Part shown: positions 1 through 64,000 of the stretch, piece after piece
Position numbering within the stretch: the stretch's first letter is position 1
Layout: each line of letters starts with the position of its first letter
NCBI GenBank assembly: GCA_003140215.1
Contig: PLJL01000004.1
Location: forward strand, 1,209,762-1,273,761
Length of the DNA stretch: 64,000 nucleotides
From: Vulcanimicrobiota bacterium
GTDB taxonomy: Bacteria > Vulcanimicrobiota > Vulcanimicrobiia > Vulcanimicrobiales > Vulcanimicrobiaceae
Direction: 5' to 3'
Notes under the pieces: generated by a model
Database searches by the model: none
What the model was told of the DNA's origin: nothing
The model's input: the letters and a program-made list of their open reading frames with translations, nothing else
Translations under genes and position numbers: made by a program

Positions 1-50
1 GGAATCGTCGGCGACGCGAGCGAGCGCACGACCTGCCTCAGGCCGCGCGC

Positions 51-63
51 TGCCAGCAATTTC
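51..63. repeat. 13-bp direct repeat, left copy
   Basis: TGCCAGCAATTTC occurs here and again at 604-616. The two copies flank the secreted-protein gene at 72-578. Bases 1-50 hold no gene I can support. Confidence 0.6.
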
Positions 64-71
64 TCAGGAAA

Positions 72-578
72 CTACAGCCAAGCCGGTTTCTTTCCCGACG
101 TGTTCCCGCAGTATTTCATGTGTTCGGCATGCGGCACGTACCAGGCGTGGATGTCGAAGTGCGGCACCTCGTAGCCCGGATGACCGTGCGCCTCGTACCA
201 GATGTCGACGTGGTCGATCGTGTGGCCCGGGAGCGGCTTGAGCTGGTCGTTCCAGTCGCCCTTCAACATCTCGGCGTTGGTCAGCATCAGCTCGGTGAAG
301 GTGGCTTTGCCCTCGTAGTAGCCGTAGAGCGGCCCGCGCGGGATGTTCTTCGGGTTGATGTAGTGATAGCCCATGGTCGGAATGCAGCCGAACCAGCTCT
401 TCGCGTCGGCGGGGATGGAGGGCGGGTGGGGACCGCCCAACGGGGTCATCAGCGCGTGCATCATCGCCGGCGTCATCCCGGGCGGCAGCGCCGGCTTGTC
501 GGCCGCGTTCCCGGCGAGCGGCGAGGCGGCGAGGCACATCGGCAAGGCCAGGCACATCGTCAATAGGCGAAGGTTCAT
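72..578 (-). CDS. Secreted His-rich protein, DUF5602/TTHB210-like
   Basis: A 168-residue protein with a classical signal peptide (hydrophobic residues 4-20, cleavage probably near ANA at 23-25). The mature part is rich in His, Tyr and Pro. It ends in a block with HTIDHVD, PHFDIHAW and HAEHMKYC, and such spaced His residues suggest a metal or cofactor site. The PHFDIH stretch resembles the DUF5602/TTHB210-like family of secreted proteins, but this is recalled similarity, not a search. GGAGC lies about 5 bases before the ATG. The gene stands alone upstream of a terminator and is flanked by a 13-bp direct repeat. Function is unknown. Confidence 0.75.
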   Translation of the reverse strand: MNLRLLTMCLALPMCLAASPLAGNAADKPALPPGMTPAMMHALMTPLGGPHPPSIPADAKSWFGCIPTMGYHYINPKNIPRGPLYGYYEGKATFTELMLTNAEMLKGDWNDQLKPLPGHTIDHVDIWYEAHGHPGYEVPHFDIHAWYVPHAEHMKYCGNTSGKKPAWL

Positions 579-603
579 ATCGCTCCTTACGCGGTCGGGG
601 TGT

Positions 604-616
604 TGCCAGCAATTTC
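604..616. repeat. 13-bp direct repeat, right copy
   Basis: Second perfect copy of TGCCAGCAATTTC (first at 51-63), just upstream of the promoter-proximal end of the 72-578 gene. Confidence 0.6.
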
Positions 617-629
617 CAAGGTACGCCGC

Positions 630-657
630 AAAACCCCCTCGCCGGGCGGCGAGGGGG
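630..657 (-). terminator. Intrinsic terminator of the EF-G-like gene
   Basis: A perfect 10-bp stem (CCCCCTCGCC at 634-643 with GGCGAGGGGG at 648-657) has a 4-base loop. Read on the minus strand it is followed by TTTT (AAAA at 630-633 on the plus strand). It lies 8 bases beyond the stop codon of the EF-G-like gene. Confidence 0.85.
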
Positions 658-664
658 CTGCGGT

Positions 665-2695
665 TCAGGCGTGCGCGACCGCGCGTTCCGGCGCGACCTC
701 GAAGCGCTCGTGGCGCGCGCTGTACGTCCCCAGCCCGGCGGTCGCGGTGCGCAACTCGGTCGCATACCGCGCCAGCTCCGCCTGCGGGACCAGCGCCGAG
801 ATGCGGTCCCAGCCTTGCTTCTCGGCGCCCTCGAAGCCCAGGATCTGACCGCGCTTGGCGGTGAGCTGCGAGACCGCGGCCGAGAGCGACACCGACGGCA
901 CCGTGGTCTCGACGCGCATCAGCGGCTCGAGCACGACCGTCCCCAGCTTGTGCAGCGCGTCGCGCACGCCCATCCCCGATGCGGTCTTGAACGCCGCCTC
1001 ACTGGAGTCCACGTCGTGGAACGCGCCGTCGAAGAGCGTCACGTGCAGGTCGGTGACCGGGAAACCGTGGGGCCCGCCGGTGAGCAGCGCTTCGCGCACG
1101 CCTTTCTCGACCGCCGGGAAGAATTGCCGCGGCACGACGCCGCCGACGATCTTCTCGGCGAAGCTCACGCCGGAGCCGCGCTCGCGCACCTCGAAGCGCA
1201 GCTTCACGTCGGCGAACTGTCCGTGTCCGCCGGTCTGGTGCTTGTAGCGCGAGTGGATCTCGGTCCCGCTCTGGATCGTCTCGCGGTAGGCGATCGACGG
1301 CGCGTGGGTCTTGACGTCGACGTTGTACTTGCGAGCCAGCCGTTCGGTCGCCGTCGACACGTGGGTCTCGCCGCTGCCCAGCAACTGCAGCTCGTTGGTG
1401 AACTCGGCGCGCGCGACGCGCAACGCCGGATCCTCGTCGATCAAACGTCCTAGCGCCTGCGACAGCTTCGCTTCGTCGAGCCGCTGCGCCGGCGCGATCG
1501 CGACCGCGAACAGCGGCTCGGCGAGCGGGACGGTCGGCATGACGACCCCCGCATTGGGCGAGCTCAGCGTATCGCCGGTGCACACGCCGTCGAGCCGCGC
1601 CAGCGCGACGATCGCGCCGGGGCCGGCCGAGGTGACGGGCTCTTGGCGCTTGCCGAACAGCCGCGCGATCCCGGAGAGCCGCACCGTCGCGTTGTTGCGC
1701 GATGCGTCGACGAGCGGCGTCGACGGGGTCAGCGTCCCGGTGAACACCCGCACCACGGAGAGCTTTCCTTGTTGCGGGTGCACGATGGTCTTGCAGACCT
1801 GCGCCACGACGGGGCCGTCGGCGCGCGGGACGACCGGCCGGCCGGCGGCGTCTTGACGCGGTTCGGTCGCCGGCGAGGGGAACATGCGCGCCATCGCGTC
1901 GACGAGCGTCGAGACCCCGACGTTCTCTTGCGCGCTGCCGACCAGCACGGGGATGATCTGATCGTGCGCGCAGTCGTCGCACAGGTCGCGCTCGATCTCG
2001 TCTTGCGGCGGCTCTTTGCCGTCGAGCAGCTCTTCCATGAGCGTGTCGTCGAAGTCGGCCAGCGCTTCGAGCAGGATCGTCCGCTGCGTTTCGACCGCGT
2101 CGCGGATGGCGACCGGGATCTCGATCTCGCTGGCCTTGGCGTCGCCGTTGAGGTACGCCTTACGCGTCGCCAGGTCGACGTAGCCGCCGAAGCGGTCGCC
2201 GACGCCGACGGGCAGGTGCGTCGCCACGACGTGCGGGCCGTACGCGCCGCGTAGCGCCGCCAGCGTGGCGTCGAAGTTCGCGCCCGGCCGGTCGAGCTTG
2301 TTGACGAAAAAAAGATGCGGGGTCTTCCGCATCTCGAGGTGCTCCACGATCCCGGCCGTTTGGGCCACGCGATCGGCTTCGGCGTCGATTACGATCACCG
2401 CCGCGTCGACCGCCATGAGCACGGTCTTGGTCTCCTCGAAGAAGTCGATGAACCCCGGGGTGTCGACGAGGTTCAACTCCACCGGGCCGCACGCCGCGTG
2501 CGCGAAGCCGACGCAGACCGATTGCAGGTGGCCGATTGCTTCGGGCTCGCAGTCAGTGGTCGTCGTCCCGTCGCGCACCGTGCCTCGCCGCGGGATCGCG
2601 CCGCAGTGCGCGAGGAGCGCCTCGACCAGCGTCGTCTTGCCCGCATGGTGCGGTCCGACGATGGCGATATTCCTAAGGCGCGCGATGTCGTCCAC
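665..2695 (-). CDS. Elongation factor G-like translational GTPase
   Basis: A GTPase of the EF-G family, about 676 residues, so slightly shorter than canonical FusA. Near the N-terminus it shows the P-loop GPHHAGKT, then DTPGF (G3), NKLD (G4) and GSA (G5). The C-terminal half keeps the domain IV/V pattern, including YKHQTGGHGQFADV. The P-loop with two His and the overall length fit the paralogous 'EF-G-like' group rather than the main factor, so a ribosome-linked or stress role is likely but not shown. I chose the GTG at 2695 because AGGAGG (CCTCCT at 2703-2708) lies 7 bases upstream. A GTG 21 bases further out has no such site. Monocistronic with its own terminator. Confidence 0.9.
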   Translation of the reverse strand: MDDIARLRNIAIVGPHHAGKTTLVEALLAHCGAIPRRGTVRDGTTTTDCEPEAIGHLQSVCVGFAHAACGPVELNLVDTPGFIDFFEETKTVLMAVDAAVIVIDAEADRVAQTAGIVEHLEMRKTPHLFFVNKLDRPGANFDATLAALRGAYGPHVVATHLPVGVGDRFGGYVDLATRKAYLNGDAKASEIEIPVAIRDAVETQRTILLEALADFDDTLMEELLDGKEPPQDEIERDLCDDCAHDQIIPVLVGSAQENVGVSTLVDAMARMFPSPATEPRQDAAGRPVVPRADGPVVAQVCKTIVHPQQGKLSVVRVFTGTLTPSTPLVDASRNNATVRLSGIARLFGKRQEPVTSAGPGAIVALARLDGVCTGDTLSSPNAGVVMPTVPLAEPLFAVAIAPAQRLDEAKLSQALGRLIDEDPALRVARAEFTNELQLLGSGETHVSTATERLARKYNVDVKTHAPSIAYRETIQSGTEIHSRYKHQTGGHGQFADVKLRFEVRERGSGVSFAEKIVGGVVPRQFFPAVEKGVREALLTGGPHGFPVTDLHVTLFDGAFHDVDSSEAAFKTASGMGVRDALHKLGTVVLEPLMRVETTVPSVSLSAAVSQLTAKRGQILGFEGAEKQGWDRISALVPQAELARYATELRTATAGLGTYSARHERFEVAPERAVAHA

Positions 2696-2811
2696 CGGCT
2701 GTCCTCCTGCGATCACGGGAGAGGTCCGCGGGGCTTCACCCCCCAGGGAGCGGCTCCTTCCGAGGCGAGGTCGCGTATAGGTGAACGCCCCGAATCCGCA
2801 AACCCAGTGGT

Positions 2812-4320
2812 ATGCAGACCATGCCGCTCACCACGCTGGGGCACTTCGTCGGAGGGCGTGCCGTCGAGGGTGCGACGGGCCGTTTCGGCGAGGTTTTCGA
2901 TCCGGCCACGGGCGAGAAGGCGCGCCGCGTCGCGTTCGCCGGCGCGGCCGAGGTCGACGCGGCGGTACGCGCCGCCCGCGAAGCGTTCGGCGGCTGGTCC
3001 GAGACGCCGCCGCTGCGCCGTGCGACCGTGCTCTTCCGCTTCCGCGAGCTGCTGCTGCGCGACCTCGACCGCATCGCGGCCCTGATTACGGCCGAGCACG
3101 GTAAGACGCTGGCCGACGCGCGCGGCGAAGTGCAGCGGGGCCTCGAGGTCGTCGAGTTCGCCTGCGGGATACCGCACCTGCTCAAGGGCGACGTCACCGA
3201 GAACGTCGCACGCGACGTCGACAGCACCGCGGTCCGGCAGCCGCTGGGGGTGTGCGCGGGGATCACGCCGTTCAACTTCCCGGCCATGGTCCCGATGTGG
3301 ATGTTCCCGGTGGCGCTGGCGTGCGGCAACACCTTCGTGCTCAAGCCCAGCGAGAAGGACCCTTCGCCGGCGCTCGCTGTCGCGGAGCTGTTGCGCGAGG
3401 CGGGCCTGCCCGACGGCGTCTTCAACGTCGTCAACGGCGACCGCGAGGCGGTACAGGCGCTGCTCGAGCATCCCGGGATCGCCGCGATCAGCTTCGTCGG
3501 GTCGACGCCCGTCGCCGAGCACGTCTACCGGACCGGGACGCAGAACGGCAAGCGCGTTCAGGCCTTGGGCGGCGCGAAGAACCATCTCGTGGTGATGCCC
3601 GACGCCGATCTCGACCAGGCCGTCGACGCGCTCATGGGCGCGGCGTTCGGGTCGGCCGGGGAACGCTGCATGGCGATCTCGGTCGCGGTCGCGGTCGGCG
3701 ACGCGACGGCCGACGCGGTGGTCGAACGGTTGCGCGAACGCGTGCGCGAGCTGCGCGTCGGACCGGGCACCGCGGCGGGCGTCGAGATGGGTCCGCTGGT
3801 CACCGGCGAGCACTGCGCCAAGGTGCGCTCCTACGTCGATCTGGGCGTCACCGAAGGGGCCGACCTCGTCGTCGACGGCCGGACGGCGCGCGGCGACGGA
3901 TGGGGCGACGGCTTCTTTTTGGGCGGCTCGGTGTTCGACCGCGTCACGCCCGAGATGCGCATCTATCACGACGAGATCTTCGGGCCCGTGCTCGGCATCG
4001 TGCGCGTGCCCACGGTCGAAGACGCGCTGCGGCTGTGCAACGAGCATCCGTTCGGTAACGGCGTCGCGATCTTCACCCGTGACGGCGGCACCGCGCGCAC
4101 CTTCGCGCATCGCGTGCAGGTCGGCATGGTCGGAATCAACGTGCCGATCCCGGTGCCGATGGCGTTCCATTCATTCGGCGGCTGGAAACGCTCGCTCTTC
4201 GGCGACCACGCGATCCACGGCGCCGAAGGCGTGCGCTTCTACACGCACCTCAAGACGATCACCGCCCGCTGGCCCGAAACCCGCAGCGGCCCCGAGTTCA
4301 CGTTCCCCACGACGACGTAG
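2812..4320 (+). CDS. mmsA: Methylmalonate-semialdehyde dehydrogenase (CoA-acylating)
   Basis: An aldehyde dehydrogenase of 502 residues, the usual MmsA length. It oxidises (methyl)malonate semialdehyde to propionyl- or acetyl-CoA with NAD and CoA in valine and inositol breakdown. The substrate/cofactor motif TPFNFP is at about 152-157 and [11 protein letters not shown] at about 177-187. The catalytic Cys286 lies in GSAGERCMA, where MmsA has GxAGxRCM rather than the general ALDH motif. The ATG at 2812 is followed by another at 2821 and either may be used. It is divergent from the EF-G-like gene. The branched-chain transporter and oxoacid dehydrogenase operon 5 kb downstream would feed valine carbon into this step. 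Confidence 0.92.
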
Positions 4321-4340
4321 CCACGCGGCGGAATTCAAAG

Positions 4341-4367
4341 AGGAGAAGGCGGACGATGCCTTCTCCT
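4341..4367 (+). terminator. Hairpin downstream of mmsA
   Basis: A perfect 10-bp inverted repeat (AGGAGAAGGC with GCCTTCTCCT) and 7-base loop, 21 bases after the mmsA stop. No long T-run follows, so it may be a weak terminator or a 3' stabiliser. I see nothing else in the 229-base gap to 4549. Confidence 0.5.
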
Positions 4368-4548
4368 TGACGCTCGCCGGCGCCGACGAGGGAACGCGCG
4401 GACCGGAGGCCAACTGCGCCGTCGGCGGATGCAAGCCGCCTCCGGGCCCGCGGGAAGGGTTGAACCCACTTGCCGGTAGCCGAGCACGTCACGAACCTTC
4501 GTGCATGCCGAGATTGCGGGTCGCGGCTCTTCTGCATGTGAGGTTCCC

Positions 4549-6102
4549 ATGAAACGGTTGCCGGCGCGGCCCAGCGTCGCCCATCTCAAGGCGCAGGCGA
4601 AGGATCTGCTGCGCGACTATCGCGCGGGCGACCGCGCCGCGTTCGAGCGCTTGCGCGAGGCGCTGCCGGTTGCTCGCGGTCGCGACGACGCCGAATTGGC
4701 GGATCTCGCGCTGCGCCTGCACGACATGCAGTCGTGCGTCGGACGTGAATACGGGTTTCCATCCTGGTCCGAGCTGCGGACCTGCGTCGAATGGCAACGC
4801 GTTCGCGCCGAAGACGGCGCGCTGAGCCGCTGGTTCGACCTGGTCTACGGCGCCGGGTTCGACCCGCCGCGTCCGGCGGCGGCCGAACGTGTTTACGACG
4901 AGCTGGGTGCTGAACGGCGCGCCGACCCCTTCGTCGCGTGTGCGGCCGGTGACGAGGCGATCGTGCGGCAGACGCTCGAACGCGACCCGGGCTGGGTGAA
5001 CCGCGCCGGCAGCCTGCTGGAGATGACGCCGCTGGTGGCGGTAACGTTCTCGACGCTCGTGCGGCTCCCGCGATTCGCCGACGGGTTGCGGCGTTGCGCG
5101 CGCATCCTGCTCGACGCCGGCGCGGATCGCGACGCGACCTGGGCTCCGGCGGCGTTCCCAGGTGCCGCGTTCGGGGCATTGTACGGAGCGGCTGGGCACG
5201 CGCACGATCCTGCGCTGACGCGGATGCTGCTCGAGGCCGGGGCCGATCCCAACGACGGCGAGTCGCTCTACCACTCGCTCGACGGTCCGGATCTGGAATG
5301 CACCCGACTGCTGCTCGAAGCCGGCGCAATCGTGAGCGGCGGGAATGCGCTCTTCCACGTGCTCGACCGCGAGAATCTCCCCGGCCTGGAACTGCTCCTC
5401 GCGCACGGCGGCGACCCCAACGAGTTCAGTGACAGCCTGGGCCGTCCGCTGCATCACGCGATCCGGCGCGGGCGTTCGCTCGCGCATATCGACGCGTTGC
5501 TGGCGGCCGGAGCCGATCCGACCGCGCCGGCGTCGAGCGGCGTCTCCGCAGAGCTGCTGGCATTTCGGTTCGGCCGCACCGACATCGTGGCGCGGTTCGG
5601 GAGCGACGAGCCGCCGGCGGCGCACGATCGCTTTCTCGGCGCCTGCGCGCGCGCCGATCGCGACGCGGCCGCCGCGCTACTCGCAACGCAGCCGGCGTTG
5701 CTGAGCGAGCTTTCGGAGGAGCAGTTGCGGCTACTGCCGGTGCTGGCCGAGAGCGGGCGGCGCGACGCGGTCGAGCTGATGGTGGCGTTGGGATGGCCGA
5801 TCGACGTGCGCGGCGGCGACTGGAGCGCGAGCGCGCTCAACCTCGCGGTATTTCGCGGCGACGCGCAGCTCACGGAGTTCTTGCTCGAACACGGCGCACG
5901 CTGGACCGAAGAACACGGCTATGAGGACAACGTCATGGGAACGTTGAGCTTCGTTTCGGGCGCGCAGACGGAATCGGACGGCGACTGGCTGGGTTGTGCA
6001 CGCGCCCTCGTCGCGCACGGGATGCCGCGCCCGCCGGCGCGATACAGCTTCGCCGAAGACGTCGAGGCCTATTTCGCCGGGCTCCCCGCGAACTCGGGAT
6101 GA
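4549..6102 (+). CDS. Ankyrin-repeat protein
   Basis: 517 residues. The first 80 or so form the helical module often found ahead of bacterial ankyrin arrays (AHLKAQAKDLLRDYRAGD, then REYGFPSWSELR). Repeats follow, with typical LLxAGAD turns such as ILLDAGADRDA, MLLEAGADPND, LLLEAGAIV, LLLAHGGDPNE, LLAAGADPTAP and FLLEHGARW. There is no signal peptide, so it is probably a cytoplasmic protein-binding scaffold; the partner is unknown. The ATG at 4549 has GTGAGG 5 bases upstream. An in-frame ATG at 4501 lies outside the conserved module. The dehydratase gene begins 4 bases after the stop, so they are probably co-transcribed. Confidence 0.85.
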   Translation: MKRLPARPSVAHLKAQAKDLLRDYRAGDRAAFERLREALPVARGRDDAELADLALRLHDMQSCVGREYGFPSWSELRTCVEWQRVRAEDGALSRWFDLVYGAGFDPPRPAAAERVYDELGAERRADPFVACAAGDEAIVRQTLERDPGWVNRAGSLLEMTPLVAVTFSTLVRLPRFADGLRRCARILLDAGADRDATWAPAAFPGAAFGALYGAAGHAHDPALTRMLLEAGADPNDGESLYHSLDGPDLECTRLLLEAGAIVSGGNALFHVLDRENLPGLELLLAHGGDPNEFSDSLGRPLHHAIRRGRSLAHIDALLAAGADPTAPASSGVSAELLAFRFGRTDIVARFGSDEPPAAHDRFLGACARADRDAAAALLATQPALLSELSEEQLRLLPVLAESGRRDAVELMVALGWPIDVRGGDWSASALNLAVFRGDAQLTEFLLEHGARWTEEHGYEDNVMGTLSFVSGAQTESDGDWLGCARALVAHGMPRPPARYSFAEDVEAYFAGLPANSG

Positions 6103-6105
6103 CCA

Positions 6106-7878
6106 TTGGCGATCGCCGCGAACGCCGCCACGGTGGATTGCGAAGGACCGTTGCGTTCCAAGAAACGTCCTGACGAGCTCCGCAGCCATCGTTGGCTGGG
6201 CGTCTCGAACCTGCGCTCGTTCGGGCATCGTTCGCGGCTGCTGCAGATCGGTTACGATCGCGAGGATTTCGCCGGCAAGCCGGTCGTCGGGATCATCAAT
6301 ACGTGGTCAGACATCAACCCGTGTCACGCCCACTTGCGCACGCGTGCCGACGAGGTGAAGCGCGGCGTCTGGCAGGCGGGCGGGTTTCCGCTCGAGCTCC
6401 CGGCCATGAGCCTGTCGGAAAACTTCATGAAGCCGACGACGATGCTCTATCGTAATCTGCTCGCGATGGAGACCGAAGAGCTGATTCGGAGTCAGCCGAT
6501 CGACGGCGTCGTGTTGCTGGGCGGCTGCGACAAGACCATCCCCGGCCTGCTCATGGGCGCGATCTCGGCCGGCGTACCGGCGATCGTCATGCCGGCCGGG
6601 CCGATGCTGCGCGGGAACTGGCGGGGCGGGGTGCTCGGCTCCGGATCGGACACCTGGAAGTATTGGGACGAGTTGCGGGCAGGCCGCATCACCGACGACG
6701 ACTGGCACGAGATCGAGGGCGGGATCGCACGATCCTTCGGCACGTGCATGACGATGGGAACGGCGGCGACGATGATGTCCGTCGCCGAGGCGCTGGGGTT
6801 CACGCTGCCCGGCGCGTCGTCGATTCCGGCGGCGGATTCGGCGCACGCGCGCGCGGCCGGCGAGTCGGGGCGGCGCATCGTCGAGATGATCTGGGACGAC
6901 CTCACCCCGGACCGCATTCTCGATGCGGCGGCGGTCGACAACGCGATCACCGTGCAGCAGGCCCTGGGCGGATCGACGAACGCGATCATTCACGTGCTCG
7001 CGATCGCGCGCCGGGCGGGGATCCCGTTGCAGCTCGAGCGCTTCGACGAGATCGCACGACGCGTTCCGCTCATCGCCGACGTTCGGCCGTCGGGGCGCTT
7101 CTTGATGGAAGATTTTTACTACGCCGGCGGCTTGCGCGCGTTCCTCAACCGCCTCGCGCCGTTCCTCGACCTCGCTTGCATCACGGTGACCGGGCGCACG
7201 CTGGGCGAGAACATCGCCGGCGCGCAAGTCTGGAACGACGAGCTGATTCGACCCCTGGACAACCCCGTGTTCTCCGAAGGCGGGACCGTCGTGCTGCGCG
7301 GTAACATCGCTCCCGACGGTGCGGTGATGAAGTCGTCGGCGGCCGATCCACGCCTGTTGCGCCATCGCGGTCCGGCGCTGGTCTTCGAGAGCTACGACGA
7401 GATGGCGGCCGCGGTGGAGCGCGAGGATCTCGAGGTGACCGCCGATCACGTGCTGGTCCTCAAGAATGCGGGGCCGCAGGGCGGTCCGGGGATGCCTGAA
7501 TGGGGGATGCTGCCGATCCCGTTGCGGCTGGTGCGCGCGGGCGTGCGCGACATGGTGCGCATCTCCGATGCGCGGATGAGCGGCACGTCGTACGGCGCCT
7601 GCATCCTGCACGTCGCACCGGAAGCGTATGTCGGCGGCCCGTTCGCGTGCGTTCAGACCGGTGATACGATCGAAGTGGACGTCGAATTGCGCCGGCTTCA
7701 CCTCGATATCGACGAACGCGAGCTCGCCCGGCGTCGTGCCGCGTGGGTTGCGCCCGCTCGGCCGGCGGTCAGCGGCTACGGCGCGATCTTCGCCGCGCAC
7801 GTGAGCCAGGCCGACTCGGGCTGCGATTTCGACGTTTCCGAGATCCCAAAAACAATTGCCGAGCCCGAGATTCACTGA
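6106..7878 (+). CDS. IlvD/Edd family sugar-acid dehydratase
   Basis: About 590 residues of the Fe-S dehydratase family that removes water from sugar acids or dihydroxy acids to give 2-keto-3-deoxy products. Three cluster-ligand cysteines are visible: NPCHAH (C73), GGCDKT (C141) and GTCMTMGTA (C214). The substrate signatures MPEWGMLPIP and RISDARMSGTSYGACVLH-type block near 500-530 are intact. Motifs such as RSFGHRSR, INTWSDINPCHAH and LGSGSDTWKYWDELRAG are those I associate with L-arabinonate/pentonate dehydratases rather than true IlvD. The start is uncertain: TTG at 6106 is the longest, GTG 6133 and TTG 6151 are alternatives, and none has a strong ribosome-binding site. It overlaps the convergent MFS gene by 7 bases. 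Confidence 0.88.
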   Translation: MAIAANAATVDCEGPLRSKKRPDELRSHRWLGVSNLRSFGHRSRLLQIGYDREDFAGKPVVGIINTWSDINPCHAHLRTRADEVKRGVWQAGGFPLELPAMSLSENFMKPTTMLYRNLLAMETEELIRSQPIDGVVLLGGCDKTIPGLLMGAISAGVPAIVMPAGPMLRGNWRGGVLGSGSDTWKYWDELRAGRITDDDWHEIEGGIARSFGTCMTMGTAATMMSVAEALGFTLPGASSIPAADSAHARAAGESGRRIVEMIWDDLTPDRILDAAAVDNAITVQQALGGSTNAIIHVLAIARRAGIPLQLERFDEIARRVPLIADVRPSGRFLMEDFYYAGGLRAFLNRLAPFLDLACITVTGRTLGENIAGAQVWNDELIRPLDNPVFSEGGTVVLRGNIAPDGAVMKSSAADPRLLRHRGPALVFESYDEMAAAVEREDLEVTADHVLVLKNAGPQGGPGMPEWGMLPIPLRLVRAGVRDMVRISDARMSGTSYGACILHVAPEAYVGGPFACVQTGDTIEVDVELRRLHLDIDERELARRRAAWVAPARPAVSGYGAIFAAHVSQADSGCDFDVSEIPKTIAEPEIH

Positions 7879-9062
7879 GCCGTTACGCGCGCTCGGCGGT
7901 GCTCGACGACGAGGTACGCGGCGGCGGCGAGCAGCGGCGTAAAGGCGACCAGGCGCAGCGCGTCGTCGGGGCCTTGGCGGGTTACCACCACGCCGACGAA
8001 GGCGACGCCGAGCGAGCCCAGCCCGAACGCGACGCCGTTCATCAGTCCGAGCGCGGTGCCGAGGTTGCGCGGCAACAGCGCCTGCGCCATGGCGACGCCG
8101 GGCGCGTTCTGAATCGACAGTAAGGCGCTGCCGAGCAGCAACATCGCGACCGCGAGCGGGCCCTGGAACGCCAGCGCGAGGACCAACGGCGGGACCGACA
8201 GCACCAACCCGGCGATCGCGACGCGCGCGTGTCCGAACCGGTCGGCGCTCGCGCCGCCGGCGTACAGCCCCACCGCCGCCGCGACCAAGAACGCCGTCAC
8301 GACGGCACCGACCGCGGTGAGCGGCAAGCCCCGCGCGGTGAGCAGGTTGGGCAGATAGAATGCGAACGACGCACCCGCGAGGTAGCGGAACCCGGTGCTC
8401 ACGACGAGCAACGCGACGGCGACGCGGTCGATCGGCGGGTGCTGTGCGGCAGCATCGGGCGAGCGCCGCGGCGCGAGGGCGTCGGCGTCGCGGGCGAACG
8501 CGGGCAAGATCGTGGCGACGGCGAGCGCGGCGAGGACGCCCGGTACCGCCATGACGTACAGCCCCGCGTTTCCGGCGTGCGCGAGCAGCACCGCGGCGAC
8601 GAGCGGGCCCAGACCGTAGCCGACTTGGCCGCCGATCTGATAGATCGAGATCGCCGAGGCGCGCTTGGAACCGCCCAGCAGCGTCGAATACCGCCCGGCC
8701 TCGGGATGCATGACCGCCGAGCCGAAGCCACCGAGCAGCAGGAGCGGGAGCAGCAGTGCGATCGACGACGCGGCCGGCGTCGCCGACACCGCGATCGCGG
8801 TGAGCGCGACCGATGCCGGCAAGAACCACCACCGGCCGCGGCGGTCGCTGTACGCGCCGACGAGTGGCTGCGCGATCGAGCTCGTCAGGTACCAAACGAA
8901 CGCGAGCGCGCCTTGCCACCATACCGGCAGCCCCGCGCGCGCGACGTCGTAGAAGAGCACGAACGGCAGAATCCCCGAGTACAGGTCGCTCGCACCGTGG
9001 GCGAACGCCATCAACGAGACGCCGCGCAGATCCCAGGGTCGCGGCACGGAAGCGGTGGTCAC
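7872..9062 (-). CDS. MFS transporter, fosmidomycin-resistance (Fsr)-like
   Basis: About 396 residues with twelve hydrophobic segments and the loop 2-3 motif GAYSDRRGRWW typical of the major facilitator superfamily. The first helix region (SLMAFAHGASDLYSGILPFVLF) and MHPEAGRY resemble the Fsr subgroup of drug/efflux carriers. I start it at GTG 9062 because further upstream the frame is low-quality and runs into the divergent GNAT gene. Only 55 bases separate the two starts, so promoters are shared or face to face. Substrate is unknown. Confidence 0.85.
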   Translation of the reverse strand: MTTASVPRPWDLRGVSLMAFAHGASDLYSGILPFVLFYDVARAGLPVWWQGALAFVWYLTSSIAQPLVGAYSDRRGRWWFLPASVALTAIAVSATPAASSIALLLPLLLLGGFGSAVMHPEAGRYSTLLGGSKRASAISIYQIGGQVGYGLGPLVAAVLLAHAGNAGLYVMAVPGVLAALAVATILPAFARDADALAPRRSPDAAAQHPPIDRVAVALLVVSTGFRYLAGASFAFYLPNLLTARGLPLTAVGAVVTAFLVAAAVGLYAGGASADRFGHARVAIAGLVLSVPPLVLALAFQGPLAVAMLLLGSALLSIQNAPGVAMAQALLPRNLGTALGLMNGVAFGLGSLGVAFVGVVVTRQGPDDALRLVAFTPLLAAAAYLVVEHRRARVTAQ

Positions 9063-9117
9063 GGCAGCGGTGTTCGTCGTCCAAGGCCCGGGACGCTTTC
9101 GCGCGAATCGAGCGCCG

Positions 9118-9582
9118 ATGCAAGACGTGCTGCTGCGTCGCGCCGCGCGCGACGAGAACGACGCGGTCGCGGCGCTGTTTCGTCTGAGCAAGGAGACGGC
9201 ACTCTCGATCCTCCCGGAACTGCACACACCCGAAGAAGATCGTGCGTTTTTCCGCGATCGCGTGTTCGCGGAGTGTGAGGTGTGGGTTGCGTCGCGGCTC
9301 GGCTCGTTGGCCGGATTCTGCGCCTTTCGCGCGGGCTGGGTCGACCATCTCTACGTCGCACCGGAGCAGCAACGCCGCGGCATCGGCTCGGCGTTGCTCG
9401 ACACAGCCAAGGGCGGACACCAGGAGCTGCGCCTCTGGACCTTCCAGCGTAATGCGAGCGCTCGACGCTTCTACGAGGCGCAAGGCTTCGTCGTCGAGCG
9501 CCTGACCGGCGGCGAAAACGAGGAGCGCGAACCCGACATTCTGTACCGTTGGCGCCGAGACGGCGCGCGGACAGGGGATTGA
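9118..9582 (+). CDS. GNAT family N-acetyltransferase
   Basis: 154 residues with the GNAT core: beta4 VDHLYVAPEQQRRGIGSALLD gives the acetyl-CoA pyrophosphate loop (Q/RxxGxG/A as QQRRGIGS). ASARRFYEAQGFVV is the terminal helix-strand typical of RimI-like enzymes. The start ATG at 9118 directly precedes QDVLLRRA, where the domain begins. The acceptor cannot be told from sequence. It is divergent from the MFS gene and ends 58 bases before the transporter operon. Confidence 0.88.
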   Translation: MQDVLLRRAARDENDAVAALFRLSKETALSILPELHTPEEDRAFFRDRVFAECEVWVASRLGSLAGFCAFRAGWVDHLYVAPEQQRRGIGSALLDTAKGGHQELRLWTFQRNASARRFYEAQGFVVERLTGGENEEREPDILYRWRRDGARTGD

Positions 9583-9640
9583 GCCCTCAACCGGGGAGAA
9601 AACCGCCCGGCGGCGTTCCCCTTCGAGCTCTCGTGAAAGG

Positions 9641-10585
9641 ATGTTGGTGCACGGCCGGATCGGATTGGTGCTGCTCGTCGCCGTTGCGGCGGCCGTGTGG
9701 GTTCTGCCGTCATACTACACGGGGCTGTTGACGCAGATCGGGCTGTACGCGCTCGTCACGATCGGGCTCAATCTGTTCATGGGATACGCCGGTCAGGTCT
9801 CGCTGGGGCAAGCGGCGTTCTTCGGGATCGGCGCGTACGCGTCGGCGGCGTTGGCCGTGAAGCTGCACGTCACGCCGTGGGCGGGGATGCTGGCCGGAGC
9901 GCTTCTGGCGGCATTCGTCGCCTACGTTCTGAGCTTCGTCGCACTGCGGTTGCGTGAGAACCTGCTTGCGCTCGCGACGCTGGCGCTCGGTATCGTGATC
10001 AACGTCGTGTTCAACCAATGGGAGTTCATCGGCGGCTCCTCGGGCTTCAAGGACATCCCGGGTTTCACGCTGGGGGCGTACACCTTCGATCAACGCGCAT
10101 ATGCCGTGCTCGCCTGGGCGTTGCTCGTGCTGGGGCTATGGTTCGCGGGGAACCTCGTGCGGTCGAGCTTCGGGCGCTCGTTGGTCGCGATCTCCGCCGG
10201 TGAACTGGGCGCGCAGGCGCTGGGCGTCGACGCGGAGCGTTTGAAGCGCCAGACGTTCGTGCTCAGCGCGGTGTACGCGGGAGTCGCCGGCGCGGTCTAC
10301 GCGTCGCAACAATCGTATATCGATCCCAGCTCGTTCGATTTCTTGCTGTCGGTGAACTTCGTGCTCATGTCGGTGATCGGCGGGATTCGCAGCCTCTCGG
10401 GCGCGGTCGTCGGCGCCGCCGCGGTCGTCGCGCTCAAGCAAATGCTCCAAGCGACCGTTCCGCTCGTGCTGCCCGGTGCACGCGGCGACTTTCAGTCGTT
10501 CTTCTTCGGGATCATCCTCATCGCGATGCTGATCTACTTGCCGCGCGGGATCACCGGCCGGTTCGCCGAGGCGCGCCGCGCATGA
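9641..10585 (+). CDS. livM: Branched-chain amino acid ABC transporter permease LivM
   Basis: 314 residues of membrane-spanning helices with the LivM signature GYAGQVSLGQAAFFGIGAY near 48-66 and the cytoplasmic coupling loop SFGRSLVAISAGELGAQALGVD. It forms the membrane pore with LivH. GAAAGG lies 3-8 bases before the ATG. It opens an eight-gene operon in which every junction is short or overlapping. The first 60 bases upstream are the only intergenic space that could hold the promoter. Confidence 0.93.
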   Translation: MLVHGRIGLVLLVAVAAAVWVLPSYYTGLLTQIGLYALVTIGLNLFMGYAGQVSLGQAAFFGIGAYASAALAVKLHVTPWAGMLAGALLAAFVAYVLSFVALRLRENLLALATLALGIVINVVFNQWEFIGGSSGFKDIPGFTLGAYTFDQRAYAVLAWALLVLGLWFAGNLVRSSFGRSLVAISAGELGAQALGVDAERLKRQTFVLSAVYAGVAGAVYASQQSYIDPSSFDFLLSVNFVLMSVIGGIRSLSGAVVGAAAVVALKQMLQATVPLVLPGARGDFQSFFFGIILIAMLIYLPRGITGRFAEARRA

Positions 10586-11454
10586 TGGCATCGGTGTGGC
10601 AGTACATCCTCGCCGGCGTCGTCGTCGGCGCGATCTACGCGCTCATCGCGGCGGGCTTCGTGCTCATCTATCAGGTCACGGGGTTGATCAACTTCGCCCA
10701 AGGCGAGTTCGCGATGATCGGTGCGATGACCGCGGCTTCGCTGGCCGGCGCCGGGATGCCGACCCTCGCCGCCGCCGGGATCGCGGTCGTCGCCGCCGCG
10801 GTGACCGGCGCGCTGTGCTATCTGCTGGCGATCCGACCGGCCCGCGCGGCGACGGGGGTCACGCTGATCTTCATCACGCTGGGGCTCGACGTCGCGCTGC
10901 GCGGGCTGGGACTGTTCGTGTGGGGCACCAACCCGCTCAGCTTGAACGCGTTCAGCGGCGGGACCGCCGTTACGATCTTCGGCGGCGTGCTGCCGCCGCA
11001 AGCGCTGTGGGTGCTCTTGACCGACGTGCTGGTGTTCGGTGCGCTCTACCTGTTCTTCCGGCACACCTATACCGGCACGGCGGTACGCGCCGCGGTCGCG
11101 AACCCGCCGATCGCGTCGACGTTCGGCATCCCGCTGCGCACGTTTGCGTTCTGGAGTTTCGTCGTGGCGGCGGCGATCGGCGGACTCGGCGGCGTCGTCA
11201 TCGCGCCGATCACCAGCGCGACGTTCGACATGGGCCTCACCTTCGGACTGGCCGGTTTCGTCGCCGCCGTGCTGGGCGGACTCGAGAGCCTTCCCGGTGC
11301 GCTCGTCGGCGGATTCGTCTTGGGGATCATCGTGAAGGTTGCGGGCGGTCTGCTCTCCACCGGTTGGGAGGACGGCGTCGGTTTTTTTATCCTCGTGCTG
11401 GTGCTCGTGCTGCGCCCGCAAGGGCTGCTCGGGCGCGCGGTGCGGCGCGCATGA
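10582..11454 (+). CDS. livH: Branched-chain amino acid ABC transporter permease LivH
   Basis: 290 residues with the LivH signature GLINFAQGEFAMIGAM near 35-50 and eight or so membrane helices. It pairs with LivM. Its ATG overlaps the LivM stop by 4 bases, a sign of translational coupling. A second ATG follows at once (10585). Substrate range of this family covers amino acids, amides and urea. The downstream dehydrogenase genes argue for branched-chain amino acids or their 2-oxoacids. Confidence 0.93.
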   Translation: MMASVWQYILAGVVVGAIYALIAAGFVLIYQVTGLINFAQGEFAMIGAMTAASLAGAGMPTLAAAGIAVVAAAVTGALCYLLAIRPARAATGVTLIFITLGLDVALRGLGLFVWGTNPLSLNAFSGGTAVTIFGGVLPPQALWVLLTDVLVFGALYLFFRHTYTGTAVRAAVANPPIASTFGIPLRTFAFWSFVVAAAIGGLGGVVIAPITSATFDMGLTFGLAGFVAAVLGGLESLPGALVGGFVLGIIVKVAGGLLSTGWEDGVGFFILVLVLVLRPQGLLGRAVRRA

Positions 11455-12317
11455 CCGCGCCGGCCGCAAACCCCAGCGTGACGGCGACCCTCGAGGTGGC
11501 CGGCGTGACGGTGCGCTTCGGCGGGGTCGTCGCGGTGGACGACGTCAGCTTCGTCGCGCGCACCGGCGAAGTGCTCGGCGTGATGGGCCCCAACGGGGCC
11601 GGCAAGACGACGCTGTTCAACGTGATCAGCGGCGTGCAACGGCCCACCGCCGGCAGCGTATCGCTCGCCGGTACGGCGCTGACGGGGCGCTCCGTGGAGA
11701 ATGTCGCGGCACTGGGCGTCACGCGAACCTTCCAAACACCCGTCATGTTCTGGGGGCTCACGGTGCGCGAGAGCATCGAGGTCGCCCTGGCAGCGCGCGA
11801 GTTCGGCGCGACGTATCCGCCCGCGCCGCACCGCGAGCTCGTGCCGTGCGGGATCGGAGCGGCGCAGCGCCGGCGCGCGGAGACGGCCTTACGTGACACG
11901 GCCGATGCGATCCTGACCCGCGCGGGGATCGCTGCGACCGCCGATCGGCTCACCGAGTCGCTGGCCTTCGGCGAGGAACGGCTGCTGGAACTCGCGCGCG
12001 CACTCGCGGTCGAGCCGACGGTCCTGCTGCTCGACGAGCCGCTCTCGGGGCTCAACCCCGATGAGATCGGCGCCGTGATCGCGTCGATTCGGGCCGCGCG
12101 CGAGGACGGCGTCGCGGTGCTGTTGGTGGAGCACGCCGTCGGGGAGCTGCTTGCCGTCGCCGATCGCGTGGTGGTGCTCGACCACGGGCGCAAGATCGCC
12201 GAAGGTGCTCCGCAAGCCGTCGCGACCGATCCGCTGGTGATCGACGCCTACATCGGTGACGAGCTGGACGCTCCGGCTGGTTCATCCTTCGACGGGGCTC
12301 AGGATGACAATGACTGA
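11451..12317 (+). CDS. livG: Branched-chain amino acid ABC transporter ATPase LivG
   Basis: 288 residues: Walker A GPNGAGKTT, Q-loop TFQTP, Walker B VLLLDEPLSGL and switch His in LLVEHAV. The ABC signature is unusual, ESLAFGEERLLE in place of LSxGQ. LivG proteins often show LxYG(E/Q)QR, so this may still work. ATGA overlaps LivH. The last codons (SSFDGAQDDND) are encoded by a dispersed repeat at 12286-12307 and are not expected in the family, so the C-terminus seems to have been extended or replaced by the repeat. Confidence 0.92.
   Translation: MTAPAANPSVTATLEVAGVTVRFGGVVAVDDVSFVARTGEVLGVMGPNGAGKTTLFNVISGVQRPTAGSVSLAGTALTGRSVENVAALGVTRTFQTPVMFWGLTVRESIEVALAAREFGATYPPAPHRELVPCGIGAAQRRRAETALRDTADAILTRAGIAATADRLTESLAFGEERLLELARALAVEPTVLLLDEPLSGLNPDEIGAVIASIRAAREDGVAVLLVEHAVGELLAVADRVVVLDHGRKIAEGAPQAVATDPLVIDAYIGDELDAPAGSSFDGAQDDND
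12286..12307 (+). repeat. Dispersed short repeat, copy 1
   Basis: Matches the pattern CCTTCGACRRGCTCAGG followed by RTRA. Copies 2 and 3 are at 48549-48569 (minus) and 49463-49483 (plus). Here it encodes the tail of LivG and provides AGGA upstream of the LivF ATG. Confidence 0.7.
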
Positions 12318-13047
12318 AACGCCGGTCCTCGAGGTCGAGAAAATCTCGACCGTCCGCGGGCGCGTGCAGGTGTTGTGGGACGTCAGCCTGAGCGTGCGCC
12401 GTGGTGAAACGGTCGCCATCGTCGGACCTAACGGCGCGGGGAAGACGACCCTGGTCGGCTCGATCACCGGGCTGGTCCCGCCCCGGTCCGGCCGCATCCG
12501 CGTCAACGGCGAAGACGTGACCGGGATGGCACCCGAGCGGCTCGCATCGCGGCGGGTCGCGCTGGTCCCCGAGCGGCGCGGGATCTTCGCGCCGCTCAGC
12601 GTGCGCGAAAACCTGCTCATGGGTGCATACGCGCGGCGCGCGCAGCGCGCCGATCTCGCCGCCGACCTCGATGATGTGTTCGGCTTGTTTCCGGCGCTGG
12701 TGCGATTGCGCGACGCGCTCGCCGGCTCGCTCTCGGGCGGCGAGCAGCAAATGGTGGCGATCGGGCGCGCGCTCATGGCGAAGCCCGAGCTGTTGCTCCT
12801 CGACGAGCCCAGCCTCGGGCTCGCGCCCAAGGTCCGTGCGGAGAACTTCGGAGCGCTGGCGCGGCTCGCCGAACGCGGCGTCACGATCCTGCTGGTCGAG
12901 CAGAACCTGCGGCTGGCGGCGCGGATCTGCGGGCGCGCGTACCTCATGCAACGCGGGCGCATCGTGGGGACGGCGACGTCCGAGGAGTTGGCGCAGTCGG
13001 CCCGGCACGTGTACTTGGAGTCCCACGGGGAAGCGCCGCACGGGTGA
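12310..13047 (+). CDS. livF: Branched-chain amino acid ABC transporter ATPase LivF
   Basis: About 245 residues, the shorter of the two LIV ATPases. Walker A is GPNGAGKTT, signature LSGGEQQM, Walker B LLLLDEPSLGLAP and switch LLVEQN. PERRGIF is the typical LivF Q-loop region. Two ATGs are possible, 12304 and 12310. I favour 12310 because AGGA ends 5 bases before it. That site lies in the dispersed repeat, and the gene overlaps the LivG stop by 8 bases. Confidence 0.92.
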   Translation: MTETPVLEVEKISTVRGRVQVLWDVSLSVRRGETVAIVGPNGAGKTTLVGSITGLVPPRSGRIRVNGEDVTGMAPERLASRRVALVPERRGIFAPLSVRENLLMGAYARRAQRADLAADLDDVFGLFPALVRLRDALAGSLSGGEQQMVAIGRALMAKPELLLLDEPSLGLAPKVRAENFGALARLAERGVTILLVEQNLRLAARICGRAYLMQRGRIVGTATSEELAQSARHVYLESHGEAPHG

Positions 13048-13059
13048 CGCGGTCACCCG
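13041..13059 (+). promoter_or_regulatory. Hairpin between livF and livK
   Basis: CGGGTGAC and GTCACCCG form an 8-bp stem with a 3-base loop overlapping the livF stop. The right arm can instead pair with GCGGGTGAT at about 13064-13072, giving two mutually exclusive hairpins. It sits in the only gap of this half of the operon (79 bases). It could attenuate, or protect the mRNA and raise the binding protein relative to the ATPases. Confidence 0.45.
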
Positions 13060-13126
13060 CTGCGCGGGTGATCGGCCGCACTCGCAGAACCCCCGGGATC
13101 AATCTATCGTGAAGGAGGCTAGGTCC

Positions 13127-14296
13127 ATGCGTTCGACGGTCGCTCGTCTCGGCGCGCTCGCGCTTGCATCGTTTCTCATCGTTTCGGGTGCGCCGCCGCC
13201 GCCGGCCGGTGCGGCGAACGAACCGTACCTCATCGGCGCCACGGTTTCCGAGAGCGGTCCGGGGGCGACGCTGGGCCGCCCCGAGGCCGACAGCATGCAG
13301 CTGGCCGTCGACGAGATCAACAAGGCGGGCGGAGTGAACGGCCACCCCTTGCAGATCACTATCCTCGACGATGAATCCAGCGCGACCACCGCCGTCAACA
13401 ACACGCGCAAGTTTCTCGACGCGCACGTCATCGCGATCCTGGGCTCATCGCTCACCCAGACCTCGCTCGCGATGGTCCCGCTCGCGACGCAGGCGAAGGT
13501 TCCGATGGTCTCATTCGCCTCGAGCTCGCAGGTGATCCAGCCGGTCGGCGACCGCCAGTGGATCTTCAAGATGCCGATCACCGATTTCCACGTTGCGCAA
13601 GCGATGCAGGAGCACATGCGCAAGAAGAAGACGACCAAGGTCGCCGTCATCTATCGCGACGACGACTACGGCAAGACGGGACTCTCGCACTTCAAGGACG
13701 CCGGTGCGAACTTCGGCATCGAGGTCGTCGACGCGGAGGCGATCAACGCCCGCGCCAGCGACGCGACCACCCAGCTGACCCACATCAAGGCTGCCAACCC
13801 GCAGGCGATCGTGTGCTGGACCACGCTGCCGTCGGCCGCCGTGATCATCAAGGCCTACCGCGAACTCGGCGTAACGACCCCGATCTACTATTCCGACGGT
13901 GCGGCGACCGGTGTGTTCCCGCAGCAGGCCGGCGCGGCGCTCAACGGTGCGTACATCGCGAGCACGAAGATCAACGTCGCCGACGCGCTGCCCAACGGCG
14001 ACCCGCAAAAGAAGCTGCTCACGCGCTACATCGCGACGTTCGTCAAGGATTATCCCAAGGACGCGCCGGTCAGCATCTTCGGCGGCTTCGGCTACGACGG
14101 CGTCTACGTGCTCAAGCAGGCTCTCGAGCGCGCCAAGAGCACCGACGGCGAGAAGCTGCGCCAGGCGCTCGAGCACACCGACTACCTCGGCGTTACCGGC
14201 CAATTCCGCATGTCCGGCGGCGACCACAACGGTCTGTCGGTGTTCTCGCTGGTGCTCACGCAGGTCGAAAACGGAAAGTTCGCGATCGCGAAATAG
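13127..14296 (+). CDS. Branched-chain amino acid ABC transporter substrate-binding protein
   Basis: 389 residues. A signal peptide covers about 1-29 (hydrophobic ALALASFLIVSG, Pro-rich, ending AGAA). Then comes the periplasmic-binding fold of the LivK type, beginning PYLIGATVSESGPGATLG and including AVDEINKAGGVNG, DDDYGKTG and GYDGVYVLKQAL. The ATG at 13127 has GAAGGAGG at 13111-13118, the best ribosome-binding site of the operon. There is no lipobox Cys, so it is a soluble periplasmic protein in a diderm. It ends 10 bases before the E1-alpha gene, linking uptake directly to oxidation. Confidence 0.93.
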   Translation: MRSTVARLGALALASFLIVSGAPPPPAGAANEPYLIGATVSESGPGATLGRPEADSMQLAVDEINKAGGVNGHPLQITILDDESSATTAVNNTRKFLDAHVIAILGSSLTQTSLAMVPLATQAKVPMVSFASSSQVIQPVGDRQWIFKMPITDFHVAQAMQEHMRKKKTTKVAVIYRDDDYGKTGLSHFKDAGANFGIEVVDAEAINARASDATTQLTHIKAANPQAIVCWTTLPSAAVIIKAYRELGVTTPIYYSDGAATGVFPQQAGAALNGAYIASTKINVADALPNGDPQKKLLTRYIATFVKDYPKDAPVSIFGGFGYDGVYVLKQALERAKSTDGEKLRQALEHTDYLGVTGQFRMSGGDHNGLSVFSLVLTQVENGKFAIAK

Positions 14297-14306
14297 TGCG
14301 GTGGCG

Positions 14307-15251
14307 ATGACGCAGGCCGAGCGCGAGCGCGCCTACGGTGCGCTTTCGCTCGCGCGGGCACTCGACGAGCGCATGTGGCGGCTCGCACGCGCGGGCCGCG
14401 CGCACTTCGCTGTCCCGTGCAGCGGGCATGAGGCGATCGGCGTCGGCTACGCGCTGGCGATGCGGCCGGGCGTCGACTGGCTCTCGCCGCACTACCGGGA
14501 CCTCGCCGCGCTGCTCGTGCTCGGGATGGAACCGCGCGACGTGATGCTGTGCTTCTTTTCGCGGCCCGCGGACCCGAACGCCCGCGGGCGTCAGCCCTAC
14601 GCGCATTTCGGCTCGCGCGAGTTGCACGTGCTGTCGCAGCAGGGACCGCAGCCGAACCACTGTTCGCACGGCGTCGGCTGCGCGTGGGGCTCGAAGCTGC
14701 TCGGCGACGGCAGTGTCTCGGTGATCGCCTTCGGCGACGGCGGGGCGCAGAAAGGCGAGGTGCACGAGTCCATGAACGTTGCGGCGATCCACCGGCTGCC
14801 GTGCGTCTTCGTCGTGCATAGAAACGGCTGGACGCAGTCGGTGAAGCGCAGCGACCAGTACGCGACCGAGATGCTCGTCGCCCGCGCGGCGGGCTACGGG
14901 ATGCCCGGGATCGCGGTCGACGGGATGGACGTCGAGGCGATGTACGCAGCGGCCACGCAGGCGGTCGAACGCGCGCGCGCCGGCGACGGCCCTACGCTCA
15001 TCGACGCGGCGTGCGTGCGCTTCATGCCCAATACGTCCAACGACGACGACTCGCGCTATCGCGACCGTGCCGAGGTCGACGCCGTGCGCGTGAAGGGCGA
15101 TCCGTTGGTGCGCGCGCGCGCTTTGGTGGGCGCCGATTTTGCAGCACGCGTCGACGCCGAGAGCGCCGCCCAGGCCGACGATGCCGCCGAGTGGGCCGAA
15201 GCGCAACCGCTCGGCGACCCCGCGACGGTTGCGGACCACGCCTATGCCTAA
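14307..15251 (+). CDS. 2-oxoacid dehydrogenase E1 component, alpha subunit (branched-chain type)
   Basis: 314 residues of the thiamine-diphosphate-dependent E1-alpha family. The TPP motif runs from GDGGAQKGEVHES to the Asn of VVHRNGW. SGHEAIGVGYALA, SPHYRDLAALL and NTSNDDDSRYR resemble branched-chain oxoacid dehydrogenase more than pyruvate dehydrogenase. It is shorter than many bacterial BCKDH alpha subunits. The ATG at 14307 is preferred; GTG 14301 is also in frame. It works with the E1-beta encoded next, with an 8-base overlap. Position after the LIV genes supports a branched-chain substrate. Confidence 0.9.
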   Translation: MTQAERERAYGALSLARALDERMWRLARAGRAHFAVPCSGHEAIGVGYALAMRPGVDWLSPHYRDLAALLVLGMEPRDVMLCFFSRPADPNARGRQPYAHFGSRELHVLSQQGPQPNHCSHGVGCAWGSKLLGDGSVSVIAFGDGGAQKGEVHESMNVAAIHRLPCVFVVHRNGWTQSVKRSDQYATEMLVARAAGYGMPGIAVDGMDVEAMYAAATQAVERARAGDGPTLIDAACVRFMPNTSNDDDSRYRDRAEVDAVRVKGDPLVRARALVGADFAARVDAESAAQADDAAEWAEAQPLGDPATVADHAYA

Positions 15252-16683
15252 CACCGTCAGCCGTGAGCTCAGCGTGGTTGAGGCGGTGCGCGAGGCGCTG
15301 GCGCAAGAGATGGCGCGCGACGAGCGCGTTCTGGTCCTGGGTGAGGACGTCGGAAAACTGGGCGGCGTGTTTCGCGCCACCGAAGGGCTGTACGAGCGTT
15401 TCGGGCCGCAGCGCGTCATCGACATGCCGATGGCCGAGACCGTGATCGCGGGGGTGACCGTCGGTCTGGCGATGCGCGGGATGCGGCCCGTCGCCGAGAT
15501 CCAGTTCGCCGACTTCATTCATGCCGCGATGGACCATCTCGTCGGCGAGGCGGCGAAGATCCGCTGGCGTACCGGCGGCGATTGGTCGTGCCCGATGGTG
15601 CTGCGCACCGCCTACGGCGGCGGCTTTCGCGGCGGACCGTATCATTCGCAATCCGTCGAAGCCTTCTACGCGCATGCGCCGGGATTGAAGGTCGTAGCGC
15701 CCTCGACGCCGGCCGACGCGAAGGGCCTACTCGTCGCGGCGATTCGCGATCCGGATCCCGTCCTGGTGCTCGAGCACAAGCGTACGTACCGCGCGATTCG
15801 CGGCCCGGTCCCCGAAGGCGAGTACGTCGTGCCGATCGGGCGCGCGGCGGTCGCACGCGCCGGGGCCGACGCGACGGTGCTCGCCTACGGCATGATGCTG
15901 CACGAGTCGCTCGCCGCCGCTGATGTGCTCGCGCAGGAGGGGATCGACGTCGAGGTGATCGACCTGCGCACGCTCGCGCCGCTCGACCGCGAGACGATCC
16001 TGACGTCGCTGGCGAAAACGCGCCGGCTGTGCGTCGTGCACGAAGACACGCTCACGATGGGGCTGGGCGCGGAGTTGTGCGCGCTGGCGGCCGAAGCCGG
16101 CGTGCTCGACGTGCCGCCGGTACGGGTCGCCATGCCCGACATCCCCGGGATCCCGGTCGACGAGGTGCTCGAAGACGCGCTGTTGCCCAATCGCGCGACG
16201 ATCGGCGACGCGCTCGCGCGGCTGGTCGCGCGACCGCGTTCGCACGCCGGAGGCGCCGCCCCGGCGGCCTACGATCCGGGGATACCGCAGGCCTCGAGCA
16301 TCGTCGAAGTCGCGCTGCCGGTCGAGCACACCCGCCTCGCCGTCGACGCGCTGGCAGCGGCGGTGCGCGCGGTTCCGCAGTGCAACGCGACCTTCGCTTG
16401 GACTGGCCTCGTCGCGCACGACGAGGTGCGAGTCGATCTCGACTTGGGCGCGACGTCGCCGGCGAGCGGGCGCGGCACGATCACGCTGGTCGACTACGGT
16501 CCGGCCGGGAGCGACCTCGCGATCCCGTTCGTCCGGCCCGGCCAAACCGCGGCGCTGCGGATCGGTGCCGTGCACGACGGGCGCGCGTACGCCGCCTGCG
16601 CCGTCGACCATCGCGCCGTCGACGGCGCCGACGTCGGCCGCTTCCTCGCCGCCTTCAAGACTGCGGTGGAAGATGGACGTTGA
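15244..16683 (+). CDS. E1-beta subunit fused to a C-terminal E2-like catalytic module
   Basis: 479 residues, about 150 more than usual. Residues 5-330 are a normal E1-beta: LGEDVGKLGGVFRATEGL, DMPMAETVIAGVTVGLA, QFADFIHAAMDHL, then the transketolase C-domain. From about 350 to the end is a second module: LAVDALAAAVRAVPQCNATFAW, GTITLVDYGPAGS, PFVRPGQTAALRIGAV and VDHRAVDGADVGRFLAAFK. The last is the E2 acyltransferase HxxxDG motif (H456, D460, G461). The module looks like a compact E2 catalytic domain without the usual central GVAVATPDGL stretch. The next gene's E2 lacks this His. ATG 15244 overlaps E1-alpha. Confidence 0.88.
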   Translation: MPNTVSRELSVVEAVREALAQEMARDERVLVLGEDVGKLGGVFRATEGLYERFGPQRVIDMPMAETVIAGVTVGLAMRGMRPVAEIQFADFIHAAMDHLVGEAAKIRWRTGGDWSCPMVLRTAYGGGFRGGPYHSQSVEAFYAHAPGLKVVAPSTPADAKGLLVAAIRDPDPVLVLEHKRTYRAIRGPVPEGEYVVPIGRAAVARAGADATVLAYGMMLHESLAAADVLAQEGIDVEVIDLRTLAPLDRETILTSLAKTRRLCVVHEDTLTMGLGAELCALAAEAGVLDVPPVRVAMPDIPGIPVDEVLEDALLPNRATIGDALARLVARPRSHAGGAAPAAYDPGIPQASSIVEVALPVEHTRLAVDALAAAVRAVPQCNATFAWTGLVAHDEVRVDLDLGATSPASGRGTITLVDYGPAGSDLAIPFVRPGQTAALRIGAVHDGRAYAACAVDHRAVDGADVGRFLAAFKTAVEDGR

Positions 16684-17518
16684 GTTTCCGCGGCTGGCCG
16701 ACACGCTCGTCGACGGCCTCGTGTCGGAGTGGTACAAGCGCCCCGGCGATACGGTGAAACGCGGCGAGCCGCTGTTCGCCGTCGAGACCGACAAGGTGAA
16801 CACCGACATCGAGTCGCCCTACGACGGCGTGCTCGCCGAGATCGTCGTCGCCGCGGGCGAACGCGCCGAGGTCGGTCAGATCCTGGCGCGCTTCGCGAAC
16901 GAAGGCGGATCCGTCGCGGGCGAGCACACCGCGGTTTCGCGGCCGATCGGCGCGGCGCCGCAGGCGCGGCCCGGCGGCCTGAGTCCGATGCGCAAGCGTA
17001 TTGCCGAGCGGATGACCGAAGCGCGTGCGACCATCGCGCAAGGTTCGTGCGCGCGGCAGGTCGATCTGTCCGGGATCGAGCGCGCGGGCGTGGCGTGGAC
17101 GGCGTATTTCGTCAAGGCCTTCGCGCAGGCGCTCGAGGCCGACCGCATCGGGGTCGCGGTCGAGGTGCCGGGTGGTCTGGTCGTGCCGGTCGTCCCCGAC
17201 GCACGCGACGCCTCGCTGCACGACATCGGCGTGCGCATCCGCGACTTCGCCGAACGCGCCCAGGCCGGCGCGCTCACCGCGACCGACGTCGGCGGCGCCG
17301 TCGCAACCGTTACCAACGTCGGCGCCGGCGGCACGCTGCTCGCGTTTCCGCTCGTCGCGCCGGGCGAACCCGCAATCCTCGCCCCCGGTGCGGTCGTCGA
17401 CGGCCGGTGCTGGCTCGCCATGTGTTACGACCGCGCGCGCTACGACGAGTACGCCGCCGACCGTCTGCTGGCGAACGTCGCGGAGCGCCTCGCAGCGCTC
17501 GGGCGCCCTACAGGCTGA
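16673..17518 (+). CDS. Dihydrolipoamide acyltransferase E2 with degenerate catalytic motif
   Basis: 281 residues, short for E2 (usually above 380). Residues 1-75 are a lipoyl domain with the lipoylated Lys41 in ETDKVNTDIES. A linker of about 25 residues follows with no recognisable peripheral-subunit-binding domain. The catalytic fold starts at GLSPMRKRIAERMTEA (about 102-117) and has GVAVEVPGGLVVPVVPDA and the helix DIGVRIRDFAERA. Where active E2 has DHRxxDG, this protein has DRARYDE (253-259), so the catalytic His is Arg and the Gly is Glu. The preceding fusion gene carries an intact copy of that motif. No E3 gene is in the window. It overlaps E1-beta by 11 bases and the convergent JmjC gene by 11. 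Confidence 0.87.
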   Translation: MDVEFPRLADTLVDGLVSEWYKRPGDTVKRGEPLFAVETDKVNTDIESPYDGVLAEIVVAAGERAEVGQILARFANEGGSVAGEHTAVSRPIGAAPQARPGGLSPMRKRIAERMTEARATIAQGSCARQVDLSGIERAGVAWTAYFVKAFAQALEADRIGVAVEVPGGLVVPVVPDARDASLHDIGVRIRDFAERAQAGALTATDVGGAVATVTNVGAGGTLLAFPLVAPGEPAILAPGAVVDGRCWLAMCYDRARYDEYAADRLLANVAERLAALGRPTG

Positions 17519-18722
17519 GGATCTCGAGCGCCCCTTCGCGCGCGAGCCGCCGCACGAACGCCGTCGCGCTCTCGGCGTCTTCGAACATCTCCAGGTCGGC
17601 GGGAGTGAACGGCTCGCCGCGCGCCACGAAACGCAGTGCATCCTCGAGCGGCGCCGGCATCACCAGCTTGCGATCGCCGAGCACGACCTCGATCGTGCCC
17701 TCGTCGCCGCCACGCACGTCGAACACGTTGCCGGGCCGCAGGAGAACCTGGCTGCGCGCGCCGAGTGCTTCGATGAGCGGCAGCTGCTCGAACTGTCCGA
17801 ACCGGACCGGTGCGCGCGAGGAGCGGAAGCGGTTCGCGACGCGCTCGCCGAGCGCATTCGGATCGCGCGTCTCGAGCCACGTCGCGAGCGCCCGCAGCTT
17901 CGCCGCGACCGCCGGCGCGTGCGCCTCGGCGTCGTTCGCAAATCCGGCCGGCAGCGCTTCGCGAAACTCGACGACGTCCTCCAGGTCCTTGAACGCCTCG
18001 TCGAAGACGTCTTTCCAGGTGTAGCACAGCATCCCGACGGTCAGATGGACGGAGACCTGCGCGGTCGCGATCGCCTCGTGCAAGAAGCCGCGCGGGATGT
18101 AGAGCGACTGGCCGGCGAGCAGCTCCGTCTCGATCACCGACTCCTGCGGAACCGGCACCGTGCGCGAGCGCTGGTGCGGCAGCGGAACGTCGACCGCGCG
18201 CTCGTGGACGTTCCACCGCTTCGAGCCGCCGGTCTGCAGCACGAAGACGTCGTGCGTGTCGTAGTGAACGCCCAGGCCGCGCGCGCCCGGCGGAGAGACG
18301 TACGCGTTGACCTGAACGGGATGCGTGAGCTCGAGCTCCAAGTCGCGCGCGAAGCGCACGACCGGCTCCCAGTAGCGCTGCAGCCCTTGCAGCACGATCG
18401 TCGCGCCGTTCTGGAACGCGTCATACACGCGCCCGGCGTCGATGACGTCGTGCAGCCACTCCGAGCCCAGGCTGACCGTGCGCACGTACGAGCTCGGGGG
18501 CAGCTCCGCGCCGTCCTTGACGAGCCGAACGGCGGGACGGCGCGGAAACGTGCCGGAGAGGATGCGGTCGACGCTCTCGAGCGAGAACAGGTCGCCGAAC
18601 GCCGCATCGTCACGGCGGTCGACCAGGAGCGGCCGCTGCGACCAGATCTCCTCGAAGAACCGCCGGCGGTCGATGCGAACGCAGCGGTCGAGCGCGCGTA
18701 CGGCTCGGTCGCGCGTCAGCAC
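17508..18722 (-). CDS. JmjC/cupin-4 family 2-oxoglutarate oxygenase
   Basis: 404 residues resembling the RoxA/YcfD-type protein hydroxylases, which use Fe(II), O2 and 2-oxoglutarate on Arg, His or related side chains. The iron triad is visible: H153 and D155 in GVHYDTHD, and H215 in IPRGFLHEA. K168 in GSKRW is a candidate oxoglutarate ligand. A C-terminal winged-helix-like region follows, as in RoxA. E. coli RoxA modifies ribosomal protein L16. Here the gene starts (GTG 18722) 6 bases after the stop of a small repeat peptide on the same strand, with no good ribosome-binding site of its own. That implies translational coupling and makes the peptide a candidate substrate. Confidence 0.85.
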   Translation of the reverse strand: MLTRDRAVRALDRCVRIDRRRFFEEIWSQRPLLVDRRDDAAFGDLFSLESVDRILSGTFPRRPAVRLVKDGAELPPSSYVRTVSLGSEWLHDVIDAGRVYDAFQNGATIVLQGLQRYWEPVVRFARDLELELTHPVQVNAYVSPPGARGLGVHYDTHDVFVLQTGGSKRWNVHERAVDVPLPHQRSRTVPVPQESVIETELLAGQSLYIPRGFLHEAIATAQVSVHLTVGMLCYTWKDVFDEAFKDLEDVVEFREALPAGFANDAEAHAPAVAAKLRALATWLETRDPNALGERVANRFRSSRAPVRFGQFEQLPLIEALGARSQVLLRPGNVFDVRGGDEGTIEVVLGDRKLVMPAPLEDALRFVARGEPFTPADLEMFEDAESATAFVRRLAREGALEILSL

Positions 18723-18728
18723 GGCTCG

Positions 18729-18923
18729 TTACGTGTCGTCGCGACCCTGATCGTCGGGCGGCGGCGGTGGTGGACGATCGTCGCGGCCTTGGTCGTCCGG
18801 ACCCGGCGGCGGGGGTGGCGGCGGATCGTCGCGGCCCTGATCGTCCGGCGCGGTGGTGGCCTGCGGCGCATTGGGCCAGATCGTCTTGACGTCGGCGTCG
18901 CTGAAGCGAGTCTTGCTCTGCAT
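18729..18923 (-). CDS. 64-residue repeat peptide, candidate substrate of the JmjC enzyme
   Basis: Residues 1-26 are a non-repetitive, leader-like stretch (MQSKTRFSDADVKTIWPNAP then QATTAP). The rest is three identical DDQGRDD blocks at 27-33, 43-49 and 57-63. They are separated by a run of seven Pro plus GP and by R plus six Pro, ending in T. There is no signal peptide, Cys or membrane segment. GGGAGG (CCTCCC at 18931-18936) lies 7 bases before the ATG, a strong site. It heads a two-gene operon with the JmjC oxygenase. I know of no named family. A ribosomally made, hydroxylated peptide precursor is the inference; a disordered accessory protein is the alternative. Confidence 0.75.
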   Translation of the reverse strand: MQSKTRFSDADVKTIWPNAPQATTAPDDQGRDDPPPPPPPGPDDQGRDDRPPPPPPDDQGRDDT

Positions 18924-19068
18924 GTGCTTTCCTCCCGATCGAGCGGCAGAGGTACGACGTGGAATGGGGGCGTGTGCACTTGGCGCTCACGGGTCGGGTT
19001 CCTCTTTCGACCGAACGAGCTGCCAAGCGGCGAGGATGTGGCGTTCCGCTGAGCGCATTTTCCTCGCC

Positions 19069-20172
19069 ATGATCGGCGAAGCACCCTCACCTATTCGCGC
19101 GCACGAGGCGGACGAGCACGACTTCATCGTGCGCGCGCTTAGCGCCGTCGGCGTGAGCGAGTCCGACGCGGGTGACGTCGCGGACGTGCTCGTGACGGCC
19201 GATCTGCGCGGCGTGGAATCGCACGGGATCGCGCGGCTCGACGTGTTCTACGTGCGCCGCATCGAAGGCGGCGTCGTCAACGCGCGGCCGGCCTACGCGA
19301 CGTTGTGCGACCGCCCGACCCAGTACGCGCTCGACGCCGGCAACGGGCTCGGTCACCCGGCCGGCGTCTTTGCGATGCGCAAGGCGATCGACAAGGCGCG
19401 CCAACACGGCCTCGCGTTTGCGACCGTCCGCAACTCCAATCACTACGGCATCGCAGCCTACTACGCGATGCTGGCGCTCGAGCACGATTGCATCGGCCTG
19501 TCGATGACGAACTCGACGCACCTGACGGTGCCGACGTTCGGGGCCCAGAAAACCCAAGGGACCAACCCGATCTCGGTCGCGATCCCGGCCCACGGGCACG
19601 CGCCGTACGTGCTCGACATGTCGACGAGCGGCGTGACGTTCGGGCGGCTCGAGGTGAGCGAGCGCAAAGGCAAGCTGCTCAAGCCGGGTTGGGCCGTCGG
19701 CGCCGACGGGCGCGAGACGCTCGATCCGACGACGGCGATGACGGTCGGCGCGCTGCTGCCGCTGGGCGGCTACGGCACCGAGGGCGGCGGGCACAAAGGC
19801 TACGGGCTCGGCGCGCTCGTCGAGATCCTGTGCGGCGTGCTCTCGGGCGGGATGTTCGGCACCGCTCTGGGGCTCGACGAACGCGGCATGCACGGCGGAA
19901 CGGTGGCCCACTTCTTCGGCGCGTTCCGCATCGACGCGCTGCGCGACGTCAAGGACTTCGAGCGCGACGTCGCCCGCGAGCTGCAAACGTTCGAGCAAAG
20001 CGCGCCGGTGCCGGGCGTGGAGAGCGTCGTCACCGCCGGTGAACCCGAGCGTGCGAACACGGAGCGCTATCGCCGCGAGGGCGTGCCGATCGATCCGAAG
20101 GTCTGGGACGGACTCGACGCGATGGCCGAGCGCTTGGGCCTCGAGAAGTTGGAGCGCTTTACCGTCGGCTGA
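19069..20172 (+). CDS. Malate/L-lactate (Ldh2) family NAD(P)-dependent dehydrogenase
   Basis: 367 residues of the Ldh2/ComC/YlbC oxidoreductase family, which lacks a Rossmann fold and reduces 2-oxoacids such as pyruvate, sulfopyruvate or ureidoglycolate-type substrates. The proposed acid-base His lies in NSNHYGIAAYYA. RGVESHGIARL near the N-terminus and GTNPISVAIP, LDMSTSGVTFGR and GGGHKGYGL are family motifs. The substrate cannot be named. ATG 19069 has no clear ribosome-binding site and an in-frame ATG at 19039 is possible. The 145 bases back to the divergent repeat-peptide start must hold both promoters. Confidence 0.87.
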   Translation: MIGEAPSPIRAHEADEHDFIVRALSAVGVSESDAGDVADVLVTADLRGVESHGIARLDVFYVRRIEGGVVNARPAYATLCDRPTQYALDAGNGLGHPAGVFAMRKAIDKARQHGLAFATVRNSNHYGIAAYYAMLALEHDCIGLSMTNSTHLTVPTFGAQKTQGTNPISVAIPAHGHAPYVLDMSTSGVTFGRLEVSERKGKLLKPGWAVGADGRETLDPTTAMTVGALLPLGGYGTEGGGHKGYGLGALVEILCGVLSGGMFGTALGLDERGMHGGTVAHFFGAFRIDALRDVKDFERDVARELQTFEQSAPVPGVESVVTAGEPERANTERYRREGVPIDPKVWDGLDAMAERLGLEKLERFTVG

Positions 20173-20196
20173 CGGCGCGAGACCCCCTTGGCGGGA

Positions 20197-20532
20197 TTAC
20201 ATGTCGATGCGGCAAAAGCTCGGGTCGTGTAGGTCATGCAGACCGAACGCCGCGGCGGCGGTCACAGCGCCGAGCGCCAGAACGCAACACCCGATGCGCC
20301 AGCCGCGAAGCGGAAATTCACCGCGCCAGAGGCCCACGGCTAGCGCCGCGACGCCGAGGCCGAGCGCAGCGAGCGGCAAGGCCGCGAACGCGGCGAAGAA
20401 AGCCATGAACATTGCGTGGTTCGGGCTGCAACGCAGGGCATCGACCAGCAGCAGGGCGGCGTAACCGGCGGCCGGTACAGCTACCGCCGCCCCTCCCGCC
20501 GCGGCCCATGGCTTCGATCTCGATTGCATCAT
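20197..20532 (-). CDS. Small integral membrane protein
   Basis: About 111 residues, with three or four hydrophobic stretches (AAVAVPAAGYAALLL, AMFMAFFAAFAALPLAALGLGVAALAVGL, CCVLALGAVTAAAA) and a short tail with HDLHD and a Cys. The ATG is doubled (20532 and 20529), with AGGA about 7 bases upstream. I recognise no family. It sits convergent to the Ldh2 gene and upstream of it lies a DUF1275 gene on the same strand. Confidence 0.6.
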   Translation of the reverse strand: MMQSRSKPWAAAGGAAVAVPAAGYAALLLVDALRCSPNHAMFMAFFAAFAALPLAALGLGVAALAVGLWRGEFPLRGWRIGCCVLALGAVTAAAAFGLHDLHDPSFCRIDM

Positions 20533-20575
20533 GGGAGCATCCTAGCACCGCGCCGCCGCCGCGTCGTCCGTAGTT

Positions 20576-21271
20576 CTACCGACTCGCTTGCGCGCCGCGG
20601 AACGTTCCGCGGGAGAGGACGCCGGTGAGCACCAGCAGCACCAGCGTCAGAACCAGTGCGGCAGCAATGCCACTGCGCAGGACGCACAGTCCGCCGGCGA
20701 ACGCGCCGAGCAGCATCGAGCCGACCGCCAGCAAGCGCCATTGCAAGCGCGGGTTGGTGCCGCCGGCAAGGGTCGAGTCGGCCGCGATCGCGGTGATGGT
20801 CATGGTCAGGACGGTCGTCGTGAGATCGGGGATGCCGATGCGGCGCGCCGAGGCGTTCTGCACGCCCATCGCCAGCGCGAGCAGCGCGATCACCACATCG
20901 CGATGGATGTCGTCGAGCTTCCCGGCCGCGCTGATGACGACGGCGAGCGCCATCGCGACGAGCACGATCTTGATGACCGTCGCGACACCGATCAGCCGCC
21001 CGTCGTGGGCGGCGAAACGCAGCGCGAGCCGGCCGCCGGCGACCGAACCCACCAGAAACGCGCCCATCGCGGTGAGCGTCGCGCGCAGTGAGATCTCGGC
21101 GGCGCCGGCGGCGGCGAAGCCGAGAAACACGACGTTCCCGGTCATGTTGACCACGAAGACGTGGCCCAGCGCGAGGTAGCTCACCGCATCGACGGTACCG
21201 GCAACGACGGTGAGCAGCAGCAGGAGATAGGGAAGAATGCGGTCGTTCGAAGGCCTCACCGCGTTAGGCAT
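20576..21271 (-). CDS. DUF1275 (YoaK) family membrane protein
   Basis: 231 residues and six or so membrane helices. The first carries the family signature VDAVSYLALGHVFVVNMTGNVVFLG, followed by GVQNASARRIGIPDLTTTVLTMT. DUF1275 proteins are inner-membrane proteins of unknown activity. The gene overlaps the upstream flavin monooxygenase gene by 8 bases, so they are co-translated. Confidence 0.88.
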   Translation of the reverse strand: MPNAVRPSNDRILPYLLLLLTVVAGTVDAVSYLALGHVFVVNMTGNVVFLGFAAAGAAEISLRATLTAMGAFLVGSVAGGRLALRFAAHDGRLIGVATVIKIVLVAMALAVVISAAGKLDDIHRDVVIALLALAMGVQNASARRIGIPDLTTTVLTMTITAIAADSTLAGGTNPRLQWRLLAVGSMLLGAFAGGLCVLRSGIAAALVLTLVLLVLTGVLSRGTFRGAQASR

Positions 21272-22496
21272 TTCGCGGGGCGGTGAGCTCGGGCGTGTGC
21301 ACGTGCTCGGGACGCACGCCGACGCCGATGAAGAGCGCCGGGAAGCGTTGCAGGTACGGGAAGCGCCGCAACAGCCGGACCGGCCAGGGGGCGCGCAGCG
21401 GCGCGGTGCTGCGCAGGACGGCGCCGAAGATGCGGGTCTGTGCGAAGACTTGGAACGCTTGCGTCACCCGGATCGGAAACTCGCGGCGGCGCTGGAGTTG
21501 GGCTAGGTCGCGCTCCGCCACGGTGCCGTCACGCAGCGGTGCGGCCAAGATGTTCGCGGCGGCGACCGCGTCCTGGATGGCCAGGTTGATGCCGACCCCG
21601 CCGATCGGGGACATGGCGTGCGCGGCGTCGCCGATGCACAACAGTCCTGGACGATACCAGCGCCGCAAGCGGTCCACCGTGACGGTGAGGAGCTTGACGT
21701 CGTCCCAGTCGCGTAGCGCGTCGATGCGGTCGGCCATGAACGGGGCGATCGCCACGATGTCCGCGCGCAGCGCGTCCAGACCGCGCTGCCGCAGCGCCTC
21801 GAATCCGCCCTTGGGGATCACGTAGGCGCACTGCCAGTACTCACCGCGGTCCAGCGTCACGAAGACTTTGCCCGCGTTGATCCGCCCCAGGGTCGACTTG
21901 GGATCGCCGGGATGTTGCGGCAGCCTCATCCAGAGCACGTCGATCGGGGCGCCGAGGTCCTCGACGCGCAGACCGGCCTGCTCGCGCACCGTCGAACGCC
22001 GGCCGTCGGCGCCGATCACGAGGCCGGCTCGGATCTCCAGCGGACCGTCCGGGGTCGCCGCGCGAACGCCGACGATCACGCCGGCTTCCTCGACGAGCTC
22101 CGTCACCTCGGCGCGCATGCGCAGGTGGAAGGCCGGATAGCGCCGCGCGTGCTCCTCGAGGAAGTTCAAGAAGTCCCACTGCGGCATGAGCACGATGAAC
22201 TTGCAGGCGACGTTGAGCCCGCTGAAGTCGGCCATGGTGATGGCGTCGTCGCCGATGAGCCCGCCGATGCGCGGCAGCTCCTGGTGCGGCCGCTTGAGGA
22301 ACTCCTCGAGCAGCCCCAGCTCGGCCATCACCTGCAACGTCGACGGGTGGACCGTATCGCCCCGAAAGTCGCGCAAGAAGTCGGCGTGCTTCTCCAGGAC
22401 GACGATCTCGACGCCGGCGCGCGCCAACAGGTAGCCCAGCATCATCCCGGCAGGCCCGCCGCCGGCGATGCAGCAGCGCACCCGCATCGTCTCCAC
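21264..22496 (-). CDS. FAD-dependent monooxygenase (PHBH/UbiH-like)
   Basis: 410 residues of the group A flavoprotein monooxygenases that hydroxylate aromatic or other substrates with NAD(P)H and O2. The dinucleotide-binding motif is GGGPAGMMLGYLLARAG at about 12-28, and the DG motif is GADGRRSTVRE. The GD motif is CIGDAAHAMSPIGGVGINLAIQD near 290. The substrate is unknown. Start ATG 22496 (an in-frame ATG at 22487 is possible). It shares a 68-base divergent region with the thiolase gene and runs into the DUF1275 gene. Confidence 0.87.
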   Translation of the reverse strand: METMRVRCCIAGGGPAGMMLGYLLARAGVEIVVLEKHADFLRDFRGDTVHPSTLQVMAELGLLEEFLKRPHQELPRIGGLIGDDAITMADFSGLNVACKFIVLMPQWDFLNFLEEHARRYPAFHLRMRAEVTELVEEAGVIVGVRAATPDGPLEIRAGLVIGADGRRSTVREQAGLRVEDLGAPIDVLWMRLPQHPGDPKSTLGRINAGKVFVTLDRGEYWQCAYVIPKGGFEALRQRGLDALRADIVAIAPFMADRIDALRDWDDVKLLTVTVDRLRRWYRPGLLCIGDAAHAMSPIGGVGINLAIQDAVAAANILAAPLRDGTVAERDLAQLQRRREFPIRVTQAFQVFAQTRIFGAVLRSTAPLRAPWPVRLLRRFPYLQRFPALFIGVGVRPEHVHTPELTAPRNA

Positions 22497-22564
22497 GGCC
22501 AGCCCCTTCGCCGTCCTGCTGGGCGGCCGCTCCTAGGCGCGACGGCCGAGCGCGCGAGCGTGTT

Positions 22565-23767
22565 ATGGATGATATGGCCGAAGCTGTAATCGTCGACGCG
22601 CTGCGCACGCCCATGGGGCGTTATGGCGGCGCTCTAGCGCCCGTTCGCCCCGACGACCTGGGGTCGTACGCGATTCGGGCGCTCGTCGAGCGCACCGGCG
22701 TCGACCCGGCCACGCTCGACGACGTCTTTTGGGGCGCCGCCAACCAAGCGGGTGAGGACTGCCGAAACGTCGCGCGCATGGCGTCGCTACTCGCCGGGCT
22801 GCCCACCAGCGTCCCCGGAACGACGCTCAACCGGCTGTGCGGCAGCGGGCTGCAGGCGCTCAACTCGGCCTACCACGCGATCGCCGCGGGGGTGATCGAC
22901 ATCGCCATCGCCGGCGGCGCCGAGTCGATGACGCGCGCGCCGTTCGTCATCCTCAAGGCGGAGAAGGCCTACGACCGCGCGCCCGACATCCACGACACCA
23001 CGCTGGGCAACCGGATGCTTAACCCTCGGCTGGCCGCGATGTATCCGCCCATCTCGCTGGGGGAGACTGCCGAGAAGGTCGCTGCGGAGTTCCACGTCAC
23101 GCGCGACGACCAGGACGAGTTCGCGTACGAGAGCCAGATGAAGTGCAAGGCCGCGATGGAGGCCGGTCGCTTCGACGCCGAGCTCGTCCCGGTGCACGTC
23201 GAGCACGGGAAGCAGCGCTACGACCTGTGCGTGGACGAACCGCCGCGGCCCGACACGACGCGCGAGTCGCTAGCCAAGCTCAAGGCCGCCTTCAAGGCCG
23301 ACGGAACGGTGACCGCCGGCAACGCTTCGCCTCTCAACGACGGCGCCGCGGCGCTGCTCATCTGCAGCGCCGCAGCCGCGCACCACAACGGCTGGCAGCC
23401 GCTGGCGCGCGTGGTGACGTCGGCGACGTTCGGCGTCGATCCGAGCGTGATGGGGATCGGCCCGATCGGCGCGACGCGCAAGGCGCTCGAGCGCGCCAAG
23501 TTGACCGTCGACGACCTCGATCTGGTCGAGCTCAACGAAGCCTTCGCAGCGCAGAGCGTCGCCTGCGTCAAGGCGCTCGAGATCGATCCGAGCATCGTCA
23601 ACGTCAACGGCGGTGCGATTGCGCTGGGTCACCCGCTAGGCTGTAGCGGGGCGCGCATCGCGACGACCTTGCTGCACGAGCTCAAGCGCCGCGGCGGTCG
23701 CTACGGCCTTGCGACGATGTGCATCGGCATGGGCCAAGGGATCGCCACGATCTTCGAACGGGTGTAG
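22565..23767 (+). CDS. Acetyl-CoA C-acyltransferase (thiolase)
   Basis: 400 residues, full-length thiolase. The nucleophilic Cys lies in NRLCGSGLQA near 90. The His of NVNGGAIALGHPLGCSGAR and the second Cys in CIGMGQG complete the active site. It may act in beta-oxidation, ketoadipyl-CoA cleavage or acetoacetyl-CoA synthesis. Sequence alone does not separate these, though the PaaK and enoyl-CoA hydratase genes nearby make a degradative role likely. Starts at 22565 or 22574. Confidence 0.92.
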   Translation: MDDMAEAVIVDALRTPMGRYGGALAPVRPDDLGSYAIRALVERTGVDPATLDDVFWGAANQAGEDCRNVARMASLLAGLPTSVPGTTLNRLCGSGLQALNSAYHAIAAGVIDIAIAGGAESMTRAPFVILKAEKAYDRAPDIHDTTLGNRMLNPRLAAMYPPISLGETAEKVAAEFHVTRDDQDEFAYESQMKCKAAMEAGRFDAELVPVHVEHGKQRYDLCVDEPPRPDTTRESLAKLKAAFKADGTVTAGNASPLNDGAAALLICSAAAAHHNGWQPLARVVTSATFGVDPSVMGIGPIGATRKALERAKLTVDDLDLVELNEAFAAQSVACVKALEIDPSIVNVNGGAIALGHPLGCSGARIATTLLHELKRRGGRYGLATMCIGMGQGIATIFERV

Positions 23768-23785
23768 AGCCGCGACACGGGGGAC

Positions 23786-24583
23786 CTAGAAGATCGGCGT
23801 GTCCTTGAGGCCGTGGGCGTCGAACGTACGCCGCAGGAAGCCGCCGGTCTTCGCGTTGTCGAGGAATGCGCTCGCATAGGCGAGTGCGTTGGGCTTCCCG
23901 AGCGGAACCGCGACCGCGGTCTTGGTCTGCTGAAACGCGCCCGGCAAGACTCGCGAGCCGGGGATGCGCGCCGACAGCGGTACGAGCTGGTCGCGCAAGT
24001 TGGCGAACGCGTCGATCTGGCCTGTGTTCAACAGCGCGATGATCTCGTCGACGCTCTGGTACCCGACCACCGGGGTGTTCTTGAGCACCCGCGCTGCGCC
24101 GCGCATCGTCGTGGTGTTCGCGACCGCCCCCACCTTCATGCCGGGCTGATCGAGCTGCTCGGCCGTTTGCACCGCCAAGCCGGCGCGCACCAGGTAGGTC
24201 GCGTCGGCGGCGTGGTAGATCGGCCCGAAGGCCAACTTCTTGGCCCGCTCCGCATCGATGGGGACGAACGTCAGATCCCATTCCCCCTTGGCGGCGGCAT
24301 CGGTGATCTGTCCGGAGTTCTCGTACATCACGTAGTCGACCGGAACACCGAGCCGCCGGGCCATCTCCGCGCCGAGATCGACCGGCACTCCGGTCGGCTT
24401 TCCGGCCGCGTCTTTCGCCGACCAAAACGGCCCGCCCAGGGAGCTCATCGCGATCGCGACGCGCAGGTGCCCCGAAGGCGCGAGCTCGTCCTTGGCAGCG
24501 TCGGCCCTGGCAGCCGCCGGGAGGACGAGCAGGGCGAACAGGAACGGTGTTGCGATGCGCGCCAGGGCGCCGATGCGTTTCAT
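23786..24583 (-). CDS. Periplasmic amino-acid-type substrate-binding protein
   Basis: 265 residues. The signal peptide covers about 1-26 (IATPFLFALLVLPAAARA). Then a family 3 solute-binding fold: HLRVAIAMSSLGGPFWS, GVPVDLGAEMARRLG, GEWDLTFVPIDAERAKKLAFGPIYH and QIDAFANLRDQL. ATG 24583 is followed at once by the signal peptide, while the frame further out lies inside the next gene. No permease or ATPase is adjacent, so it is an orphan binding protein or works with a transporter elsewhere. Confidence 0.85.
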   Translation of the reverse strand: MKRIGALARIATPFLFALLVLPAAARADAAKDELAPSGHLRVAIAMSSLGGPFWSAKDAAGKPTGVPVDLGAEMARRLGVPVDYVMYENSGQITDAAAKGEWDLTFVPIDAERAKKLAFGPIYHAADATYLVRAGLAVQTAEQLDQPGMKVGAVANTTTMRGAARVLKNTPVVGYQSVDEIIALLNTGQIDAFANLRDQLVPLSARIPGSRVLPGAFQQTKTAVAVPLGKPNALAYASAFLDNAKTGGFLRRTFDAHGLKDTPIF

Positions 24584-24588
24584 CGCGA

Positions 24589-25509
24589 TCACGTACGCGT
24601 GTTGCAAGCGCTTGCGATCACGCTGTTGCCGGCGATCGTGCCGCCCGCGGCGGCCAGGGCCTGCAGCACGGACTGGATCGTGGCGCTCATGTTGGGGCCG
24701 CGGCCGGTGCTGAACTTCGACTCGTCGGTCGCGATCGCGCCGCACTTGTTGTCGGCGCCGTAGAGGCGCACCACGGGTTTGCACCCCGGCGCGCCCTTTG
24801 CGAGTTGGGTGCAGGCGAGCATCGCCGCGAAGTCGGCGTCGGACTGCGAGGTGGCGTCGGTGCTGACGCCGTACGCCGTGCGCGACCCCGGGATCCAGGC
24901 GATCGTTCCGAACGCCACGCCGCTGGCCCCGACGCTTCCGCCGATGGCGGTTGCTCCGCCGATGTTCACCGCGGGAGCGGCGCCGGGCGTAGGGGTCGCG
25001 CCGACCGGCGCGGCCGCGACGTGGCCTCCGCCGTTGTCGAAGGCTCGAACGAAGGCGTCGCCTTTCTTCCAGCGCGTCCCGTCCTCGAAGATCACGTCGG
25101 TGACGTCGATCTTCTCGAGGGTCGGTTTGTTGGTCGTCCCCGCGACGCGGTCGACGCAGTTGTTGAACGAGTCGCTGTTCCCGCCGAGCAGATCCATCTT
25201 GCCCTCGATGAGGATCCCCGGGCCGAACGATCCGGACCGCTCGAGTACCGCGTCTCGCATCGGCCGGTCGAACGAGTCGTCGAACTCGAAGGTGACCCGC
25301 ACCCGCGAGGCGGCCTTGTTTGAAACGTTACGGAAGTTCACGCACAGCCGAACGGTGCCGTCGCTGTTGAAGAACACCGACGAACGGGTGACCGCGATCG
25401 GGCTGTTGGCGCTCAGATTGCGCCACGGCACGGTATTGTCGAACTCCGCCGATACGGCGATGGGCGCCAAGAAAAGCACGCACAGACAAAAGGCGATGAA
25501 GGTCCTCAT
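24589..25509 (-). CDS. Secreted protein with C-terminal DUF4189-like domain
   Basis: 306 residues with a signal peptide at about 1-21 (TFIAFCLCVLFLAPIAVSA). Residues 35-135 form a beta-rich domain (VFFNSDGTVRLCVNFRNVSNKAASRVRVTFEF) that I cannot name. After a Gly/Ala/Pro linker the last 110 residues match the DUF4189 pattern: FGTIAWIPGSRTAYGVSTD, ADFAAMLACTQLA, CKPVVRLYG, CGAIATDES and paired cysteines. It lies 5 bases upstream of the binding-protein gene. Function is unknown; the architecture suggests an envelope protein. Confidence 0.75.
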   Translation of the reverse strand: MRTFIAFCLCVLFLAPIAVSAEFDNTVPWRNLSANSPIAVTRSSVFFNSDGTVRLCVNFRNVSNKAASRVRVTFEFDDSFDRPMRDAVLERSGSFGPGILIEGKMDLLGGNSDSFNNCVDRVAGTTNKPTLEKIDVTDVIFEDGTRWKKGDAFVRAFDNGGGHVAAAPVGATPTPGAAPAVNIGGATAIGGSVGASGVAFGTIAWIPGSRTAYGVSTDATSQSDADFAAMLACTQLAKGAPGCKPVVRLYGADNKCGAIATDESKFSTGRGPNMSATIQSVLQALAAAGGTIAGNSVIASACNTRT

Positions 25510-25521
25510 GGCGGCTCATTT

Positions 25522-26325
25522 TCAGGACCGGTAGCCATTCCCTTCGCGCGTCGCCTTGGCGCGCTCGGCCGGGAAGGCGCGCGCGCGAACGTCCCCCGCG
25601 TACGCCCGCAAGGCGTTGGTCGTGGCCGCGCCCAGCTCCGCGTACCGCTTCGCGAACGGGGGCGCATCCGGGTAGAGGCCGAGCACGTCGTGGAGGACGA
25701 GCACCTGCCCGTCGCAGCCCGGGCCGCTGCCGATTCCGATCGTCGGTATGGGGATGCGCGCGGTGATCTCGGCGGCGATCGAGTCCTCGACCATCTCGAG
25801 CACGACCGCGAACGCGCCCGCGGCGGCGACCGCGTCGGCATCGGCGAGGAGCCGGTCGCGCTCGCGCTTGAGGCGGAATCCGCTGCCCAGCGATGCCGTC
25901 TGCGGGAGCACGCCGATGTGCGCGCACACCGGGATCCCGGCACCGGCGATAGCGCAGATACGCGCCGCCGCGCTCGCGCCGCCCTCGAGCTTCACCGAAG
26001 TCGCGGCGCCGCGTTTGACCAGCTCGCTCGAGCTCGCGATCGCAAGTTCGTCGGATGCTTCGTACGTTCCGAACGGCAGATCCACCATGATGTGCGCTCG
26101 TTGGGTGCCGCGCGCAACCGCGGCGCCGTGACGGATCATGTCGCCGAGCTCGACGTGCACGGTCGAGTCGAACCCCAGCACCACCATGCCCAACGAGTCG
26201 CCGACGAGGATGACGTCGATCCCGGCCTCTTCGGCGCACCGTGAGAACGGTGCGTCGTAGGCGGTGATGACCGGGAACGCGGCGCCCTTGCGCGTCGCGA
26301 TCTCCGCCGCGGTGGGGCGCTTCAC
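25522..26325 (-). CDS. panB: 3-methyl-2-oxobutanoate hydroxymethyltransferase
   Basis: 267 residues. It adds a hydroxymethyl group from methylenetetrahydrofolate to 2-oxoisovalerate, the first pantothenate step. Visible motifs are ITAYDAPFSRCAEEAGID, the metal/substrate site VGDSLGMVVLGFDST, KLEGG, CAHIGVLPQ and the catalytic-Glu region VLEMVEDSIAAEI. IGIGSGPGCDGQVLVLHDVLG is diagnostic. GTG 26325 overlaps the PanE stop by 4 bases, so both pantoate-forming enzymes are co-translated. Confidence 0.93.
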   Translation of the reverse strand: MKRPTAAEIATRKGAAFPVITAYDAPFSRCAEEAGIDVILVGDSLGMVVLGFDSTVHVELGDMIRHGAAVARGTQRAHIMVDLPFGTYEASDELAIASSSELVKRGAATSVKLEGGASAAARICAIAGAGIPVCAHIGVLPQTASLGSGFRLKRERDRLLADADAVAAAGAFAVVLEMVEDSIAAEITARIPIPTIGIGSGPGCDGQVLVLHDVLGLYPDAPPFAKRYAELGAATTNALRAYAGDVRARAFPAERAKATREGNGYRS

Positions 26326-27233
26326 GCGCGCTCTCTCGCGCGCACGAGCCGTAGCACCGTCTCGGTGAGCGGCACGGCGATCCCGTGCGCCTGCGCGCGC
26401 CGCACGACGGCGCCGGAGATCGCGTCGATCTCGGTCCGGCGGCCGGCGTCGACATCCTGAAGCATCGAGTTGCGGTTCGCCGCCGTGTCCCGCGCCGCCG
26501 CTTCGACCGCCGCCCACGGCGCGGCGGCGTCGACCCCTTCCGCTCGGGCGACCGCGACGGCTTCGGCGGCGAGCGCGCGCGCGAGCGGCGCGAGATCCGG
26601 GTCGGTCGCGACGTCGCCGTTGGTCCGCGCGGCCAGCGCTCCCAGCGGGTTGATCGCGGCGTTCACCACGAGCTTGTGCCACACCAAGGCGGCGCCGTCC
26701 GTGGTGACGCGAGCGTCGAGCCCCGCCGCGACGAACGCCGCCGCGAGCTCTTCGGCGGCCGGCCAGGCGGCGTCGTCCCGGGCGAAGGTCGTCGTGCCGC
26801 GGTTCACGGGCCGCACGCGCCCGTCGCGCACGCCGATCGCGCCTTGCGTCGTCGCGCCGGCGATCACGCGCGCGCCGGGAAGCACCGTGCGGGCGACCTC
26901 GACGTTGTCGATCCCGTTCTGCACTGATGCGACGAGGGCGCGAGCCAGCAAGATGCCGCGCAGCGGGGCAAGTGCCTCCGCCGTGGCGTAGGCTTTCACT
27001 GCGACGATCAACGCGTCACGATCGGCGCACGCGGCGGAGTCGACCGTCGCCCGAATCGCGACGTGCCTGATCCCAGTATCGCCTTCGAGCGCAATACCGT
27101 CGCGGCTCAACAACTCGGCGAGCGCCGGGCGGCGCACCAGCACGACGACATCGTGTACGGACGTCAGCGCGGCGGCGAACGTCAGCCCGATCGCACCGCC
27201 GCCGACGATCCCGATCTTCACCGCCGCGGCCAC
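26322..27233 (-). CDS. panE: 2-dehydropantoate 2-reductase
   Basis: 303 residues. It reduces ketopantoate to pantoate with NADPH, the step after PanB. The N-terminal Rossmann loop is GIVGGGAIGLTFAAAL. The catalytic Lys lies in WHKLVVNAAINPLGALA, and SMLQDVDAGRRTEIDAISGAVV is the family's C-terminal helix. It starts 4 bases before the end of the preceding GNAT gene region and overlaps panB. Confidence 0.93.
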   Translation of the reverse strand: MAAAVKIGIVGGGAIGLTFAAALTSVHDVVVLVRRPALAELLSRDGIALEGDTGIRHVAIRATVDSAACADRDALIVAVKAYATAEALAPLRGILLARALVASVQNGIDNVEVARTVLPGARVIAGATTQGAIGVRDGRVRPVNRGTTTFARDDAAWPAAEELAAAFVAAGLDARVTTDGAALVWHKLVVNAAINPLGALAARTNGDVATDPDLAPLARALAAEAVAVARAEGVDAAAPWAAVEAAARDTAANRNSMLQDVDAGRRTEIDAISGAVVRRAQAHGIAVPLTETVLRLVRARERA

Positions 27234-27237
27234 GCGA

Positions 27238-27708
27238 TCACGACTCGCCGGTGAGCCGAAGCCCCATCTCGTCGAGGGCGACGAAACCGAGCGACTCGTA
27301 GAGACCGCGGGCTTCGTCTGAGGGGTGCAGCGACAAGCGGATCAGCATCACCCTGCGTGCGTGCTCCAGGATCGCCGCCATTAAGGCGTGTGCGATGCCG
27401 CGTCGGCGCGCCGCCGGGACGACGTAGACTGACTGCACGCGCCCTTCGCGGTCCGAATGGAAGCCCGGTCGCGGGATCGCGATCTGGATCAGCAACGACC
27501 CGCTCGCGATCGCCGCCCCGCCCTCTTCGGCCACGAACGAGATATAGGTTTGGGCGTCGAGGGCGTCACGGAACCAGGCGGTCCAGATCGGGATCTGCGC
27601 CGTCAGCGGCGCCTCGTCCCAGCCGCCGATCTCGTGCCATACGCACGCCCGATGCGCTGCGAGCAGGGCCGCGTCGCCGGGCGTCGCGCGCCGCAGCGCG
27701 TAGCTCAC
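27238..27708 (-). CDS. GNAT family N-acetyltransferase
   Basis: 156 residues. The acetyl-CoA binding segment is VQSVYVVPAARRRGIAHALMAAIL, and DEARGLYESLGFVALDEMGL closes the fold. The early WHEIGGW segment is often seen in this subgroup. The substrate is unknown. ATG 27708 overlaps the upstream isomerase gene by 4 bases and panE follows after 4 bases, so it lies within one operon. Confidence 0.87.
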   Translation of the reverse strand: MSYALRRATPGDAALLAAHRACVWHEIGGWDEAPLTAQIPIWTAWFRDALDAQTYISFVAEEGGAAIASGSLLIQIAIPRPGFHSDREGRVQSVYVVPAARRRGIAHALMAAILEHARRVMLIRLSLHPSDEARGLYESLGFVALDEMGLRLTGES

Positions 27709-28505
27709 TCGCCGCGAAAGACGGGCGCGCGTTTTGAAGCGAACGCGGCGAGGCCCTCGGCGAAGTCCGTCGTGGCGCCGGCGATGCTCTGCAACTGCAG
27801 CTCGTACTCGACCGCGGCGCGCAGATCGCCCAAGCCGTTACGCAGCAGCTCGCGCTTGATGAGCCCCAGCGAGCGTGGTCCGTGTGCGAACCGCGCCGCG
27901 AGTAGCTGCGCTTCGGCCACCACCTCATCGGCCGGCACCACCTTCGTGCACAGCCCGAGCGCGTCGGCGCGCTGCGCGTCGACCTTGTCGGAGAGCAAGC
28001 ACAGCTCGAGCGCCTTCGCGTAGCCGATCAGCCGCGGCAGCGTGAACGACATCGCGGAGTCCGGTACCAAGCCGATCTTGACGAAGGCCGTGGTGAACGA
28101 CGCCGTCTCGGCCACGATGCGGAAGTCGCACGCGCACGCGATCGAGAAACCCGCCCCGGCCGCGACGCCGTTGACCGCGGCGATGACCGGCATCTCCGAT
28201 GTCATGATCGCGACGATGAGCGGGTTGTACCGCCGTTCAATGGTGTTGAAGAGCTCGTGCGAGCCGTCCGGCGGCAGCGTTCGGACATCGTCGAGCGCCT
28301 GTCCGGCGCAGAACGCCTTTCCGGCACCGGTCAACACGATCGCCCGCACCGCGGCGTCGCGCTCGAGCTGCTTGAACGTCGCGAGTAGCGATTCGAGCAG
28401 CGCCGCGGTCATCGCGTTGTAGGCTTGCGGACGATCGAGCGTGATCGTCGCGACCCCGTCCGCGATCTCGACCCGATGATCGACCGGAGCTGTTAGTGTT
28501 TTCAC
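27705..28505 (-). CDS. Enoyl-CoA hydratase/isomerase family protein, PaaG-like
   Basis: 266 residues of the crotonase fold. The oxyanion-hole segments are GKAFCAGQALDDV and NGVAAGAGFSIACACD. IGLVPDSAMSFTLPRLIGYAKALEL carries the Asp of the PaaG-type isomerases (PDSA) where true hydratases have Gly. PaaG converts epoxy-phenylacetyl-CoA to an oxepin. A PaaK-like ligase lies 1.6 kb away, but no paaABCDE oxygenase is in the window, so the pathway is not proven. Confidence 0.85.
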   Translation of the reverse strand: MKTLTAPVDHRVEIADGVATITLDRPQAYNAMTAALLESLLATFKQLERDAAVRAIVLTGAGKAFCAGQALDDVRTLPPDGSHELFNTIERRYNPLIVAIMTSEMPVIAAVNGVAAGAGFSIACACDFRIVAETASFTTAFVKIGLVPDSAMSFTLPRLIGYAKALELCLLSDKVDAQRADALGLCTKVVPADEVVAEAQLLAARFAHGPRSLGLIKRELLRNGLGDLRAAVEYELQLQSIAGATTDFAEGLAAFASKRAPVFRGE

Positions 28506-28611
28506 GGCGCTTCGCCCCAGGCTACGCGCCCCCCACGCTTCGCGCGGGGCCCCCGGGCCGACCTCGCAACAGCGTTTTCAGGCGCTGCACGATTCGGCTG
28601 CGCTCGGTCCA

Positions 28612-29364
28612 TCACCGTCCGCTCCATGTCGGTCTCCGTTTTTCGAGGAACGCTGCGACACCCTCGCGCCCGTCCGCGCTCTGCAGCAGGCCGTAGAACG
28701 CGCGGCGCTCGTCGTCGAGCCCCGCGCGCAGCGAGTCCTCGAAGGCGCGCCCGATCGCGCGCTTCGCGGCGCGCACCGCCAGCGGCGCCTTCTTGGCCAG
28801 CTCGCGGGCGAGCTCGAGCGCGACCGGTAGGACGCGTTCGGCGGGAACGGACCGGTTCGCTAGGCCGTGCAGCTCCGCTTCGCGTCCGCTCAGCTCGCGG
28901 CCCAGCAAGATCATCTCGGCGGCCAGCGTCTTGCCGACGGCGCGGGTGAGCCGCTGCGTCCCGCCGGCGCCCGGCATCACGCCGAGGTTGATCTCGGGCT
29001 GACCGAGCCGCGCATCGTCGGCGACGACCAGCAGGTCGCACGACATGGCCAGCTCGAGACCGCCGCCCAGCGCGAACCCGCGGACCGCCCCGACCAGCGG
29101 GAGCCCGGTGGACCAGAGCCGGTCCCACACCTCCAGCCGCGGCCCGACCGCGGCGAACTCCGCGATGTCGGCGCCGGCGGCAAAGGCGCGTTCGTCGCCG
29201 GTGAGCACGACGGCGCGCGTGACACCGTTGGCGTCCAGCGTCTCCAGCGCCGTGGCGAGCTGCTCGGCGAGCGCGTTGGAGAGCGCGTTGAGCACCTTGG
29301 GGCGGTTGAGCCGGACGAGCGCGACGTGCTCGTGCGGCCGCTCGGTCAGGACGAGGTCTTCCAT
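28612..29364 (-). CDS. Enoyl-CoA hydratase
   Basis: 250 residues of the crotonase family. GDERAFAAGADIAEFA and GFALGGGLELAMSCD form the oxyanion hole, with the first catalytic Glu in the latter. The second catalytic Glu is in GQPEINLGVMPGAGGTQRLTRAVG, so an active hydratase is expected. ATG 29364 has GGAG 9 bases upstream and begins the conserved domain. A 106-base gap with no visible gene separates it from the PaaG-like gene. Confidence 0.9.
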   Translation of the reverse strand: MEDLVLTERPHEHVALVRLNRPKVLNALSNALAEQLATALETLDANGVTRAVVLTGDERAFAAGADIAEFAAVGPRLEVWDRLWSTGLPLVGAVRGFALGGGLELAMSCDLLVVADDARLGQPEINLGVMPGAGGTQRLTRAVGKTLAAEMILLGRELSGREAELHGLANRSVPAERVLPVALELARELAKKAPLAVRAAKRAIGRAFEDSLRAGLDDERRAFYGLLQSADGREGVAAFLEKRRPTWSGR

Positions 29365-29494
29365 CAGGGCGTTCTCCGTCAGCTTTGGGTAGTACGTCCG
29401 ACGGGCGCGGTGCTCCCGGCGCCGCGTCCGGCTCGCGTGCCGGAACCGCTCCGCCGGGCGCAGAAGAGCGGCACCGGTCACCGATGTGGTTGAC

Positions 29495-29504
29495 CGACCG
29501 GTCG
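29495..29504. promoter_or_regulatory. Palindrome CGACCGGTCG, possible TetR-type operator
   Basis: A perfect 10-bp palindrome within TTGACCGACCGGTCGAGG, in the 152-base divergent region between the enoyl-CoA hydratase and a lipoprotein gene. GACCGACCGGTC-like sites are typical of TetR regulators, including PaaR-type regulators of phenylacetate genes. No regulator gene is adjacent. Confidence 0.35.
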
Positions 29505-29516
29505 AGGGTGTAACAC

Positions 29517-30038
29517 ATGAAAGGATCGATGCTGCCGCAGGCGCTACGCGCTGCGGCTGTTCTGCTCGCGGTGGGCGCGAGCGGCTGTGGATCGACGGCG
29601 GTGCCGAGCGCGCATGCGACCGCGCTCACGTCGAATGCGGGGCACGCGCGCGCGACGCGGGGTCTGGACGACGGACTCGTCCGCGCGGTCAGCGTGACGG
29701 ACGACCAAGGCTGCGCGTATGATTCGAACGGCGTGCCGATCACGCAAACGCCGATCGTCACGGGATCGAACTGGGGACCGTATACCGCGTATACGTTGCC
29801 CGCGAACTGGGAGGCGTTCACCGCGAACGCCGGTCCCTGGACGAACTACCCGGACCTGCCCAAGGGAGCCGGGAACTATATCCTGGAGAGCGACTGGCAG
29901 CCGTTCACCGTCTCCGGAACGCCGTTCACGTTCACCTACCAGCTCGTCGAGCAAAGCGGTCCATGCTATTTCACCGGCTGGCCGGTCCCGTTGCCGTTTC
30001 CGAAACCGCCGCCAAAGATAAAACTGACGGACGGGTAG
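29517..30038 (+). CDS. Probable lipoprotein of unknown function
   Basis: 173 residues. The N-terminus is a lipoprotein signal: basic/hydrophobic residues, then ASGC with the modified Cys at about 24. The mature part is rich in Trp, Tyr, Pro and Asn (GSNWGPYTAYTLPANWEAF, GPWTNYPDLPKGAG) and ends in a Pro/Lys segment. Two further Cys could form a disulfide. I recognise no domain. It stands alone between divergent and convergent genes. Confidence 0.7.
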   Translation: MKGSMLPQALRAAAVLLAVGASGCGSTAVPSAHATALTSNAGHARATRGLDDGLVRAVSVTDDQGCAYDSNGVPITQTPIVTGSNWGPYTAYTLPANWEAFTANAGPWTNYPDLPKGAGNYILESDWQPFTVSGTPFTFTYQLVEQSGPCYFTGWPVPLPFPKPPPKIKLTDG

Positions 30039-30088
30039 ATCTACGGATGCGCTCCTGAGGCGCGGGCGCAGTTCGCTGCGCACGCGTC

Positions 30089-31366
30089 TCAGAGCGTTCG
30101 GCGGTCGATCACGCGCTTCGCTTTGCCGGCTTCGATCCGCTCGATCGTGCCGGGAGCGACGACGCGCGTTTGCAGCGACACCGAAAGCGTCTCAAACAGC
30201 CGCCGGGTGACCGTTCGCGCCAGCGCGTCGAGATCGCCGATCGCAGCGTGCGGATGGTGTTCGACCTCGACGAGGATCTCGTCGAGCCCGTGAGGCGGGC
30301 GGTCGACGAAGATCCGGTAGTTCGGCGAGAGCTCGGGGAATCGCAGAAGCACCTCTTCGATCACCGACGGGAACACGTTGATGCCGCGGATGACGAGCAT
30401 GTCGTCGACCCGTCCGGTGAACCAGTCGATGCGCGCGGTCGTTCGGCCGCAGGCGCACTTCTCGCGCACCATCGAGGTGAGATCGCGCGTGCGATAGCGC
30501 AGCACCGGCATCGCCTCGCGGGTCAGCGTCGTGATGACCAGCTCGCCGCGCTCTCCGTCACCGCACGGTTCGCCGCTGTCGGGGTCGATGATCTCGGCCA
30601 GGAAATGATCTTCTTGCACGTGCAGCCCTTGCTTGTCGAGACACTCCTGCGCGACCCCGGGGCCGATGATCTCGGTGAGGCCGTAGATGTTGGTCGCGGT
30701 GACGCCGAACAGCTCTTCGAGCTCGGCGCGCATCTCGCGCGTCCACGATTCGGCGCCGCAGATCGCATACTTCAAGGCCAGCGGCCGGCGGTTCTCGGCG
30801 CGCAACCGTTCTGCCAGGACCAGCGCATACGACGGCGTGCAGCCGATCCCGATCACCGGGAGATCGGCGAGCAACTGCAGCTGGCGCGCGGTGTTGCCGC
30901 TGGATGCCGGGATCGCGCACGCGCCCAGCGTCTCGCAGCCGCCGTGCCCGCCCAACCCGCCGGTGAACAGGCCGTAACCCCAAGCGACTTGGAACATGTC
31001 GCCCGGCACGATCCCGCCCGCCGCGAAGCTGCGCGCCATCACCTCGCCGAAGATCCGCAGGTCGCCCGCGGTGTACGCGCCGATCGTCGGGTTCCCCGTG
31101 GTCCCCGACGACGCGTGAATGCGCGCCAGCGACTTCTCCGGGACGGCGAGCAGTCCGAGCGGATACGCGTCGCGCATGTCGGCTTTGGTGCTGAACGGCA
31201 GCGCTGCGAGGTCGCCCAGCGACGCCGGCGCGGCGACGCCGCGCAGCCGCTCGCGATAGACGTCGTTGGCGTCGCGCAGCCGATCCACGAGCGCCTGCAA
31301 TCGCTCGAACTGCAGCGCTTCGAGCGCGTGGCGTTCGAGCGTCTCGAACTCCGGCTGGAAGATCAT
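30089..31366 (-). CDS. paaK: Phenylacetate-CoA ligase-like AMP-forming ligase
   Basis: 425 residues, matching PaaK length. The ATP loop is HASSGTTGNPTIGAYT, with the ANL motifs NIYGLTEIIGPGVA and GELVITTLTREAMPVLRYRTRD. RVDDMLVIRGINVFPSVIEEVL and the C-terminal ERIEAGKAKRVIDRRTL carry the hinge and Lys. PaaK activates phenylacetate with CoA and ATP. Related ligases take other aryl acids. The nearby PaaG-like isomerase and enoyl-CoA hydratase fit arylacetate degradation. Confidence 0.88.
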   Translation of the reverse strand: MIFQPEFETLERHALEALQFERLQALVDRLRDANDVYRERLRGVAAPASLGDLAALPFSTKADMRDAYPLGLLAVPEKSLARIHASSGTTGNPTIGAYTAGDLRIFGEVMARSFAAGGIVPGDMFQVAWGYGLFTGGLGGHGGCETLGACAIPASSGNTARQLQLLADLPVIGIGCTPSYALVLAERLRAENRRPLALKYAICGAESWTREMRAELEELFGVTATNIYGLTEIIGPGVAQECLDKQGLHVQEDHFLAEIIDPDSGEPCGDGERGELVITTLTREAMPVLRYRTRDLTSMVREKCACGRTTARIDWFTGRVDDMLVIRGINVFPSVIEEVLLRFPELSPNYRIFVDRPPHGLDEILVEVEHHPHAAIGDLDALARTVTRRLFETLSVSLQTRVVAPGTIERIEAGKAKRVIDRRTL

Positions 31367-31406
31367 GCCGGGGGATTACGCGCTCAAGCCGAACGGCTCC
31401 CGGGCC

Positions 31407-32021
31407 ATGCCATCCGAAGCCGTTTTGGAGTTCTGGTTCGAGTTCGCGAGCACGTATTCGTACGTCGCCGCGATGCGGATCGAGGGACTCTGCCGCGACG
31501 CCGGCGTGGAGCTGGTCTGGAAGCCGTTCCTGTTGGGCCCGATCTTCGCGCTGCAAGGTTGGGACACGTCCCATTTCAACCTCAACCCGCGCCGCGGCGC
31601 GTACATGTGGCGCGATATGGAGCGCCTCACCGACAAATTCGGGCTGCCGTGGCGCCGGCCGTCGGAGTTTCCGCGAAACACGATCGTGCCGGCGCGCGTC
31701 GCCTGCGCCGTCGCCGGCGAGCCCTGGTGCGGCGACTTCGTGCGCCGCGTCTACGTCGCAAACTTCGGTTTGGACGCGGCGATCGACCGTCGCGACGTGG
31801 TCGCGCAGATCCTGACCGAACTGGGACACGATGCGGCGGCGATCCTCGCGCGCGCGGAATCGCCGGAATGGAAGCCTGTGCTGCGCGCCAACACCGAGCG
31901 CGCGACCGAGCTCGGAATCTTCGGCGCACCCAACTGCGTCGTCGGCACGGAGCTGTTTTGGGGCGAAGAATCGCTCGAGGACGCGATCGCCTGGGCGCTA
32001 AGCCGTGCGGCGGGAGGTTGA
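31407..32021 (+). CDS. 2-hydroxychromene-2-carboxylate isomerase/DsbA-fold protein
   Basis: 204 residues, the usual length of the GST-kappa/HCCA isomerase family. LEFWFEFASTYSYVAAMRIE opens the thioredoxin fold with Ser in place of the redox Cys. KPFLLGPIF and the C-terminal GIFGAPNCVVGTELFWGEESLEDAIAW are family hallmarks. HCCA isomerases use glutathione in naphthalene-type degradation. Start ATG 31407 is chosen because the domain begins there. It overlaps the convergent polyprenyl synthase gene by 24 bases. Confidence 0.85.
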   Translation: MPSEAVLEFWFEFASTYSYVAAMRIEGLCRDAGVELVWKPFLLGPIFALQGWDTSHFNLNPRRGAYMWRDMERLTDKFGLPWRRPSEFPRNTIVPARVACAVAGEPWCGDFVRRVYVANFGLDAAIDRRDVVAQILTELGHDAAAILARAESPEWKPVLRANTERATELGIFGAPNCVVGTELFWGEESLEDAIAWALSRAAGG

Positions 32022-32999
32022 GGAGAAGATCTCCGCGAGGCGGCCGTCGCGATCGAGGTCGTGCTCGGCGGCGACCGCCGCGGCCTGTGCAATGTACGCG
32101 TCGCAGGCATTGTCGGCCGCCGCGTGGGCGCCCAGCCGTTCGAGCGCCGCGATGACGGCGGCGGCCGTCGCATCGGTGAGCGCGCCGATCGACGCGTAGG
32201 CCTGCGCGACGGTGTCGCGGTCGGCGGAGGGCGGCTCGGCGAAGGCCCAGGCGACCGGGAACGACCATTTGCGGCGGCGGATGTCGGCGCCGGCCGGTTT
32301 GCCCGTCTCGGTCGGGGTGCCCCACGTTCCCAGCACGTCGTCGCGAACTTGAAAGGCCAGTCCGTACGCTCGGCCCATGCGGCCGTACGCCGCGGCACGT
32401 TCGGCCGAGGCGCCTGCCGTCAACGCGCCCAGCTCGCACGCGGCGGCGAACAGCGCCGCGGTCTTTCCTTCGATCATGGCGAGGTACTCGCCGAACGAGA
32501 CCGACGGCGAGGTCTCGAACCCGATGTCGGCGCCTTGGCCGCGGCACAGCTCGATGTGCGCGTGGTGCAGCGCGGCGGTCATGGCGACGGCCAGATCCGG
32601 ATCGCGCAGCGAGGCCGCGTCGAGCAGGGTCATGTAGCTGAGCGCGCACATCGCGTCGCCGGCGGTGATCGCGGCGGGGATTCCGTGGCGCGTCCACATC
32701 GTCGGCCGCCCGTGGCGCAGCTCGTCGCGGTCCTCGATGTCGTCGTGGACGAGCGAGAAGTTGTGCAGCAGCTCCACCGCCGCAGCTGCGGCGAACGCGT
32801 CGGACCCCGCGGCCCCTTCGGCTTCGCTGACCGCGACGAGGATGCGCGGCCGCAGCCGCTTGCCGCGCTTGGCCGCCGGATCGTCGAACGCAAAGTGCTC
32901 GCGCACGAGCGCCGCGACCGGCGACGTAGCGTCGAGCCGCTCCACCGCGCGCTCGAGCACCGTTTCGAACGCCTCGAACGATGCCGCTTCGGTCAGCAC
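31998..32999 (-). CDS. Polyprenyl (farnesyl/geranylgeranyl) diphosphate synthase
   Basis: 333 residues. The first Asp-rich motif is LVHDDIEDRDE (DDIED at 86-90) and the second is FQVRDDVLGTWG (220-226), followed by TGKPAGADIRRRKWSFPV. The DDxxG form with RRK is common in one clade of bacterial prenyl synthases. It condenses isopentenyl diphosphate with allylic diphosphates. Its place before HpnH, HpnA and squalene synthase makes farnesyl diphosphate for squalene the likely product. Confidence 0.88.
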   Translation of the reverse strand: MLTEAASFEAFETVLERAVERLDATSPVAALVREHFAFDDPAAKRGKRLRPRILVAVSEAEGAAGSDAFAAAAAVELLHNFSLVHDDIEDRDELRHGRPTMWTRHGIPAAITAGDAMCALSYMTLLDAASLRDPDLAVAMTAALHHAHIELCRGQGADIGFETSPSVSFGEYLAMIEGKTAALFAAACELGALTAGASAERAAAYGRMGRAYGLAFQVRDDVLGTWGTPTETGKPAGADIRRRKWSFPVAWAFAEPPSADRDTVAQAYASIGALTDATAAAVIAALERLGAHAAADNACDAYIAQAAAVAAEHDLDRDGRLAEIFSSTSRRTA

Positions 33000-33009
33000 G
33001 TCACAGCCC

Positions 33010-34001
33010 TTAGCGCGCGAGCACGCCCTTCACGGAACGCACGATGTTGCCCAGCCGCATCGAGTCGGCGGCGGCCGTTGCCTCGAAGCCCGAGTGCACC
33101 ATGCAGTCCTCGCACTTCGGGTTGCCGCTGGCATGCCCGTAGTTGTCCCACTGCGTCTCTTCGAGGAGCTGCTTGTAGGAGTCGGCATAGCCCTCGCCCA
33201 GCAAATAGCACGGCTTCTGCCAGCCGAACAGGCTGTAGCTGGGCATCCCCCATGGCGTGCAGTCATAGTCTTTGTCGCCGGTGAGAAACTCGAGGAAGAA
33301 CGGGCTGGCGTTGAACTGCCAGCGCTTCTTACCGGCGTTGTAGGGCGCGAGGATCGAACGGAACAGCGTGCGCGTCTGCTCTTTGGCCAGGAAGTGATCC
33401 TGGTCGGGCGCCTTCTCATAGCGGTAGCCCGGCGAGATCATCATCCCGTCGACTTTCAGCTCGTCGGTCAGATAGTCGAAGAAACCCTGGAACGTCGCCG
33501 CGTCGGCGCCGTCGAAGATCGTGGTGTTGGTGGTGACGCGAAAACCGCGCGCCTTGGCCGCCCGTATCGCCGCGACCGCGACGTCGAAGATCCCCTCGCG
33601 CGCGACGGCGTGGTCGTGCACCTCGCGCGGGCCGTCGAGGTGCACGCTGAACGTGAAATACTCCGACGGCGTGAACTTGTCGAGGCTGGCCTCGAGGCGA
33701 ATCGCGTTGGTGCACAGATAGACGTACTTCTTGCGCGCGATCAGACCGCGCACGATCTCGTCGATCTGCGGGTGCAGCAGCGGCTCGCCGCCCGGGATCG
33801 AGACCACCGGCGCGCCGCATTCGTCGACGGCGGCGAAGCATTGTTCGGGGGTCAGGTGCCGGCGCAACACCTCGACGGGATGCTGAATCTTCCCGCAGCC
33901 GCCGCACGCCAAGTTGCAGCGGAACAGCGGCTCGAGCATCAGCACGAGCGGGTAGCGCTTGCGGCCGGCGATACGCTGCCGGACCACGTACGAGCCGACC
34001 G

Positions 34002-34029
<28 letters not shown>
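33010..34029 (-). CDS. hpnH: Hopanoid radical SAM enzyme HpnH (adenosylhopane synthase)
   Basis: 339 residues. The radical SAM cluster motif is [10 protein letters not shown] (Cys 38, 42 and 45). [16 protein letters not shown] is the SAM-binding GGE segment, and Cys residues in [12 protein letters not shown] lie near the C-terminus. HpnH attaches the 5'-deoxyadenosyl group to diploptene, opening the C35 hopanoid branch. ATG 34029 has GGAGG 4 bases upstream and overlaps HpnA by 28 bases. Confidence 0.93.
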
Positions 34030-35033
<1,004 letters not shown>

Positions 35034-35040
35034 CGCGGAC

Positions 35041-36033
35041 TCAGGTTCCGGCGAGCGTGAAGGGGCGTTTGCGGACGCGGTCGACGAGCCAGCGCAACGT
35101 GCGGTTGGTGACCGTCGACGTCGAGCCGGCGATGACGAGCGCACGCACCTCGGCGCGCGCGATCTTCACGGCGCCGCCGGGGACGAGCATCGCGTCGGAG
35201 CGTTCGAGCTCGCGCATCGTCGCGATCGCGAACAAGATCGGCAACGCGCAGAACAGGCGGATGCGCATCGCGGTGACCGGGATCGTCTCGATGTAGCGCA
35301 GCGAACGTTCGATGTCGTCTTGCGCGAGCTGCAGCAACGGCAGCAGTGCAGTGCGGTTCGCCGCGCGCAGCTCGTCGCGCAGGATCGCATCGTGTCCGCT
35401 GCCCGCGGCGCTGAGCAGGTCGGACGGGATGTAGACCGCGTTCTCGCGCTCGGCATCCCAGGCAATGTCCTTGAGGATGTTGACCGTTTGCAGCGCTTCG
35501 CCGAAGGCCTCGCAATCGTCGACCAGCCGCGCGTAGGTCGCGGCGCCGATGGAGGGCGAGCTCTCATGCCACAGATCGGTGAGCAGATGACCAACGGTCC
35601 CGGCGACAAAATAACAGTACTCGCGAAACTCCGCGACGGTCGTGATGCGGATCCCGCCCCGGTGCCGCAAGACGATGTGGCGCATCCCGCGCACCATCTC
35701 CTCGATCCAGCGCCGCAGGATCGCTTGCGTCGGTGCGTCGAGCCGGCGGTAGGACAGAAAGACGTTGCCGGTCGTGCCGACCAGCGCGAGGTAGTCCTCG
35801 TTGGCGGTGAGCTCCGCGGCGCACGCACCGAATGCGTCGGCGGCCGCCGCGCTGTCGAAGCCCGCCAGAAGGTCGTCGAGCAACTGCGCCTTGCGCTCGG
35901 GCGCCATGGTCAGGTCGTCTTCGACCGTGTCGGCGATGCGGCACAGCAGGTAGCCGATGCGCACCGGCGGCTCGAGCTTGGGGGGCAGCATCTTGATGCC
36001 CAGCGCGAACGTCCTCGAGACGCGCGGAAGCAT
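35041..36033 (-). CDS. ERG9-like squalene synthase
   Basis: 330 residues. It joins two farnesyl diphosphates to squalene. The first Asp motif is RIADTVEDD (35-40). YCYFVAGTVGHLLTDLW (139-155) is the hallmark of single-enzyme squalene synthases, and the second Asp motif is NILKDIAWDAERENAVYIP (185-203). This differs from the three-enzyme HpnC/D/E route of most hopanoid bacteria, and no HpnE oxidase is present here. The start at ATG 36033 is short of upstream sequence; earlier in-frame codons are only CTG or ATA. Confidence 0.87.
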   Translation of the reverse strand: MLPRVSRTFALGIKMLPPKLEPPVRIGYLLCRIADTVEDDLTMAPERKAQLLDDLLAGFDSAAAADAFGACAAELTANEDYLALVGTTGNVFLSYRRLDAPTQAILRRWIEEMVRGMRHIVLRHRGGIRITTVAEFREYCYFVAGTVGHLLTDLWHESSPSIGAATYARLVDDCEAFGEALQTVNILKDIAWDAERENAVYIPSDLLSAAGSGHDAILRDELRAANRTALLPLLQLAQDDIERSLRYIETIPVTAMRIRLFCALPILFAIATMRELERSDAMLVPGGAVKIARAEVRALVIAGSTSTVTNRTLRWLVDRVRKRPFTLAGT

Positions 36034-36133
36034 GAGCCGTGATATACGCTCAACGTCCGTCAGCGTCGGTTCACGGGCTGCCTCACCCCGACTCGCTAGC
36101 TGCACTGCGGGAATCTTCGTCGGGAGGTCGTCC

Positions 36134-36160
36134 GGGCCTCTCCCCAGCGCGGGGAGGGGC
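36134..36160. repeat. Strong hairpin in divergent region
   Basis: GGCCTCTCCCC and GGGGAGGGGCC form an 11-bp stem with one G-T pair and loop AGCGC. It lies 30 bases upstream of the di-iron gene and 101 bases upstream of squalene synthase. It is not at a gene end, so a REP-like element or a regulatory structure is more likely than a terminator. Confidence 0.45.
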
Positions 36161-36189
36161 CTCGCCGAGGCATCGCATACCTGGCCGCA

Positions 36190-37074
36190 ATGCAAGTAGG
36201 TACGTTAGCGCACCGAGACCTGTTCTGCCGGACGTTCGAAGAGACCCACGTCACGTTCGAGCCGGAGCAGCTCCCATGGCCCGAGCTCGACGAGGTCAAC
36301 CTGCGCCGCCTGCGCGCCTTTCCGTTCTGGCGCTACGCGCGTTCGATCGAACAGCGCGCGGGCCGCATGGTGAGCGCGTTCGCGCTGACGATCGAGGACC
36401 CGGTCATCCGGGCGACGGTCGCGCTGCAGGGCACCGAGGAGACGCGCCACGGCCGGCTCATGGAGCACGCGATCGAACGCTACGGGATCGACGCGCCGCC
36501 GCTGACGATCGCCGACGCGCCCGTCTCGCCCGAGGAGTTCGCGGTGTTCGGGTTCGGCGAATGCACCGACTCGTTCGTCGGGTTCGGCGCGATCGCGCTG
36601 GCGCGCCAGAAAGGCATCTTGCCGGCCGCGCTGCTCGACGTGTTCGACGGCGTCATGTTCGAAGAGGCGCGGCACATCGTGTTCTTCATCAACTGGTGGC
36701 GCTACGAGGAGGCGCGCGCGGGGCGCGACGGCTTCGGAGCGCACTTCAAAGCGCTGGGCTATCACGCACGCGCCGCGCTGGGCACGATCACCGGGGCGAC
36801 CGACCTGCCGCCGATGCCCGCGCTCGACGATCCGGAGCTCGCTGAGATCGTCAAGGGCGTGACGCCGGTGATGTTCCTCCAAGCCGCGCTGGCCGAGAAC
36901 CGCCGCATGCTCGCCAAGCTCCACCCGGACCTGATCAAGCCCGTGATCATGCCCACGATCGCAACCGCGTTGCTCGTCGGAATTCGGATGTTGCCGCCGC
37001 GCAAGGACGTGATGAAGCCGCTCCTCGCAGCCCCACCCGCGCCGGGAGGCTCGGCCGCGCGGAGTGCCGCGTAG
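36190..37074 (+). CDS. Ferritin-like di-iron protein in the hopanoid locus
   Basis: 294 residues, all helical in appearance. Two ExxH metal motifs sit in the right spacing for a carboxylate-bridged di-iron site: TEETRH (E84, H87) and FEEARH (E159, H162). No name comes to mind. It is flanked by squalene synthase and squalene-hopene cyclase and convergent with the latter. A redox or hydroxylation step on a squalene or hopanoid intermediate is an inference from position only. There is no membrane anchor or signal peptide. ATG 36190 lacks a clear ribosome-binding site. Confidence 0.75.
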   Translation: MQVGTLAHRDLFCRTFEETHVTFEPEQLPWPELDEVNLRRLRAFPFWRYARSIEQRAGRMVSAFALTIEDPVIRATVALQGTEETRHGRLMEHAIERYGIDAPPLTIADAPVSPEEFAVFGFGECTDSFVGFGAIALARQKGILPAALLDVFDGVMFEEARHIVFFINWWRYEEARAGRDGFGAHFKALGYHARAALGTITGATDLPPMPALDDPELAEIVKGVTPVMFLQAALAENRRMLAKLHPDLIKPVIMPTIATALLVGIRMLPPRKDVMKPLLAAPPAPGGSAARSAA

Positions 37075-37116
37075 CCGTCGGTCCGTAACACGGAGCGGGG
37101 CTGCAAGGCTACGCGG
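37067..37116. terminator. Inverted repeat over two convergent stop codons
   Basis: CCGCGTAGCC (37067-37076) and GGCTACGCGG (37107-37116) are perfect 10-bp arms separated by 30 bases. Each arm contains a stop codon of one of the two convergent genes. It is a candidate bidirectional terminator, though without T-runs. Confidence 0.45.
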
Positions 37117-39052
37117 GTTGCCGCCTTGCTGCGTAACGGCCCAGCGCGCTGAGCGGGAAGTGCAACCGGTACTGATGGTAGTTGAGGTAGAAGTGCACCG
37201 GGAAGCCGGTGCCGGTGAACTCCGGCTCGTCCCAGGTGCCGTCGTCACGCTGGGTGCGCAGCAGGTAGTCGACGCCGCACTCGATCGGCACCGCGAACGC
37301 GTCCGCGATTTGCGGTAGACGCTCGACGCATGCCAGCAGTCCGATGAGCGCCCAGGCCGTCTGGCTCGCCGTGGGCGGGCCATGGCCGCGCAGCGCGGGG
37401 TTCTTGTAGGTGTCGGTCGTCTCGCCCCAGCCGCCGCCGGCCTGCTGCACGCTCTTGAGCCACACCGCCCCGCGCACGACCGCTTCGTCGACGCGCCGCT
37501 CGGCGGGAGCGGTGGGGCCGAGCGCTGCCAGCGCGCCGCTGGTGCCGTAGACGTAGTTCACCCCCCAGCGCCCGAACCACGCTCCGTCAGCCTCTTGCTC
37601 GGCGAGCAAAAACGCGAGCGCGCGTTCGAAGCGCGCGGGGTCGACGTCAGCGGGCTCGCAGCGGGCGATCATCTCCAGGACGCGCGCCGTCACGTCGGCG
37701 GTGCTGGGGTCGATCATCGCCTTCAAGTCGCCGTAGGGGATGCGGTTGAGCCACGCCTTGTCGTTGTCGACGTCGAACGCGCCCCAGCCGCCGGTCTTGC
37801 ACTGCATCGTCGCGACCCATTGCGCGGCGCGCGCGATCGCGCCCCGAAGGCGCTGCGGCTGCGGATGGTCGACGGCGGCGAGCGCCATGGCGACGACGGC
37901 AGTGTCGTCGACGTCGGGATACCACGCGTTCTCGAACTCGAACGCCCAGCCGCCGGGCCTTCCGGTGCGGTTTTTCACCGCCCAGTCGCCGTACCGCGCG
38001 ACGATCTGCTTGTCGAGCAGCCACGACGCGGCTCGCACCAGCCGTGGGTCGTCGCGCGGAATGCCGGCATCCGCGAGCGCGCGGACCGCCAAGCCGGTGT
38101 CCCACACCGGCGAGATGCAGGGCTGCACGCGGTACGCTCCGTCGCTGCGAATCGTGAAGCCGTCGATCGCCGCCCAACCGCGCACGACGACGGGATCGTG
38201 AAGCGCGTAGCCGAGCGCGCGCAGCGCTAGCATCGCGTTGAGCATCGCCGGGATGATCCCGCCCCAGTCGCCGGTGTGTTCTTGACGCTCGACGGTCCAC
38301 GTTTCGGCGCGCTCGAGGCCGCGCTCGCGAAACGGAACCAGCCCGACGCGCTCGGCCCACTTCAGCACGCCGTCGACGGCGTTGAAAAACGCCCCGAACG
38401 CGTCGCCGGCGGCCGGCAGGGTGAAGCGTGCGTTCTCGCGGCCTTCGGCGTACAGCTCGTCGAGCGCGAGCGCCGGCCCGTAGACGGGTTTGCGATCGAA
38501 CAGCAGGATGAGCGGCACGGTGCTCCCGCGCGCCCAGCTCGAGAGATCGTAGATCGACAGCGGACCGCGATCCGGCAATACCATGAGCCACGGCGGCAGG
38601 GCCGGCAGGCCGGACCATTCGTACGCGCCGATCAGCGCCAGGTGCATCTTGGTGAAGATGCGCGAGCGGGTGATCCCGCCGCGCGCCAGCACGAAGAGGC
38701 GCGCGCGCGTGAGCGCCGGATCGCTCGCGGGAACGCCCAACAGCCGCAGCGCCAGGTAGGCTTCGATGCTCGCGCTCAGCTCGCCGCCGTCGCCGTAGGC
38801 GAGCTCCCAGCCGCCGTGGCTGCGCTGCTGTTCGCGGAAGTAGCGTTCCGCTGCGGCGCGGGGGACACGGTAGAAGGTGCCCCACACGTGGTGCAGCAGC
38901 AGCACCTCAGCGGTGATGGAGACGTTGGACTCCAACTCCGCCCACCAATAGCCGGCCGGATCCTGTTGTTGAAACAGCGCGTCGACGGCGCGTTCGATCG
39001 CGCCCGTCAGCGTGGACGCGGCGGGGCGGTCGTTCTCGCGATCCGAAGGCAC
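37109..39052 (-). CDS. shc: Squalene-hopene cyclase
   Basis: About 647 residues. It cyclises squalene to hopene at the membrane. The catalytic acid motif DVDDTA falls at about 379-384, as in known SHCs. Several QW repeats are visible (QQDPAGYWW, QQRSHGGWELAYGDGG, GGWGAFDVDN, GAWFGRWGVNYVYGT, GGGWGETTDTYKNP, DDGTWDEPEFTGTGFP). I start at GTG 39052, the last plausible codon before the conserved region. It lies only 7 bases from the ATG of divergent hpnB, so each promoter would overlap the other gene. Confidence 0.93.
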   Translation of the reverse strand: MPSDRENDRPAASTLTGAIERAVDALFQQQDPAGYWWAELESNVSITAEVLLLHHVWGTFYRVPRAAAERYFREQQRSHGGWELAYGDGGELSASIEAYLALRLLGVPASDPALTRARLFVLARGGITRSRIFTKMHLALIGAYEWSGLPALPPWLMVLPDRGPLSIYDLSSWARGSTVPLILLFDRKPVYGPALALDELYAEGRENARFTLPAAGDAFGAFFNAVDGVLKWAERVGLVPFRERGLERAETWTVERQEHTGDWGGIIPAMLNAMLALRALGYALHDPVVVRGWAAIDGFTIRSDGAYRVQPCISPVWDTGLAVRALADAGIPRDDPRLVRAASWLLDKQIVARYGDWAVKNRTGRPGGWAFEFENAWYPDVDDTAVVAMALAAVDHPQPQRLRGAIARAAQWVATMQCKTGGWGAFDVDNDKAWLNRIPYGDLKAMIDPSTADVTARVLEMIARCEPADVDPARFERALAFLLAEQEADGAWFGRWGVNYVYGTSGALAALGPTAPAERRVDEAVVRGAVWLKSVQQAGGGWGETTDTYKNPALRGHGPPTASQTAWALIGLLACVERLPQIADAFAVPIECGVDYLLRTQRDDGTWDEPEFTGTGFPVHFYLNYHQYRLHFPLSALGRYAARRQPA

Positions 39053-39059
39053 TATCTCT

Positions 39060-40232
39060 ATGCTCAAAATGCTGCGTGCTGCGGCGTGGGTGGGTGCGGC
39101 GGCGTGGGTCGGGCTCGTCGTCGCCCGCGGTCGGTTTTGGGATGCGAGCGCCGACGGCCTTCGTGCTTCCGCGCACGGCGGCCCGGCGCCCGACGTCCAC
39201 GCGATCGTTCCGGCACGCAACGAGGCCGACGTCGTGGGGCGGACCCTCTCGTCGCTGCTGGCGCAAGAGTATCCCGGCCGGTTCTCGATCACGCTCGTCG
39301 ACGACACGAGCGCCGACGGCACGGGCGAGGTCGCGCGAGCAACGATCGCCGGCACGGCCGCGCGGCATGCGGCGGGCGTCGTGGCCGCAGCGCCGCGGCC
39401 TGACGGCTGGACGGGCAAGGTATGGGCGCTCGCGCAGGGCGTTGCAACGGCGCGCGCGGCCGGCGCAACCCCGGCGTATTGGTGGTTCTCCGACGCCGAC
39501 GTCGAGCACGATCCCGAAACGCTCGCGCGGCTCGTCGCCACCGCGACGCGTGACGAGCGCGCGCTGGTGTCGCAGATGGTCGAGCTGCACTGCGCGTCGC
39601 CGTGGGAGAACTTGCTGATCCCCGCGTTCGTATTTTTCTTCCGGATGCTCTACCCGTTCGCGTGGGTCGACGACGACGACCGCGCAACGGCGGCCGCAGC
39701 GGGCGGCTGCGTCCTGGTCTCCGACGCGGCGTTACGTGCGATCGGCGGGGTGGAGCGTATCGCCGGCGAGCTCATCGACGATTGCGCGCTCGCGGCAGCG
39801 GTGAAAAGCGAAGGCGGCGGCCTGCGCCTCGGCCTCTCGACGCGCTCGCGCAGCGTGCGGCCGTACGAGGGGCTCGACGCGATCTGGGCGATGGTCGCGC
39901 GCACCGCTTACACCCAGCTGCGCTATTCGCCGCTGCTGCTGGCCGGCACCGTCGCCGGGATGGTGGTGCTCTACTACGTGCCGGTCGCTGCGACGTTCGC
40001 CGGCATACGTCGCGGGCGCGCCGACGTCGCGTTGCCCGGAATCCTCGGGTGGCTGGTAATGACCGCGGCCTACGCGCCGACCGTCCGGCTCTACCGGCTC
40101 CGCCCTGCGTCGGCGCTCACGCTCCCGCTCGCTGCCGCGCTGTACACCCTGATGACCGTCGATTCCGCGCGCCGCCACCACCGCCGCGAAGGCGGCGCCT
40201 GGAAAGGCCGCACGTTCACGCCGCCCGGCTAG
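39060..40232 (+). CDS. hpnB: Hopene-associated glycosyltransferase HpnB
   Basis: 390 residues. After one N-terminal membrane helix comes a GT2 domain: HAIVPARNEADVVGRTLSSLLAQEYPG, VDDTSADGTG, GWTGKVWALAQG and the DxD-like WWFSDADVEHDPE. Membrane helices close the C-terminus. HpnB is a conserved hopanoid-cluster glycosyltransferase of undefined acceptor. GAAGG (39044-39048), inside the SHC reading frame, is its likely ribosome-binding site. Confidence 0.9.
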   Translation: MLKMLRAAAWVGAAAWVGLVVARGRFWDASADGLRASAHGGPAPDVHAIVPARNEADVVGRTLSSLLAQEYPGRFSITLVDDTSADGTGEVARATIAGTAARHAAGVVAAAPRPDGWTGKVWALAQGVATARAAGATPAYWWFSDADVEHDPETLARLVATATRDERALVSQMVELHCASPWENLLIPAFVFFFRMLYPFAWVDDDDRATAAAAGGCVLVSDAALRAIGGVERIAGELIDDCALAAAVKSEGGGLRLGLSTRSRSVRPYEGLDAIWAMVARTAYTQLRYSPLLLAGTVAGMVVLYYVPVAATFAGIRRGRADVALPGILGWLVMTAAYAPTVRLYRLRPASALTLPLAAALYTLMTVDSARRHHRREGGAWKGRTFTPPG

Positions 40233-40238
40233 CGGTGC

Positions 40239-40856
40239 TCACAGCGCGGCGACCGTGCGTGCCGTTTCGGTGAGGGTCGTCAGCGCCGAGCGTACGTCGC
40301 GCACGAAGCGCACGGCGTTGCGGGGGGCGCGGGCGAACGCCAGCGCCAAGTACAACGGGCGCAGGCGGCCGTCGGGTCCGATGGCGTTTTCGATCGGCGG
40401 CAGGTTGTGCGAGGCGTCGTCGCTGACGACGCGGACCATCGCGCAGCGCACGCCGCGCGCGGCGAGCTCCGCCGCCAGGTGCGTCCCCTCCATGTCGACG
40501 ACCTGGGCCTCGAACCGCTGCGCCAAGGCTTCGCGCGCCTCGACCCGCGTGATGACGCGGCGGGTGGTGCATGCCGTGACGACGCTCGCGCCCGGCAGCG
40601 CGCTCTGCAACGCCTCGACGAGCCGCGCGTCGAGCTCGAACCTGCGCGCGGTGTCGCGCACGCGCGCGTAGATCGTCACGTCGCCGACCGACAGCTGCGA
40701 CAGCGCGCCGCACAAGCCGAGCACGAGGGCCGTCTCGCCGGCCGCGAACGCCGGCAAGGATGCGCCCGAAGCCGCCCCGGGTGCGACGATGGCGGCGTGC
40801 GGAATGACGCCGCGCACCGCGTCCGCCTCGGCGCCGTGCGGGACGACGATCCTCAC
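40239..40856 (-). CDS. hpnG: Hopanoid-associated nucleoside phosphorylase HpnG
   Basis: 205 residues of the PNP/UDP phosphorylase fold: VLGLCGALSQLSVGDVTIY, VVDMEGTHLAAELAARGVRCAMVRVVSDD (substrate-binding VDMEG) and a short C-terminal helix. HpnG removes adenine from adenosylhopane to give ribosylhopane, directly after HpnH. It converges on hpnB with 6 bases between stops. Confidence 0.9.
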   Translation of the reverse strand: MRIVVPHGAEADAVRGVIPHAAIVAPGAASGASLPAFAAGETALVLGLCGALSQLSVGDVTIYARVRDTARRFELDARLVEALQSALPGASVVTACTTRRVITRVEAREALAQRFEAQVVDMEGTHLAAELAARGVRCAMVRVVSDDASHNLPPIENAIGPDGRLRPLYLALAFARAPRNAVRFVRDVRSALTTLTETARTVAAL

Positions 40857-40877
40857 GGCCTCGTCGTCAGCCTGCCG

Positions 40878-41516
40878 TCAGCGCCCGGTGTTGGCGGTCG
40901 TGACGTTGTCGGTGACGATCTTGTAGTCGGTGAACGTCGCGTGCGCCTCGACGTGATACGCCGGCAGCTTGATGTCGGCGTCCTCGGTCGCCGGCACCGG
41001 AATCCCGTCCATTACGACCGGGTTCACGTGCACGTCGATCCGGCCGCCGTTCACGTAGTGCCACTGAATGCGGCGCAACCCGTCGCCGTCGAGCTCGGCG
41101 TGGATCGCCTTCACGTTGCCTGCGACCTTGTCGCGCATCTCCACGAGCGTACGCTCACCTTCGTGCGCGATGCTCGCGACGTCGTAGTGCTCGGGCCACG
41201 TTTGGGGCTCGAGCGGGTCCATCTTCATGTTCTCGAAGCCCTTGCCGAACCACGGGACGTGGTCGAAGTGCACCGAGTAGAGATTCGGCCGCTTGTACTC
41301 GATGTGGCCGTCGACGTGGAAGCGCAGATAGGGGAACGAGCGCAACGCGAAGTCCACGTGCAGCTTGGACGTGTATGACTGCACCGGCGCGGTGCGCTGG
41401 CCGCTGAGCGCAAAAAGGTGCGCCGCTTCTTCGGCATGAGCGGCTGGGCCGGGGGCTTCGGCGAGCATGCCGATCGATGCGACGATCAGACCGGCACAAA
41501 AAAGGGCGGGGCGCAC
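40878..41516 (-). CDS. Secreted protein, possibly LolA-fold
   Basis: 212 residues with a signal peptide at about 1-28 (ALFCAGLIVASIGMLAEAPG, then AHAEEA). The mature part alternates beta strands and begins QSYTSKLHVDFALRSFPYLRFHVDGHIEYKRPNLYSVHFDH. Such a pattern resembles the LolA/LppX half-barrel that carries hydrophobic molecules. It is co-directional with hpnG, 21 bases upstream of it. A role in hopanoid transfer through the periplasm is only an inference. Confidence 0.7.
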   Translation of the reverse strand: MRPALFCAGLIVASIGMLAEAPGPAAHAEEAAHLFALSGQRTAPVQSYTSKLHVDFALRSFPYLRFHVDGHIEYKRPNLYSVHFDHVPWFGKGFENMKMDPLEPQTWPEHYDVASIAHEGERTLVEMRDKVAGNVKAIHAELDGDGLRRIQWHYVNGGRIDVHVNPVVMDGIPVPATEDADIKLPAYHVEAHATFTDYKIVTDNVTTANTGR

Positions 41517-41603
41517 TGGCTGTTAGACCCCCGATATTGGGGGTGGGTTGCCGGGACCTGCGTCCGTTTCGGCGAGCGGCCCCCCGGGAACGTCTCCGGC
41601 GCG

Positions 41604-41741
41604 ATGTATGCGGAGTACGTGATCCCCGAATCGGTCCCGGACGTGCCGGCGATGCCGGACGCGCCGCCCGATATGCCCGGGATCCCCGCCGATCCGACGC
41701 CGCCCGGCGGCGACCCGGAGCCGATGGACATCGCTGCCTGA
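41604..41741 (+). CDS. Possible 45-residue Pro/Asp-rich small protein
   Basis: From ATG 41604 the frame reads MYAEYVIPESVPDVPAMPDA and continues with PPDMPGIPADPTPPGGDPEP and a short tail. It is strongly periodic in PD/P pairs. The longer frame from 41418 overlaps the divergent secreted-protein start and looks artefactual. No convincing ribosome-binding site. It ends 18 bases before the next gene. Confidence 0.35.
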   Translation: MYAEYVIPESVPDVPAMPDAPPDMPGIPADPTPPGGDPEPMDIAA

Positions 41742-41759
41742 TTCTCCAGGAGGGGAACG

Positions 41760-42095
41760 ATGCGGATCTTCTTACGGTTTTCCATCCTCGCTCTCGCGCT
41801 GTTCCTCGCGTTCGCCCCGACGTTCGCGCTGGCGCAGACGACGGGCGGCAGCGGCGGTTCCGGCGGGACGACGACCACCGGAACCAGCGGCGGCACCGGC
41901 GGTACCGGTACCACCAGCGGTACGACCAGCGGCACGGCCACCACGACTACGACGACGACGACCGACCCGAACGCCGGCACCATGAACTGGACCTGGATCG
42001 TGGTCGGTGCGGTAGTCCTGGTGGTCGTCGTCGGACTCATCGCCATGGCGAACAACCGCTCGAGCTCGACCAGCACGACGGTCAGGCACGACTAA
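41760..42095 (+). CDS. Secreted/membrane Gly-Thr-rich low-complexity protein
   Basis: 111 residues. A clear signal peptide (RFSILALALFLAFAPTFALAQ) is followed by about 45 residues of only Gly, Ser and Thr. Then come DPNAGTMNW, a single membrane helix (WIVVGAVVLVVVVGLIAMA) and a short Ser/Thr/Arg tail. AGGAGGGG sits 3 bases before the ATG, so it is certainly translated. The layout suggests an exposed, possibly glycosylated stalk anchored in the membrane. No family recognised. Confidence 0.75.
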   Translation: MRIFLRFSILALALFLAFAPTFALAQTTGGSGGSGGTTTTGTSGGTGGTGTTSGTTSGTATTTTTTTTDPNAGTMNWTWIVVGAVVLVVVVGLIAMANNRSSSTSTTVRHD

Positions 42096-42191
42096 CCACG
42101 CGCTGCGCCCGTCGAGCCGGCAGCGGGGAACCGGTTCGGCGAGCGCAGACCGGGGAGGATTCGGCGCCGCCCAGTCCGCTAGTGCCCGCAG

Positions 42192-43250
42192 GTGATCGAT
42201 CGCCTCTATCCATTGGTTCTAGCGCCCACGGAGAAAGCGGCGATCTGGGGCGGCGACGCGCTGGTCAGGCGCTACGGAAAACCGGGTGATGCGGCCCAGG
42301 CGCTCGGCGAGTCATGGGAGTGCTGGGACGAGAACCGCGTCGTCAACGGTCCTCGCGCCGGCGCAACGCTGGCCGAACTGCGCGCCGATCTGGGGTCGGC
42401 GCTGACCGGTCCGATCGATCCGGCGCGCACGTTCCCCGTCCTCACCAAGATCATCGACGCACGTCAAGCGCTCTCGGTGCAGGTCCATCCCGACGACGCC
42501 TACGCGCGGCGCGTCGAACACCAGCGCAACGGCAAGACGGAGTGCTGGTACATCCTCGCTCGCGAGCCGGGTGCGGAGCTCGTCCTGGGCTGGACGCGCG
42601 ACACGACCCGCGACGAGTACGAACGTCGCGTCGCCGACGGCACGCTCGCGGAGATCCTGCGCCGCGTCCCGGTCGAGCCGGGCGACGCGTTCTATCTCCC
42701 CGCCGGCACGCTGCACGCGATCGGCGCCGGGATCCAACTCTTCGAAACGCAGCAGGCCAGCGATCTGACCTACCGCATCTTCGACTGGAACCGCCTGGGC
42801 GCCGACGGCAAGCCGCGCGAGTTGCACGTGCGCAAGGCCGGCGACGTGCTCGACTATCGAGCCACGAATCCCGGTGCCGTTCGGCGGCTCGCCTACAGCG
42901 AGGACGGCCTGGAGCGCACGCTGCTCATCGCCGACGCGCGCTTCTTGGTCGAGCGCGTGATCGTTCGGCGGGCCGAGGCGTACCTCCAGACCGACGGTCG
43001 GCCGCTGACGATCACCGCGATGGACGCCCACCTGCGCATCGACACCGAAACCGCGAGCGTCGTCCTCGAGCCCTGGCAGACGCTCGTGACGCCCGGCCGC
43101 ATCGGGCGCTTGGCGTTCATCCCCGGGGGCGAGCCGACCGCCGCATTGGTCGTGCACCCGCAGCCGGACCGCTTCGCGCTGCGCAAGCGCGCGCTCGCCG
43201 CGGGCGTCGAGGCGGCGGCGTTCGGCGCGTTTCTCGCGCAGTTCGGGTAG
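42192..43250 (+). CDS. manA: Mannose-6-phosphate isomerase, type I
   Basis: 352 residues. It interconverts fructose-6-phosphate and mannose-6-phosphate with a zinc ion. Metal ligands lie in SVQVHPDD (the QxH pair), KTECWYIL (Glu) and LPAGTLHAIGAG (His). The N-terminal WGGDALVRRYGK and GESWECW match the short bacterial ManA clade. The start is GTG 42192 with a weak upstream site. It is preceded by 96 bases with no recognised element. Confidence 0.92.
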   Translation: MIDRLYPLVLAPTEKAAIWGGDALVRRYGKPGDAAQALGESWECWDENRVVNGPRAGATLAELRADLGSALTGPIDPARTFPVLTKIIDARQALSVQVHPDDAYARRVEHQRNGKTECWYILAREPGAELVLGWTRDTTRDEYERRVADGTLAEILRRVPVEPGDAFYLPAGTLHAIGAGIQLFETQQASDLTYRIFDWNRLGADGKPRELHVRKAGDVLDYRATNPGAVRRLAYSEDGLERTLLIADARFLVERVIVRRAEAYLQTDGRPLTITAMDAHLRIDTETASVVLEPWQTLVTPGRIGRLAFIPGGEPTAALVVHPQPDRFALRKRALAAGVEAAAFGAFLAQFG

Positions 43251-43310
43251 CGTTGCGGCGGCCAAGAGACGATGTTTTCGTTTGGCTCTACGAATTCGCT
43301 GGTAAGAACC

Positions 43311-43325
43311 TGAGAACGATTCTCA
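43311..43325. promoter_or_regulatory. Palindrome TGAGAA-CGA-TTCTCA upstream of the efflux operon
   Basis: A perfect 6-3-6 inverted repeat, 51 bases before the adaptor ATG and the only AT-rich patch in the 125-base gap. The layout recalls Fur-type or other dimer operators. The regulator is unknown. Confidence 0.4.
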
Positions 43326-43375
43326 TCTAGCCCTCAGCACGTATTCGGCGTGGCGGGAGTACCAGTGATACCACC

Positions 43376-45109
43376 ATGCATACACTAGAACGGCCCGCCA
43401 CCAACGGCCACGTCACCAGCGTCATCCTAAAAGCGCCGCTGCGGCGTCGACCGCGCTGGTGGTTCATCGTCGCCGCGGTGGTGTTGATCGCGGCCATCGT
43501 CGCCACGGTCGTTGTCGTGCGCTCGCGCGCAGCGGCCGTTGAGTATGCGACCGTCCCGGTGCAGACGGGGTCGCTCGCGCAAACCGTGACGGCCAGCGGA
43601 ACGCTCAACCCGCAGAACACGATCAGCATCGGCAGTCAGGTCTCCGGCATCATCAGCGAGATCGACGCCGACTTCAACTCGCACGTGCGCAAGGGGCAGG
43701 TGCTCGCGAAACTCGACCCGACGACGCTGCAGGCGCAGCTCGATCAGGCCCAAGCAACGCTCGCCCAAAGTGCCGCTCAGGCGCAGGCGTCCGGCGCGAC
43801 CGCCGGCGGTGGCCCGGCTTCGGTAGCAGTCGCTCAGGCGAACGCCCTAGCCGCCGCCGCCGGTGCACGCGTCGCTGCGTCCAACGCCGTCGCGTCCAAC
43901 GCCGCGATCGCGACGGCGCAGTCCAACGTGACCAAAGCGCAGAGCGCGGTCGTCCTCGCGCAGCAGACCGTCTCGCGCGATACGCAGCTGCTCTCGCAGG
44001 GCTACATCGCGCAGAGCCAAGCCGATGCCGACAAGTCCAACGAGGTCGCGGCGCAGAGCGCGGTCGACGCTGCGCGCGTCGCGGTCGGACAAGCCCAGGC
44101 TCAGGCGCAGGCGTCCGTGGCGCAGGTCGCGCAGGCGAACGCGCAGCAGGCCGGCCAGTCGGCGCAGACCGGCGTATCCGACGCTACGGCGCAGACCGAG
44201 GCCGCACAGCACGATGCCGCCGTCGCCGCGATCGGCATTCAGCGCGCGCAAGTCACGGTTGCGGAGCAAAATCTCGCCCACACGATCATCACGTCGCCGG
44301 TAACCGGCACCGTGATCTCGCGCCAGGTCTCGATCGGGCAAACCGTTGCCGCGAGCCTGCAGACGCCGACGCTGTTCACCATCGCTCAAGACCTCACCAA
44401 GATGGAGCTCGACCTCGCGGCCGGCGAACCCGATATCGGGCGCGTGACCGCGGGTGACACGGTGAACTTCAGCGTGCTCGCGTACCCCAATCGCACCTTC
44501 ACCGCGAAGGTCGCGCAGGTGCGGCAGAACCCGACCATCGTCTCGAACGTCGTGACCTACACCGTCGTCGTCTACGTCGCGAACCAGGACAGCGCGCTGC
44601 GTCCCGGCATGACGGCAAATGCCACGATCGAGGTGGCGCACGTCGACAACGCCACGATCGTTCCGGTCGCCGCGTTCACGTACACGCCGCCCGCCGGCGC
44701 AGTCAATCGCACGCCCCGCAACCGCGGCGCGGGCACCGGCGCGAACGGCGCATCGAAGAGCGCGCAGGGCGGTGCGGCTAGCACCGGCTCGAGCGGCGGA
44801 TCGGCATCGCCGTGGGGTTCCACGAGCGCGTCGAGCGGCGGCGCGGTCACCTCGGGCTCGTCCGGACGGATCTTCGTCCTGCGCGGCGGCAAGCTGATCG
44901 TGGTTCCGGTCAAAGTCGGTCTCGTCGGTGACACGCAGGCTTCGGTGACACCGCTGCGCGGCACGCTCGGTGCGAACGATCAGATCGTTACCGGCGACAA
45001 CCGCAATGCGAAGGGCGGGTCGACGAACACGAATACCCGCAACATCCTCACCGGCGGCGGCGGCGGTGGCCCGCGCGGCGGCGGCGGCGGCGGCCGTCCG
45101 GGAGGGTAG
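43376..45109 (+). CDS. MacA-like efflux adaptor (HlyD family)
   Basis: 577 residues, longer than typical MacA (about 370). One membrane anchor (WWFIVAAVVLIAAIVATVVVV, about 28-48), then the barrel-sandwich start TVTASGTLNPQNTISIGSQVSGIISEI. A long Ala/Gln-rich coiled-coil hairpin (about 110-300) follows, then the second lipoyl half ITSPVTGTVISRQVSIGQTV. A Gly/Ser-rich insert lies near 445-500 and an RGG/GGGG-rich tail at the end, both unusual. It links the inner-membrane pump to an outer-membrane channel. It is followed after 2 bases by its ATPase. Confidence 0.9.
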   Translation: MHTLERPATNGHVTSVILKAPLRRRPRWWFIVAAVVLIAAIVATVVVVRSRAAAVEYATVPVQTGSLAQTVTASGTLNPQNTISIGSQVSGIISEIDADFNSHVRKGQVLAKLDPTTLQAQLDQAQATLAQSAAQAQASGATAGGGPASVAVAQANALAAAAGARVAASNAVASNAAIATAQSNVTKAQSAVVLAQQTVSRDTQLLSQGYIAQSQADADKSNEVAAQSAVDAARVAVGQAQAQAQASVAQVAQANAQQAGQSAQTGVSDATAQTEAAQHDAAVAAIGIQRAQVTVAEQNLAHTIITSPVTGTVISRQVSIGQTVAASLQTPTLFTIAQDLTKMELDLAAGEPDIGRVTAGDTVNFSVLAYPNRTFTAKVAQVRQNPTIVSNVVTYTVVVYVANQDSALRPGMTANATIEVAHVDNATIVPVAAFTYTPPAGAVNRTPRNRGAGTGANGASKSAQGGAASTGSSGGSASPWGSTSASSGGAVTSGSSGRIFVLRGGKLIVVPVKVGLVGDTQASVTPLRGTLGANDQIVTGDNRNAKGGSTNTNTRNILTGGGGGGPRGGGGGGRPGG

Positions 45110-45111
45110 TC

Positions 45112-45815
45112 ATGACTCCCGTCGTCGAGGTGCGCAGCCTGCGCAAGGTCTATCCGCTCGAGGGTGGTGACGACGTCGTCGCGTTGCGCGGCGTCGACCT
45201 CACCATCGAGCCCGGCGAGTTCGTCGCCGTCATGGGGCCGTCGGGCTCGGGCAAGTCGACGTTCATGCACATCGTCGGCCTGCTCGACCGGCCGACCTCC
45301 GGCACGTACCGTTTCGCCGGGCACGAGGTGAGCGCGCTCGATGCCGACGCGCTCGCCGACCTGCGCTCGCGCGCGCTCGGCTTCGTGTTCCAGTCCTACA
45401 ACCTCTTGGCGCGCACCACGGCGATCGAAAACGTCGAGCTGCCCATGGTCTACGCCGGCGTCCCAGCCGCGGAGCGGCGGCGCGCGGCGATGGAAGCGCT
45501 CGATGCGGTCGGGTTGGTGAAGTACGCGCAACATCAGCCCAACCAGCTCTCGGGCGGGCAGCAGCAACGCGTGGCGATCGCGCGCTCGATCGTGAACCAG
45601 CCGCAGCTCATCCTCGCCGACGAGCCGACCGGCGCACTCGACACCGTTTCGTCCGAAGACGTGATGGCGCTGTTCGGGCGGCTCAACGCTGAGCGCGGGA
45701 TGACCGTCATGCTGGTCACCCACGAAGCCGACGTTGCGGCGCACGCGCGCCGGCTCGTCAGCTTCCGCGACGGCCACATTATCTCGGACGAACCCGTGCG
45801 CGCGAAGGTACTTGT

Positions 45816-45819
<4 letters not shown>
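45112..45819 (+). CDS. MacB-type ABC transporter ATPase
   Basis: 235 residues of the MacB/LolD ATPase class. Walker A is GPSGSGKST, Q-loop VFQSYNLL, signature LSGGQQQR, Walker B LILADEPTGALD and switch VTHEAD. In E. coli MacB the ATPase and permease are one chain; here they are separate. ATGA overlaps the permease gene. Confidence 0.93.
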
Positions 45820-47036
<1,217 letters not shown>

Positions 47037-47052
47037 GCCGGAACGCGTATCG

Positions 47053-47150
47053 GAAGGTTCGGAGGGTAGCTCAAGCAAACAGGACTAATGGCCTAACGGA
47101 AAAGGTGGGCCAGATCACCTAAACTCCTGCCCCTGAGCCTCCGAACCTTC
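47053..47150 (+). ncRNA. Structured leader RNA with predicted pseudoknot
   Basis: The arms GAAGGTTCGGAGG (47053-47065) and CCTCCGAACCTTC (47138-47150) pair perfectly over 13 bp. Inside, CTCA (47070-47073) pairs with TGAG (47134-47137), CAGGA (47080-47084) with TCCTG (47125-47129), and TGGCC (47089-47093) with GGCCA (47108-47112). The loop of that last helix holds AGGTG (47103-47107), complementary to CACCT (47116-47120), which would make an H-type pseudoknot. The structure ends directly before the start of the CAP-domain gene. I match it to no known riboswitch class. It could also terminate the efflux operon. Confidence 0.6.
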
Positions 47151-47154
47151 ATGC

Positions 47155-47661
47155 ATGACGTCAATCGTTGCCATGATGGCGGCGGTGTTCGGGCTCTCGC
47201 CGGTATTGGTGGGAGCCTCTGGGGGGCAGGAAGCCCCGATCGCCATCTCTTTCGTGAACCCGCACTACCCGCAGCCGGTCGTCGAGCAAGCGCGAGCGCT
47301 GGCCGACGACGTGAACGCCGAACGCGCGAAGCGCGGCTTGCCGGCGCTGGCGCGCGACGAGGCACTGGACCGGTTCGCCTACGCCAAGGCGATGGAGATG
47401 GCCGCCCGGGGGTACTTCGGGCACACCGATCCCGACGGGGTCACCTTCCAGGACCGTTTGCGCGCGTGGCACTGGACCACGACCTACGCCGCCGAGAACA
47501 TCGCGTTCGACCGCGACGAGCCGCACGCGCACGCGGCGTTCATGAACAGCGAACCGCACGCGCGCAACCTGCTCGACCGCAACGAGCGGCGCATCGGTGT
47601 CGCGGTGGTGACCGTCGGCGAGCACGAGACGTTCTACGTCGAGGACTTCTCCGCCAACTGA
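47155..47661 (+). CDS. CAP/SCP (YkwD-like) extracellular domain protein
   Basis: 168 residues with a hydrophobic N-terminal export signal (IVAMMAAVFGLSPVLVGA). The CAP fold then shows ADDVNAERAKRGLPALARDEALDRFAYAKAMEMA, GYFGHTDPDG, AENIAF and the closing GVAVVTVGEHETFYVEDFS. CAP proteins are secreted or wall-bound with varied ligands. The start has no ribosome-binding site because the leader helix ends 4 bases before ATG 47155. An ATG at 47173 is an alternative. Expression is therefore likely to depend on that structure. Confidence 0.87.
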   Translation: MTSIVAMMAAVFGLSPVLVGASGGQEAPIAISFVNPHYPQPVVEQARALADDVNAERAKRGLPALARDEALDRFAYAKAMEMAARGYFGHTDPDGVTFQDRLRAWHWTTTYAAENIAFDRDEPHAHAAFMNSEPHARNLLDRNERRIGVAVVTVGEHETFYVEDFSAN

Positions 47662-47676
47662 CGTCCGGCCGGTCGC

Positions 47677-48543
47677 TCACGCGCCGGGAAACCAAAAATT
47701 CGCTTGCCCCGTACCGATGGCGGCCTCGTAACGGCCGTACTGGATCCCGGGCGTCGTCCAGGCGCGCGCTCCGTGCGCCCCGGCCAGCACGAGGTAGTGC
47801 GCGAAGCGCCCTTCGGGCGAACAGCGCCGCCGGAACTCGTCGGCATGATCGATCGCGGCGGCGTGGTCGCCGGCGCGCCACCAATCCATGATCCGCTCGT
47901 CGAACGCACGCAGCGCGGGATCGCTCACGTCGCCGGGGTCGGCGCTCGCGCGCTCGCGGATAACCGCCAGCGGCCAGAAGCGGTGCGACATCCCGCCCGA
48001 CGCGACGAGCACGACGCGCCGCCCGCCGCGCGCGGCCGCCGCCGCGATCGCCTCGCCGAAGCGCAGGTTCGGCTCGACCTCGGCCGTGTCGAGCACCGAG
48101 ATCGGCAGCACGCGCTTGCGCGCCGGCCCGGGATTGTAGTAGTGCATCGGGTTGAGCGTTCCGTAGTGCACCGGCAGGCCGCGGTGCGCCGACGCCTCGG
48201 CGGGGACGCCGCGCGCTCGCGCCTCCTCCGCGATGAGCGCCGCCAGCTCGGGATCGCCGGGATGGTCGTAAGCGTACTCGTGGATCATCCACGGGATCTC
48301 GTCGGAGGTGTAGAGACCTTCGTGGCGGTCGTGCGCGTTGAGGATGAACTCGAGCGTCGAGTGCCAGTGGGTGTCGATGACGACGAAGGTGTCGAAATCG
48401 AGCGCGTCGAGCCGCTCGCGCTTGAGCTGCGGCAGCGCGTCGTAAAACGTCGACACGCTCTCGCCCATGTACGCCTGGCGCGCCGCGGGCTCGAGGATCA
48501 TCAACCGCGGCACGTGGGTCGAGAACAGCCCTCCGACGATCAC
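47677..48543 (-). CDS. LigB-type extradiol ring-cleavage dioxygenase
   Basis: 288 residues of the class III (LigB) extradiol dioxygenases, which open catechol-type rings with Fe(II). It starts GGLFSTHVPRL, where the His is a likely iron ligand, and shows FVVIDTHWHST, GLPVHYGTLNPMHYY and VASGGMSHRFWP (the catalytic-His region). GTG 48543 uses CAGGG of a dispersed repeat as its ribosome-binding site 8 bases upstream. It is the last gene of a four-gene run with a di-iron protein, aldehyde dehydrogenase and aldolase. Confidence 0.87.
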   Translation of the reverse strand: MIVGGLFSTHVPRLMILEPAARQAYMGESVSTFYDALPQLKRERLDALDFDTFVVIDTHWHSTLEFILNAHDRHEGLYTSDEIPWMIHEYAYDHPGDPELAALIAEEARARGVPAEASAHRGLPVHYGTLNPMHYYNPGPARKRVLPISVLDTAEVEPNLRFGEAIAAAAARGGRRVVLVASGGMSHRFWPLAVIRERASADPGDVSDPALRAFDERIMDWWRAGDHAAAIDHADEFRRRCSPEGRFAHYLVLAGAHGARAWTTPGIQYGRYEAAIGTGQANFWFPGA

Positions 48544-48548
48544 CCGGT

Positions 48549-48569
48549 TTACCCTGAGCTTGTCGAAGG
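48549..48569 (-). repeat. Dispersed short repeat, copy 2
   Basis: Minus-strand copy matching CCTTCGACRRGCTCAGG followed by GTAA. Its TAA is the stop codon of the di-iron gene and its CAGGG is the ribosome-binding site of the LigB gene. Confidence 0.75.
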
Positions 48570-49448
48570 GCGCGGGGTGAACGCGTCCTGCGGCGTCCAG
48601 CCGTCGGGGCCTTTGTAGCGCATCGGCGGCAAGTTCGGGATCTTCGAGCGGAAGACCAGATACTGCCGGAAGCCGTCGAACTCGAAGGTGCGCTTGTCGG
48701 CGATCATCCCGGCCTCGTAGAGCGAGTGCGCGATCGCCGAGTCGCGCCCGAGCTTGCGGATCGTGATCGGCAGCAGCCGCTCCTCGAGGTCGAGGATGCG
48801 AAAGACCGCCTCCTCGGGGTCCGGCGCCGTCTCGATCGCTTCGCGCACGACGCGCAGCCCGGTTCCGATGTGGCGCACCTCGTCGTGCATGACGTACTCG
48901 TAGGTATACGCGGTGGCGAGGTCGCCGTACTTGCGCGCGAGCTCGGCGATCGAGTTGAACAGCACGTGGGCGGAGTAGGCCTCGAGCGTGCAGACCTGGC
49001 CGTAGACGATCTCGACGAAGGTCGGCAACCCGTTGACGAAGCGGAACAGCTCGGTCTGCTCGTACGGAACCTCCAGCGCATCGGCGAGGTCGAGATCGCG
49101 GATGCGGCGCCACTCGATCTGGGTGTGGCGCACCTCGTCCAGCATGTGGGTGGCGTAGAAATACTGGATCGACGGCCGGTTGGTCTTGGTGATGATCTGG
49201 GCGACCTGAGCGGTCGTCTGCGCTTCGCCCCAGCAGGTCGTCAGCATGATCGGCCGCATCGCATGGCGGTACTCGGCGCTCAGCTCGGGATCGTGCGTCT
49301 TGTGCTCGCGGTATTTCTCGAGCAGTGCCTTCGTGTCGCGGTATTGGTGCTCGATGTACTCTTCGTAGGACTCCAGCGATCCGAAGGTGCGCAACTCCGC
49401 GTCGGGCACGACCCTCGGAATGACGGTGACCGAATTCACGAACGACAT
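48549..49448 (-). CDS. Di-iron monooxygenase hydroxylase-like protein
   Basis: 299 residues in the ferritin-like fold. Metal motifs are spaced as in bacterial multicomponent monooxygenase hydroxylases: Glu75 (CWGEAQ), DEVRH (104-108), Glu156 region (TLEAYSAH) and DEVRH (189-193). It probably hydroxylates an aromatic or alkyl substrate, feeding the dioxygenase encoded next, but no reductase or coupling protein is in the window. The last codons (RPSTSSG) and the stop are encoded by the dispersed repeat. Confidence 0.78.
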   Translation of the reverse strand: MSFVNSVTVIPRVVPDAELRTFGSLESYEEYIEHQYRDTKALLEKYREHKTHDPELSAEYRHAMRPIMLTTCWGEAQTTAQVAQIITKTNRPSIQYFYATHMLDEVRHTQIEWRRIRDLDLADALEVPYEQTELFRFVNGLPTFVEIVYGQVCTLEAYSAHVLFNSIAELARKYGDLATAYTYEYVMHDEVRHIGTGLRVVREAIETAPDPEEAVFRILDLEERLLPITIRKLGRDSAIAHSLYEAGMIADKRTFEFDGFRQYLVFRSKIPNLPPMRYKGPDGWTPQDAFTPRPSTSSG

Positions 49449-49462
49449 AGCCTACACGTCCC

Positions 49463-49483
49463 CCTTCGACGAGCTCAGGGTGA
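49463..49483 (+). repeat. Dispersed short repeat, copy 3
   Basis: Plus-strand copy in the 43-base gap between the aldehyde dehydrogenase stop and the di-iron gene start. It differs from copy 2 by few bases and is inverted relative to it, so 48.55-49.48 kb is bracketed by an inverted pair around the di-iron gene. Confidence 0.75.
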
Positions 49484-49491
49484 TACGGAAT

Positions 49492-50943
49492 TTAGTATGC
49501 AATGCACACCAGCTTCGGCTCGGTGAAGAAGTCCAGCGACCAGCGGCCGCCTTCGCGGCCCAGACCGCTCATCCCGACGCCGCCGAACGGCTGGCGCAGG
49601 TCGCGCAAGAAGTATCCGTTGATCCAGCACATCCCGGCCCGCACGGCTTGCGCGAAGCGCAGCCCGGTCGCGACGTTGGCGGTCCAAGCATAGGCCGAAA
49701 GCCCGAACCGCGTGGCGTTGGCGCGCCGCACGACCTCGTCGAGCGTGTCGAAGCGAAACACCGAAAGCACCGGCCCGAAGACCTCTTCGCGAGCGATGGT
49801 CTGCGACTCGTCGCGCGGTGCGAAGATCGTCGGCCCGAGATAGTTGCCGCCCGCCAGCGCCGGATCGCTGGGCCGCGTGCCGCGCAGCAGCGCCTCCACG
49901 CCGTCCGCGTCGGCTTGGGCGCAGAAGCGCTCGACGCGCTCGCGATGCTGCGCCGTGATCAGCGGCCCCAAATCGCTCGCGTGCGATTGCGGGTCGCCTA
50001 CGCGCAGCGCGCCCACGCGCTCGAGGTAGCGCGCCAAGAAGCGTTCGTAGATCCTGCTCTGCACGTACAGCCGCGTGCCGGCGAGGCAGACCTGTCCGCT
50101 ATGGCGGAACATCGCCAGCACGCTGCCCTCGACCGCCAGCTCGAGATCGGCGTCGTCGAAGACCACGTTCGCGGACTTGCCGCCCAGCTCGAGGGTGACT
50201 TTTTTGAGGCCCGGCGCGGCCGCCGTGTTGATCGCGATGCCGGTCGGCTCGCTGCCCGTGAACGCGACCGCGTCGACGCGCGGGTCGGCGACGAGCGGCG
50301 CGCCGACCTCGGGCCCGAAACCGGTCACGACGTTCACCACGCCGTTGGGAACGCCGGCTTGGGTGCACAGCTCCGCCAGTCGCAGGGTCGACAGCGGGGT
50401 CAACTCCGACGGCTTGAGCACGCAGGTGTTTCCCGCCGCAATCGCCGGCGCGATCTTCCACGTCGCCTGCATGAGCGGCGAGTTCCAGGGCGTCAGCAGC
50501 GCGCACACGCCGACCGGTTCGTCGCGCACGATCGACGCGATCTCGCGCTGCGCGCCCAAGAACGGCTTACGCTCGAAGAACGCGCTCTGCTCGCGCTGCT
50601 CGATCGCGCCGGCGAAGAACGCGCAGTTGTCGGCGGCGCGCGGAACGTCGCGCTCCGCGGTCTCGCGATACGGTTTGCCGGCGTCGCGCGACTCCAGCCG
50701 CGCGAGCTCGTCGCGTTCGGCCAGCAGCAGCTCGGCGAGCCTGCGCAAGACCTTGGCCCGGTCGCCGGCGCTGCTGCGCGGCCAGGGTCCGTCGTCGAAC
50801 GCCCGCCGTGCCGCGCCGACGGCCCGGTCGACGTCCGCGGCGGCACCGCGCGCGATCTGCGCGAAAACGCTACCGCTGGCCGGATCGACGTCGTCGTAGG
50901 TCGCGCCGCTCGCGGCTTCGACCGCCGCGCCGTCGATCCACAT
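49492..50943 (-). CDS. Aldehyde dehydrogenase, semialdehyde type
   Basis: 483 residues of the NAD-dependent ALDH superfamily. TPWNSPLMQATWKIAPAIAAGNTCVLKPSELTP forms the cofactor site. The catalytic Glu is in LELGGKSANVVF and the Cys in HSGQVCLAGTR. It resembles 5-carboxymethyl-2-hydroxymuconate or 2-hydroxymuconate semialdehyde dehydrogenases, and the LigB gene supports that. ATG 50943 overlaps the aldolase stop by one base (ATGA-type TGATG). Confidence 0.9.
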   Translation of the reverse strand: MWIDGAAVEAASGATYDDVDPASGSVFAQIARGAAADVDRAVGAARRAFDDGPWPRSSAGDRAKVLRRLAELLLAERDELARLESRDAGKPYRETAERDVPRAADNCAFFAGAIEQREQSAFFERKPFLGAQREIASIVRDEPVGVCALLTPWNSPLMQATWKIAPAIAAGNTCVLKPSELTPLSTLRLAELCTQAGVPNGVVNVVTGFGPEVGAPLVADPRVDAVAFTGSEPTGIAINTAAAPGLKKVTLELGGKSANVVFDDADLELAVEGSVLAMFRHSGQVCLAGTRLYVQSRIYERFLARYLERVGALRVGDPQSHASDLGPLITAQHRERVERFCAQADADGVEALLRGTRPSDPALAGGNYLGPTIFAPRDESQTIAREEVFGPVLSVFRFDTLDEVVRRANATRFGLSAYAWTANVATGLRFAQAVRAGMCWINGYFLRDLRQPFGGVGMSGLGREGGRWSLDFFTEPKLVCIAY

Positions 50944-51893
50944 CACTGCAGGCTGTGGACCGCGGCGTGCCGGCGCGTCTTCATGGCGGGGACCACCTCG
51001 TACAGCTCGGGGAGCCGTTTGGTGATGCGCTCGGCGGCGTCGTCGGGCGCGAGGTAGGGCGGACGAGGCGGACCCATCTCGATCCCGGTGACGACCGATG
51101 CAGTCGCCTTGGTCATCCCCAGCGCGCCCAGCGCCGCTTCGCCGCCGCGCGGGAACACCCGGTTCAAGCGGCGCTGAATCTCTTGGGCGAGCGCGATGTC
51201 GCCGCGTCTGTAGGCCTCGTCGATCGCCACGCACGCGGGGATCGCGAAGACGTTGATCTGCCCGCCGCCGGAGCCCAGGAGCCGCCCGGTCAAGTACGCG
51301 CGAAAGGTTTGCAGATAGACGGCCCGTCCGGCCAGCGCATCGGCGACTTGCTCGAGGTGCTGCAGATCGGTCTCGACCTCTTTGACGCAAGCCACGTTCT
51401 CGAGCTGCGCGACCTGGGCGAAGAATGCCGGCGACATGTGGAACTTCGACAGCGCCGGGTTGTGATAGACGCAGACCGGCAACAGCTCGGCCTCCGCGAT
51501 GGTGCGGAAATGCTCGAACGCTTCGCGCTCGCCGACCTTCCAGTAGTACGGCGCGATGACGACGGCGCAATCGTAGCCCAGTTCGGCCGCGACGCGCGTC
51601 CAGTGCATCGCTTGGAGCGTCGTCGCGCCGGAGGTCATCGCGAACGCGCTCGCGCCCGGATGCAGGCGGGTCTGCTCGAGCACGACTTCGAGGACGCGCC
51701 GGCGCTCAGCGTCCTCGAGGTGGAGAAACTCGCCGATCGACCCGGTCGCGACGATCCCGGTCGCGCCCTGGGCGAAGCACCAGTCGATCTGGGCGCGCAG
51801 CGCCCCTTCATCGACCGCATAACGGCTGTCCATCGGCGTGACGATGAGCCCGATGACGTCCCGGAACCGGTCGCGAAAGCGCTCGATCTGCAT
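50943..51893 (-). CDS. DapA-family lyase/aldolase
   Basis: 316 residues of the DHDPS/NAL barrel. The GTGSIGEF-type loop (VATGSIGEFLHLED), the Tyr of CVYHNPA and the Schiff-base Lys of ACVKEVETD are in place. The family includes dihydrodipicolinate synthase, sugar-acid aldolases and the hydratase-aldolases of polyaromatic degradation. The operon favours the last, not lysine synthesis. AGGAGG (51898-51903) lies 4 bases before the ATG. First gene of the catabolic operon, with its promoter in the 99-base divergent gap. Confidence 0.87.
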   Translation of the reverse strand: MQIERFRDRFRDVIGLIVTPMDSRYAVDEGALRAQIDWCFAQGATGIVATGSIGEFLHLEDAERRRVLEVVLEQTRLHPGASAFAMTSGATTLQAMHWTRVAAELGYDCAVVIAPYYWKVGEREAFEHFRTIAEAELLPVCVYHNPALSKFHMSPAFFAQVAQLENVACVKEVETDLQHLEQVADALAGRAVYLQTFRAYLTGRLLGSGGGQINVFAIPACVAIDEAYRRGDIALAQEIQRRLNRVFPRGGEAALGALGMTKATASVVTGIEMGPPRPPYLAPDDAAERITKRLPELYEVVPAMKTRRHAAVHSLQ

Positions 51894-51992
51894 GCGGCCT
51901 CCTATCCACCCACGGCGGGCCTTGGCCTGCCCGGCGGGGTATATGGTGTTCGTTGCCGCGACCACCGGGACTCTCTCGCGGCTCGACAGGGA

Positions 51993-52793
51993 ATGCACGC
52001 GATGTCGCATCGACTGCTGGTTTCCGCCTGCCTTGCCACGCTGGTCGCGGCGCCCGTTCCCGCCGGGGCCGCCGAGGCGGGCCGCGCCCTGCGAACGCTC
52101 GACTTCGAAGTCGACGTCCACATCTCAGAGCGCCGTGAAACGCCCGGCGACGGGATCCGTCAGGTTCTGCCGCGGATGGTCATAAAAGGCCAACCGGTCG
52201 GCCCGTCGGACGGGACGAAGGGCAGTGGCGAAGGCACCGCCAGCGCCGCGATCACCGCTAAGGGTTCGATCCGCGTCGCGGTCATCGGCGCGACCGACGA
52301 TGCCGGGCTGATCGTCGACGTCTCGGAGGACGCGACCCAGCGGACGCGGCCCAACGTGCGGGTCGTCATCGGTCCCGACGGCGCGATGGTCTACGACCCG
52401 GCCAATGCGCAGAACCTCACCGAAGAAGAAGGCGCCGTACTGCGCTGGCTCGCGCGCGGCTTCTACGGCGACCACCCGACGGAGCCGGGAACGTCGTGGA
52501 CGATCGACCAGAGCGCCAACGGGCGGACCGACATCGAACGCTATCGCGTCGTCGCCAAAGCCGCGCACCGCGTCACGCTCGACTACGCGCTCGAGGAGAA
52601 AGTCCCGGGCTCCGCGGGCTACAATGCGCTGCGCCAGGGGTCGCTGCTCTACGACGTCGCGATGATCGTTCCGGTGAAGGCGACCTTCCAGAGCCAAGCC
52701 CGCCGCCAAATCGGCGGTGCGTACGACACGACGCGTACCACGATCACGGTGACGCTGACGTCCGACAGCTTCGCGCCGCCGCCTAAGCCTTAG
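51993..52793 (+). CDS. Secreted protein of unknown function
   Basis: 266 residues with a signal peptide at about 1-25 (LLVSACLATLVAAPVPAGA). The mature part is beta-rich (ALRTLDFEVDVHISERRET, IRVAVIGATDDAGLIVDVSED, NVRVVIGPDGAMVYDP), with no Cys. No family recognised. Start ATG 51993; an in-frame ATG lies at 52002. Its last 4 bases overlap the convergent beta-propeller gene. Confidence 0.75.
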   Translation: MHAMSHRLLVSACLATLVAAPVPAGAAEAGRALRTLDFEVDVHISERRETPGDGIRQVLPRMVIKGQPVGPSDGTKGSGEGTASAAITAKGSIRVAVIGATDDAGLIVDVSEDATQRTRPNVRVVIGPDGAMVYDPANAQNLTEEEGAVLRWLARGFYGDHPTEPGTSWTIDQSANGRTDIERYRVVAKAAHRVTLDYALEEKVPGSAGYNALRQGSLLYDVAMIVPVKATFQSQARRQIGGAYDTTRTTITVTLTSDSFAPPPKP

Positions 52794-55700
52794 CCTTCGT
52801 CCTCGTCGGGAGCGGTTTCGGTACCGACGACGTCGGCGCGCTTGGCCCCGCCGGTCGCTAGCGCCGGTTTGAAGGCGGCGCGCAGGGCGGCGTCGGCGCG
52901 CGCGACGTCGTCGCGTTCGAAGGTCGCCAGGTCGCGCATGACGGCGGCGAACGCGTTGTCGACGCGCGCCGCATACTCCAGCGTCGAGGCGCTGGGCGGG
53001 GAGCCGGCGGCGAAGAACAACCCTCCCATGTCCTCACGGATGCGGCCAGGCCGCTGGATGAAGTCTTCGTCGTTGGTGTAGTCGGCGCTCAGCCGCGCGC
53101 GCAGCGCCAGCGCGCGGGCGCGGACGTCGCGCAGGGTGGCCGCGAGCTCCGCGCTTGAGCCCTTGGCGCGGTCGGCCGCCGACGCGGCGTACGCGTCGAG
53201 ACGGTTGAGCGCGCCGTTGAGCCGCGAGTACTCTTCGAAATGCCGCTTCGCGAAGGCGTAGGCAGCGCGATAGTCGGCGCGCGTGAACGTGGCGCGCGGA
53301 TCGGCGGCGATCGTGAAGCGCTGGGTGAACGTCTTGCCGTCGAGCGCGATTCGCGCTGCATAGGGTCCGGGGACTACGGCCACGCCGACGCGCGGCCCGC
53401 GGTACATCTCCTTCGCGGCGCCGGTCCAGCGCGTCGGGCCATCTTCGCGCATGTCCCAGCCGACGCGGTTGAGCCCGCCGAAGTTGGTGACGAGCGGCAC
53501 CTCGCGGCCGCCGGTGAGCTGGGTTCCGCGCAGGTGCCGCACGATGCGACCGCCCGCGTCGAGGATGTCGATCTCGGGCGCCTTCGCGCCCGGTTTGGCC
53601 TGATAGAACGCGATCATGACGCCGCCCGGCGGGTTCTTGCCGGCGAATCGCGTGTAGAGCCCTTCGTCGTTGGAATGGCTCGAAAACTGGTACGCGGTGC
53701 GGATCGCGAACAGCATCGCGCCGGCCGCTTCGGCTTGGGGGAGCTGTTGGATCGGCGTGAGGTCGTCGAGGATCCAGATCGCGCGCCCGTGCGTTGCGAG
53801 CAGCAGATCGTTCCAACGCGGCTGCACGCGGATGTCGTAGGTCGCGACCGTCGGCAGCCCCAGCATCGGCTTGCGCCAGTGCGCGCCGTCGTCGTACGAG
53901 AGCCAGAACGAGTTCTCCAGGCCCAGGTAGACGAGATGAGGATTGCGCGTGTCGGGCCGCACCGAGCGCGCCGACTGTGCGGGCAGACCGGTGCCGATGG
54001 GCGACCAGTGCGCGCCCCAGTCGTGCGTGACGAACGCGTACGCCGCGTAGTCGCCCAGCAAATGACGATCGATCACGGCATACGCGGTCCCGGCCACGAG
54101 CGGCGAGGGCGCGATCGTCTCGACGCGGCCGTCGCGCCCGGCACCGGCCGGCGTGACGTCGTACCAGCGCCGCCCGCTGTCGCGCGTGAGATGCACGAGT
54201 CCATCGTCGCTCCCGGTCCAGATCTCGCCGCGCGTCTTGGTCGACGCTTCGATGTCGAGCAGCGTCCCGGTGAACTCCGCGCTGGACACGTCGAGGGCGA
54301 GCGGACCTCCGGCGGGCTGCTGGTGCGTCTTGTCGTTGCGCGAAAGGTCGGGCGAGATCGCCTTCCAGTGTTTGCCGCGATCGCGCGTCGCGAACACAAC
54401 GTTGGCGCCGAAATACGTCGTCGCCGGGTCGAACGGATCGAAGGCGATCGGGGCATCCCAGTTATAGCGATAGCGAGCCCGGTCGAGCTGGAACTCGTCG
54501 ACGGCGCGACTGCGCCACGGTTGCACGAACGTGTTGCGCTGCGTCTTGCGGTTGTAGATCGAGACGCGCCCGGTCTGCAAGTCGGTCCAGATCAGGTTGG
54601 GATCGCGCGGATCGGGCCACGCCCACATCCCGTCGCCGCCGGTCACGCGGTCCCACGATTCGTCGATGATCCCTTCGGCGTTGAGGCTGTTCGACGGCCC
54701 GCAAAACCCGTTGTTGTCCTGGAGCCCGACGCAGACCCAATACGGCGTGCGATCGTCGTAGCCGATGTGGTAGATCTGCCCGATCGCGAGATTTCGTGAG
54801 AACGACCAGGCCGTGCCGCCGTCGACGGTGAGCGCGTACCCGCCGTCTTCGCCGGCGATCATGCGCTTGGGGTCGTTGGGCGCGATCCACATGTCGTGGT
54901 AGTCGACGTGGACTTGGCTGGCGATCTCCTTGAACGTCTTGCCGCCGTCCTTGGATTCCGAGAGCGCCTCGGAGACGCCGTACACGTGGTCGGCGTTGGA
55001 CGGGTCGACGCGCACGTGCGAAAAGTAGAACGGGCGCTGGTTGACCAGCGTGTCCTTCGACATCAGCCGCCAGGTCGCGCCCGCGTCGTCGGAGCGCCAC
55101 AGGATGCCGTCTTTCGATTCGATGAGCGCGTAGACGCGCTGCGGGTTCGAGGCCGACACCGCAAGGCCGATGCGGCCCGTCATTCCGTCCGGCAAGCCGT
55201 GCCCGGTCAGGCGACTCCAGGTCTTGCCGCCGTCGGTCGATTTCCAGATGCCGTCGGCGTCGCCGCCCGAACGGAAGGTCCAGGGCCTGCGCTGGAACTG
55301 CCAGATCCCGGCGTAGAGCACGTCGGGATCCTTCGGGTCGGCGACCAGCTCGCTGACGCCGCTTTGCGGGCCTACGAAGAGCGTCTTCGTCCACGTCTGG
55401 CCACCGTCGGTGGTACGAAAGACGCCGCGCTCCGGTGAGTCGGCGAACACGTCGCCCAGCGCGCCGACGACGACGACGTTGGGATCGCGCGGATCGATGA
55501 GGATCGACGCGATCGCGTGCGTCGCGGCGAGGCCCACGTTCGCCCAGCTCTTGCCGGCGTCGGTGCTCTTGTAGACGCCGTTGCCCCACGACACGTCGTT
55601 GCGTGGGTTCGTCTCGCCGGTCCCGACCCATACGACGTTGTGGTTCTTGGGGTCGATCGCCACCGCGCCGATCGAGGAGACGTCTTGTTTGTCGAAGACC

Positions 55701-56044
55701 GCGCTCCACGTCGTGCCGCCGTTGGTCGACTTCCACACGCCGCCGCCGGCCGAGCCCAGGTAGTACAGGCGCGCGTCGTCCGCGACGCCCACGACCGAGG
55801 TGAGCCGCCCGCCGGCGACCGCGGGTCCGATCTCGCGAAACGCCAGCCGGTTATAGGGCGGCGTCGGCGAGGGCGAGGGCGAGGGTGACGGCGATGGCGA
55901 CGCGGCCGGCGACGGCGCGGCCGGCGCCGGAACGGGTGCAGGCGAGGGGTTCGATTGCGGCGCCTGGCCCTGCGCGAGCGCGGCGGCCGGGCCGCAACAC
56001 AGCAAAAGCGCCGCAAAAGCGGCGCGGTTCATCAGACGCTGCAC
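52790..56044 (-). CDS. Secreted BNR/sortilin-like beta-propeller protein
   Basis: 1084 residues. Signal peptide about 1-25 (AAFAALLLCCGPAAALAQG), then a Pro/Ser linker of SP pairs at about 34-62. Two beta-propellers follow with many Asp-box/BNR turns, such as GGVWKSTNGGTTW, GVYKSTDAGKSW, VFRTTDGGQTW, GIWKSTDGGKTW and DSGRRWYDV. The last 350 residues form a beta-sandwich plus helical region. The layout matches the large 'glycosyl hydrolase/VPS10-like' proteins of environmental bacteria, whose activity is unproven. No sialidase catalytic residues can be assigned. Confidence 0.88.
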   Translation of the reverse strand: MQRLMNRAAFAALLLCCGPAAALAQGQAPQSNPSPAPVPAPAAPSPAASPSPSPSPSPSPTPPYNRLAFREIGPAVAGGRLTSVVGVADDARLYYLGSAGGGVWKSTNGGTTWSAVFDKQDVSSIGAVAIDPKNHNVVWVGTGETNPRNDVSWGNGVYKSTDAGKSWANVGLAATHAIASILIDPRDPNVVVVGALGDVFADSPERGVFRTTDGGQTWTKTLFVGPQSGVSELVADPKDPDVLYAGIWQFQRRPWTFRSGGDADGIWKSTDGGKTWSRLTGHGLPDGMTGRIGLAVSASNPQRVYALIESKDGILWRSDDAGATWRLMSKDTLVNQRPFYFSHVRVDPSNADHVYGVSEALSESKDGGKTFKEIASQVHVDYHDMWIAPNDPKRMIAGEDGGYALTVDGGTAWSFSRNLAIGQIYHIGYDDRTPYWVCVGLQDNNGFCGPSNSLNAEGIIDESWDRVTGGDGMWAWPDPRDPNLIWTDLQTGRVSIYNRKTQRNTFVQPWRSRAVDEFQLDRARYRYNWDAPIAFDPFDPATTYFGANVVFATRDRGKHWKAISPDLSRNDKTHQQPAGGPLALDVSSAEFTGTLLDIEASTKTRGEIWTGSDDGLVHLTRDSGRRWYDVTPAGAGRDGRVETIAPSPLVAGTAYAVIDRHLLGDYAAYAFVTHDWGAHWSPIGTGLPAQSARSVRPDTRNPHLVYLGLENSFWLSYDDGAHWRKPMLGLPTVATYDIRVQPRWNDLLLATHGRAIWILDDLTPIQQLPQAEAAGAMLFAIRTAYQFSSHSNDEGLYTRFAGKNPPGGVMIAFYQAKPGAKAPEIDILDAGGRIVRHLRGTQLTGGREVPLVTNFGGLNRVGWDMREDGPTRWTGAAKEMYRGPRVGVAVVPGPYAARIALDGKTFTQRFTIAADPRATFTRADYRAAYAFAKRHFEEYSRLNGALNRLDAYAASAADRAKGSSAELAATLRDVRARALALRARLSADYTNDEDFIQRPGRIREDMGGLFFAAGSPPSASTLEYAARVDNAFAAVMRDLATFERDDVARADAALRAAFKPALATGGAKRADVVGTETAPDEDEG

Positions 56045-56098
56045 ACCTGCGATCCTACGCGGGAACGCGGGTACGTCCTGCGCCGAACGGGGCGGCCG

Positions 56099-56284
56099 TC
56101 AGCGCCGAACGCTGACCGTCAACGGGCCGTTGCGGCGCCGGAAGTGGTTGTAGAGCGCCACTGCGCCGACGACGACCGCGGCGACGATTGCGGCGATGAA
56201 AACGATCTTCAAGACGAACGCCAGCACGATCAGCGCGACGATGGCGACCGCGGCGATCGCGGTGATCCGGACGAACAGACTCAT
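56099..56284 (-). CDS. Small two-helix membrane protein
   Basis: 61 residues, mostly hydrophobic (AIAAVAIVALIVLAFVLKIVFIAAIVAAVVVGAVAL), ending in a basic tail (NHFRRRNG). GGAGG at 56290-56294 lies 5 bases before the second of two tandem ATGs, so I start at 56284. No family recognised. Confidence 0.65.
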   Translation of the reverse strand: MSLFVRITAIAAVAIVALIVLAFVLKIVFIAAIVAAVVVGAVALYNHFRRRNGPLTVSVRR

Positions 56285-56396
56285 CATGGCCTCCGAGCCA
56301 GATACCCCGCGTCTCCCGGTGGTGTTTCACCGGCGCCGGCGGGCGGCGGGAAGCACCCTTGCGCTCGCTCGCTTACTGTGGCATACTGGAAGGGTC

Positions 56397-56567
56397 ATGG
56401 ATGGAGTCTCCGGCCTCTCCGGCGGTGCGGCCATGGACATCGCCGCCAACGGCACGTCCTCGGTGGCGGTTTCTGTGCTCGCCGGCACCGAGAAGCTCAT
56501 GGCCGACCTGGCGGCGCGACTGTTCGCCTCGCTGGGGATCGGCGCGAACGTCGACTCCCGAGCCTAG
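56397..56567 (+). CDS. YjfB-like putative motility protein
   Basis: 56 residues. The core MDIAANGTSSVAVSVLAGTEK, the central helix LMADLAARLF and the end GIGANVDSRA follow the YjfB pattern: it opens with MDIA, has an amphipathic helix and closes with GxNxDxRx. YjfB-like peptides occur near flagellar genes in some bacteria, but none are here. The start may be 56433, at MDIA. It converges on and overlaps the NUDIX gene by 4 bases. Confidence 0.6.
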   Translation: MDGVSGLSGGAAMDIAANGTSSVAVSVLAGTEKLMADLAARLFASLGIGANVDSRA

Positions 56568-57136
56568 CCGCCGGGGCCGCCCTGGCGGCCCAGATACGCC
56601 AGGGCGACCAGCACCGCGGCGACCTGCGAGCCGGCGGCGATGCGGCCGTCCAGCGCCATCGCGCGGACCTCGTCGACGGGGACGCGGTCGACCTCGATCT
56701 CTTCCGTGATGTCGGTCTGCGGCTCGCGGGTGCGCGTTGCGTTGCGCACGACGAAGACGTGGAAGCGGCTCGTCGAGTTGGTGGGATCGGTCAGGAACGT
56801 GCGCACGAACTCGGGTGTCGCACCGGTGTAACCGGTCTCTTCGGCCAGCTCGCGCGACGCGCAGGCCGCGGGCGATTCGTCGTCGTCCATCCCGCCCGCC
56901 GGAAGCTCGGTCACGACCTCGCCCACACCGTGCTTGTACTGCCGAACCAGCAGGACGCGGTCGTCGGGCGTCAGCGCGAACACCACCGCGAACCCGTGCG
57001 ACTCGCGCACGAAGTACTCGTCGACCACGGCGCCGCTGGGCAGCGCGACGCGATCGGCCCGCAGGCGCAGGAACGGCGTGTCGACGCGGTACTCCGATGA
57101 AAGGATGCGCCAAGCGCGCAGCCGCGGGTCGTCCAT
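56564..57136 (-). CDS. NUDIX hydrolase (ADP-ribose pyrophosphatase-like)
   Basis: 190 residues. The NUDIX box is complete: GGMDDDESPAACASRELAEETGYTG. The preceding VLLVRQYKHGVGEVVTELPAG is the pattern of ADP-ribose/GDP-mannose-type pyrophosphatases. It hydrolyses nucleoside diphosphate-linked compounds with Mg. ATG 57136 shares two bases with the ATG of the divergent gene at 57135 (sequence CATG), so no space exists for separate upstream sites. Confidence 0.88.
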   Translation of the reverse strand: MDDPRLRAWRILSSEYRVDTPFLRLRADRVALPSGAVVDEYFVRESHGFAVVFALTPDDRVLLVRQYKHGVGEVVTELPAGGMDDDESPAACASRELAEETGYTGATPEFVRTFLTDPTNSTSRFHVFVVRNATRTREPQTDITEEIEVDRVPVDEVRAMALDGRIAAGSQVAAVLVALAYLGRQGGPGG

Positions 57137-57530
57137 GCTGACGGGTATACCACGCAACGGTGCGGAACAGGCCCGGATCGCACGCCGTCCTTTCGGGGGA
57201 GACGCGACGATCGAGAAGATCGAGATCGGCCGGCACTACGACACGACCTACGGAACGCTGTGGAAAGACGGCACGTTTTTTCCGCGCGGTACGAGCGTGG
57301 TCGTCACCGGCCTGCACGTCGAGCAAGGCTTCTGCGTGCGCTTCCCGGCGGAGGTCGACGGCGAGCCGCTCGAGACCTGGGAAGACTGGGACGAGGTCGA
57401 CTTCATCGCCGAGGCCGGCTCGGTCGCAGCCGGCGGCACGCTGCCCTCGAGCGTGCTGACCGAAGCGCGTGAGGTGCTCGATGACGCCGACGACGGCTGC
57501 CACCTGCACCTGCACGAAGGCGACGAGTAG
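57135..57530 (+). CDS. Hypothetical acidic protein
   Basis: Up to 131 residues. From about residue 25 it reads as a compact beta-rich domain (IEKIEIGRHYDTTYGTLWKDG, RGTSVVVTGLHVEQGFCVRFPAE, EDWDEVDFIAE), ending in an acidic, His-rich tail (DDADDGCHLHLHEGDE). No family recognised. The ATG at 57135 has no ribosome-binding site. GGGGGA at 57195-57200 is strong but is followed only by ACG or ATC, so a non-standard start near 57207-57210 is conceivable. Confidence 0.55.
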   Translation: MLTGIPRNGAEQARIARRPFGGDATIEKIEIGRHYDTTYGTLWKDGTFFPRGTSVVVTGLHVEQGFCVRFPAEVDGEPLETWEDWDEVDFIAEAGSVAAGGTLPSSVLTEAREVLDDADDGCHLHLHEGDE

Positions 57531-57774
57531 CCTGAGCCCGGCGCACAACGCCGCCGCGCTTGTCGCGACGCTGCTCGCGGCCGGCGCGTTGCTCCCCTTG
57601 CCGGGCCGCGTCCGGCTGCTGTGCGTGGCGCTGGCCTGCGGCACGATCGTCCTGTTGCTCGTTGCGCGCTTGCGCGCACACGGCGCGCGCCGCACCGATG
57701 CTCGCGTCGACGGCTTGTACGGTCGCATCGAACGCATCCGCCGCGACCGCGCGAAACGGCGGCGCGGCACCTAA
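57481..57774 (+). CDS. Small membrane protein, overlapping frame
   Basis: About 97 residues with two hydrophobic segments (AAALVATLLAAGALLPL and LLCVALACGTIVLLLVARL) and a very basic tail (RIERIRRDRAKRRRG). It overlaps the end of the preceding gene by 50 bases in another frame. The start is uncertain and the first 20 residues look unlike a protein. It is probably the last gene of the host-like sequence before the island. Confidence 0.45.
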   Translation: MTPTTAATCTCTKATSSLSPAHNAAALVATLLAAGALLPLPGRVRLLCVALACGTIVLLLVARLRAHGARRTDARVDGLYGRIERIRRDRAKRRRGT

Positions 57775-57819
57775 TCCGTCGCGACGCCTTCGCGGGCTAG
57801 CAGGAGTCACGTTTGCGTG

Positions 57820-60795
57820 CTATCGATCTAAGCTAACTCGGAGACGGCGTGCGCGCTCGCGGAAAGCCTCCTCCCCGCCTTCGAGGATCTCGCACACAGC
57901 CTCCCGGATGGCTGCACTCTCGAGGCCGCCGGACATATATGCAATGGGCGGGAGGCTCCCAGCCGGTTGTGGGCCGGCACTCGCCACGATAATCTGGTCC
58001 GCGTCAGTGTTTATTACAAGATTGGCATTGTGCGTAACGAGAATCACCTGGCGCCTGAGCTTCGCCTGCAAGAACAGATTGACTAGCTCGTCGTATATAG
58101 ACTTTGGATCGAGATTCTCTTCAGGTTGATCTATAATGAGGGGGCGATCGTCGGCGTCGTCTAGAGCGAGATACAGCAGGAGAAGCACGATGCCGCGGGT
58201 GCCGGGAGATAACTTGCGGATGTCTACACCGTCGTAGTCAACGCTATATTGGACTGAGATGTGCTTTGTGCTATACAGCCACTGGGCGAAGCGTTTCGTC
58301 CAAGCGCGGTACTCCACTGGCAGGTTCCTCGGTACCGGCGAGTGTTCCAGGAGATCGGTCTGATGCTCCTCGCGAAAGGCGGCCATGGCACTCGCAACGT
58401 CCGAGGAATTCCCAGACTCCCAGGCGTTCTTAAGGGCGATCTCAGCCAGCTTCTGCAAAGTGCCTCGGCCCCTAAACGGCCCCTGACGGCGGAGGTCAAG
58501 GAGTTCCTCCCCTTCATTCGCCCAATGCTCTACATCGGCTATGCGCGCCACGGAAAATGACAACTTGTTAAGGGTGCTATCGGACGCGGTGACGCGCGCC
58601 ATGAGCGGGGCATAGAGAGCGGTGAGTACTGCCTGCTCGGCGAGGACCTCTTCAAACACGCGGGCGTAGGTTGTTTCACGTTCCAGCACGAGTTGGGTAG
58701 CGCGGTCCCTTGCACGCTCGCAGTCGCTAAGTGTTTCTTTCAGACGATCGTGCGCGACCGATTCTTCAGTGATCTTCTTGGAAAGGGCTGAGAGTTTGTT
58801 CGCTGTGTCGCGATCAAGGCTAACCAACTTCTCAAGCCGAAGGATTTCCGCCTGAAGAAGCGCGAGAGGTTGGCGCCCCAGGTCGGCTTCGGCACCAATC
58901 AGCGGTGTTTCTGCGGATGCCGGCGTTGTGGGCGCCGTGCCAGTCCAGGATTCGGAACCCTTGCGTGCGCCGGTGAGGTTCTCCGTCAGAATGGTATCAA
59001 CGTCGCCTGTGAATGCAAGCAGGAAGGACAACCAATCGTCCTTATTGATTCTGCTAGCTTGGTGACGGGACTGTAAGTCCCTCAAGGCCTCAGGCGATTT
59101 GCTATCGCGGAAATCCCGGACTTCGTCTCGCAACATGAGAAGCGCTTGTTCTTGAATGTTGTAGAACCGAACATTGCCACGAACCTTGTCGGCAGCTCTC
59201 GACAGAAGTTCCAGCCGGGCAACCCGCTCCTCGCTACCATGAGCAACTAGTTTCGTGCGGTCGGCGGTGTAGCGCGATATTAGCAGGCTCTGCTCGAGGA
59301 TTTGAGCGCGCAATCTCGGAACTAATCGTTGCTTTTCAAGTTCAGTGCCAATTCGGTCGGAAAGTGTTGAAAGCGCCACCTCCTGGCGCATGCGGGATTG
59401 GCGATGGCGCGCTGCCCGCATGTCAAGGAGCTCGTCGAAATCAACCGCACCCTCGCGCTCTGTAGCGTCGTGGGCTTCAAAAATCACGCGTTCGATCTCG
59501 CGAAGGAGCGCGTCCGTCATGCCATCGGACGCGCAAAGCTCTTCAACGAACTGCTGCGAGAGATAGCGCGCGCGGGCATAGTGGCTGGCGAAGCGTATGT
59601 CATCGTCGAGCGTGCGTATTTCGGACTCGCCGGTCGCCCAATCAATTTGCACGGAAGCACCCGATAGATATTCGCGGGCGCGATACAGAAATGACTGAGG
59701 GTTGACTAGTTCCGGCATCGCGTCGCAGCCAGCGGCGATTATGTCGGCGAGTGCAGTCTTCCCCGATCCGCGGGCGCCGATCACTGCGACGAGCCCAGGG
59801 TTGAGCGCAAGCTTTGGGGTCGTCAGCCAGCTTGCGGCGCTTGTGAATAGGCTCGAGATGACCTGTGATGGCGTGGCGGCGGCTGGGGGGGTAGGTCCCA
59901 CGTAAGCCCGCCCTTTAGGATCGATGCATGCTTGGCGAAGTGCATCGAAAATCAACGCCCCTTTGATCCAAGAATACCTGTCGTCATCCGGATTGCCGAC
60001 AGTTCTAATTTCGTGAGCGTCGCTGCCGTGAAGGCAAGGCTTCAGGCCGTCATAGCGGTGGCGAATCTCTTTCGCGTCCAGGCTGCCTAGTCCCAGCCAG
60101 AAGTCGCGGTCTTTGGGATTGGCCGAGAAGATCAAATGCGAGAACTTCTCCACTTCCTGCCTGAGCGTGGTGTCCGCAGCCTCACGGACGCCGGATGTTC
60201 CTGCCTTCGTGCCGGCCACTACCGCAACGAGGATGTTTTCTTTGGCCCAGGTGCTGGTGCGATAGTTTTCCCGTAGCTGATCGAAGGACACCTTGAATTG
60301 TTCGGCGCCGTGCCGAAGTGCTGCCACCGCGCTCCCTGACGAGGCACCAGCTCGTCGGCCTAGATTGATCAGGTCCGCAGTGCTGCAGGAAAACTTATCG
60401 CCGAGAGCCTCGAACGTCAGTCGGCTAAGGAAGCGCTTCAACTCTTCGATATGATTTGGATCGTCGGGGCTAACGAGCAGATGGACATTCACCCAGCTGC
60501 CTTTGACGGTTCCAAGGTTCAGGCGCGCCTCGACGTTAGGGAAGATCAAGTCGCAGTCCGGAAGCCGACCGTCCGACTTCGCCCTTAGTACCCGCTCGTA
60601 GGTGTCGAGATCATAGTAGTCGGTAATGCCCACGGCCCGAATTGTCGGTGAGGCCATTTCGAGAGCAGTGAGATACTCGTCCCAGGCGTGCTCGCCCCGG
60701 AACTGGTCATTCAAGACTGTCCCCGGGGCGTGAACATGGGGATCCCATCGGTGCCAGCGAGAGCCCGAACTCAAGGGCAGGTCGAGTTCAGACAT
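57820..60795 (-). CDS. PHP-SMC ATPase (TrlF-like), defence candidate
   Basis: 991 residues. The N-terminus is a PHP phosphoesterase-like domain with metal motifs WDPHVH (17-22) and HGSDAHE (256-262). An SMC/RecF-like ATPase follows: Walker A GARGSGKT (340-347), long helical/coiled-coil arms (about 430-790), signature LSPGTRG (862-868), Walker B LIIDQPEENLD (885-895) and VTHNAN. This is the layout I know as TrlF-family AAA-like ATPases, close to anti-phage nuclease-ATPases in organisation. A DNA- or RNA-cleaving defence role is inferred. Base composition and codon use are less GC-rich than all genes to the left. Confidence 0.85.
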   Translation of the reverse strand: MSELDLPLSSGSRWHRWDPHVHAPGTVLNDQFRGEHAWDEYLTALEMASPTIRAVGITDYYDLDTYERVLRAKSDGRLPDCDLIFPNVEARLNLGTVKGSWVNVHLLVSPDDPNHIEELKRFLSRLTFEALGDKFSCSTADLINLGRRAGASSGSAVAALRHGAEQFKVSFDQLRENYRTSTWAKENILVAVVAGTKAGTSGVREAADTTLRQEVEKFSHLIFSANPKDRDFWLGLGSLDAKEIRHRYDGLKPCLHGSDAHEIRTVGNPDDDRYSWIKGALIFDALRQACIDPKGRAYVGPTPPAAATPSQVISSLFTSAASWLTTPKLALNPGLVAVIGARGSGKTALADIIAAGCDAMPELVNPQSFLYRAREYLSGASVQIDWATGESEIRTLDDDIRFASHYARARYLSQQFVEELCASDGMTDALLREIERVIFEAHDATEREGAVDFDELLDMRAARHRQSRMRQEVALSTLSDRIGTELEKQRLVPRLRAQILEQSLLISRYTADRTKLVAHGSEERVARLELLSRAADKVRGNVRFYNIQEQALLMLRDEVRDFRDSKSPEALRDLQSRHQASRINKDDWLSFLLAFTGDVDTILTENLTGARKGSESWTGTAPTTPASAETPLIGAEADLGRQPLALLQAEILRLEKLVSLDRDTANKLSALSKKITEESVAHDRLKETLSDCERARDRATQLVLERETTYARVFEEVLAEQAVLTALYAPLMARVTASDSTLNKLSFSVARIADVEHWANEGEELLDLRRQGPFRGRGTLQKLAEIALKNAWESGNSSDVASAMAAFREEHQTDLLEHSPVPRNLPVEYRAWTKRFAQWLYSTKHISVQYSVDYDGVDIRKLSPGTRGIVLLLLYLALDDADDRPLIIDQPEENLDPKSIYDELVNLFLQAKLRRQVILVTHNANLVINTDADQIIVASAGPQPAGSLPPIAYMSGGLESAAIREAVCEILEGGEEAFRERARRLRVSLDR

Positions 60796-61058
60796 CGTTT
60801 CCTAAAACGGGTCGGCCGTTGTCGTACAAAGCCCAAACCACCCCGAGGTTCCAGCGCTCCAGGCCCTTCCGCCGCTAGCTTACGGTGCGAGCGTACGGTA
60901 CCAAGGATTTGGTGTTTTCTATCAAACCCTGCTGCGCTCATCCCAGAGGGCTGCCTATTGCTTACCTCTCGTCTATGTAGGAAGTCCTCATTCTAGGGCA
61001 CTAACCAAGAACGCATCGAACACATCCCCTCCGATCGCGGGCAGCGTCGGCGAAGAAC

Positions 61059-61228
61059 CTAGTCAGCGGAGCCTGCGCGGACGAGGATCGCGGCGACGCG
61101 GTCGAGCGTGTCGGCCTCCGCCGCCAGCTTGTGTCGGGACGCAGGCGTAGGATGCGTGGGAAGCGCAACACGTGGCAGCCCGCACGCAGCTCGCAGCGCT
61201 GGCCGATGTCGACGGCGATCTCGTTGCA
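61059..61228 (-). pseudogene. Frameshifted 3' tail of an ATP-dependent DNA ligase
   Basis: On the minus strand one frame reads NEIAVDIGQRCELRAGCHV and LRFPRILRLRPD. After an extra two bases (GACAC) the reading continues in another frame as KLAAEADTLDRVAAILVRAG to a TAG at 61059-61061. Joined, this matches the OB-fold C-terminus of ATP-dependent ligases (LRFPRxxRxRxDKxxxEADTxD). Everything upstream is missing. It is GC-rich, like the host. Bases 60796-61058 beside it hold nothing I can name. Confidence 0.6.
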
Positions 61229-61253
61229 TCTACGATTGAGTCGCTCGTCTGCT

Positions 61254-61661
61254 TCACGATGCTCGCCGGAGGGACATCTCATCACGCTCAACTATGGTCA
61301 AGGGCATCTTAGTCCGCATGCGCCCCGTCAGTTTTGGGGGATCGGCCGGACTTCGCGCCGCGCGCCGCAGTGCTTCGCCAAGTTCAAAGACGACGACGGG
61401 GTTGTGCGGCTCGCGCGCCCCGCAGACGTGACAAAACGCTGTAACGGGCGTCTCGCCAGGCTCGGCTTCGTCGTTGTCGGTGCCGCACTTTGAGCAAACC
61501 ATGACGAGCTTCGGCCTGAGTAGCCCGCGCAATGCCAACGCGCTCAGCGTGCGGCGAACGATCGCGGTCGAGATGTCGAGCGCCGCGCTAACGAACGAAG
61601 CAGACACGGTCTGATCGGGATCTTCGGCGGCGAGTTTACTAAGCAGCCGCGTCACCCGCAA
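61254..61661 (-). CDS. Winged-helix protein with zinc ribbon
   Basis: 135 residues. The first 55 form a likely winged helix (SASFVSAALDISTAIVRRTLSALALRGLLRPKL). Then a four-Cys zinc ribbon: CSKCGTDND and AFCHVCGARE. The C-terminal 45 residues are helical and basic. TTG 61661 has GAGG 5 bases upstream; GTG two codons later is possible. It may be a regulator or an accessory factor of the island. Divergent, with 110 bases, from the 50-residue gene. Confidence 0.7.
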   Translation of the reverse strand: MRVTRLLSKLAAEDPDQTVSASFVSAALDISTAIVRRTLSALALRGLLRPKLVMVCSKCGTDNDEAEPGETPVTAFCHVCGAREPHNPVVVFELGEALRRAARSPADPPKLTGRMRTKMPLTIVERDEMSLRRAS

Positions 61662-61771
61662 TTCTGCCTCAAGGTCATCTTGCGATTGTGAGGTTATTCA
61701 TCTAAATCGGAAGTCGCCCGTATAGCCACCGCGACCCACTACACAAGAGATACATAGTCAGGAGCCAAACG

Positions 61772-61924
61772 ATGTCAGATATATCCAAGTCCGATCTCAA
61801 CGGCATCGAACGCCAATTGGATCGCATTGTCGACAAATTGAGCGGCAGTGCGCACTCGTATGATCGAACTGACCAGATTATTTCCCTGTTGAAGGAAATC
61901 TCTCGTAAGTTGGATAGCCGATGA
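61772..61924 (+). CDS. 50-residue helical small protein
   Basis: Reads MSDISKSDLNGIERQLDRIV, then DKLSGSAHSYDRTDQIISLL and KEISRKLDSR. AGGAG (61760-61764) lies 7 bases before the ATG, a strong site. Heptad-like spacing of Ile/Leu suggests two amphipathic or coiled-coil helices. No family recognised. It lies alone on the plus strand inside the island, divergent from the winged-helix gene. Confidence 0.65.
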   Translation: MSDISKSDLNGIERQLDRIVDKLSGSAHSYDRTDQIISLLKEISRKLDSR

Positions 61925-62039
61925 CGGAGGCAGCTAACTCAGGCGGCCTGTCGCTGCACCTCGCAACGCGGCCGCTTTCCCCGACGATAAGCTCGGGGAC
62001 CTGCTCTTCGGACTTGCTTCGACGAGTTTCTGGAAGTAA

Positions 62040-62792
62040 CTATTCGTCGTCATCAGGTCGAAACTCCCAATCGCCGTTTTCGACGAGCGTGAGCTCACCA
62101 ATCGGTTCTTTGTCACTCAAATCGTCGCCAGGCTTCGCAAACTGCCGAAACATCTTGTAGAATACAGCTTTTCCATGCGCGGTCTCAGTTGAGTCAAAGC
62201 CAAAGGCTGATCGAGCTATTTTCTTCGGGCAAAAACGGATTGCATCAATCTTTGAAGCTATCCGCTCATGATCTACGGTAAGCTTCGCGGAAAGATAGAT
62301 TCGGCTAGGTTCCGACCGCCAGTAGTACAACTTGGTCCAGCCGAGTGTCGCTTGGACGAGGGTTGGATGCAAACTTTCCATAATCAAGCACATCTCGTCG
62401 ACCAGTTTCTCGCGCCGCGGATTTCCCCGCAGATAATCCTGGTCAATGCGCTCGATCGCTAGAATTTCATTCACGCCTTTGAAGGCAAACTGTTTCTGTC
62501 TTTCGTCGATTGTCTCAAGAACTTTGCGCAGGGTAGTCTTTTTAACGTCGGGGGCGCCAATGGCCAACTGCTTAAATGCAAGCATCCGAGCCAGTCTCAG
62601 AAGATTCTGCTCCCCGGCGGCCTCAACGTGGGACTCGACCAGCGCGAGTCCGACTTCGGGGTAGACCTCGCACTTGATAAACAGGTCTTCCATCAGAGCC
62701 GCGAATTGCGCGTCGTACGTTTCGTTGGCTTCTAGGTCGAGCAACTCTTTCAGAGTATCTGATGTTTCCGAAGTTTTTTCGTCGTCGGCCAT
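62040..62792 (-). CDS. Hypothetical island protein
   Basis: 250 residues, largely helical in the first 150 (TLKELLDLEANETYDAQFAALMEDLFIKCEVYPEVGLALVE, RLARMLAFKQLAIGA), then a mixed C-terminus ending in acidic DWEFRPDDDE. No motif or family recognised. GAGG lies 8 bases before ATG 62792. Codon use is less GC-biased than the left part of the window. It follows the DAC-like gene after 127 bases on the same strand, so it may be its partner. Confidence 0.7.
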   Translation of the reverse strand: MADDEKTSETSDTLKELLDLEANETYDAQFAALMEDLFIKCEVYPEVGLALVESHVEAAGEQNLLRLARMLAFKQLAIGAPDVKKTTLRKVLETIDERQKQFAFKGVNEILAIERIDQDYLRGNPRREKLVDEMCLIMESLHPTLVQATLGWTKLYYWRSEPSRIYLSAKLTVDHERIASKIDAIRFCPKKIARSAFGFDSTETAHGKAVFYKMFRQFAKPGDDLSDKEPIGELTLVENGDWEFRPDDDE

Positions 62793-62919
62793 GCTACGAA
62801 CCTCACTATTCGGCAGTCGGCGATTCCAGGTGGGTCGACCGCGATCCCCAGTCCTGGTCAATGAGCGAGTGAATCAGCTCCCTTACATCTAAACTTAGTA
62901 GTCGTCGTTTCCGTCACGG

Positions 62920-63999
62920 CTAGACCCGGATGAATTCTGCGCCATTGTGGTAAACTGTAATGTCTCCGTCAGAGCTTACCTTAACGGACAGCCCATAATT
63001 CGACGCTCCGATGGCAGCCTTCGTCCGGCTGCCCTCCGTTCCGCGCAAACGGCCCGCTTTTTTCGGTTGAAGGACAGCGCCGTAAGCTCGAATGACGCCG
63101 GAATTTTCAAGGACGACGGCTCCGTCCAACGAGGCCAATTCAACGGCGATAACACGGGGTAAGGTCTGAAACTTGTGTTGCGCAATTACCTCGTCGAATT
63201 GTGCGTCCGTTGCGCCGCGCTGCGAATCCCGAATCGCGTCACCAGGGCGAACAATTTGGCGCAGATTATTCCTATTATGCAGGATGACAAATAGTCCGCC
63301 AGACCGGCGAAAAGATACGTCCAGCGCGGCGCGGTAGATCGCACCTACTACTTTACCCAGAATGCCCGGTGGGACACGTTGCGCCCGAGCTCGATCTTTG
63401 AGCAAGTTCACAAGATGAGCATGATTCCAATACTGCCATCGACCGTATCGATACGTGAATCGAAGGGAGCCTCCATCGAAGACGAGGATGTCGCCCTGTC
63501 TGCTCAGCACGATTCCGGATCTTCCCGACGTAGCGCTTCTGGCGATCGGTTCGGTCCATTCGGGATAGTAGTGGCGCGCCGTACTACTCGGAATCTCAAA
63601 CCGCGCAAGGTCGACGAAGTCGAGTAAGAGTCCGCTTCGGGAGATATGGTACGCTGTGCGAAAGCCATCCGACAGAGCCTTGTACTTTTTCGTGCTGAGA
63701 TAGCTGCCTGGGAAGCCGACCGCGCCATGCCTTGTTTCGCCGGGATCGAGAACGCAGCCGAACGTCAAGGCCTTGTTCTCGTACGTTTGCTCAGAAAGAG
63801 TATGCAGAGCCTCGAAAATTGAACTTACCGATACCGCGAGACTATTGTACGACCCCACATGGTTGGCAACGACGTATTCGTCGAAGGCCTCACTTATCGC
63901 CGTCATGGAAGCGTTGCTTGCGGTCAACGCCTCATTCTGCAGCACCTCGTCAATCCGCGACGCAATTAGTTTGCAAATTTCAAACTCACGCAAATCTAG
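62920..63999 (-). CDS. Diadenylate cyclase (DAC)-like protein, 5' end possibly cut
   Basis: About 357 residues. The C-terminal third resembles the DAC/DisA_N fold that makes c-di-AMP: SGGLFVILH (231-239), the active-site DGA motif in ASLDGAVVLENSGVIRAYGAVL (290-292) and GSRTKAAIGAS (321-331). The last stands where active enzymes have the RHR motif, here R-T-K, so activity is uncertain. Residues 1-225 form a separate domain, with SRQGDILVFDGG and RYGRWQYWNH, like the sensor domains found before some DACs. The first start codon seen is TTG 63993, but the frame stays open to the window edge. Confidence 0.7.
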   Translation of the reverse strand, partial: LDLREFEICKLIASRIDEVLQNEALTASNASMTAISEAFDEYVVANHVGSYNSLAVSVSSIFEALHTLSEQTYENKALTFGCVLDPGETRHGAVGFPGSYLSTKKYKALSDGFRTAYHISRSGLLLDFVDLARFEIPSSTARHYYPEWTEPIARSATSGRSGIVLSRQGDILVFDGGSLRFTYRYGRWQYWNHAHLVNLLKDRARAQRVPPGILGKVVGAIYRAALDVSFRRSGGLFVILHNRNNLRQIVRPGDAIRDSQRGATDAQFDEVIAQHKFQTLPRVIAVELASLDGAVVLENSGVIRAYGAVLQPKKAGRLRGTEGSRTKAAIGASNYGLSVKVSSDGDITVYHNGAEFIRV

Positions 64000-64000
64000 A

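Follow-up and report, generated by a model that had tools for sequence, protein, structure and literature searches.

On the minus strand of the window (the whole 64,000-nucleotide stretch of Vulcanimicrobiota DNA that was analysed), a 64-residue peptide with three DDQGRDD blocks is encoded next to a JmjC_2 oxygenase that probably hydroxylates its aspartates. Similar pairs are found in bacteria of several phyla, which points to an undescribed family of modified bacterial peptides. JmjC hydroxylases in RiPP pathways are already published, but no report of this Asp-repeat family was found in literature searches of limited depth.

The peptide-oxygenase pair

The features of the locus are collected in Table 1. 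The observation in the sequence-only reading, that a strong ribosome-binding site precedes a repeat peptide followed after 6 bases by a JmjC gene without its own site, is confirmed, and the strand, which it did not give, is the minus strand. The sequence GGGAGGAAAGCAC before the ATG reads as a strong Shine-Dalgarno, whereas none is evident for the JmjC gene. The JmjC protein matches PF08007 (JmjC_2) with E 1.7e-23. H153, D155, H215 and Lys168, the last being the putative 2-oxoglutarate ligand, are invariant in a 27-sequence alignment that includes the window. The immediate neighbours are Ldh_2 and 2-oxoacid dehydrogenase genes.

Table 1. Features of the locus, in window coordinates
Position	Strand	Feature	Details
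18924..18936	-	Shine-Dalgarno region	GGGAGGAAAGCAC before the ATG
18729..18923	-	Precursor-like peptide	ATG start, 64 aa; N-terminal part MQSKTRFSDADVKTIWPNAPQATTAP, then three exact DDQGRDD blocks separated by proline-rich spacers
18888..18905	-	Leader motif FSDADV	Residues 7-12; counterpart of INDDDI, LDDDDI, LTDEDI in relatives
18735..18845	-	Repeat region, presumed core	Residues 27-63, from the first to the last DDQGRDD block
17508..18722	-	JmjC_2 / cupin-4 oxygenase	GTG start, 404 aa; H153, D155, H215; Lys168; AlphaFold2 model pLDDT 91.7
17511..17789	-	C-terminal domain of the oxygenase (predicted fold)	Residues 312-404; four strands, long helix, short helix, long helix, last strand; model pLDDT 94.1; resembles ROX C-terminal domains and RiPP recognition elements in Foldseek matches, none at E<=0.001

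The repeats are not a product of chance, for the three blocks use different synonymous codons. A same-genus relative, G007, carries the pair among the same neighbours with four blocks, and the comparison of the two gives a dN/dS of 0.21 for the peptide (0.11 for the leader and 0.27 for the rest) against 0.23 for JmjC. The peptide value is rough, as it rests on 63 codons with synonymous changes near saturation (dS 1.3). In G007 the blocks read DDAGRDD and the spacers GSAPQP, so that the Gln and the proline runs are not conserved, whereas D-D-x-G-R-D-D is. When the peptide was searched in 60 relatives, matches at E<=10 were obtained in 29 genomes, of which only those in G000 and G007 are convincing; the hit with E 0.002 in relative G032 appears to lie inside the 323-residue ORF of another gene. 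The peptides match no Pfam or NCBIfam family above cut-off. No relative of the enzyme was found in viral contigs, and a search of phages gave one short, weak hit.

Co-conservation across phyla

A profile scan, with a profile that itself contained peptide-linked enzymes, gave 539 relatives of the enzyme, of which the 80 best in named genomes were examined. Of these, 78 of 79 testable loci have an Asp-rich repeat peptide upstream, usually with a shared leader motif (64 of 80 by a fixed rule, and 14 more by reading, two of which are cut by a contig end). The same rule applied upstream of 259 other ORFs in the same loci gave 2 hits, 0 of them with Asp+Asn of 15% or more, while the lowest of the 64 has 18%. 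In the host's phylum, 8 of 8 enzymes with E<=1e-120 have a short Asp- or Asn-rich peptide directly upstream and, by reading, 0 of the 14 other, more distant JmjC_2 matches have an Asp-repeat peptide. However, the peptide of G008 is Asn/Gln/Arg-rich with one Asp in its C-terminal half. The repeat number varies, with 3 against 4 blocks within the genus, and three units in 48 and two in 5 of the 66 locus peptides counted. Co-conservation with variable repeat number had been named beforehand as a test of the pairing, and it is observed; the contrary case, a close orthologue without a repeat peptide, is seen in 1 of 79 testable loci, that of Dactylosporangium (L028).

The peptides and enzymes also tend to move together. 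G021, G024 and G086, which are of the window's own family, have enzymes inside the Actinomycetota group (96/93) and actinobacterial-type DGGADG peptides, while the window and G007 join Acidimicrobiia enzymes (98/86). However, the window's repeats differ from those of these Acidimicrobiia, its nearest enzyme kin. The Asp-peptide rows of the tree are not one clade (3 changes), in a count that included with them L005_G008, whose peptide is Asn-rich, and L019, whose peptide is cut by the contig end.

Apart from JmjC, the peptide and a Suc_Fer-like protein, no gene family recurs in more than 10 of the 80 loci, except for antisense ORFs over the same region that were taken as shadows. Among the families annotated, which did not include the smaller ones, no conserved protease or exporter was seen, although not every RiPP cluster encodes them. 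The Suc_Fer-like motif was found in 69 of 80 loci. No Suc_Fer-like gene was found in G000 or 20 relatives, so that the third gene is not needed in the window's version. Consensus boxes for IdeR, Zur, CsoR and DtxR upstream of the 64 rule-found peptide genes were no better than one shuffle each.

Residue composition, predicted fold and interpretation

The interpretation in the sequence-only reading, that the repeats are the modified core, identical blocks of Asp, Gln and Arg being what an iterative side-chain hydroxylase would need, is partly supported. The peptide is probably the dedicated substrate of the enzyme, but Arg or Gln as the target is not supported. Asp is in all 23 representative cores, against 8 for Arg, 9 for Gln and 11 for His, and Arg is in the core of only 4 of the 64 rule-found peptides. 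The representatives were chosen by us, the core being taken as residues 25 onward or the second half of short peptides, and since Ala is in 23 and Gly in 22 of the same 23 cores, presence alone does not single out Asp. Hydroxylation of Arg or Gln, as YcfD/RoxA hydroxylates an Arg of ribosomal protein L16, draws some support from the GRD kept between the window and G007, from GRDP in two Chloroflexi peptides and from YcfD being a structural relative; but with Gln replaced by Ala in G007, and NO66 and MINA53 closer than YcfD, it is considered very unlikely. The claim that no family with this pairing had been described must be qualified by the published JmjC hydroxylases of RiPP precursors (BipG, BpmG) and by the JmjC (PF08007) proteins with RRE-like domains and RiPP-like bacterial homologues noted in PMC12710340.

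Arg or Lys at position 61 (25/25 vs 3/20), 116 (23/25 vs 1/20), 329 (25/25 vs 9/20) and 392 (22/25 vs 2/20) marks the Asp-peptide enzymes, which would suit an acidic substrate. These positions were picked after the fact as those with 80% or more Arg/Lys, relatedness was not corrected for, and L028, L005, L007, L008 and L128 were in neither counted group. Moreover, L028 keeps the marker arginines without a peptide upstream, and the Asp-Pro peptide enzyme of S. clavuligerus has Glu at 116.

The predicted structure has the JmjC barrel, helical middle part and C-terminal winged-helix-like domain of ribosomal oxygenases (ROX), the closest solved folds being NO66, MINA53, YcfD and YxbC. In Foldseek searches the C-terminal domain matches, among ROX hits, domains of the RiPP enzymes 4v1t (heterocyclase), TruD, ThcOx and McbBCD at E 0.014-0.9, with no match at E<=0.001, and this RRE-like fold is shared with ROX enzymes that act on ribosomal proteins. 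An RRE has a beta-beta-beta then alpha-alpha-alpha fold, whereas the C-terminal model has four strands, a long helix, a short helix, a long helix and a last strand. Sequence similarity to the PqqD family is not supported, as no PF05402 hit was found among 30 enzymes at E<=1 and hhalign to PqqD gave a probability of 0.4%.

The best explanation, held with moderate confidence as somewhat more likely than not, is a two-gene RiPP-like system. In this view, the short peptide is a precursor with an N-terminal recognition sequence (hydrophobic-x-D-x-D-Ile/Val/Met in most relatives) and an Asp-rich repeat core, and the JmjC enzyme, probably co-translated, would hold the leader, perhaps with its RRE-like C-terminal domain, and use Fe(II), 2-oxoglutarate and O2 to hydroxylate core side chains repeatedly. 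The most likely target would be the beta-carbon of Asp (Asn in a side branch), giving a poly-beta-hydroxyaspartyl peptide as a chelating or signalling product. The pair, its conservation, the leader, the repeats, the enzyme family and the predicted fold are shown by sequence; that the enzyme acts on this peptide, that the leader is bound, that Asp is the target and what the product does are inferred, no modification having been observed. There is a JmjC precedent for such chemistry, as FIH beta-hydroxylates Asn, Asp and His (PMC3569879) and BipG hydroxylates Orn in a RiPP precursor (PMC12707348).

Two other readings are considered unlikely. The enzyme may act on the peptide by crosslinking, desaturation or backbone oxidation at Asp-Gly, Asp-Ala or Asp-Pro sites, considering that the recurrent DG, DA and DP contexts are unusual and that a paper titled as 2OG-dioxygenase-catalysed macrocyclisation in RiPPs is in the reference list of PMC12710340. 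However, NO66, MINA53 and YcfD are side-chain hydroxylases by their titles, and nothing in the anatomy requires a crosslink. Alternatively, and less likely still, the peptide may not be a substrate but a regulatory upstream ORF, or an acidic inhibitor or chaperone of a ribosomal oxygenase whose real target is a basic ribosomal protein. The short spacing and likely translational coupling, the full ROX architecture and the marker arginines would fit this, since an acidic peptide could cap an enzyme for basic substrates; but conservation is at the protein level, with a leader part and a repeat part that changes in sequence and copy number, which an upstream ORF does not need.

A bolder possibility, which is tentative and less likely than not, is a widespread, undescribed RiPP class in which a single ROX-type JmjC enzyme turns Asp-repeat peptides into poly-beta-hydroxyaspartyl chains that bind metal ions inside or outside the cell, and in which, in Actinomycetota and some Chloroflexota, the Suc_Fer-like (ferredoxin-type) protein completes a three-gene operon as reductant, iron donor or partner. 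Beta-hydroxyaspartate is a known iron ligand in siderophores (PMC12628792), so a metal-binding role is directly testable. If the best explanation is right, a compact two- or three-gene unit seen in Actinomycetota, Chloroflexota and the host's phylum makes an unknown modified peptide. It would extend ROX enzymes, known as ribosome modifiers, to iterative side-chain oxidation of repeat peptides, and would bear on whether the C-terminal fold shared by ROX enzymes and RiPP recognition elements serves leader binding, for which the minimal two-gene form in the window is a convenient test case.

Comparison with known systems

Thioamitide TsaJ was considered as a further JmjC precedent and rejected, because it is pfam05721 in PMC8153245. 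PMC7794033, PMC7470986 and PMC3765361 contain no occurrence of the terms looked for. In the biphenomycin pathway, the JmjC or cupin ornithine hydroxylases BipG, BpmG and PbsQ are likewise co-encoded with, and act on, a ribosomal precursor peptide (PMC12707348, PMC12257519). There, however, hydroxylation is one tailoring step beside MNIO, arginase and B12-rSAM enzymes on an FRF motif, whereas here the peptide lacks FRF, none of those genes is among the immediate neighbours, and the JmjC is the only modifying enzyme recognised beside a repetitive Asp-rich core.

The RRE-Finder update notes RRE-like domains fused to JmjC (PF08007), the closest bacterial homologues (about 30% identity) being said to lie in RiPP-like contexts (PMC12710340); its stated examples are from fish and algae, and its section 6 names no bacterial precursor or Asp repeat. 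The ribosomal oxygenases NO66, MINA53 and YcfD/RoxA share the fold along the chain, with a Foldseek TM-score by query of 0.68-0.72 to NO66 chains, but by their entry titles they hydroxylate His or Arg of ribosomal proteins, and they are not known to have a neighbouring precursor peptide. YxbC of Bacillus subtilis (7zcc, 1vrb) is a bacterial relative labelled putative asparaginyl hydroxylase and is 16-17% identical in the structural alignment; a brief literature search showed nothing on its substrate.

Some predicted RiPP clusters of sponge symbionts also have a cupin-4 modifying enzyme (PMC9426513), but with an NHLP (proteusin-like) domain, whereas the window peptide matches no Pfam family. 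Finally, the bufferins may be taken as an analogue in function, being ribosomal peptides modified by an iron enzyme that chelate excess metal (PMC12452194). They are made by an MNIO instead of a JmjC enzyme. Bufferins are Cys-rich, while the window peptide has no cysteine.

The two-gene unit and its conservation within the genus

The 64-residue ORF is preceded by a strong Shine-Dalgarno sequence, and 6 bases after its stop begins the larger ORF, which belongs to the JmjC_2 family (PF08007, E 1.7e-23). H153, D155, H215 and Lys168 of the latter are invariant in a 27-sequence alignment, and it is the only PF08007 match in the host genome assembly (3.9 Mb, 7 contigs, 87% complete). An Ldh_2 gene lies divergently upstream and 2-oxoacid dehydrogenase genes lie convergently downstream, so that the pair looks like an isolated two-gene unit. 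Among these downstream genes, a 2-oxoacid dehydrogenase E1-beta gene carries an extra C-terminal half of an E2 catalytic domain with an intact HRAVDGAD motif, while the next gene (lipoyl domain plus E2-like domain) reads DRARYDEY there.

Positions of the pair and of the other loci discussed (locus coordinates outside the window)
Locus	Position	Strand	Feature
Window	18729-18923	-	Peptide ORF, ATG start, 64 residues, three exact DDQGRDD blocks
Window	17508-18722	-	JmjC_2 ORF, GTG start, 404 residues
Window	15238-16683 and about 16673-17518	+	2-oxoacid dehydrogenase E1-beta gene and the next gene
L004 (G021)	1483-1620		JmjC gene without a usual start codon
L105 (G004:C8)	about 7668-12236		Radical SAM gene, two peptides and two JmjC_2 genes
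L128 (Streptomyces clavuligerus plasmid)	3772-5167		Asp-Pro repeat peptide and cupin-domain protein
L150 (G139)	1008-1465		PqqD-family gene, peptide and JmjC_2 gene

The pair is not a product of chance. G007, a genome of the same genus, has the same pair (enzyme 82% identical) between Ldh_2 and 2-oxoacid dehydrogenase genes, the latter with the same split of the E2 domain, but with four DDAGRDD blocks in place of the three DDQGRDD. The dN/dS ratio is 0.21 for the peptide (leader 0.11, remainder 0.27) and 0.23 for the enzyme, although the peptide value is rough, because it rests on 63 codons with a dS of 1.3. The three blocks in the window use different synonymous codons. Gln and the proline runs vary between the two genomes, whereas D-D-x-G-R-D-D does not.

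Extent of the pairing and types of repeat

A scan of named bacterial and archaeal genomes with a profile of seven enzymes gave 539 relatives, of which the best 80 were kept, mostly from Actinomycetota with some from Chloroflexota. A fixed rule (motif [LIVMF][STND]D.[DNQ][IVM] with a start codon within 40 residues before it, 15 to 200 residues after it, and a stop within -260 to +40 of the enzyme match) found a peptide in 64 of the 80 loci. Reading of the 16 misses added 12 loci in which the leader part is visible (L021, L031, L033, L048, L049, L057, L063, L064, L067, L073, L075 and L093, of which L049 and L064 depart from the motif) and two in which only the repeat end is on the contig (L019 and L081). 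With L087, which could not be assessed, left out of the count, and L028 (Dactylosporangium) having no peptide, 78 of 79 loci are positive. It should be considered that this set is biased, since the profile contained peptide-linked enzymes and the count does not cover the other 459 matches. Among the 64 rule-found loci the median distance from peptide stop to enzyme match is 36 bases (range -4 to 196), and 60 of 64 have a Shine-Dalgarno-like word in the 18 bases before the start. The same rule applied upstream of 259 other ORFs in these loci gave two hits, neither of them with 15% Asp+Asn.

Different groups exhibit distinct types of repeat. In the majority actinobacterial type the unit is GEGPADGG(S/A)NPxGHDGGADG(T/S)A, with three units in 48 and two in 5 of the 66 locus peptides counted. 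Modestobacter and Geodermatophilus have long DGGADGG runs, the Acidimicrobiia have DSTDATDVDGTDA and the like, the Chloroflexi have DGTDGTDGEADADGTDG or DTGRDPGGPGQDTSLDPGG, and the Nitriliruptorales have ADADAADADASD. A plasmid enzyme of Streptomyces clavuligerus (L128) has directly before it an annotated 48-residue hypothetical protein with Asp-Pro repeats, ending in ADNDPSDPPIAIADPDPFDPVI, with S9 peptidase and ABC transporter genes further on, and may represent a processed and exported relative. At loci L132 and L133, on two Streptomyces plasmids, two cupin-domain genes lie with S9 peptidase, carbamoyltransferase, DinB and M13 metallopeptidase genes in the same order on both plasmids. In 23 representative cores Asp is present in 23, Ala in 23, Gly in 22, Arg in 8, Gln in 9 and His in 11, while in the 64 rule-found peptides Arg is in 4 cores and His in 58.

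Directly downstream of the enzyme a PF06999 Suc_Fer-like protein recurs (three of three tested match PF06999), and its cysteine motif was found within 1.3 kb downstream in 69 of the 80 loci. The host genome and 20 relatives have no PF06999 match, so that the third gene is not essential to the pair. No other family recurred in more than 10 loci, antisense ORFs over the same region aside, and no conserved protease or exporter was seen among the families that recur at that level.

Related enzymes within the phylum and their phylogeny

As a control within the host's phylum, a profile search over 149 genomes (numbered with the prefix G, the host being G000) gave 22 matches in 17 genomes. The eight best (E<=1e-120; G000, G007, G021, G024, G086, G038, G037 and G008) all have a short Asp- or Asn-rich peptide directly upstream. 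Of these, G037 and G038 have another leader and only a short acidic tail, and the peptide of G008 ends in NRQNQQNYQNN. In G021 (locus L004) the JmjC gene has no ATG, GTG or TTG between the stop of the peptide and its own conserved start region and lies in the same frame as the peptide, which may reflect a rare start codon, a stop read-through or an assembly error. By reading, none of the other 14 matches has an Asp-repeat peptide, though two of the settings look RiPP-like in another way. In G004:C8 (locus L105) a radical SAM gene and two 39-residue peptides ending in YYCYGDG and YYCYGDN accompany two JmjC_2 genes, forming another RiPP-like cluster with JmjC enzymes. In G139 (locus L150) a PqqD-family gene (PF05402, E 2e-14), a 47-residue peptide (MNTKPSKKEPWETPVLLPLDLSKAAGG...) and a JmjC_2 gene lie in a row.

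In a 50-row tree the enzymes of the window and G007 join Acidimicrobiia enzymes (98/86), while those of G021, G024 and G086, which are of the window's own family, fall inside the Actinomycetota group (96/93) and are accompanied by DGGADG peptides of the actinobacterial type. Therefore, it appears that in that branch enzyme and peptide have been transferred as a pair. A stronger claim is weakened by the facts that the window's repeats differ from those of its Acidimicrobiia kin, that the Asp-peptide rows need three changes on the tree, that L028 sits inside the group without a peptide, and that some deep branches are long.

Predicted structure, inferred mechanism and known systems

The enzyme model (pLDDT 91.7) matches NO66 along the chain (TM-score by query 0.68-0.72), followed by MINA53, YcfD and YxbC, whereas the profile search against solved chains ranks NO66 and MINA53 first, then YxbC, and then YcfD-type enzymes. 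The C-terminal 93 residues modelled alone (pLDDT 94.1) match the C-terminal parts of MINA53, NO66 and YcfD and, interleaved with these, RiPP enzymes, namely a heterocyclase with substrate (4v1t, LynD), TruD, ThcOx and McbBCD, although no match reaches E 0.001. Sequence profiles show no similarity to PqqD. These matches are taken to reflect a shared RRE-like fold in the prediction, but should not be taken as proof of leader binding. RRE folds fused to PF08007 are noted independently (PMC12710340, section 6).

Arg or Lys at positions 61, 116, 329 and 392 is found in 25, 23, 25 and 22, respectively, of 25 Asp-peptide enzymes, against 3, 1, 9 and 2 of 20 others. The Asn-peptide enzyme of G008 lacks basic residues at 116, 329 and 392, but L028, without a peptide, keeps them, and the S. 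clavuligerus enzyme, with an Asp-Pro peptide, has Glu at 116. This pattern fits, but does not prove, the binding of an acidic substrate.

The pair itself, its conservation, the selection on it, the leader, the repeats, the predicted fold and the catalytic triad are shown by sequence in the present analysis. What is inferred beyond this is that the leader would dock on the C-terminal domain, that the enzyme would hydroxylate Asp beta-carbons in an iterative, 2OG-dependent manner, and that the product would be metal-related. The proposed chemistry has precedents, in that FIH does this on Asn, Asp and His (PMC3569879) and BipG carries out a comparable step in a RiPP (PMC12707348).

In full-text literature searches, which did not extend to most subscription journals, nothing was found on this Asp-repeat family, and a search for the repeat letters returned unrelated papers only. 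The related systems that these searches did find are JmjC or cupin hydroxylases in biphenomycin clusters, cupin-4 in predicted proteusin-like clusters, and RRE-JmjC fusions.
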